Virus record (IMG/VR): IMGVR_UViG_3300034107_000018
Location: 1-24,800 of that record
DNA length: 24,800 nt
From: a virus
Strand: one strand, 5' to 3'
Positions 1 through 24,800 of the stretch are shown piece after piece. Below the pieces are notes generated by a model. That model saw nothing but the letters and a program-made list of their open reading frames with translations, had not been told where the DNA came from and did no database searches. Both the position numbers and the translations under genes were made by a program. The first letter of the stretch is position 1. Every line of letters begins with the position of its first letter.

Positions 1-393
1 GCTTTTATCTTGCAGCATAGCGTTGGTGATCTCGCTCTTACCAAGGCCAATAGATGCGTCAAGGGCCTTAGAGTCAAAGAGCCCAAAATCGCTGGCCAAA
101 GAACCTATGCCGCCCGCAAGGCCGGCGACCATGCCGATCTGGGACAGGGTCTTGTTTCCGGTGATGTTGCCGACTAGGCTTAGAGCGCTCCCCACAAACT
201 GGAGGCCCGACAGCAAAGTTAAGCCGTTTGCTGCAATGGCTGCGCCCGAGGTATACATCGAGAATATCGAAATGGCCGCGCTGAGCGGGTCTCTCTTCTC
301 ACCGTAGGCTGCTCCGCCCGTGGGGTCACCAATCGGGTGGTCAAGCGACATTGCCCGGGTTTGCGTCCGGGTTAGATAGAATTTCTTAATCAT
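1..393 (-). CDS. Probable internal virion / DNA-ejection protein, N-terminal part (runs off window)
   Basis: The frame is open from an ATG at 393 to the window edge, giving 131 residues and no stop, so this is the N-terminal part of a longer protein. The ATG overlaps the stop of the preceding gene as ATGA, the same junction used throughout the window. The visible part starts with basic MIKKFY, then a short polar stretch with the motif DPTGGAAYGEKRDP (about residues 23-36), then two Gly/Ala-rich hydrophobic helices (about 38-62 and 85-102). Amphipathic and hydrophobic Gly-rich N-termini are common in podovirus ejection proteins, and the position after the lysozyme and a repeat protein fits. 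The role is inferred from position and composition; no catalytic motif is visible. Confidence 0.6.
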   Translation of the reverse strand, partial: MIKKFYLTRTQTRAMSLDHPIGDPTGGAAYGEKRDPLSAAISIFSMYTSGAAIAANGLTLLSGLQFVGSALSLVGNITGNKTLSQIGMVAGLAGGIGSLASDFGLFDSKALDASIGLGKSEITNAMLQDKS

Positions 394-779
394 ATTTTCC
401 TCTCAAATGGTAGGCTGCCAAGCAGGTAGTACTCAACGTCCCCGTCTATCCAAGTGGGCTTAAACCCGATTCGTTTCACAAACTTTTTTTGATCTACTCG
501 CTCGTGAGATACGCGAGTGGTCAAAAAGCCATGTCTCTCAAACACCGGCTCAAGGAAAGCCCTGACCGAGTCACGCATGCTGGCCCTTGGCTGCCAGTCA
601 GGGGCAAGAGCAATGTGCACTTCAGTCCCTTTGGCCACCATGGTCCAGACAAGACGTCCTTCAAATTCAAACTGAAGAACTTCCCAGTCAGCAAAGTAGT
701 CAAGGATCTGGTACCTCGACAACGCAGTGCCCTTGCGAACCGAGGAGATGATCGGTTCAAGAAGGGCCTCTCGATTCAT
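390..779 (-). CDS. GNAT-like small virion-associated protein
   Basis: This encodes 129 residues. The ATG at 779 is preferred over the TTG two codons upstream because it forms an ATGA overlap with the stop of the 412-residue gene. The C-terminal half resembles the end of a GNAT acyltransferase fold: a hydrophobic strand (VHIALAP), a helix with RDSVRAFLEPVFERHG, then KKFVKRIGFKPTWIDGD and a final strand ending LLGSLPFER, the usual 'neighbour strand plus GF' ending of GNAT proteins. T7 gp13, which lies next to the ejection proteins, is also described as acyltransferase-like, so a catalytically inert assembly role in maturing the internal core is plausible. I cannot see a clear acetyl-CoA pyrophosphate-binding loop (Q/RxxGxG/A). 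A true acetyltransferase is the alternative. Confidence 0.6.
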   Translation of the reverse strand: MNREALLEPIISSVRKGTALSRYQILDYFADWEVLQFEFEGRLVWTMVAKGTEVHIALAPDWQPRASMRDSVRAFLEPVFERHGFLTTRVSHERVDQKKFVKRIGFKPTWIDGDVEYYLLGSLPFERKI

Positions 780-2014
780 GACCAATCAAGCAGATCTTTA
801 AGGCCAGTGATGCCAGAAGTTTTGCTAAGAATCTCAAGCGAATTCTGCAAATAAAGTTTCTGCATGTTGACGGCCGCCTGCTTTGGCGATACCTTGTTCC
901 CGTCCTTGCCGACTACCCCGTCTTCTGCTTTTGCGCTGAGGTCTGGGTTGGCCATGAGGTCGGCGATGTTCTTGGACACTTGCTGGAAGACGTCGTTTGC
1001 GCTGGCCGATGCCTGTATCTGGTTTTTGTAAGCGGCCTCTGTTGCAGCCAAGGTCGCGCGGGTAGACGCGTCGATGTTCTGCAGTTCGATCTTTGTCTGA
1101 GCGTCGGCGTTCGACAGGGCGAACTTCATCGACTGGTCCATCATGTTCTGGACAGTGCTGTTGAGAGCGGTGGCGTATTGCTTGGAGACGTCGGTCTGGT
1201 TGGCAGCCGTGACTTGGGCGGCCTGATTCTGGGCTGCCGCATTGGCCGCCGCCGCTTGATTGGTCGCGCCGGCCGTGAACTGTGCGGCCTGATTGGCCGC
1301 GGCTGCGTTGGCCGCGGATGTCTGGCTGGCTGTACCCGCGCCAAATTGCATGGCCTGATTTTTCGCAGCTTGGTTTTGAGCTTCGGCTTGGTTGGCCGCA
1401 GAAGCCGTGAATCCGAGAGCCTGATTGCCGGCTGCCAAGTTTTCTGAGCCGGCTTGGTTCTGAGCGTTGGCTGTAAAACCAAGGGCTTGGTTGCTTTGGC
1501 CGGCGTTGAACTGGGCCAACTGGTTTGCAGCGTTGGCGTTGACCTGAGCTGAGTTGGCGAAGGTGGCCGCGTCTTGTGTGGCAATCGGGAGCGCTGCCGA
1601 GTAGACGGCCTTCTGGCCCTCTCCCAAGGCCATGCTCGAGTTGACCAAGCCGCGCGAGTTCATCTGAGCCAATGAGTTGGCACGGGCTTGCTGGAGCAGG
1701 GGCGAGTTGGCAGCAATCAGGCCGCCGATCTGTCCTTGAACTGTTTGGTTGTTGTCGACGTTCCAGTTGGTGCCAAGGGCCCCGGCCGCGTTGTATCCGG
1801 CCGCTGTTCGCGAACCCGCGTTGTAACCTTCGCCAGTCATGGTGCTGGCCGTGTATCCAAACGGGTTGGCGTCGGTAGCCTTGTACCCGGTTGCGCCAGA
1901 CGTCGCCGCGGTGTATCCAGTGGCTTGAGGTGCGGCGATCGCGCTCGTAGCGTTGCCGAGCAGGGTTGCCCCTGTCGTGGTGTTTAAATCAAACGGGTTG
2001 TTTGCTGTTGCCAT
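776..2014 (-). CDS. 412-residue Ala/Asn/Gln-rich repeat protein, probable internal virion or tail-needle component
   Basis: Start ATG at 2014 has a GGAG Shine-Dalgarno five bases upstream. The protein is built from two kinds of short repeat. Residues 31-80 contain five ten-residue units each with GY(T/K/N)A. Residues 164-273 contain ten eleven-residue units, mostly beginning NQ and alternating between an NQxxxFxA type and an NQAxxxNxAA type. The segment between (about 90-160) is helical and contains AQMNSRGLVNSSMALGEGQ. The C-terminal 130 residues look like ordinary amphipathic helix (IELQNIDASTRATLAAT) with a short acidic/Gly turn (EDGVVGKDGNK). It sits between the lysozyme and the ejection-type genes and is coupled to the GNAT-like gene. 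A long helical rod or ejection-channel component is my inference; no family is recognised with certainty. Confidence 0.65.
   Translation of the reverse strand: MATANNPFDLNTTTGATLLGNATSAIAAPQATGYTAATSGATGYKATDANPFGYTASTMTGEGYNAGSRTAAGYNAAGALGTNWNVDNNQTVQGQIGGLIAANSPLLQQARANSLAQMNSRGLVNSSMALGEGQKAVYSAALPIATQDAATFANSAQVNANAANQLAQFNAGQSNQALGFTANAQNQAGSENLAAGNQALGFTASAANQAEAQNQAAKNQAMQFGAGTASQTSAANAAAANQAAQFTAGATNQAAAANAAAQNQAAQVTAANQTDVSKQYATALNSTVQNMMDQSMKFALSNADAQTKIELQNIDASTRATLAATEAAYKNQIQASASANDVFQQVSKNIADLMANPDLSAKAEDGVVGKDGNKVSPKQAAVNMQKLYLQNSLEILSKTSGITGLKDLLDWS
1196..1525 (-). repeat. Ten in-frame 33-base units coding 11-residue (hendecad) repeats
   Basis: Residues 164-273 of the 412-residue protein divide without gaps into ten units of exactly 11 residues: for example NQLAQFNAGQS, NQALGFTANAQ, NQAGSENLAAG and NQAAQFTAGAT. 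Nine begin NQ and one begins SQ. From the second unit the aromatic type (F or V at position 6) and the Ala/Asn type alternate, giving a 22-residue super-period. Eleven-residue periodicity is typical of right-handed or straight coiled coils, so an extended helical bundle is the structural expectation. Confidence 0.85.
1775..1924 (-). repeat. Five in-frame 30-base units coding decapeptide GYxA repeats
   Basis: In the 412-residue protein the motif GY(T/K/N)A begins at residues 33, 43, 53, 63 and 73, an exact ten-residue period. The remaining positions are Ala, Thr, Ser and Gly rich. This is a different repeat from the downstream eleven-residue array and probably forms an exposed or beta-type segment. 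Confidence 0.75.
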
Positions 2015-2030
2015 ATTCGCTCCACAAATA

Positions 2031-2076
2031 GGAAAGCCGCACTAGGCGGCCTATTGCGGGCGCAGTGGCCCCGCAA
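2031..2076 (-). other. Two consecutive hairpins between lysozyme and repeat-protein genes
   Basis: The gap between the repeat-protein start (2014) and the lysozyme stop (2082) holds two perfect stems on the minus-strand RNA. The first is TTGCGGG/CCCGCAA (7 bp, 2054-2060 with 2070-2076). The second is GCCGC-CTAGT-GCGGC (2036-2050), followed by TTTCC. The T-run is short and interrupted, so this is a weak terminator or an mRNA processing/stability element rather than a full stop. Confidence 0.45.
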
Positions 2077-2081
2077 AGATT

Positions 2082-2558
2082 TTACATTAAGAACAGGGCG
2101 CGTTCATCATTTCTGCGCTTTACCAGTCCGGGCAGGATTTTGCCCCCGCCCCTTGTGAATTTCAGAAACTCGTCCGCCGCTTCTTCGATCTCTCCGCGAA
2201 GAACCTTTTGACGGAGCGTTGATCGCTGAACTCCTCCCAGACCGAGATTAAAAGCAAAGCTGACGAGAGCATCAAACTGGCCTTGGGTAAGAGCCACAGG
2301 AAAAAGTTTGGCGACCCCAACTTCAAATCGGCGGAGATCAGCACCAAGGATTCCATCTATTTCTGCCTTTGAAAACGTGCGGTTATCTGCTGCCGCAAGT
2401 GGGAAAGCGTCTCTTTGATCCAAAGGTAAGCGACCTTGATCTGGGTAAAGGACATGACCTACTCCAATCGTAAAAAGACGCGCTGGGCATCGGTACGGTT
2501 TAAATCGAACACCCTCGTGGTGCTTGATCATCTCCATGCACCGTTGAGAGACTTTCAT
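2082..2558 (-). CDS. Endolysin, T4/P22-type lysozyme (glycoside hydrolase family 24)
   Basis: This muramidase cleaves the N-acetylmuramic acid to N-acetylglucosamine bond of peptidoglycan to release progeny. The protein is 158 residues if it starts at ATG 2558, which gives an ATGA overlap with the holin-like gene; a longer frame would need a TTG at 2588. The family catalytic pattern E-8-(D/C)-5-T is intact as Glu15, Cys24 and Thr30 (HHEG, PYRCP, FTIGVGH), with Cys instead of the commoner Asp. Downstream helices carry the typical QGQFDALVSFAFNLG motif and RRNDERALF near the C-terminus. There is no N-terminal signal or anchor, so release should depend on a holin. The family assignment is secure. 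Confidence 0.93.
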   Translation of the reverse strand: MKVSQRCMEMIKHHEGVRFKPYRCPARLFTIGVGHVLYPDQGRLPLDQRDAFPLAAADNRTFSKAEIDGILGADLRRFEVGVAKLFPVALTQGQFDALVSFAFNLGLGGVQRSTLRQKVLRGEIEEAADEFLKFTRGGGKILPGLVKRRNDERALFLM

Positions 2559-3040
2559 TTCTTGCTGAACGCTTGGCTGCCGAACCAAAAACTGATGATC
2601 AACGTCCAGATAGTTTGCGTCTCATCATCCCAAAGGTTATTCAGCATGATCTCAAAATCTACGGCGTGGCGCCATGCATAAGAAAATCCAGCCACCTCTA
2701 CAAACACCAGCAGGAGGAACATGCCGTAGGTGATGTTGGGCCTTACGCCCGCCCGCAGATTGATCACCCACTGGCTGGCTCCCTGACCGATAGCTATATC
2801 GTGCGCGTACAGGGCGTTGCGCTCGGCTGATGCAGCCTCAACCATCTGCCCCTCTACCTTGATCTCCTCCACCCGCTGCATGACTTCAAAGCCAGCTTTG
2901 CGGAGTTCCAGTTCGCGCTCTGTCTGTAGTTGGGCCATTGCCATCTCATGCTTTTTGTCGGCCCGGTCTTGGAAAAAACCAAGCACCTTGGGCAAGCCGC
3001 CAGCAAGAAAACCAAATAGCGATGAGAGTAGGGTTAGCAT
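2555..3040 (-). CDS. Holin-like membrane protein (3TM / GTA-holin type)
   Basis: This encodes 161 residues whose ATG shares one base with the upstream stop (TAATG). It has a hydrophobic N-terminus (about 1-23, SSLFGFLAGGLPKVLGFF), a charged helical region (about 28-75, rich in E, K, Q and A), a transmembrane helix at about 103-122 preceded by the motif RAGVRPNITYG, and a last hydrophobic segment at about 142-156 ending in FWFGSQAFSKK. This order, including the RP motif before the second membrane helix, matches the family known as 3TM-type or GTA holins as I remember it. Its place directly before the lysozyme, with coupled translation, supports a role in opening the inner membrane for the endolysin. 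Family identity is from pattern recognition only. Confidence 0.75.
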   Translation of the reverse strand: MLTLLSSLFGFLAGGLPKVLGFFQDRADKKHEMAMAQLQTERELELRKAGFEVMQRVEEIKVEGQMVEAASAERNALYAHDIAIGQGASQWVINLRAGVRPNITYGMFLLLVFVEVAGFSYAWRHAVDFEIMLNNLWDDETQTIWTLIISFWFGSQAFSKK

Positions 3041-3342
3041 TACTTTTTCTCCAGCTTGGTATTGATCACGGCAATCTCTTGTCTGTTGTGCATGATGTCA
3101 TCTCGGTTCTTTTGGATTTCTTTTTCCAAGTCTTGTCTCAGCTTTTCCCTTGCCAGTTCGGCGCCACTGTTGCTGGCTTGCTTGTTGTCACTGGTTACCA
3201 CCAAGCTGATCTTGCTATTGAGAATAGTCACTTCATGGCTGAGATTTGACAGAGCCGACATCAGATACACAACGCAGCTAAACAGCAGCGGCAGTATTGC
3301 AAATGTGGCCTTTTCAATCAATGCGCCTTTATCGTCCGTCAT
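3040..3342 (-). CDS. Small membrane-anchored coiled-coil protein of the lysis region
   Basis: The likely start is ATG 3342, which overlaps the preceding stop as ATGA and follows a GGGGGA Shine-Dalgarno sequence; the frame extends further upstream but without support. The 100-residue product has an N-terminal charged stretch, one transmembrane helix (about 14-33, ATFAILPLLFSCVVYLMSAL), then a long polar helix rich in E, K, R and Q that looks like a coiled coil (about 62-100). With the N-terminus in the cytoplasm, the coiled coil would lie in the periplasm. That layout resembles an inner-membrane spanin (i-spanin) or a XhlA-type holin partner. No lipoprotein o-spanin is evident beside it, so function stays open. 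Confidence 0.65.
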   Translation of the reverse strand: MTDDKGALIEKATFAILPLLFSCVVYLMSALSNLSHEVTILNSKISLVVTSDNKQASNSGAELAREKLRQDLEKEIQKNRDDIMHNRQEIAVINTKLEKK

Positions 3343-3815
3343 GTGTCCCCCACAAGTTGCCACGTAAGCCACGCGGTTAAACCAATCACTACAGCCACCA
3401 GAGCAGCCCACAGGCCAAAGCTCAGGATTTCGTTTATCTCTTTAGCCCTCAGTGCCTTGGCCTGAGCCTTCTCTGCTTCTGCCTTTTTGCGTTCGGCCAC
3501 CATTCGGTTGCGCTCCAGCATCAGTGCGTTCCACACGTCGTCATTGCCCGACCATATCAGCATCTGCTTCAGTTCGTTCTCTGCGTCTTGAAGCTGCTTG
3601 AGTTGCATCACCGTCTCAAACGCCACGGCCGTGTCGCTCTTGCCAAAACCCTTGGGCTTCTTCTTGACCGACGCCTTGGCAATGACGTCTTTTGCTTCGA
3701 AGAACTTCATCAGGTCGCCACTGATGGCGTTGATGTCCTTGCCCATCTTGATGGCGGTCTGCACTCCTTTTATGGCTCCTTGAGCTACAGCAAATGCGGT
3801 TAGCGGATCAATCAT
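3339..3815 (-). CDS. Hypothetical protein with helical body and C-terminal membrane anchor
   Basis: The product has 158 residues and starts at ATG 3815, overlapping the upstream stop as ATGA. The N-terminus (MIDPLTAFAVAQGAIKGVQ) is an amphipathic helix, followed by a Lys-rich stretch (KKKPKGFGK), a long charged helix dense in E, K, A and Q (about 100-128) and one clear C-terminal transmembrane helix at about 131-153 ending in WQLVGDT. Proteins starting with this kind of MIDPLTAFAAAQ motif are, from memory, common in marine and freshwater podoviruses next to lysis genes, without a proven function. Tail-anchored topology would leave the body in the cytoplasm. It could be a lysis regulator or a virion protein. 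Confidence 0.65.
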   Translation of the reverse strand: MIDPLTAFAVAQGAIKGVQTAIKMGKDINAISGDLMKFFEAKDVIAKASVKKKPKGFGKSDTAVAFETVMQLKQLQDAENELKQMLIWSGNDDVWNALMLERNRMVAERKKAEAEKAQAKALRAKEINEILSFGLWAALVAVVIGLTAWLTWQLVGDT

Positions 3816-3964
3816 TTGTCCCGCCTATTCCACATCTCGAATAATGTTTTGATCTTGTCCTCCAAGACAGCTACCCGCAGGTCCAACTTTGCCAAGACAA
3901 TGATCAAGGTGATCAGCGCCAGCAGGATGGGCCATGCTTTTGCGAGGACGTCGAAGAAGTCCAC
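3812..3964 (-). CDS. Fifty-residue single-span membrane protein
   Basis: This short gene starts with GTG at 3964, one base after the stop of the preceding small gene (TGA A GTG), and its own stop overlaps the next ATG as ATGA. The product begins with an acidic N-terminus (VDFFDVLAK), continues with one hydrophobic span (about 11-26, WPILLALITLIIVLAK) and ends in a charged helix (VAVLEDKIKTLFEMWNRRDK). Both junctions sit in the tight, coupled pattern of the operon, which supports it as a real gene despite its size and GTG start. Size and topology suit a small holin, antiholin or pinholin-like protein; that is inference. Confidence 0.62.
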   Translation of the reverse strand: MDFFDVLAKAWPILLALITLIIVLAKLDLRVAVLEDKIKTLFEMWNRRDK

Positions 3965-3965
3965 T

Positions 3966-4136
3966 TCATCTGCCCAGCGTCAGAGATGCGTAGACGATAG
4001 CTGACATGGAGACGATCAAGACACCCGTGGTCTTCATAATCACGCCTTCCAGCCGCTTGAGCCGAGCATTGATCTGTGCATACCTCTCAGCACACACTGC
4101 CTCGTGGCTCGTAAATCGGATGTCTAGCTCACTCAT
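3966..4136 (-). CDS. Fifty-six-residue membrane protein (XhlA-like layout)
   Basis: ATG at 4136 overlaps the stop of the APS kinase fusion gene as ATGA. The product starts with a polar helix (MSELDIRFTSHEAVCAERYA), has a short amphipathic segment (INARLKRLE), and ends in one hydrophobic span (about 31-52: GVIMKTTGVLIVSMSAIVYA). A short N-terminal coiled coil followed by a C-terminal membrane helix is the layout of XhlA/haemolysin-type holin partners. It forms a pair with the next 50-residue membrane gene. Assignment rests on topology only. Confidence 0.62.
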   Translation of the reverse strand: MSELDIRFTSHEAVCAERYAQINARLKRLEGVIMKTTGVLIVSMSAIVYASLTLGR

Positions 4137-4975
4137 ACGCCCATCTTCTTTCTGATTTCAGTTGCGGAGATAGCGTGAGTGGCAGCATCAAAAACTTCCT
4201 GCTCAATCTTGTAGCCAACATCTCTGCCGTAGGTGATGTTCACCACATTTGGCACAAGCTGTATCTCGTACTGCCCTTGGTACAGGGGGTCTAGGTCACG
4301 CTTGATCAGGTCTTTCACTTGCTCTGCGGCAAAGGGATTGGAGCCGTTCCAGCCTTGGCAGTCCCTGATCTGGATGACCACTTGGCCCGTCTTGGCAATC
4401 GCCCGGTCAAACAGAGCACGATGCCCCGGATGCCACGGTTGCCAGCGGCCAAGCATCTGCACGGTTTCCTTCTTCCAGTCAAAGGTAGGACGACGGCGTT
4501 GATCCAAGATGTGCTGACCAATGAACTCTGCCCACTTCTCGGCGTTCTGCTCAGTGACACGGAAGTCATATTCCTTCGGAGGAATGAATGCTTTGTTGGT
4601 ATCGTCAAAGCGCCCTTGGTCAATGGTGTCTACCCAGACAGTCCAGTCTGCCTTGAAGTTGTTCCGCATCTCCACCAGCGGGGCTACGAAGTCGCAGATC
4701 ACAAAGTCGCCAGTGGACTTGAAGGCAAACTCAGCCATACGCAAGGACTGACGGATGCGGCCCTCTTTGCTGAAGTCCCAATCATTGAACCGCTTGCGGA
4801 TGTCATCAGCGTTGAACCAGTCCACGCTGCACTTGTAGGACGTAGGAACGTGTTCAGATGCCCGGTAAGCAGGCATATGCTTCACATCCGAGTTGCACTC
4901 AAGGTACTTCTTCAGTGCGGTAGCAAGCATCGTTTTGCCGCTACCCGGCAGACCCATGATCAGGATTTTTTTCAT
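4133..4975 (-). CDS. Fused adenylylsulfate (APS) kinase and HxGH nucleotidyltransferase, putative PAPS-forming enzyme
   Basis: This 280-residue protein has two domains. The N-terminal one (about 1-160) is a P-loop kinase: GLPGSGKT at 8-15, then ADDIRKRF (56-63), DWDFS (65-69) and a following Arg-rich helix, then a CDFVAP strand near 94-99. This order matches CysC-type APS kinases (GDNVR, DLGFS, SPF), which phosphorylate APS to PAPS. The C-terminal domain (about 170-280) is a nucleotidyltransferase: LGRWQPWHPGH with HPGH at 182-185, YGRDVGY at 249-255 and ISATEIRKKM at 269-278. ATP sulfurylases belong to this same superfamily, so ATP sulfurylase-like activity is possible but unproven; transfer to another substrate is the alternative. 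The gene overlaps the sulfotransferase gene by ATGA, which supports a joint sulfation role. Confidence 0.82.
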   Translation of the reverse strand: MKKILIMGLPGSGKTMLATALKKYLECNSDVKHMPAYRASEHVPTSYKCSVDWFNADDIRKRFNDWDFSKEGRIRQSLRMAEFAFKSTGDFVICDFVAPLVEMRNNFKADWTVWVDTIDQGRFDDTNKAFIPPKEYDFRVTEQNAEKWAEFIGQHILDQRRRPTFDWKKETVQMLGRWQPWHPGHRALFDRAIAKTGQVVIQIRDCQGWNGSNPFAAEQVKDLIKRDLDPLYQGQYEIQLVPNVVNITYGRDVGYKIEQEVFDAATHAISATEIRKKMGV

Positions 4976-5790
4976 TTGACTTTGTACAGTTGTTTGACCG
5001 CAAACTCAGGCGCTGGCTTACGCCAGAAGTCTTTACCAGCGTATTTGTCCCACACTGACTTGGGCAGGATGGATGGTCGCTCCTGCCATGTTACCTCTTT
5101 GCGTACCGTGTGCAGGCTCTTCATATTCAGGGCTTTGTCAAAAACTTCGTTCTCGTACTCCACGTTCTTGAAGTCGTGGTCAAAGTATTGCTTGCCGATG
5201 AACTGATACAACTCGCGCATGACGCTCTCAGGCTTCTTGCAAAGCATCTCGTACTCCACCAGCATGATCATGTCTGGGTTTAGCAGCAGACCCTCTTCCA
5301 AGAAGTAGTAAGGCTTGACCACTTGGCCTTCTTTCTTCACGTCCATCAGGGCATCGCACCTTGTGGTGACTGTCTGCCGCGCTTCATCATCGGTCAGGGT
5401 TGCACCGTACAAGGAGTTCTTGGCTGAAATGCGCTCAAAGCTGTCCAGTATCCACGGCAGGTCGCGCACACAGCAGATGATCTTGGTCTGGGAATATAGG
5501 TCTTTTAACAGTGATGTCTTGGCAGTCCAGCCCCTGCTGGTGTCAAACACAGTGTTTGGCGTGACCGACTCGTAGAACGCATTGAAGATGGACTTGAGAA
5601 TATGCTTGCGTCTGCCTTCATCAATCAGGTGGTTACTCTCGCTGCCCGTGATGACGTTGATGGTTGAGGTGACCAAACCTTGTACGGGGGACGAGATGTC
5701 GGCGTAGAACTCAGGGTTCTGACGCAGAATAGCCGATAGCAGGGTCGAGCCTGACCGTGGCAAACCAGAGATGAAGAAAAACTCTTTCAT
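4972..5790 (-). CDS. Sulfotransferase (PAPS-dependent, Sulfotransfer family)
   Basis: The product has 272 residues. The N-terminal GLPRSGSTLLSAIL (9-22) is the 5'-phosphosulfate-binding loop of sulfotransferases. CCVRDLPWILDSFERI near 106-121 is the 3'-phosphate-binding motif, with Arg109 and Ser117 spaced as in the family. TAKTSLLKDL between them and VEYEMLCKKPESVMRELYQFIG later are also typical of bacterial Sulfotransfer_3-like enzymes. Such enzymes move sulfate from PAPS to a hydroxyl or amine on a sugar, lipid, protein or small molecule. No signal peptide or membrane span is seen, so it should act in the cytoplasm. ATGA overlaps at both ends tie it to the 144-residue tail-region gene and to the APS kinase fusion. 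The acceptor cannot be read from the sequence. Confidence 0.9.
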   Translation of the reverse strand: MKEFFFISGLPRSGSTLLSAILRQNPEFYADISSPVQGLVTSTINVITGSESNHLIDEGRRKHILKSIFNAFYESVTPNTVFDTSRGWTAKTSLLKDLYSQTKIICCVRDLPWILDSFERISAKNSLYGATLTDDEARQTVTTRCDALMDVKKEGQVVKPYYFLEEGLLLNPDMIMLVEYEMLCKKPESVMRELYQFIGKQYFDHDFKNVEYENEVFDKALNMKSLHTVRKEVTWQERPSILPKSVWDKYAGKDFWRKPAPEFAVKQLYKVK

Positions 5791-6221
5791 GCTGCTGGAG
5801 TCTGGGCAACCCAGTTGACTGTAGCCTCATCCCACTGGTAGCGCACGTTGCCGCCGTTCATGATGGCATCAGCAGGTCTTGCCACGGGTGCAGCCCAAGT
5901 CATTGTGTCCAAGTAGCCAATCCATGACGGGTAAGGCTTACGGGCTTCATGTTCTGCGGTTCTAAGGGTGGTGTACTCTGCTTCGGTCAAGACCTGCAAG
6001 ACACCAGCAATGGTCGTGTCGGCATCGTCATCACAAGTGCCGTAGTATCTTGGCGCACGGAGGTATGTGCCATCAGATGCTGTGGATACAGGCCATGTTG
6101 ATTGATCATGCCAGATGTGTTTATACCCCTTGACGGCAGGCATTGATGGGCCTGTGCGCTGTGGCTCGGCAGTGCAGACTATTTTGGTTACTGCGTCTAC
6201 TTCGGTTATGCAAATGTACAT
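5787..6221 (-). CDS. Small tail-region protein with Trp-rich C-terminus
   Basis: The 144-residue product starts at ATG 6221 with a strong AAAGGAG ribosome-binding site. The N-terminus is a beta-like strand (MYICITEVDAVTKIVC). The C-terminus has the pattern YPSWIGYLDTMTWAAPVARP followed by YQWDEATVNWV. Trp-rich endings of the form 'YxWDExTxxWV' are common in small proteins coded after phage tail fibres and may be fibre-associated or chaperone-like; this link is from memory. The gene ends in an ATGA overlap with the sulfotransferase, so it may be the fibre-side end of the sulfation cassette and a candidate substrate or partner. It is not a recognised enzyme. Confidence 0.6.
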   Translation of the reverse strand: MYICITEVDAVTKIVCTAEPQRTGPSMPAVKGYKHIWHDQSTWPVSTASDGTYLRAPRYYGTCDDDADTTIAGVLQVLTEAEYTTLRTAEHEARKPYPSWIGYLDTMTWAAPVARPADAIMNGGNVRYQWDEATVNWVAQTPAA

Positions 6222-6239
6222 CGTAATGCTCCTTTGAAA

Positions 6240-7229
6240 TTAAACTGCGACACGGCGGATGGCACGGACACGGCTTGAAGTTGTTTTAGTGAGTAAACCC
6301 TGATAACCGTCATAGAAGCTCTGAAAATACCCCGCCGTGGCAGAATGCTCCGTACTAGCCCAATAACTGAGAGGACTATAGGCTTCTGTGCCTGCGTCTT
6401 GAAAATCCGCAGCAGAAGTTTGTGCCGGAGTTCCAGAAGTGTAACTACTTGCCCTAGCGGGAACAGCGTTAGGGTTTTGCCCAATCGAGCCTCCTGTGCC
6501 GTTAGTTTTTGTTGTTGGTTTTAAATTGTAGTAACACACCTCCAACTCATTCTTGGCAGGCATATACCAGTCAGAATACCCACCAATCACTAAGTCGTTA
6601 CAAAAGTGAGCCGCTGGGTAAACAGTTGAATTGCCATCTGCAACGATATCTGCTGTGTTCTGTGGACCATTAATAACACTATCTGCACCAGATGTTGCCG
6701 TGGCTTCATTTTTATATTGCTTGCTAGAATTTTGTGCAGAAGATTTGGGGCCAACTACAAGGTTGTGCGTAGCAACACTTGATACCCCAATCTGCCCTGC
6801 ATAAAATCCACCGCCAAAGGCCGCACCAATAGCAGGCAAAGCAGGCGTTACGGAATTACTTGCCGCACTTGGTGCGCTTGTACCGCCGGGGGTTGAAGCC
6901 GTAACCGTAAATGTGTATGCAGTCCCGTTTGTTAAACCATTAACAGTAATAGGTGATGCACCTGTGCCCGTCAAACCGCCGGGGCTTGACGTTGCTGTGA
7001 ACGTAACTGTACCCGTGCCAAGGTCTGTAGGCGCAGTGTATGCCACTGTCGCAGAATTTACTCCCGCCGTAGCCGTCCCAATCGTAGGAGCGCCGGGGAT
7101 TCTAGGCCAGATGCCTTGCTTCACAAAGTCTGCTGCTTGACCAAGCGTCCAGATACCTTTAGCCGCTGCGGTTGTCGGGGCTGTTGGGTTCTTGGTGACG
7201 ATGCCGCCGGGGAACTGTTTGATACTCAT
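6240..7229 (-). CDS. FN3 plus DUF1566-like (C-type-lectin-like) receptor-binding protein, paralogue 1
   Basis: This encodes 329 residues with an AAGGA ribosome-binding site. A short N-terminal part carries GIWTLGQAADFVKQGIWP (25-42). Next comes a fibronectin type III domain (about 44-129, GAPTIGTATAG to SAASNSVTPA), then a DUF1566-like domain (about 137-329). Landmarks of the latter are AQFCN-type LVIGGYSDWYMPAKNELE, PARASSYTSGTPAQTS, YWASTEHSATAG and the terminal RVRAIRRVAV. DUF1566 has a C-type lectin fold and occurs in adhesins such as Legionella Lcl. With the tail fibre upstream and two paralogues beside it, receptor binding is the best inference. The segment between YWAST and SRVRAIRR differs most from its paralogues. 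Confidence 0.8.
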   Translation of the reverse strand: MSIKQFPGGIVTKNPTAPTTAAAKGIWTLGQAADFVKQGIWPRIPGAPTIGTATAGVNSATVAYTAPTDLGTGTVTFTATSSPGGLTGTGASPITVNGLTNGTAYTFTVTASTPGGTSAPSAASNSVTPALPAIGAAFGGGFYAGQIGVSSVATHNLVVGPKSSAQNSSKQYKNEATATSGADSVINGPQNTADIVADGNSTVYPAAHFCNDLVIGGYSDWYMPAKNELEVCYYNLKPTTKTNGTGGSIGQNPNAVPARASSYTSGTPAQTSAADFQDAGTEAYSPLSYWASTEHSATAGYFQSFYDGYQGLLTKTTSSRVRAIRRVAV

Positions 7230-7238
7230 GGGTGTTCC

Positions 7239-7904
7239 TTAGACTGCGACACGGCGGATGGCTCGAACACGATAGCTATAGGTCTTGTTGCTGGTGTTGG
7301 TCTGGTCGCCAGTACTAAAATTCTGAAGATTACCGCGCGTAGCAGAAAATTCTGTACTTGACCAATAGGAATCTGAAGAATAAGCCTGTGCGCCAGTAGA
7401 TATTATAAAGTCAGTGGCTGTTGTTTGTGCTGGAGTTCCACTTGTGTAGTTACTAGCTCTGGCAGGGACAGCATTTGCGTTTGTTCCAGAAGACGTATTA
7501 TTACCGCTTGTGTCGGGTTTTAAGTTGTAGTAGCAAACATCAAGTTCGTTTTTTGCTGGCATATACCAGTCAGTAAATCCACCAATTGTCAGACCTTCAC
7601 AGAACTGTGCTGCTGGATGAGTTGCATCATTCATCGCGGCGCTGTTGGCTGGGCCGTTAATGACAGATGTTGTCCCAGCGGTTGAAGTATTACTTGTTTT
7701 CCACTGCAACGAGCTTTGTGCAGTTGCAACAGGTCCAACAACAAGGTTGTAATCTGCTATGCCATTACCAGCGGTTGATATTTGACCTGCAAAAAAACCG
7801 CCACCAAAGACTTGACCAATAACCAATGGTGGGTCAGGCCAAAGGCTTTGACCTTTAGCTTGCATCTGCTGAGTGACTGTCCAGATTCCAGAAAAATTAG
7901 GCAT
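7239..7904 (-). CDS. DUF1566-like (C-type-lectin-like) receptor-binding protein without FN3, paralogue 2
   Basis: The 221-residue product has a TAAGGA ribosome-binding site. It lacks the FN3 domain: the N-terminal GIWTVTQQMQAKGQSLWP (6-23) leads almost directly into the lectin-like domain (about 28-221). Core motifs are FGGGFFAGQIS, LTIGGFTDWYMPAKNELD, PARASNYTSGTPAQTT, YWSSTEFSATRG and the last residues YRVRAIRRVAV. The N-terminal 18-residue motif matches that of paralogue 1 and may be the part that docks onto the tail. It is probably a shorter alternative binding module, produced alongside its neighbours from the same transcript. Confidence 0.78.
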   Translation of the reverse strand: MPNFSGIWTVTQQMQAKGQSLWPDPPLVIGQVFGGGFFAGQISTAGNGIADYNLVVGPVATAQSSLQWKTSNTSTAGTTSVINGPANSAAMNDATHPAAQFCEGLTIGGFTDWYMPAKNELDVCYYNLKPDTSGNNTSSGTNANAVPARASNYTSGTPAQTTATDFIISTGAQAYSSDSYWSSTEFSATRGNLQNFSTGDQTNTSNKTYSYRVRAIRRVAV

Positions 7905-7912
7905 ACGTTTCC

Positions 7913-8833
7913 TTAGACTGCTACTCTGCGGACGGCTCGGACACGGCTTGAAGTTGTTTTTCCAGCACCTCCTCCGTAACTACCTTGATAGCCACTACTA
8001 AATGCCTGTATCCAACCAGCAGAACTAGAAAGCTGTGTACTAGCCCAATAAAAAGAAGCAACAAAATCTTCTGCGCCTGTATCTCTAAAGTCAGTAGCAG
8101 ATGTCTGCGCTGGAGTGCCAGAAGTGTAATTACTGGCTCTAGCAGGAACAGCGTTTGCGTTTATCCCCGCAGGGTCATTAGCTGCCGTTGTTGGTTTTAG
8201 GTTGTAGTAGCAAACTTCTAGCTCGTTCTTTGCTGGCATGTACCAATCGCTAAAGCCACCAATCGTTAGACCTTCACAGAACTGCGCTGCTGGATGGGAT
8301 ATATCATTCATTGATGCGCTATTGGCTGGCCCGGTAATAACAGAATTTGTACCCGCATCGTCTGTATTTACAATTTTAAATTGAACGCTTGTATTTTGAG
8401 CAGACGCAACTGGCCCAACAACTAAGTTGTAGTCCGCTATCCCATTACCTGCTGTAGAGATTTGACCTGCAAAATAGCCGCCGCCTAATACAGCGCCAAT
8501 AACCAAAGGAGTAGCACTATTACTTGCCGCGCTCAAGGGGCTAGGGCCATAAGCATTAGTTGCAAACACTTTAAATGTGTATGCTGTAGCCGCCAAGCCC
8601 GTAACCGATATTGGGGAACTTGCCCCGGTTGTTATGGTTATTGACCCATCGGATGTCTTAATTGCTACAACTGAATACCCAGTAATAGCCCCGCCACCTA
8701 CATCAGCAGGTGCAGTGAAAGCTACAGATACAGAACTAACCCCCGCCGTAGCCGTGCCAATCGTGGGGGCGTCGGGAACCTTCAGCGGGTTGTACCCCGG
8801 CAAGACAATACCAGCTTGATAGCGCATCGACAT
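7913..8833 (-). CDS. FN3 plus DUF1566-like (C-type-lectin-like) receptor-binding protein, paralogue 3
   Basis: This encodes 306 residues. The Shine-Dalgarno sequence is weak (GGGTAG). After a short N-terminus without the GIWT motif, an FN3 domain (about 20-110) begins DAPTIGTATAGVSS, nearly the same as in paralogue 1, also at DNA level. The lectin-like domain follows (about 112-306) with GGGYFAGQISTAGNG, LTIGGFSDWYMPAKNELE, YWASTQLSSSAGWIQAF, a Gly-rich insertion (SYGGGAGK) and terminal SRVRAVRRVAV. Parts are closer to paralogue 2 (ISTAGNGIADYNLVVGPV) and parts to paralogue 1 (FN3 and KTTSSRVRA), which suggests domain shuffling or gene conversion among the three. Confidence 0.8.
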   Translation of the reverse strand: MSMRYQAGIVLPGYNPLKVPDAPTIGTATAGVSSVSVAFTAPADVGGGAITGYSVVAIKTSDGSITITTGASSPISVTGLAATAYTFKVFATNAYGPSPLSAASNSATPLVIGAVLGGGYFAGQISTAGNGIADYNLVVGPVASAQNTSVQFKIVNTDDAGTNSVITGPANSASMNDISHPAAQFCEGLTIGGFSDWYMPAKNELEVCYYNLKPTTAANDPAGINANAVPARASNYTSGTPAQTSATDFRDTGAEDFVASFYWASTQLSSSAGWIQAFSSGYQGSYGGGAGKTTSSRVRAVRRVAV

Positions 8834-8845
8834 GGTGCTACCCGT

Positions 8846-9238
8846 TTAAGTTATGACTTCGTAGCTGATTGTGTAGGTCAACGCGCTTGCTGTACCCGAA
8901 GTAATGGAGATGGAGTTACCTTCCATCAAATAGACAGCGGTGGTCTTGTCAACAGCAATCAGCGAGGCATTGGCAGGTACAGACACGGCTGACACGATAG
9001 GATAAGCCGTACCGCCAGAAGGGGCAGAACCTTGAGCCACAGCGCCGTTTGAGTACACCGCCACCGTAGTATTTGCAGCAGACGCTGTGGTGTTAGCCAC
9101 AACAATCTGATTGATCTTAAACACCGTGCCGCTGGATGCGGCGTTAGGTACAAGAACAACTGCGGATGTGCCGCTAGGTACGTAGTAAGTTGTCGTGCCA
9201 AGAATGGACGTTACGTTGACTATGTTGGGGTTTGCCAT
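8846..9238 (-). CDS. Small beta-rich virion protein
   Basis: The 130-residue product has an AAGGA ribosome-binding site and sits between the tail fibre and the lectin-like genes. It is rich in Ala, Ser, Thr, Val and short beta strands (TTYYVPSGTSAVVLVPN, KINQIVVANTTAS, SISITSGTASALTYTISYEVIT) with no Cys and few charges. This suits a compact beta-sandwich, such as a fibre-tip adaptor or a trimeric decoration between fibre and receptor-binding proteins. I do not recognise a named family. Confidence 0.65.
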   Translation of the reverse strand: MANPNIVNVTSILGTTTYYVPSGTSAVVLVPNAASSGTVFKINQIVVANTTASAANTTVAVYSNGAVAQGSAPSGGTAYPIVSAVSVPANASLIAVDKTTAVYLMEGNSISITSGTASALTYTISYEVIT

Positions 9239-9247
9239 GATGGTTCC

Positions 9248-11419
9248 TTAGAGGCCGAAGATCATTGAAAAAGCGATAGCCTGACCTTTACTGGCCCCGC
9301 TTGCTGCTGGTGCTTGGAAAGTGGGGGCCGCGCCTGAGTTGGCAGTTAAGACATGCCCTGCTGTGCCTGCGGCAGTTGATGTTGGGGCGACTCCTGCGCC
9401 ACCTCCAATGACAACACCGTACTGAGTCAGCGCACCAGACGATGCCAATGTGCCAGATGCTGTGTAGGCTAAAACACCACCAGAAGTTCCTGCCGTTAAT
9501 CCTGTACCACCGCTGCCAACAGCCAGAGTTGCCGACAACCCGGCGGCCGTGCCGGAGGTGTTTTGGTTGAATGTCGGCCACGTTTGCGCACCAGCAAATG
9601 TGATGGCGCCGGTCATGGTGCCGCCAGAAAGGGCTAGGTACCCACTGGCCGGTAGGTAGGCAGCCAGCCAAGCCGAGCCGCTGTACACGCGCATCTCGCT
9701 GACCGTGGTGTTGAAATACAGAGCACCTGTCAGCAGTGCGTTGCCGTCATTGTCCAGAGCCGGGTCGGAAGCCTTTGCCCCAAGGTAGCGGTCATCAAAC
9801 GAGTCGAATGACGCAGCCGCTGACGTGGCGCTGCCAGAGGCAGCCGTTGCACTGCCGGCCGCTGCCGTGGCGCTGTTGCCCGCGTTGGTCTCGCTTGTCG
9901 CCGCAGCAGAAGCCGAAGCCGCCGCGCTGGTCGCGCTGCCCAGAATGCTGTCTACGTAAAACTTGGTCGCGCCATCTTGGTTGGCCGTTGGGTCAGCCAA
10001 GCCGGTGATCTTGTTGGCGCCCATAGCAATGGCGCCTGACATCGTGCCGCCAGTTTTGGCCAGCAGACCAGACACCGTGGTGTCGACCTCGGTCTTGGTG
10101 TAGGCGTTGGTGATGCCGTAGCCCGCAAGGGTCGTCGGGTTTGTGCCGGCAGTCACGCGGCCGTAGGTGTCCACGGTCACAGACGTGTAGGTGCTGGCGC
10201 CGACCCCAGTGGTGGCCAAGTCGATATTGTCCGAGTTGACAACGATGCGGCTGCTGGACGCCGTGCCAACGTCCAAGGTGTTGCCGGTCTTGGTCAGACC
10301 CGCGCCAGCGGTAATCTGGCCAGCCCCTGAGAACTGGACCCAAGTCACCGCAGTTGATCCAAGAGTGCCGCCGGCGTCGATCGTGCAGACCCATCCGCTA
10401 TCTGCGTTGGCCGTGCCGGATTCGACAAAGGTGAATGCCGACGTCAGTTCCACCCAAGTGTCGGCGTCGGTGGACCGGGCCCAAGTGCTGGCAGCCACCA
10501 CGTAAATGCCGTTGTTGGCCGAAGTGCTTTGGTCTTTAACCAGCACCCGGTCGCCGGCAATTACTGCGACTCCGTCGATCGTCTGGGTGCCGGACAGGGT
10601 GATGCTGGCCGTGGTCGCAACAACGCATGAGGCTTTTGCATCCAGCCCTTGTGCGGTGTTGTCAACGTAGTTCTTGGTCGCCGCGTCTTGTGCGGCCGTA
10701 GGGTCGCCAAGGCCCGTGACCTTGCTGGTGCCCATGGCAATGGCGCCTGACATCGTGCCCCCGGTCAAGGCCAAGCGCAACGCGACAGCGGTGTCAACGT
10801 ACCCTTTGTTGGCCGCGTCAGTGGCGCCAGACGGCGTACTCAGACCGGTGATCGTGCTGCCCGTGGCCGAGTTCATGTCCAGAGAGCCGTTGATGGTGAC
10901 GTCGGCAAACGTCGACGTGCCGGTACTGGCGGTCACATTGCCGGTCAGGTCGCCTGTGACGTTGCCAATCACGTTGCCGGTCACACCGCCGGTGACGTTG
11001 CCGGTCAAGTTGCCAGTGAACCCGGAGCTGGCGCTGGCGGTGGTGAAGGCGCCTGTTGAAGCGGTCGTTCCGCCAATCGGAGTACCGTTTATCGTACCCC
11101 CAGTAATCACAACGCTGGAGCCGAGAATTGAGTTGCCGGTGACCGTCAGATTGGTAAAGGTGCCAGCCGCAGCCGTGGTCGCGCCGATCGGCGTGCTGTT
11201 CAGGGTAGATGAGGTGATGGCCAGAGACTGAAGCGCGGAGGACGCAATCAAAGCCGTGCCGGCCGAATTGACCATCGCCACCTTGTAACCGTTGGCGGCC
11301 AAGGTTGGAAGCAGGTCAAAACCGACAGTGATGCTCTCCAGCTCGGTGCGCAGCGTCGCCGACGCACCGGGTGAGTTTGGAGTCGGGTACGTGGTGTGCG
11401 TGTAGTAGGGATTGCTCAT
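9248..11419 (-). CDS. Tail fibre protein
   Basis: The 723-residue product starts at ATG 11419 overlapping the upstream stop as ATGA. The N-terminal SPGASATLRTELESITVGFD (about 16-35) is a typical virion-attachment start. There follow Gly/Thr/Asn repeats (NLTGNVTGGVTGNVIGNVTG, 137-156). Two copies of the fibre repeat GGTMSGAIAMGxxKxTGLxDPTA start near 220 and 457, each ending in a YVD, with a third shorter GGTMTGAI near 599. Between the first two lies a beta-rich domain (260-365, DGVAVIAGDRVLVKDQ). An Ala/Ser coiled-coil stalk (494-537) leads to YFNTTVSEMRVYSGSAW (568-584) and a C-terminal Gly-rich tip ending KGQAIAFSMIFGL. It should trimerise and bind the cell surface. Confidence 0.88.
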   Translation of the reverse strand: MSNPYYTHTTYPTPNSPGASATLRTELESITVGFDLLPTLAANGYKVAMVNSAGTALIASSALQSLAITSSTLNSTPIGATTAAAGTFTNLTVTGNSILGSSVVITGGTINGTPIGGTTASTGAFTTASASSGFTGNLTGNVTGGVTGNVIGNVTGDLTGNVTASTGTSTFADVTINGSLDMNSATGSTITGLSTPSGATDAANKGYVDTAVALRLALTGGTMSGAIAMGTSKVTGLGDPTAAQDAATKNYVDNTAQGLDAKASCVVATTASITLSGTQTIDGVAVIAGDRVLVKDQSTSANNGIYVVAASTWARSTDADTWVELTSAFTFVESGTANADSGWVCTIDAGGTLGSTAVTWVQFSGAGQITAGAGLTKTGNTLDVGTASSSRIVVNSDNIDLATTGVGASTYTSVTVDTYGRVTAGTNPTTLAGYGITNAYTKTEVDTTVSGLLAKTGGTMSGAIAMGANKITGLADPTANQDGATKFYVDSILGSATSAAASASAAATSETNAGNSATAAAGSATAASGSATSAAASFDSFDDRYLGAKASDPALDNDGNALLTGALYFNTTVSEMRVYSGSAWLAAYLPASGYLALSGGTMTGAITFAGAQTWPTFNQNTSGTAAGLSATLAVGSGGTGLTAGTSGGVLAYTASGTLASSGALTQYGVVIGGGAGVAPTSTAAGTAGHVLTANSGAAPTFQAPAASGASKGQAIAFSMIFGL

Positions 11420-13461
11420 CTGAGTCCTCGGCGTAATGTGTAGTGCACGATGACGCTGTTCACCGTGAAAGGCTGAAGGAGATCTGAGTTCGAGGAAATC
11501 CGAATGGCCATGTTTTCAGCGGTCCCGGTAACTTCGATTTCGGACGGCGAAACGTCAGATCCGTCCCACACGAAATTATCCCAAATCATCTCGTCCCAGT
11601 AGCTGGACCTCAAGTCGTTCTGGTAAGACAGATCGGCAGGCTGGGTTATGGACTCCTTGCGGTAGCCCAAGTCGTATCCAAACTGGATTTCGGCGTAAGA
11701 GTCACCGGTTATCTCGACCGACGCCTTGCGGTACCGTTTCAAAACGCGTGGCGATTTCGTTGAGTTGTAGACCAAGTTGATGTTGGCCGCAATGGTCCCG
11801 CCGTCAAAACTGGTCCCCGCGTCCATCTGGTAAACAAAGCCGTTTCCAGATCCAAAGAACTGCACCGTCCCGCCGCTGGGGGCCTCACCGTCAACGCAGC
11901 AGTTGATGGTGTGCGCAAACTGAACCGGCATGCTGCCGAGTAGGTTGGCGTTTGTGATGGTCAGGTACAGGGCGGAACCGTCGGAGAAGAAAACCCGGTA
12001 CTGGCCTTTGTCTCGGTTGACTGAGCTGCCAACGGCCAGTGCCCGGTGCGCTTCAATGAACGGCCGAATGTTCATGGTCAGCGAAGCTGGCACGAAGTTG
12101 CCGAAGTTCAACGATGTGCTCATGCTGATGACACCTCGGTCGTCAAGCACGTAGGACTGGTCCAAGTTCTGCGCGGTGTACGCGTAGCCGCCGGTGCCGG
12201 TGTTGAACGCTGACAGCTGGAATGTGGCTGAGCTTGTGCCGTACAAGACCGACGTGTCCTGACGCGTGTAAACGCCCAAGGCGCCGCTTGATTGGTTACC
12301 CGGCAGGATCAGCAGGTTGGTAATCTCTGCGTTCATGGCGATCTCGCCAGCGCCCAACAAAGGGGTCCATTGGTACGGATAGCCCAAAGCGCTGAATTGC
12401 AAAGAAGCGCCGAAGCTCAAAAACAAATGCTGCTTGTGGAAGCAAATGTGGTTGGGCGTATCCACGGTCATGCCGGTGCGAATGGGCACGTAAGTCGTGC
12501 CGTCAAATTCAAATGCGTTGTTCTTTCCGTCGCACCCGTACATTTTGTAGTTAGCTGTGCCGCCGCCGAAGTTGGCGATCACGGTATCGTAACGGCCGCT
12601 GGGTGCCAAAGTGATTTGCACAGGCGCGGTCAAGACGTGCGCGTAGGTGGTAACACCGATTCGCAAATTCTCACCAACCGTAAAAACTCCGGTAACGGTA
12701 GACAAAATCAATTGACCGGCCGCATCGCTTGAAGCGTAGGTGCCGTCTTCAAGAACCGTGCGGGCCACCACACACGTCGCCCCGCTGGACTGACCGGTCA
12801 AGGTGACGCCGTCTGCGATCGCCAAGACGCCGCTATCAAAAGACATGGTTTTGCCAAGGGTAACGGCAGTCCATCCCGAGGATGTCGACTTGTGCATGAC
12901 CGAAGCTGTTGCACCGGCGTTGTTTCGCCATGCGTACAGGGTGCCGTTGTAGTAGCCCACGCCAAGCACGGATCCGGATCCCGGCACGGCGGTGATGTCG
13001 GCCCGGTAGCTGTCTGCGGCAAGGTTGCGGTAGGTCACGTCCAGCAGGCCGTCGGCTGATATCCCTTGCACATACGTGATGACGCCCACATTGGTCGAGC
13101 TCACCGAGATGCCTTCTGTGGACAAGAAGGTGCCGGTCTCTCGGGTAATCACCACGTCGTTGCCGGTCCGCGCGATGACCACGCCGGTGGCTGCGGATGA
13201 CAAGCCGACGATGGTGTTGCCGACGGCGACCGTGCCGGTCAGTGCGCAGACAAGAATGTTGTAGACCGCAGCCGATGGGCTGGGCCTTCCGTCAAAGCGC
13301 TCGTATCCAGCGATGCGGGTGTAGCCGCCAGTGATTGAGCACTCGAAGTTGGCAGCCCGGCGGGCGATGCCCGGGGGCAATGAAAGAGTTGGGGTGACCT
13401 GATCCAAGCCGCCATTGAGGCGGATGAGATCGTAATTGACTCTGGGCGTGGTCAGTGGCAT
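11416..13461 (-). CDS. Tail tube / nozzle-type structural protein
   Basis: The 681-residue product starts at ATG 13461. The N-terminal motif NGGLDQVTPTLSLPPGIARR followed by ANFECSITGGYTRIAGYERF is characteristic, from memory, of a large conserved tail protein in podoviruses of this type. The body is beta-rich with many aromatic and Gly turns (GVISYVQG-like strands, NFGGGTANYKMYGCDGKNNAFEFDG split over two strands, FGASLQFSALGYPYQW). No transmembrane or catalytic motif is present. Size, position after the head-tail adaptor and before the fibre match the P22 gp10 or T7 gp12 nozzle position. The stop overlaps the fibre start by ATGA. Confidence 0.75.
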   Translation of the reverse strand: MPLTTPRVNYDLIRLNGGLDQVTPTLSLPPGIARRAANFECSITGGYTRIAGYERFDGRPSPSAAVYNILVCALTGTVAVGNTIVGLSSAATGVVIARTGNDVVITRETGTFLSTEGISVSSTNVGVITYVQGISADGLLDVTYRNLAADSYRADITAVPGSGSVLGVGYYNGTLYAWRNNAGATASVMHKSTSSGWTAVTLGKTMSFDSGVLAIADGVTLTGQSSGATCVVARTVLEDGTYASSDAAGQLILSTVTGVFTVGENLRIGVTTYAHVLTAPVQITLAPSGRYDTVIANFGGGTANYKMYGCDGKNNAFEFDGTTYVPIRTGMTVDTPNHICFHKQHLFLSFGASLQFSALGYPYQWTPLLGAGEIAMNAEITNLLILPGNQSSGALGVYTRQDTSVLYGTSSATFQLSAFNTGTGGYAYTAQNLDQSYVLDDRGVISMSTSLNFGNFVPASLTMNIRPFIEAHRALAVGSSVNRDKGQYRVFFSDGSALYLTITNANLLGSMPVQFAHTINCCVDGEAPSGGTVQFFGSGNGFVYQMDAGTSFDGGTIAANINLVYNSTKSPRVLKRYRKASVEITGDSYAEIQFGYDLGYRKESITQPADLSYQNDLRSSYWDEMIWDNFVWDGSDVSPSEIEVTGTAENMAIRISSNSDLLQPFTVNSVIVHYTLRRGLR

Positions 13462-13470
13462 CTGGTCTCT

Positions 13471-14163
13471 TTAGGCAAGAGGCGGACCACTGACAACGGT
13501 TGGCAGCTGGTCGATGTCCAGACGATTCATCAAACGCTTGAATTCAAACTCGCCCCGCTGGTAAACCTCCGGAGCCGACTCATAACCGCCGTAAAACATC
13601 ATGGCCCGGTAGACGATCATCATCTGGAACCGGGTGGGGAAGTAAGCGGAAGGCTCGTCAGTGGCCGCAGAGAACTCGGTGGGCTGCACGTAGAACTCGC
13701 CCACAACAACGTAAGGCTGATCAGGGATCGAGCCAAAACCCAAGTTTTTATCAGGGTCGATCGTGACGACCACTGGCCTTGCATACGTTGTCCGCATGTT
13801 CCCGTACATGTACAGGTTGCGGAACGTCGTGTAGTCCATGTAGTTTGACAGCTGCTCGTCTTTGTAGTCTTGGCCTACAGACGAGATCCGCCAACTGTCA
13901 CGTTTCCAGTTTCCGAAAGTGGTCCCCACACCGGCTTCGGTGGGGGTGTAGATTTGCTGTTGCGTAACCGTGTTGAACTGCACTGGCTGGCGCATCCACT
14001 GCCAATCTTCTTTGGCCGTCTGGATGTCAACCCACGCGCTGTTAATCCACGCAGCGATCCGCGCGGACTCGCCTGTAAGGCCAGTGACGGTGACCAGAGG
14101 GGTGCCGGCGCCTGAGACGCCGCACTCCACCCTTGCGCGATTAATCAGCTGTAGGAAATTCAC
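13471..14163 (-). CDS. Head-to-tail adaptor (connector) protein
   Basis: This encodes 230 residues. The N-terminus MNFLQLINRARVECGVSGAG, then RIAAWINSAWVDIQTAKEDWQWMR, is an alpha-helical pair typical of adaptor proteins that dock under the portal (as P22 gp4 or T7 gp11 do). The C-terminal half is mixed, with FQMMIVYRAMMFYGGYESAPEVYQ-type helices, split here at FQMMIVYRAMMFYGG and APEVYQRGEFEFKRLMNRL. Start ATG overlaps the upstream stop as ATGA, and the nozzle gene follows after ten bases. The gene order portal, capsid, adaptor, nozzle, fibre supports the role. No sequence-level family assignment can be confirmed here. Confidence 0.72.
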   Translation of the reverse strand: MNFLQLINRARVECGVSGAGTPLVTVTGLTGESARIAAWINSAWVDIQTAKEDWQWMRQPVQFNTVTQQQIYTPTEAGVGTTFGNWKRDSWRISSVGQDYKDEQLSNYMDYTTFRNLYMYGNMRTTYARPVVVTIDPDKNLGFGSIPDQPYVVVGEFYVQPTEFSAATDEPSAYFPTRFQMMIVYRAMMFYGGYESAPEVYQRGEFEFKRLMNRLDIDQLPTVVSGPPLA

Positions 14164-14582
14164 GTAGCTTCAGCCAATACGTTGGTGAGCCATGCGCGAC
14201 CCCGGGGGTTTGCGTCTTCCATGAGCTCGAATGGGTAAGCCAAACCGTGACGCGCGACCATGTCGATCTGGTCAGGAGCCGCGGGATTGCGGGTGACTTG
14301 GCTGTACTTGGTCTCTTTCATGTGTGCCAAGATCTCAACGTACTTGCGGCGGACCGTAGTGGGCACGCCACGCATGATCGGCTGGTTGGTTCCGTTGCAG
14401 TTGAGGATCACGTGAGGAGCTTGGTTTTCATCGGTGCTGGAGTGAACCATCACGGTGACCATCTCGTTCATGAACATCTCGCTGGAAGCCAGTTCGCGCA
14501 GGTCGGGGACTCGCGAAACGGGATCAATCATCGGTGCGTCATCGTGAATCTCGATGCCAGCGATTACTTCTTTTTTTGCCAT
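14160..14582 (-). CDS. Small head-completion or virion-associated protein
   Basis: The preferred start is ATG 14582, seven bases after a GGAG motif; another ATG two codons upstream is too near that motif. The 140-residue product starts MAKKEVIAGIEIHDDAPMID and includes a strand-loop part (VTVMVHSSTDENQAPHVILN), RGVPTTVRRKYVEILAHMKE, and a C-terminal YPFELMEDANPRGRAWLTN. The central GVP-TVRRKYVEIL pattern is conserved, from memory, in many phages with N4-gp56 capsids, just before the adaptor gene. Its likely role is at the capsid-connector interface. It is the first gene after a strong terminator-like structure, so its expression could be lower than that of the capsid genes. Confidence 0.65.
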   Translation of the reverse strand: MAKKEVIAGIEIHDDAPMIDPVSRVPDLRELASSEMFMNEMVTVMVHSSTDENQAPHVILNCNGTNQPIMRGVPTTVRRKYVEILAHMKETKYSQVTRNPAAPDQIDMVARHGLAYPFELMEDANPRGRAWLTNVLAEAT

Positions 14583-14602
14583 TCTCATTCTCCGTTGGGG
14601 TT

Positions 14603-14644
14603 AAAAAACTGGTCTGCCAAAAAGCAGACCACCCGAAGGTGGCC
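14603..14644 (-). terminator. Rho-independent terminator with overlapping UUCG hairpin (attenuator-like)
   Basis: On the minus-strand RNA, UGGUCUGC (14624-14631) pairs perfectly with GCAGACCA (14610-14617), giving an 8-bp stem, followed by G and six U (14603-14608). This is a strong intrinsic terminator between the 145-residue virion gene and the head-completion gene. Just upstream, GGCCACC-UUCG-GGUGGUC (14627-14644) forms a 7-bp stem with one G-U pair and a very stable UUCG loop. The two stems share bases 14627-14631, so they cannot form together. Confidence 0.85.
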
Positions 14645-14676
14645 TGCGTAAAAACCTCTTCAAGGAGGATGGCAAA

Positions 14677-15114
14677 TTACTGTGCTGAGCCGGGCATGTC
14701 CATGCAGTCGCTGAAGGTGTCAGTAACACCAGCAGCACCAAGGTCAGTCGAGCCGGGAGTGAACGTAGCAGACGAGCTGGTAGTCACTTTGATCAAACCG
14801 ACCAAAGTTGTACCTGCTGTGACCTGACCGGGCACTGGGCATGGATCGCCAGCGGCAACGATAGGACCTTGTGTGGTCGACACGGCGCCAGCGGCTGTGA
14901 TCCACACGGCAAACAAGCAGGCTTGCGAGTTGCCCAAGGCGGTGCCGGCCGTGAAAGGCAGGTTGTCGGTAGCAGCTTTAGACTTGAAAATACCATTGCT
15001 TGTGTAAGTCAAGGTGTTCGCAGTCTTGAAGGTGTTAGCGTCGGTGCCTTCGGCCAAGCCGGCGGCGGTGAGGGAGAGGTAGCCACTATTGGCTTGTTCG
15101 ATGTTGTATGACAT
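14677..15114 (-). CDS. Ala/Thr/Gly-rich virion protein, possible capsid decoration
   Basis: The 145-residue product has a GAAGGAA ribosome-binding site. It is dominated by small residues with beta-strand character (YLSLTAAGLAEGTDANTFK, ACLFAVWITAAGAVSTTQG, TLVGLIKVTTSSSATFTPG) and ends CMDMPGSAQ. It follows the major capsid gene and another similar small gene, and ends before a strong terminator. This is the position of capsid decoration or head-fibre proteins. High expression from the capsid transcript is expected. No named family is recognised. Confidence 0.68.
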   Translation of the reverse strand: MSYNIEQANSGYLSLTAAGLAEGTDANTFKTANTLTYTSNGIFKSKAATDNLPFTAGTALGNSQACLFAVWITAAGAVSTTQGPIVAAGDPCPVPGQVTAGTTLVGLIKVTTSSSATFTPGSTDLGAAGVTDTFSDCMDMPGSAQ

Positions 15115-15135
15115 GATGAATTTCCTTCAAGAAGA

Positions 15136-15633
15136 TTAGGAGACAGTTGCTGAGAACGGAGTTGCTTCCGTGCCAGTCGCAGCGGTGAACACGCGCACGG
15201 CGAAGGTGCCGGCAATTGCATCGATGATCTCGATGTGATCGCCAGCAAGGCCGCCCAGTGTTGTGCCGTTGAGGGTGATGGTGTCGCTCGTGGAAGTCGT
15301 GGCATAACCCAAGACCGCCGCCGCGCTATCGCTGATAACAAACGCTCGGCCAGACATCACGTCAGTAGCATTGTTCACCTTGATGGTGGTGCTGTTTGAT
15401 GTGATGGTGGTGCCAATGACGAATCGGTAGACAGAACCAGTGCCGGTCGCATTTGGCAGGGTGACTGCACATCCTGCTGCGGCATTGATAACCATCGTGC
15501 GACCGCCGTTGACTTCGCGGGTGCAAGTCAAAGCGCCAGTGACTTCGACTGTCGGGGTGGCCTCCACCGCGCCGACCACGTCACCTGTTAGCACTCCGTT
15601 GTTCAGAAGGCTGTAATAAGCTGCATTGCTCAT
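15136..15633 (-). CDS. Beta-rich virion protein downstream of capsid, possible head decoration
   Basis: The 165-residue product has an AAAGGA ribosome-binding site. Motifs include GVLTGDVVGAVEATPTVEVT, INAAAGCAVTLPNATGTGSV and RFVIGTTITSNSTTIKVNN, with alternating strands and Gly/Thr turns. The pattern 'AGxxVTLPxATGTGxxYxFVI' appears, from memory, in many phage surface or decoration proteins. It is the first gene after the major capsid gene, separated by a strong hairpin. A decoration or stabilising protein of the capsid surface is the most likely role; a tail component is less likely given its place. Confidence 0.7.
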   Translation of the reverse strand: MSNAAYYSLLNNGVLTGDVVGAVEATPTVEVTGALTCTREVNGGRTMVINAAAGCAVTLPNATGTGSVYRFVIGTTITSNSTTIKVNNATDVMSGRAFVISDSAAAVLGYATTSTSDTITLNGTTLGGLAGDHIEIIDAIAGTFAVRVFTAATGTEATPFSATVS

Positions 15634-15655
15634 GGTGTGTTCCTTTAGTTAGGAC

Positions 15656-15677
15656 GGGGCCGGGGTAACCCAGCCCC
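15656..15677 (-). other. Strong stem-loop after the major capsid gene
   Basis: Seven bases past the capsid stop, the minus-strand RNA forms GGGGCUGGG-UUAC-CCCGGCCCC: nine base pairs with one G-U and a four-base loop. No T-run follows, so it is not a classic terminator. It more likely protects the 3' end of the capsid mRNA or marks a processing point. Confidence 0.75.
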
Positions 15678-15683
15678 TAGTCA

Positions 15684-16745
15684 TTACAGGGCGGTCACAC
15701 CGGCTTCGATACGGGCCATGAAGGCGTCGTTCAGACGCACAGTCGCGAACCATGTAGAAGCACCCACGTAGCCGAATTGGCCCAGCGGGTTGGCGTGGTT
15801 GGTCTGTGATGCTTTGAGGACCACAGGCTTGATTGCAGACATGCCCTTCAGAGCGACTTGGCCCCAAGCGTCTTCACCAATGATGATGAATGGGTACACG
15901 TCGACGTTGGCAGCGCCAACCGACAGCATGCCGCTCGAGCCAACCGAAGCGCCGGCAGCCAAGAACGATTTCAACAGGGGTGAGCTGATGAATCGGAAGT
16001 CTTCGCATGCACCGACTTCGCGGTCATGGATCGGCTTGAACGAACCGTACTCTTCAACCCGGGTGAAGCCGGGCAGATTACGGATGTCGCTGACAGCGTC
16101 AGTGTGGCAGAACACCACGTATGCAGGCTGCACAGCCCGAGTACCGAAGTTGACACCGGGAGCCAGACGACTGGTTACACGACGCGAACGGTTGGACTCG
16201 AGGGTACGAGCCGCTTTACGAATTGCGTTCAGGCTGATGGCCGTGTTCACAGCGGAGCGGCTGGAGCCGTTCGCGTAGATCACAGTGGAGCCAGCCTTCA
16301 GCACCCCGTAACGAACCATCTCCATCACCTCGGCCAGAGTCTCGCCCGTGAGCTTGACCATTTCGCCGGGGATGTCGTCTTCGTACAGCTGCTCGACCTT
16401 GCTGGAGTACTTGAACAGCACGCCATATTGTTGCAACTGAACAGACACGTCTTGGAACGAGATCGTGTTCGCGTTGGGAGTCACACCCTCAGCCAACACG
16501 AAGTTGGAAGCGGTGATGTCCGGTGTGCCGACGTAGCGGCTGGTGTTTTCAATCGTGGTACCCGCGGTCGATGCGCCAAAGGGCAGAGTACGACGAAACA
16601 CCAAGGTGTCTGTCGAGTTCTGTGGCATCTCGCGTTGAGTACCGAAATCGCCCAGTACGGTGATGGGCTGGGCGTGCTCAAGCATGCCCTGTGCAGCGCG
16701 GATAAGGTTTCGCGATGCTACGGTGCCGTAATTTTGGATAGACAT
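15684..16745 (-). CDS. Major capsid protein, N4-gp56 family
   Basis: The 353-residue product forms the icosahedral shell. The N-terminus (NYGTVASRNLIRAAQGMLEHAQP, shown in two parts as NYGTVASRNLIRAA and MLEHAQPITVLGDFG) and the following RRTLPFGAST, LAEGVTPNANTISFQDVSV and QQYGVLFKYSSKVEQLYED match the N4-gp56 type, where 'QYG..F..S..V' and 'G.TL.R..P' motifs are diagnostic in my memory. Later parts include AYVVFCHTDAVSDIRNLPGF, the 'E-loop/P-domain' like stretch VGACEDFRFISSP, and VYPFIIIGEDAWGQVALKG. The length suits an HK97-fold coat. It follows the scaffold gene by 28 bases, the usual head-gene order. The ribosome-binding site is a modest AAAGAAAG. Confidence 0.9.
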   Translation of the reverse strand: MSIQNYGTVASRNLIRAAQGMLEHAQPITVLGDFGTQREMPQNSTDTLVFRRTLPFGASTAGTTIENTSRYVGTPDITASNFVLAEGVTPNANTISFQDVSVQLQQYGVLFKYSSKVEQLYEDDIPGEMVKLTGETLAEVMEMVRYGVLKAGSTVIYANGSSRSAVNTAISLNAIRKAARTLESNRSRRVTSRLAPGVNFGTRAVQPAYVVFCHTDAVSDIRNLPGFTRVEEYGSFKPIHDREVGACEDFRFISSPLLKSFLAAGASVGSSGMLSVGAANVDVYPFIIIGEDAWGQVALKGMSAIKPVVLKASQTNHANPLGQFGYVGASTWFATVRLNDAFMARIEAGVTAL

Positions 16746-16773
16746 GGTCTAGTTTCTTTCTTTGAAAATTGAG

Positions 16774-17646
16774 TTAATAGCCGCGTTCTTTGAGCTCTCG
16801 CTCACGTTTCTTGGCTTCGTAATTCCACAGTTCAGTTGGTGACATGTCGCCAAGTGTTTTAGGCGGCGGCGTCTGGCCAGTTCGAGTTGTCGCGGCTGCA
16901 GCGAGACGTGCTCCGCGCTCTTGCCTGATTTCCGTAGCCGAAACCGATTTGGATGCGTTGAACAAGTCAAGCATCTTGATCGCGTCTCTGGCTGCCGAGC
17001 TGTCAGCGAGTGCTCGGGTATCAGGCGACTGCACGGTGAACCATTGCGCAAATTCAGTCGTGTTGACCGTATCGCGCCAGTTCTCGTACTTACCTTCTAT
17101 CCGGGCTTCTTCCATGAGGCGCCCCATCTCAGCGCGGGTTTGTGCGACCTGCTGTTGAACGTAGCCTGTCACCTGTTCAGGTGTCAAACCTTGTTGCTGG
17201 CCACCCACCTTCGATGCGACGTATTCCTCCATCGCTCCTGCCCACTCGGGAAAATCCTGTTTGAGCTGGTCCCACTTTTCCGGGTTCTTGGCTGCGCTAA
17301 CGATGGCTGTCTGCGAAGGCGCTTCTTGCGTTGCCGCTTGACGTGCCTGCTGAGCCTCTCGTTGCATCGCTGCCACGCGACCCTCGGTCGTTTTGACATG
17401 GTGCAGCAGTTGAGCATTTGCCTGTGCTAATTCATCGATCTGAGCCAATTTGGCACGGACCGTTGGGGATAGCCCAGCCAGCGGATCTTCCGGCTGTTCC
17501 AGTTGTTGTGGTTCAAGGTCTTGCGGCGTTTCCGGCGCATCGGCTAAAAGCTCTGTTGCGGACGAGCTATCGTCGACATCGAGCTTGGACGCCTCTTGGT
17601 CCCATAACTTCTGTGCTTCTTCCGAAGACAGTTGGTTTTCTTCCAC
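16774..17646 (-). CDS. Capsid scaffolding protein
   Basis: The 290-residue product starts with GTG at 17646, six to seven bases after GGAGAGC. It is acidic and disordered at the N-terminus (about 1-55, rich in E, D, S, Q and P), then a predicted coiled coil (about 65-110, KLAQIDELAQANAQLLHHVK), a Gln-rich centre (VGGQQQGLTPEQVTGYVQQQ) and a basic C-terminus ending in TELWNYEAKKRERELKERGY. A basic C-terminal helix that binds the coat protein is the hallmark of scaffolds such as that of P22. It lies directly upstream of the major capsid gene. It would guide prohead assembly and be lost before or during packaging. Confidence 0.85.
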   Translation of the reverse strand: MEENQLSSEEAQKLWDQEASKLDVDDSSSATELLADAPETPQDLEPQQLEQPEDPLAGLSPTVRAKLAQIDELAQANAQLLHHVKTTEGRVAAMQREAQQARQAATQEAPSQTAIVSAAKNPEKWDQLKQDFPEWAGAMEEYVASKVGGQQQGLTPEQVTGYVQQQVAQTRAEMGRLMEEARIEGKYENWRDTVNTTEFAQWFTVQSPDTRALADSSAARDAIKMLDLFNASKSVSATEIRQERGARLAAAATTRTGQTPPPKTLGDMSPTELWNYEAKKRERELKERGY

Positions 17647-17658
17647 TTTTTGCTCTCC

Positions 17659-17683
17659 AAATAAAGACCGCCTTTCGACGGCC
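17659..17683 (-). terminator. Terminator-like hairpin with GAAA tetraloop before the scaffold gene
   Basis: On the minus-strand RNA, GGCCGUC (17677-17683) and GGCGGUC (17666-17672) form a 7-bp stem with two G-U pairs closed by a GAAA loop, followed by UUUAUUU (17659-17665). It lies between the 66-residue gene and the scaffold GTG. Stem strength and U-run are moderate, so partial termination or 5'-end stabilisation are both possible. Confidence 0.6.
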
Positions 17684-17705
17684 CACTAAAAAGGCCAAGC
17701 GGGAT

Positions 17706-17906
17706 TTACTCCGGCTCAACCACCACACCCCGAGTTGCCGCATTGGGCAAGTCGAGAAATCTTTTTAGCATGCGTATCTCACCACGCAACGCAGCTGTCT
17801 CTGTGTCGGAGAGGGCGACAGCGTCGTTCTTGGTTCTGGCCTGCTCAAGCTGGGCCTCTGCCCACTTGCGCAACTGGTGCCATGTGCTTGATGAGTAATC
17901 GGTCAT
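17706..17906 (-). CDS. Small conserved helical phage protein
   Basis: This encodes 66 residues. The sequence WHQLRKWAEAQLEQARTKND followed by SDTETAALRGEIRMLKRFLD is two helices joined by a short loop. The pattern of an acidic turn, TAALRG and a Leu-rich helix is, from memory, common in short proteins found near terminase or head genes in many phages, without a known role. Its ATG directly follows the U-run of a terminator and no Shine-Dalgarno sequence is visible, so translation would need readthrough RNA and an unusual initiation. The protein end (VVVEPE) is polar. It might assist capsid assembly; this is a guess from location. Confidence 0.62.
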   Translation of the reverse strand: MTDYSSSTWHQLRKWAEAQLEQARTKNDAVALSDTETAALRGEIRMLKRFLDLPNAATRGVVVEPE

Positions 17907-17934
17907 AAAAAAAGCCAGCTTCAGGGGCCGGCTT
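17907..17934 (-). terminator. Intrinsic terminator abutting the ATG of the 66-residue gene
   Basis: On the minus-strand RNA, AAGCCGGC (17927-17934) pairs with GCUGGCUU (17912-17919), giving an 8-bp stem with one G-U pair and a 7-base loop, followed by a run of seven U (17907-17913) that ends exactly at the ATG (17904-17906). It should strongly reduce transcription from the portal region into the head genes. Confidence 0.82.
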
Positions 17935-17942
17935 CGGTAAAT

Positions 17943-17963
17943 TTTGGGCGCACTTCGCCCAAA
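17943..17963 (-). other. Second hairpin in the portal-to-head intergenic stretch
   Basis: TTTGGGCG (17956-17963 read on the minus strand) and CGCCCAAA (17943-17950) form a perfect 8-bp stem around a five-base loop. A few A and T follow, but no clean U-run. With the next hairpin nine bases further on, it forms a tandem pair. Confidence 0.6.
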
Positions 17964-17968
17964 GAAAT

Positions 17969-17996
17969 TCTATAACAAACTGTGGGTATTACGCAA
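17969..17996 (-). promoter_or_regulatory. Possible sigma70-type promoter upstream of the head genes
   Basis: On the minus strand TTGCGT (17991-17996) and TATAGA (17969-17974) are separated by 16 bases in the only long gene-free stretch of the window (17907-18023). The match to consensus is partial (TTG...; TATA..). If used, transcription would start just before the tandem hairpins, so RNA would meet a terminator within about 50 bases. Confidence 0.25.
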
Positions 17997-18023
17997 CAAC
18001 TAAATTTCATGGGCTTTTTTTTG

Positions 18024-19091
18024 TTACAGCTTCACCGTCTGGTCACTGCCAGCCCCTGTGCTGAGATTGAACGTCGATGCCGCCGTCGCCGCGCCGGGAG
18101 TGTACGTTTGCCAGTCAGTGCTAGGCGGTGCAAAGCCGGCCGGAGCCGTGTACCGCTGGCCAGTCTTGGGGTTGTAGTAGTTTTGTGTGGCTCCCGTTTT
18201 GGCCTTTGCCGCGTCATATCTAAAACCGTAGGGGTTGTAAGGCGCAATGCTGGGGCCGCCAGTGTTGTTGCCCAGCGCCCCAATCGTTGGCGTCACGCCT
18301 GTAGGCAGGCCAACTTGCGCGTTCTGGCTAAACAGTTGCTGCTGCACCCCCGAAATCAGGCCGCCGGTATTGACATTGCCTGTCTCTGTGTTGGGCACGC
18401 TAAACGTCCCGGGGGTGGCGGCAAGGGGGTTGGCGGCAAGGCTGTTAGCTCCGGTCAATAGTCCAGCGCCACCGGATGCCACCGGAAGGTTGAGTTGTAT
18501 CGGCGCAACCTGCGCGGTGCTGGTCGCAGCACCTTTAATCAGGCCGGGCGTTACAGCGGCTGAGGGTACTGTGGTGAGTTGGCCGGCTGTTGTTGGCGGC
18601 GTAAACGTGGTGACTGGGACCGGGACCGACCCCTTACCCGTTGCGGAGTTGCCGCTGGCGTAGAAAGTCTCGCCCAGCCCGCCTTGGCCGCCGGGGTCAT
18701 ACCTTGTAGCCACGTCGTCAGGGGCGTACTTTGCCCTGTCCGCCACGGTGCTGACGCCGGCTTGATAGCCGGTAGTGTTTTCCTGAGCCAGCTTCTTTAC
18801 AGCTGCGTATCCGCCGGCAGCATTGAATTCTGATGTTGGCACCCCGCCAACCTGAGACCGCCGCATCAATTCGGCTGCTTCATCAGGTGTTATTTTGGTT
18901 GCAAGGGCTGATGTGTCCACCTTGGCGTCGGCAAAATAGCTGCCCAATTTATCAGCACTAACGCCGGCAGCCCTTGAAAGATCCGCAAGGGTTACCCCGC
19001 TCGCGGCTGCGGTTGCCGCAAGGGCTGCCGGTTTTAAAATGTTTTGATTAACAAGTGCTTTGATTTCGGCGTCTGAAAGTTTTGTCGCCAT
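18024..19091 (-). CDS. 355-residue low-complexity protein after portal, probable virion protein
   Basis: The product starts at ATG 19091 after a strong TAAGGAG motif. The N-terminal 70 residues are helical, with a repeated theme of short helices (LSDAEIKALVNQNIL, SGVTLADLSRAAGVSADKLG, KITPDEAAELMRRSQ). The middle and C-terminus are low complexity, rich in Gly, Thr, Pro, Ala and Asn (PVPVTTFTPPTTAGQ, TLAANPLAATPGTF-like stretches), ending with APYNPYGFRYDAAKAK and tyrosine-rich NYYNPKTGQRYTAPAGF. No enzyme motif, signal or membrane span is present. The position between portal and scaffold suggests a minor head or portal-associated protein, possibly an ejected one. I do not recognise the family. 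Confidence 0.6.
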   Translation of the reverse strand: MATKLSDAEIKALVNQNILKPAALAATAAASGVTLADLSRAAGVSADKLGSYFADAKVDTSALATKITPDEAAELMRRSQVGGVPTSEFNAAGGYAAVKKLAQENTTGYQAGVSTVADRAKYAPDDVATRYDPGGQGGLGETFYASGNSATGKGSVPVPVTTFTPPTTAGQLTTVPSAAVTPGLIKGAATSTAQVAPIQLNLPVASGGAGLLTGANSLAANPLAATPGTFSVPNTETGNVNTGGLISGVQQQLFSQNAQVGLPTGVTPTIGALGNNTGGPSIAPYNPYGFRYDAAKAKTGATQNYYNPKTGQRYTAPAGFAPPSTDWQTYTPGAATAASTFNLSTGAGSDQTVKL

Positions 19092-19100
19092 GGTTTCTCC

Positions 19101-21323
19101 TTAGATTCCTGAACCAGTTTTGAGAGCCAGATCTCGCTCGGCGGCGAACAGCTCTTTGCGACTGCGCTCCTTCATCGCGGTGTCGGCCAGCTGGGCTTTG
19201 ATTTTCTCGAGGCTGATGTTCTGCGAGTTGGATAGCTTCAGCATCTCGATCTCGCGAGTCATCTCCAGCTGCATGATGCGCAGGTCGGCCTCTTGCGCAG
19301 CAATCGCTTGGCGCACTTGCAGCTCTTGCAAGTCGCCTTGGTTCTGGGCTTGGGCCTTCTGCATCTCAGCCTCTGCACGCATCTGAGCCACGGCCATGGC
19401 CGGGTCGGGCGCCGGGCCTTGAGCGGCTGCCTGCTTCTGCGCTTCCTTGATCTGCTCGATCTCCTCTTCCGACTTGAACACCTCGGCCGGGTCGATGTGC
19501 TGGGCCTGCAAGGCTTTCTCAAACAGCTTCTGGGTGTCGAGGTACATGCCGTAGACCGGGTTGGCGCCAGCTGCAAGCAGGTTTAGGAAAGACTGGTTCT
19601 GGATGTCACGGACCACCAAGGCGCTTGAGCCGCGGGCATCGATCGAAAAATCGCCCTTGATCTCCTCGTCCTCGTTGTACATCATGTTGTAGTCGTAGTA
19701 ACGACGGATGTGAGGCTTGGTGATCATGTCGTCGAACTGCTTGACGAGCCTGCGCAGCACCACGTTGGCGCTGTTCATCAACATCTGCATGCCGCCGACG
19801 GTGTCAGGGGCCGCGCCCTTCTCGCCCTGCATGATGGTCGGCACGCCGGTCTCGGCGTCCGCCAACTCGGTGGCCATCTTGATGATGCCGGCCAGCTCGA
19901 CTTGGTGCGAGTTGAACTCGAAAGTCGAAAACGCCTTGCGCACGTCGTCGATGTCGTCGGTTGCGTACCAGATCTTGCGTGCTGACAGCTGCCACTGCTT
20001 GTCGGCCGGCTGGATGGCGCCGGGCTTGATGACGATCTGAGGGCCGCTGGACACGCCAGCGTTGTCCATCATCTGCCGCCAAGCTGCGTTCAAGACCTTC
20101 TGCTGCGAACGCATGAGGTACGGGATCCCGTATCCCCAAACCGTGCCGGCAACCTTCTCCCAGACGTAGAAGTCGTATGGGATGTCGCCGTTTTCCAATG
20201 GGTTCAAGAACGCCTTGACCACGGTGTCGTTGATCATGACCACGCAAGCGCTGGTGCTGCGCAACTCGTCCTTCTCGCCTACGCTGACGCCAGCGGACTC
20301 GAGGTCGTCGTGGTCCACCTCGCCCCAGTAGGTCCACTTCTCGTATGTCAGCCGGGTCATGTCTCGCTGGTCTTCGTCGGTCAGCTCGCGCAGGGTGGCT
20401 GACTGCTTGGGGCCCTCTTCGAGCACCTTGCGCAGTTGGGGCTTGAGGAAGCCGGGTTGCTTGGCCAGATCTCGGATCTGCTTGGCCGTAACCTGTTCCC
20501 TCTCGTAGATGCCCTTGCCGTTGTGTATCGTTTCGCCGCAACCCGGGTCTGGCCAGACGTTGCGCGGGTCAACCCTGAACGATGCGGGGCCGATCTCCTG
20601 CACGATCTCGATTTGATGGACCGTCTCGCCTGTGCTGTCTGTGATTGGCTGCCAAGCCTTGCGAGTGCGGTTGGTGACGATTGGGCCCTTGATCACTCCG
20701 GTGCCGAGCACGGCTGTGTCGTGGATCACTTTGCGCAACTCGCCGTTGTAGCTGCACTCGACCAGCTGGTCCTCGATCTCGGTCTCCATGGCCTTGGCCT
20801 TCTTGTTGGCCTGCTCGAGCACAGCTTTGACAACGTCGCGCACGCGGGCCGGTTGCCCGTCTTCGCCCATGATCGGCTGGCCCTGCTGGTCCATCGCCGC
20901 TTTGTTGTCCTTGCTCATGCCCATCAACTCTGGGTCCGGCGTAGGCTGGATGCCCCAGTTGCGATCGTCGGTTGGCAGCAAAATGTCTGCAAGCCGGGCC
21001 TCGGCCGCATTGGTCTTCTGCCGCGTCATGCCGATGAAGACCGTTGATCGGTGGGGCTTGGCGTTCTGAGTGGTGACAGGGTAGCCCTGTTCCACGCTGG
21101 TCATCATCTGGCTTGCTGCCTTGTTGATGTTGTCCTTGCCGTTGTACTGATCCTCGTCCTCGATCCAGCGCTTGTCGACTCCGTAGGATCCGCGCGAGCG
21201 AATCCACTCGTCACGCTGACCGCTAAGCGAAGCGCCGAAGGACTGCAGCTTCTCTGCCTTCTTTCGTTGCTGCTCTTCGGGGTCTACGAACTCGACCTCG
21301 ATTTGTGGAGGTTGGTTGTGCAT
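19101..21323 (-). CDS. Portal protein (P22-like)
   Basis: The 740-residue product forms the dodecameric DNA gate at one capsid vertex. The start is taken at ATG 21323, six bases after GAGGA; a longer frame upstream overlaps the preceding gene and lacks a ribosome-binding site. Landmarks are RSRGSYGVDKRWIEDEDQYN, VTTQNAKPHRSTVFIGMTRQ with KTNAAEARLADILLPTDDRN, NVWPDPGC, FYVWEKVAGTVWGYGIPYLM and RLVKQFDDMITKPHIRRYYD. The C-terminal 110 residues are Gln/Ala/Glu-rich helix (VRQAIAAQEADLRIMQLE), which would form the barrel that extends into the capsid. The DDR-N, P-W-GYG pattern and long C-terminal helix are as in P22-type portals. Confidence 0.88.
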   Translation of the reverse strand: MHNQPPQIEVEFVDPEEQQRKKAEKLQSFGASLSGQRDEWIRSRGSYGVDKRWIEDEDQYNGKDNINKAASQMMTSVEQGYPVTTQNAKPHRSTVFIGMTRQKTNAAEARLADILLPTDDRNWGIQPTPDPELMGMSKDNKAAMDQQGQPIMGEDGQPARVRDVVKAVLEQANKKAKAMETEIEDQLVECSYNGELRKVIHDTAVLGTGVIKGPIVTNRTRKAWQPITDSTGETVHQIEIVQEIGPASFRVDPRNVWPDPGCGETIHNGKGIYEREQVTAKQIRDLAKQPGFLKPQLRKVLEEGPKQSATLRELTDEDQRDMTRLTYEKWTYWGEVDHDDLESAGVSVGEKDELRSTSACVVMINDTVVKAFLNPLENGDIPYDFYVWEKVAGTVWGYGIPYLMRSQQKVLNAAWRQMMDNAGVSSGPQIVIKPGAIQPADKQWQLSARKIWYATDDIDDVRKAFSTFEFNSHQVELAGIIKMATELADAETGVPTIMQGEKGAAPDTVGGMQMLMNSANVVLRRLVKQFDDMITKPHIRRYYDYNMMYNEDEEIKGDFSIDARGSSALVVRDIQNQSFLNLLAAGANPVYGMYLDTQKLFEKALQAQHIDPAEVFKSEEEIEQIKEAQKQAAAQGPAPDPAMAVAQMRAEAEMQKAQAQNQGDLQELQVRQAIAAQEADLRIMQLEMTREIEMLKLSNSQNISLEKIKAQLADTAMKERSRKELFAAERDLALKTGSGI

Positions 21324-21336
21324 GTCTGTCCTCAGC

Positions 21337-21702
21337 TTAGTAAGGTGCTTTGGCGTAGCGTGCGTGGATAGCCAAAGTGCAGTCAATCGCAACGCTTGTG
21401 CCGCTGGTGACTGCGGGGCGAACCCACGCTGGGTTCTCTTGGCTGGTGTGCAAAGCGGCAGCGGTGTAAGCCATGTTCGTTGTGCCGCCGCGCTGGGTCA
21501 TTGGGTGCCAGTTGACATTGTCATTGGAGCCTTGCCACGTAACCGTGCCGCCGCCAAAGGTGCCTGACACTTGGCAGCTTAAATCGGCTGCGTAGGCAAT
21601 AGGCACGCCGCCGCCAACGTCGTTGGTAGCCAAGTCAGCCCATGAGGCAAGGACCACGCCGGGGACTGAATTGCGATCGATTGTTGCTGCAATAGTAGCC
21701 AT
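21337..21702 (-). CDS. Small beta-rich virion protein between terminase and portal
   Basis: The 121-residue product starts MATIAATIDRNSVPGVVLAS. It has the pattern CQVSGTFGGGTVTWQGSNDN then VNWHPMTQRG, with repeated Gly turns and short strands and a C-terminal ALHARYAKAPY-like ending (TLAIHARYAKAPY). The 'F(G)GGTVTWQGSNDG..W' pattern recurs in small phage proteins coded between terminase and portal or next to head genes and is probably a beta-sandwich. It is a minor structural or capsid-surface protein by inference; no catalytic residues are evident. The portal ATG follows 13 bases after its stop. Confidence 0.65.
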   Translation of the reverse strand: MATIAATIDRNSVPGVVLASWADLATNDVGGGVPIAYAADLSCQVSGTFGGGTVTWQGSNDNVNWHPMTQRGGTTNMAYTAAALHTSQENPAWVRPAVTSGTSVAIDCTLAIHARYAKAPY

Positions 21703-21726
21703 GAGAATTTCCTCTGTTAGGGTTAA

Positions 21727-23196
21727 TCAATACCCGGTGACCGGGTCGAATACGTTGAACTCAAGCGTCGGGGCCATGCGGCCAGATCGCATTCGGCCCG
21801 CGGCCTCTTCCTGTGTCTTGGCGTGGCGTCGCATCATCATTGCGTAACGCGTTGCTGACATCAAGTCGTCGCTGATTTTAACGACCATGCCATCCTTGCG
21901 GTGGTACAGCCGGAACTCCTCGAACCAGTCCTCCAGATGTGAGAACACCCGAAGGCGCATGGTCTGCATGCGTGTCAGCATCTCGGACAGGCCGGCCTCG
22001 ACTCCGTTGCTTCCGTCCTCGAAGGTGGCCCGGCTAGACATCATGTTCAAGCCTTGGTCCTTGTACTGCTTGGCCAGCTGCTCTCCGCTGCCGCCCTTGT
22101 CCCGCTGCAGGCCGTCGTGCGGCCATGCAATCGGCACCCAGTCGCCGCGCGAACGCACGGCCATCGAGTGCCCAGCGATGCCGGGCTCACTGCGTCTGTA
22201 GCAGTCGGTCACGTAGAGCGTGTCGCTGTCCTTGTCCCAAGCCATCCAAACGACGGCCGTCGGGTGATCGACACCGAAGTCGATCGCCGCAAGTCGTGCC
22301 CAGTGAGGCGGGATCGGGAATGCCCGGATCTTGATCGCCTCCTCGACCACTGGGAAGACCCGGCCAGATCCCAGAATGGGGATGCCCTTGGCCCGTGCTT
22401 CGCGCTCATGCTCAGGGTAGCTGGCGATGATCGCATCGGCCTGCTCCTTGGTGTAGTGCTCGGCGTCGCTGATCGTCATGTTGGTCACGGTCGATGACGC
22501 CGGCTTCTCCAGCAAGAATCGCTTGACCACTTCGGACATGCCGAGCAAAGGCGTAAAGGTCACGAAAACCTGACCGGCCACAGCTTGTGTACGGGTCAGG
22601 CCCTCAGAGTAAATCGGCAGAGGTGGCTCTTCGTCGAACCACACCAAGTCGACAGTGTCGGCTTGCCACTTGGTGCGGCCTTGGTCGTAGCTGTTGAACT
22701 GGATCACCGAGTCCTCGCCGCACTCGTGGCGGACCACAATGCTCGAGACCGCGTCGGGCACGCCCTGCTTCATTGACGTATCGCGAACGCAGTCAAACGG
22801 AATGGCGCCGGTGCCCCACTCCTCGCGCATCTCTGGCGGACCGAGCAGCAATCGCTGAATACCCTTTCGGGTCAACTCGGCCGATTCGGACCCGACCATG
22901 CACCGGATGGCGTAGTTGTACCGCCGCCCCTTCCACCAAGACGGATAGCGGCCCGTCGTGTGCATCGCGACCTCGAATGCGCCAGCCCAAGTCTTGCCAA
23001 GCTGGTTGCCGGCCATGAACAAGCGCTCACGGAACCCGGCGCCGGCTGCATGGAACTCACGCTGCTTGGCGTAGGGCGCATAGGTCAACAAGCGGTTGCG
23101 CTTGGCCCTGATGTCCTTCAATCGCAGGAGCTCGTATAGCTCTCGCTTCTCGTCATCGTCCAGCAGCTGAGTGTCGATTCGGTCGAGCTGGATCAT
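21727..23196 (-). CDS. Terminase large subunit (packaging ATPase and nuclease)
   Basis: This 489-residue motor packages and cuts genome concatemers. The Walker A motif is GNQLGKT (63-69), with the preceding RERLFMA. Walker B is VDLVWFDEE (182-190), where the final EE includes the catalytic glutamate. The coupling motif is FVTFTP (211-216). The C-terminal RNase H-like nuclease begins AAIDFGVDHPTAVVW, with Asp306 as first metal ligand, and a later DDLMSATRYAMM (443-454) provides the last acidic residues. Length and motif order match P22 gp2-like terminases. ATG overlaps the small terminase stop as ATGA. Assignment is secure. Confidence 0.96.
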   Translation of the reverse strand: MIQLDRIDTQLLDDDEKRELYELLRLKDIRAKRNRLLTYAPYAKQREFHAAGAGFRERLFMAGNQLGKTWAGAFEVAMHTTGRYPSWWKGRRYNYAIRCMVGSESAELTRKGIQRLLLGPPEMREEWGTGAIPFDCVRDTSMKQGVPDAVSSIVVRHECGEDSVIQFNSYDQGRTKWQADTVDLVWFDEEPPLPIYSEGLTRTQAVAGQVFVTFTPLLGMSEVVKRFLLEKPASSTVTNMTISDAEHYTKEQADAIIASYPEHEREARAKGIPILGSGRVFPVVEEAIKIRAFPIPPHWARLAAIDFGVDHPTAVVWMAWDKDSDTLYVTDCYRRSEPGIAGHSMAVRSRGDWVPIAWPHDGLQRDKGGSGEQLAKQYKDQGLNMMSSRATFEDGSNGVEAGLSEMLTRMQTMRLRVFSHLEDWFEEFRLYHRKDGMVVKISDDLMSATRYAMMMRRHAKTQEEAAGRMRSGRMAPTLEFNVFDPVTGY

Positions 23197-23657
23197 CGAG
23201 CCGCTTTCGCGAGAAGCATGTTCAGTCGTGCGTCAAGTTGATCGCTTGTCAGGTCCAGACTGCCGGACATCTTAACCTCGATGCTCTTGAGCTTCGGCTG
23301 GGTGTACTGCAGGAACTCGTTCAGCGTCCGCATGCGTGTGTCGACATCCAGCAGCGGCACCATGACCGTCTTGCCTTCGTGGTCAAGCACCGGGTGGCCG
23401 CCGCGCATCATCGGGATCGTGGCCTTCAAAGCCTTGGCGATCTCCACCGCCGGATCGAGCCCCTCATCGACGCATGCCTCGACCACGGCCTTGAGATTGA
23501 TCCGCATGTCGCGGCCCTTCTTCTGGCTGGTGATCTGCTTCGCATGTGTGCGGCCAGTCTTGGCTGCGGTCGGAAACGCCAGATCATCCATGGTCGCCAT
23601 CTTTGGTGGCGCCCCGGCTAGATCGGAATTGCGACTCGGGTTTCGTCTACTTGCCAT
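23193..23657 (-). CDS. Terminase small subunit (DNA recognition), putative
   Basis: The 154-residue product precedes the large terminase by an ATGA overlap. It starts with a basic, disordered N-terminus (MASRRNPSRNS), then THAKQITSQKKGRDMRINLK, a helix (VVEACVDEGLDPAVEIAKAL) and a C-terminal part with RMRTLNEFLQYTQPKLKSIEV. The pattern 'QYTQPKLKSIEV' resembles small terminases ('YVYPKLKAIEV'). It overlaps the preceding gene by 11 bases. It probably binds pac DNA and hands it to the large subunit. Position gives most of the support; no typical helix-turn-helix is clear. Confidence 0.72.
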   Translation of the reverse strand: MASRRNPSRNSDLAGAPPKMATMDDLAFPTAAKTGRTHAKQITSQKKGRDMRINLKAVVEACVDEGLDPAVEIAKALKATIPMMRGGHPVLDHEGKTVMVPLLDVDTRMRTLNEFLQYTQPKLKSIEVKMSGSLDLTSDQLDARLNMLLAKAAR

Positions 23658-23967
23658 TCTTCATCGCCCCTCTTACAAGGCCCTCGTTGCGTGCACTGAT
23701 TCCTTTGGCCTTGCTCTTGGCGTCTGCCTTGCTGCTGGCTCCCCAAGCGTTGAGGCTGAGAAGCAATCGCGTCGGCTTGCCATCTTTGCGCTCAGGGCCG
23801 GGCATGCCGCCCATTCGAGCCAGAAAGCTGGCCCGGCGCGGGTTGTCTCCGGACTTGACTGGCGCCTTGAGGTTCATGCCCGCGGCCTTCGCGCTGGCGC
23901 GGCCCTTGGCATTCAAGCCGCCTGATGGCGACTTGCCCTCTTTGCGCTGCCAAGCCGGCGTCTTCAC
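23647..23967 (-). CDS. Basic protein of the DUF6321-like family
   Basis: This encodes 106 residues with a GTG start at 23967 that overlaps the previous stop as GTGA. The protein is very basic, with TPAWQRKEGKSPSGGLNAKG, then APVKSGDNPRRASFLARMGG, and PTRLLLSLNAWGASSKADAK. This pattern is known to me, without certainty, as DUF6321, found in many phages close to the terminase genes. The high Lys/Arg content suggests nucleic acid binding, possibly in genome packaging or condensation. The function of the family is unknown. Confidence 0.75.
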   Translation of the reverse strand: MKTPAWQRKEGKSPSGGLNAKGRASAKAAGMNLKAPVKSGDNPRRASFLARMGGMPGPERKDGKPTRLLLSLNAWGASSKADAKSKAKGISARNEGLVRGAMKNGK

Positions 23968-24134
23968 TTCATCGCCCGCCGGATGATGCCGGGCTTGGCC
24001 GTCTTGGCCGACTCGACAAAGTCAGCCTTGCTCGGCGCACCTTTGTCGCCGGGCTGGCGCATGCGCTCACCCGAGCCAGAGGCTATGCGTGCCCTCTTGG
24101 CTTGGATGTTTGCGTACAAGCCGGGCGGCTTCAT
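23964..24134 (-). CDS. Small basic conserved phage protein
   Basis: This 56-residue gene runs from ATG 24134, overlapping the upstream stop as ATGA, to a TGA that overlaps the next GTG start. The product begins MKPPGLYANIQAKRARIASG, continues SGERMRQPGDKGAPSKADF and ends KTAKPGIIRRAMK. The 'KPPGLYANIxAKRxRI.SGS.EKMR.PGxKGAPT' pattern is very common in phages near the packaging genes, from memory, with no assigned role. Basic composition suggests binding to DNA or to acidic partners. It is well placed in the coupled series, so I take it as real. Confidence 0.75.
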   Translation of the reverse strand: MKPPGLYANIQAKRARIASGSGERMRQPGDKGAPSKADFVESAKTAKPGIIRRAMK

Positions 24135-24346
24135 CGCCCCTCCTCAAGGGCTATCGATTCAAGCTCTTCTTCCGCGCCGCAAGTGCAGGGGCCCTCGTCG
24201 TGAATGGCGCAACCTTGCGAATGCATCAGACCATCCTCAATGGTTATCGAGTCAAGCTCTTCTTGCATGGCTATCGAGTCAAGCTCTTCTTCCGCGCCGC
24301 AAGTGCAGGGGCCCTCGTCGTGAATGGCGCAACCCTGCGAATGCAT
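24131..24346 (-). CDS. Acidic protein with two copies of a Cys/His module
   Basis: The 71-residue product is mainly two nearly identical copies of a 26-residue unit (1-26 and 41-66). Each contains MHSQGCAIHDEGPCTCGAEE, with the ligand-like spacing C-x2-H-x4-P-C-x-C and another His at position 2, which could bind one zinc or other metal ion. Each unit ends with EEEL(D/E)SIA, and a partial extra EELDSI lies between them. The protein is strongly acidic outside the Cys/His parts. Its ATG overlaps the upstream stop as TGATG and its stop overlaps the next ATG. The metal-binding role is inference; the duplication is plain. Confidence 0.7.
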   Translation of the reverse strand: MHSQGCAIHDEGPCTCGAEEELDSIAMQEELDSITIEDGLMHSQGCAIHDEGPCTCGAEEELESIALEEGR

Positions 24347-24356
24347 CAGACCATCC
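24150..24356 (-). repeat. Recent 87-base direct repeat (period 120) inside the Cys/His gene
   Basis: Bases 24150-24236 and 24270-24356 are the same except at two positions (24158/24278 and 24215/24335), one of which is synonymous and the other changes Glu to Asp. A third partial copy of about 20 bases (24245-24264) lies between. The right-hand copy includes the translation start region TGATG and the last codons of the upstream gene. Confidence 0.9.
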
Positions 24357-24612
24357 CACCGACCATGCCATCGATGACGCCGCCGTTAAAGCCGGTGGGC
24401 GCCTTGTAGACCCCGCCGCCTTTGAAAGGGGGCTGGGTCTCGTTCGTGCCGGGCATTGGCACAGACACCTTGCCGGGGATCTGGCCAGCGCCTTGGGTCT
24501 GGTTGCCTCCACCGCCGATAGCCGAGCCGGGCATCTTGCCTGCGTTGCCCATCATGCCTCCAGCGGCACGCATGGTGTTGCGCGATGCGGGGTTTGCGTA
24601 TTTCTGATCCAT
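24346..24612 (-). CDS. Gly/Met-rich hypothetical protein
   Basis: The 88-residue product has an AAGGA ribosome-binding site. It starts MDQKYANPASRNTMRAAGGM and is rich in Gly, Met, Pro and Gln throughout, with GGGGNQTQGAGQIPGKVSVP and KGGGVYKAPTGFNGGVIDGM. No fold or enzyme motif is seen; it is probably flexible. It precedes the Cys/His gene with a TGATG junction and ends the group of small genes upstream of the terminases. Confidence 0.6.
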   Translation of the reverse strand: MDQKYANPASRNTMRAAGGMMGNAGKMPGSAIGGGGNQTQGAGQIPGKVSVPMPGTNETQPPFKGGGVYKAPTGFNGGVIDGMVGGMV

Positions 24613-24627
24613 GATATTTCCTTGTGT

Positions 24628-24792
24628 TTAGGCCATGAGGCCGGGTTGGGGTTTGCGGGTAGCTGCTTCCTCATTCCACATCTGTCCGTACTCTTCCGGA
24701 CTTTCCATCGATTGCTCTTGTGGTCCTTCGCCGGCCTCCTCGGCCAGCATGTCGTCGACGTACTGACGGCATTCGGCAATGCTTTCGCACAT
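24628..24792 (-). CDS. Short acidic hypothetical protein, possibly partial at the window edge
   Basis: The visible frame from ATG 24792 to TAA 24628 codes 54 acidic residues, MCESIAECRQYVDDMLAEEA continuing GEGPQEQSMESPEEYGQMWN and ending KPQPGLMA. The frame stays open in the two codons upstream, so the true start may lie outside the window. The first part looks like an amphipathic helix with two Cys. The stop is 16 bases before the next gene. No family is recognised. Confidence 0.5.
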   Translation of the reverse strand: MCESIAECRQYVDDMLAEEAGEGPQEQSMESPEEYGQMWNEEAATRKPQPGLMA

Positions 24793-24800
24793 GTAGGGTT

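Follow-up and report, generated by a model that had tools for sequence, protein, structure and literature searches.

Diversity-generating retroelements (DGRs) of the BPP-1 type, comprising Mtd, Avd, a template repeat (TR) and a reverse transcriptase (RT), act in phages on a C-type-lectin target with a C-terminal variable region (VR), in which NNY codons stand at template AAY sites. Multi-VR DGRs have several targets per element, with duplication proposed as their source (PMC3521204), and phage DGRs with two targets are represented by the tentaclins (PMC10743442); both kinds keep their RT and diversifying targets. Remnants devoid of RT have been described with TR/VR traces in Treponema denticola isolates (PMC4891356) and proposed for the Nostoc paralogue all3226 (PMC7517822), and mention has been made of a DGR target conserved in phages without a DGR (PMC8867640). 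The phage locus described here resembles BPP-1-type systems in its lectin fold, the C-terminal position of its variable segment and its codon usage, and multi-VR and two-target elements in having several lectin-like targets. It differs from phage DGRs in that no RT, Avd or template is visible in the 24.8-kb fragment, in the stability of RT-less variable segments between close relatives, and in the tandem arrangement of as many as three target genes. Its target genes are left without core DGR parts, as in T. denticola and Nostoc, but those remnants are bacterial, chromosomal and single or dispersed, whereas here a tandem array lies in a phage cassette at the exact slot of a DGR, and does so in many phages. 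Searches of the open-access literature brought up no account of phages with frozen DGR targets in tandem. Within that literature, and as far as shown here, three things are new: a frozen tandem set in phages, a slot at which this set and a DGR alternate exactly, and a codon test that needs neither RT nor template.

The stretch of DNA analysed, hereafter the window, is a linear 24.8-kb fragment of a virus genome (record IMGVR_UViG_3300034107_000018) whose terminase, portal, and major head and tail genes are all encoded on the minus strand. Three consecutive lectin genes lie on this strand: A (6240–7229, 329 aa), B (7239–7904, 221 aa) and C (7913–8833, 306 aa). They stand downstream of a tail-fibre-like gene (9248–11419, minus strand) and are followed by orf144 (5787–6221), a sulfotransferase gene (PF13469; 4972–5790) and an APS-kinase-like gene (4133–4975), all likewise on the minus strand. 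A 130-aa protein with no family match (8846–9238, minus strand) sits between the tail fibre and the lectins. Elsewhere in the window, a small ORF at 24131–24346 contains a near-perfect internal duplication, with MHSQGCAIHDEGPCTCGAEEEL occurring two times, and 776–2014 encodes a protein with A/N/Q-rich short repeats and a weak Decapeptide-repeat match.

The initial annotation had reported three adjacent lectin-domain genes with a differing C-terminal segment, and its coordinates and content were borne out by Lcl_C matches and by comparison of the segments. Pfam Lcl_C (PF07603) scores were 36.8 bits for B, 36.0 bits for C and 33.4 bits for A, the last just under the family cut-off of 34.9 bits. 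Over the lectin core, C is 67% and A 59% identical to B. An N-terminal fn3-like domain is present in A and C; B consists of the Lcl_C domain only, which corrects the initial annotation. Past YW(A/S)ST the three proteins diverge in both sequence and length, the distance between YW and the stop being 41 residues in A, 42 in B and 45 in C, and they become alike again at RVRA(I/V)RRVAV. The variable segments span YWASTE...RRVAV in A (6243–6365, minus strand, 41 aa, the length of the template of DGR-bearing cousins), YWSSTE...RRVAV in B (7242–7367, minus strand, 42 aa) and YWASTQ...RRVAV in C (7916–8050, minus strand, 45 aa). Such segments are not a chance feature, being found again in 141 distinct variants from RT-less relatives. 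The paralogue 3' ends are near-identical (44 bp at 89%). Synonymous sites of this end, ATCCGC...GCAGTT (e.g. window 6243–6270), are strongly conserved across paralogues, with CGC in 49/55, and the 3' end of the cousins' template is unlike it. The conserved end is a possible recombination joint or former homing signal.

Modelling of gene C gave a poor lectin part (mean pLDDT 66), with fn3 domains only among the matches listed, and gene B was used instead. The gene B model (95 sequences) reached a pLDDT of 93, in agreement with the C-type-lectin fold proposed by the initial annotation. Its best match among solved structures was the C-terminal domain of Legionella Lcl (8q4e; Z 12.7, rmsd 3.9 over 125 residues), a glycan-binding adhesin (PMC11162425) of the same Pfam family that is not phage-borne. 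Mtd was matched with a Z of ~5.5 (rmsd 3.3 over 109 residues). The modelled fold and the neighbouring genes suggest that the lectins bind a receptor sugar or protein, and that their probable place is at or close to the tip of the tail fibre.

The initial annotation had also recommended comparison with related phages. With gene C as query, 80 viral relatives were recovered, and the slot between tail fibre and orf144, with sulfotransferase and kinase beyond, was compared among them. The outcome was divided: 77 records carried one to three lectin genes without RT, in the order tail fibre, Lcl_C (one to three copies), orf144, sulfotransferase, kinase, and three carried one lectin with Avd, a template repeat and RT, i.e. 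a complete DGR. The lectin-to-orf144 junction was visible in 71 of the 77 RT-less loci, with lectin genes only inside. In some RT-less phages an extra lectin gene was observed beyond the kinase gene (L031 5909–8963, L032 14599, L038, L041). The DGR-bearing set was formed from the RT-bearing relatives and further kin found by RT search. Its order was Lcl_C, Avd, TR, RT, orf144, often with sulfotransferase and kinase present, and the full phage DGR set occupied the lectin slot in cousins L058, L079/L080 and L171. Avd was confirmed as PF22296 and RT as PF00078. Mismatches between VR and TR fell mostly on template adenines (18/20 in L080, 20/24 in L171 and 22/26 in L170), marking these elements as true DGRs. 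A homologous lectin is therefore the target of an intact DGR at the same locus in kin (L058, L079, L080, L164–L171), and orf144 is a conserved neighbour in DGR-bearing and RT-less relatives alike. Among annotated phages only distant kin of the lectins were found, at ≤40% identity (Pseudomonas phages). Bacterial genomes were uninformative as a host clue, giving two weak matches only, to Bacteroidales MAGs and aligned to the fn3 part.

DGR parts were then sought in the window and in the RT-less relatives. As the initial annotation had noted, no RT or template is visible in the window: the 24.8-kb genome fragment gave no PF00078 match and contained no N-rich template-like tract, and blastn of the window with the VRs or with the TR of L080 matched only the VRs themselves. 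RT was not found in 77/80 relatives, several of them 36–62 kb long, nor in 49 capsid relatives, and no RT-less locus examined had an N-rich tract. The Avd of L080 matched nothing in the window or in RT-less loci by tblastn, and the same method detected no RT or Avd remnant at RT-less lectin-to-orf144 junctions. With RT, Avd and TR all missing, an active DGR nearby in the window is ruled out. A downstream hairpin (IMH) was uninformative as a target-site marker: no stem of ≥7 bp follows the VR in the window genes, and 7/8 DGR kin likewise have none.

The codons of the variable segments were next compared with the cousins' template, which reads YWSSTENSATNAWKQNFNNGNQNNNNKNNSNRVRAVRR. RT-less segments of template length were aligned to it without gaps. 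Their variable codons coincided with template AAY sites: mean entropy was 3.04 bits at template-N sites versus 0.93 elsewhere (p=1e-6), and ~90% of codons at template-N sites ended in T or C. To remove amino-acid choice, four-fold codons were counted separately. These ended in T or C in 86% of cases at template-N sites (n=385). The constant domain gave 51% (n=4859), variable non-N positions within the same segments 46% (n=284), and sites shifted by one or two 50–70%; bootstrapping over genes gave a difference of 0.31–0.38. The four-fold and non-N-site controls rule out amino-acid choice as the sole cause of NNY. The third base also followed the template site by site (permutation of T/C labels among sites, p=0.0046), with T prevailing at 4/4 AAT sites (0.79–0.87) and C at 8/9 AAC sites. 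The AAC exception, site 20, conflicts with the template of L080 and agrees with the AAT of L170. In the window genes jointly, NNY codons made up 36/44 variable codons versus 422/725 (p=0.001). Gene B alone gave the cleanest fingerprint with 14/14 (p=0.001); A (10/13, p=0.13) and C (12/17, p=0.23) were singly non-significant. By this measure B is pristine and A and C are partly decayed. Family-wide, the RT-less segments show the mark of a fossil VR, variable codons at AAY sites with the template third base kept.

These codons bear on the reading preferred by the initial annotation, duplication with divergence. In its plain form, the genes would be ancient paralogues whose ligand loop became hypervariable by ordinary mutation and positive selection, with a DGR never involved. 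RT, Avd and TR are indeed missing from the window and from 77/80 relatives, the segments differ by length and synonymous changes, and Y, S, G and N are favoured binding residues, several of them NNY-coded by nature. Against this stand the bias of four-fold codons, nearly twice as T/C-rich at template-N sites as at other variable sites of the same segment, third bases that track a cousin's template, and a slot identical to that of DGRs. We consider a history without any DGR unlikely. The preferred reading is incomplete, given the DGR fingerprint in the variable codons, the complete DGR in the cousins' slot, and duplications that are old and non-local. The rule that accompanied it, by which lack of RT and of site-specific variation would reduce the array to simple paralogy, would overlook a fossil DGR target.

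Gene conversion among the tandem copies might instead have homogenised the segments and so produced their shared non-adenine codons. The near-identity of the paralogue 3' ends and their unusual conservation at synonymous sites would fit such a process. Conversion would, however, even out amino acids at N sites too, yet these are the most diverse, and it does not predict their T/C restriction, which makes it very improbable.

Third-base identity to the template was 0.60 for RT-less segments, compared with 0.44 between constant domains (versus the DGR lectin), the latter near saturation. The template traces are therefore younger than the lectin genes. From these sequence comparisons, divergence of the constant domains would already have begun when a template of this kind was copied into the segments, which would then have partly decayed. 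Segment lengths of 42–47 aa and non-adenine changes indicate much ordinary mutation since writing. The 141 distinct RT-less segments ranged from 41 to 47 residues, none below the template's 41, with net insertions only.

Whether the segments are still being rewritten was assessed from pairs of relatives. Amino-acid identity of the variable segment in RT-less pairs was 0.99 at 94–100% constant-domain identity (8 pairs) and 0.95 at 88–94% (9 pairs), whereas DGR pairs averaged 0.56–0.59 (~57%) in every distance bin; close pairs were few (17 RT-less and 5 DGR above 88%), and the DGR pairs came mostly from more distant phages. For example, the segments of the RT-less L063 and L071 are one residue apart despite 9% divergence of their constant domains, and the DGR-bearing L225 and L235 have 99% of the constant domain in common and differ at variable sites. 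RT-less segments are thus inherited rather than rewritten, in line with the initial annotation, which had argued against recent adenine mutagenesis. The same data weigh on a live DGR acting in trans, whose RT and template would lie at another place in the genome or be supplied by a host prophage or a co-infecting phage. Multi-VR DGRs are known to have remote targets (PMC3521204, PMC7517822), the window covers part of a genome, and the fingerprint is present. Segments that stay near-unchanged between relatives with constant domains 6–11% different speak against it, as do the searches for RT in RT-less relatives of 36–62 kb and in 49 capsid relatives, and for a template tract in the RT-less loci examined. 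Rewriting in trans therefore appears improbable, slightly more so than plain divergence.

In a constant-domain tree, whose rooting and many branches are weakly supported, DGR lectins were basal and 118 RT-less lectins came together in a single large group, in which two DGR genes (L058, L169) were nested. A, B and C belonged to three different clades, each of them with relatives from other phages (some branches weakly supported). This placement rules out a recent local triplication, and the array is accordingly old or assembled. The orf144 tree mixed DGR and RT-less states, with well-supported branches forcing at least three changes. Both trees being mixed, lectins and DGR parts have probably been exchanged at the slot. 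From the sequences, DGR loss followed by exchange would fit, and repeated capture of ready-made variants from DGR phages would fit too.

A sister phage, G083 (L244–L246, 60.8 kb), is 98% identical to the window over 9594–24800 and 92% identical over 3–4136. It is devoid of the lectins, orf144, sulfotransferase and kinase, and its tail-fibre C-terminus is different and longer. Window positions 4137–9593, missing in G083 while both flanks match, thus constitute an exchangeable receptor cassette. One border lies within the tail-fibre gene, where homology to the sister phage stops in the C-terminal part (~9594), and the other at the kinase stop (~4136). The sulfotransferase and the APS-kinase-like protein, which has a C-terminal HxGH nucleotidyltransferase-like part, form a pair (4133–5790) conserved beside lectins in many phages; the L080 kinase is without this second part. 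Together they may activate sulfate and transfer it to a glycan, either of a surface or of the virion.

We favour the reading that the variable segments were produced by a DGR long ago and are now frozen, persisting as a tandem set within a swappable receptor cassette, and assign it a probability of roughly 80%. A DGR would originally have written the lectin segments by copying a template, with adenine-directed mutagenesis, into the 3' end of the gene. In the phage lineage the lectin genes would now stand apart from RT, Avd and template and be passed on as fixed variants, either because RT loss froze them or because they came ready-made from DGR phages. Up to three lectins would be kept in tandem, with a rare additional copy beyond the kinase gene, and the receptor cassette of lectins, orf144, sulfotransferase and kinase would move between phages. 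The phage appears to rely on a few frozen variants made in advance, and such a set may widen or hedge its host range. A more tentative proposal, which we regard as possible rather than probable, is that the DGR and the tandem lectin array can replace one another at a single slot. DGR phages would generate lectin variants, and RT-less phages would take up several of these ready-made and store them via cassette exchange; if so, a public mutator would feed private archives of adhesins.

The four-fold codons provide a sequence test for former DGR targets: their restriction to T/C, matched site by site with the template of a cousin, spots such targets without RT or template. The influence of DGRs on phage receptor proteins may exceed the counts of RT-based surveys. 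The presence of both states at one locus in related phages makes it testable when a switch from continuous mutation to fixed variants pays.
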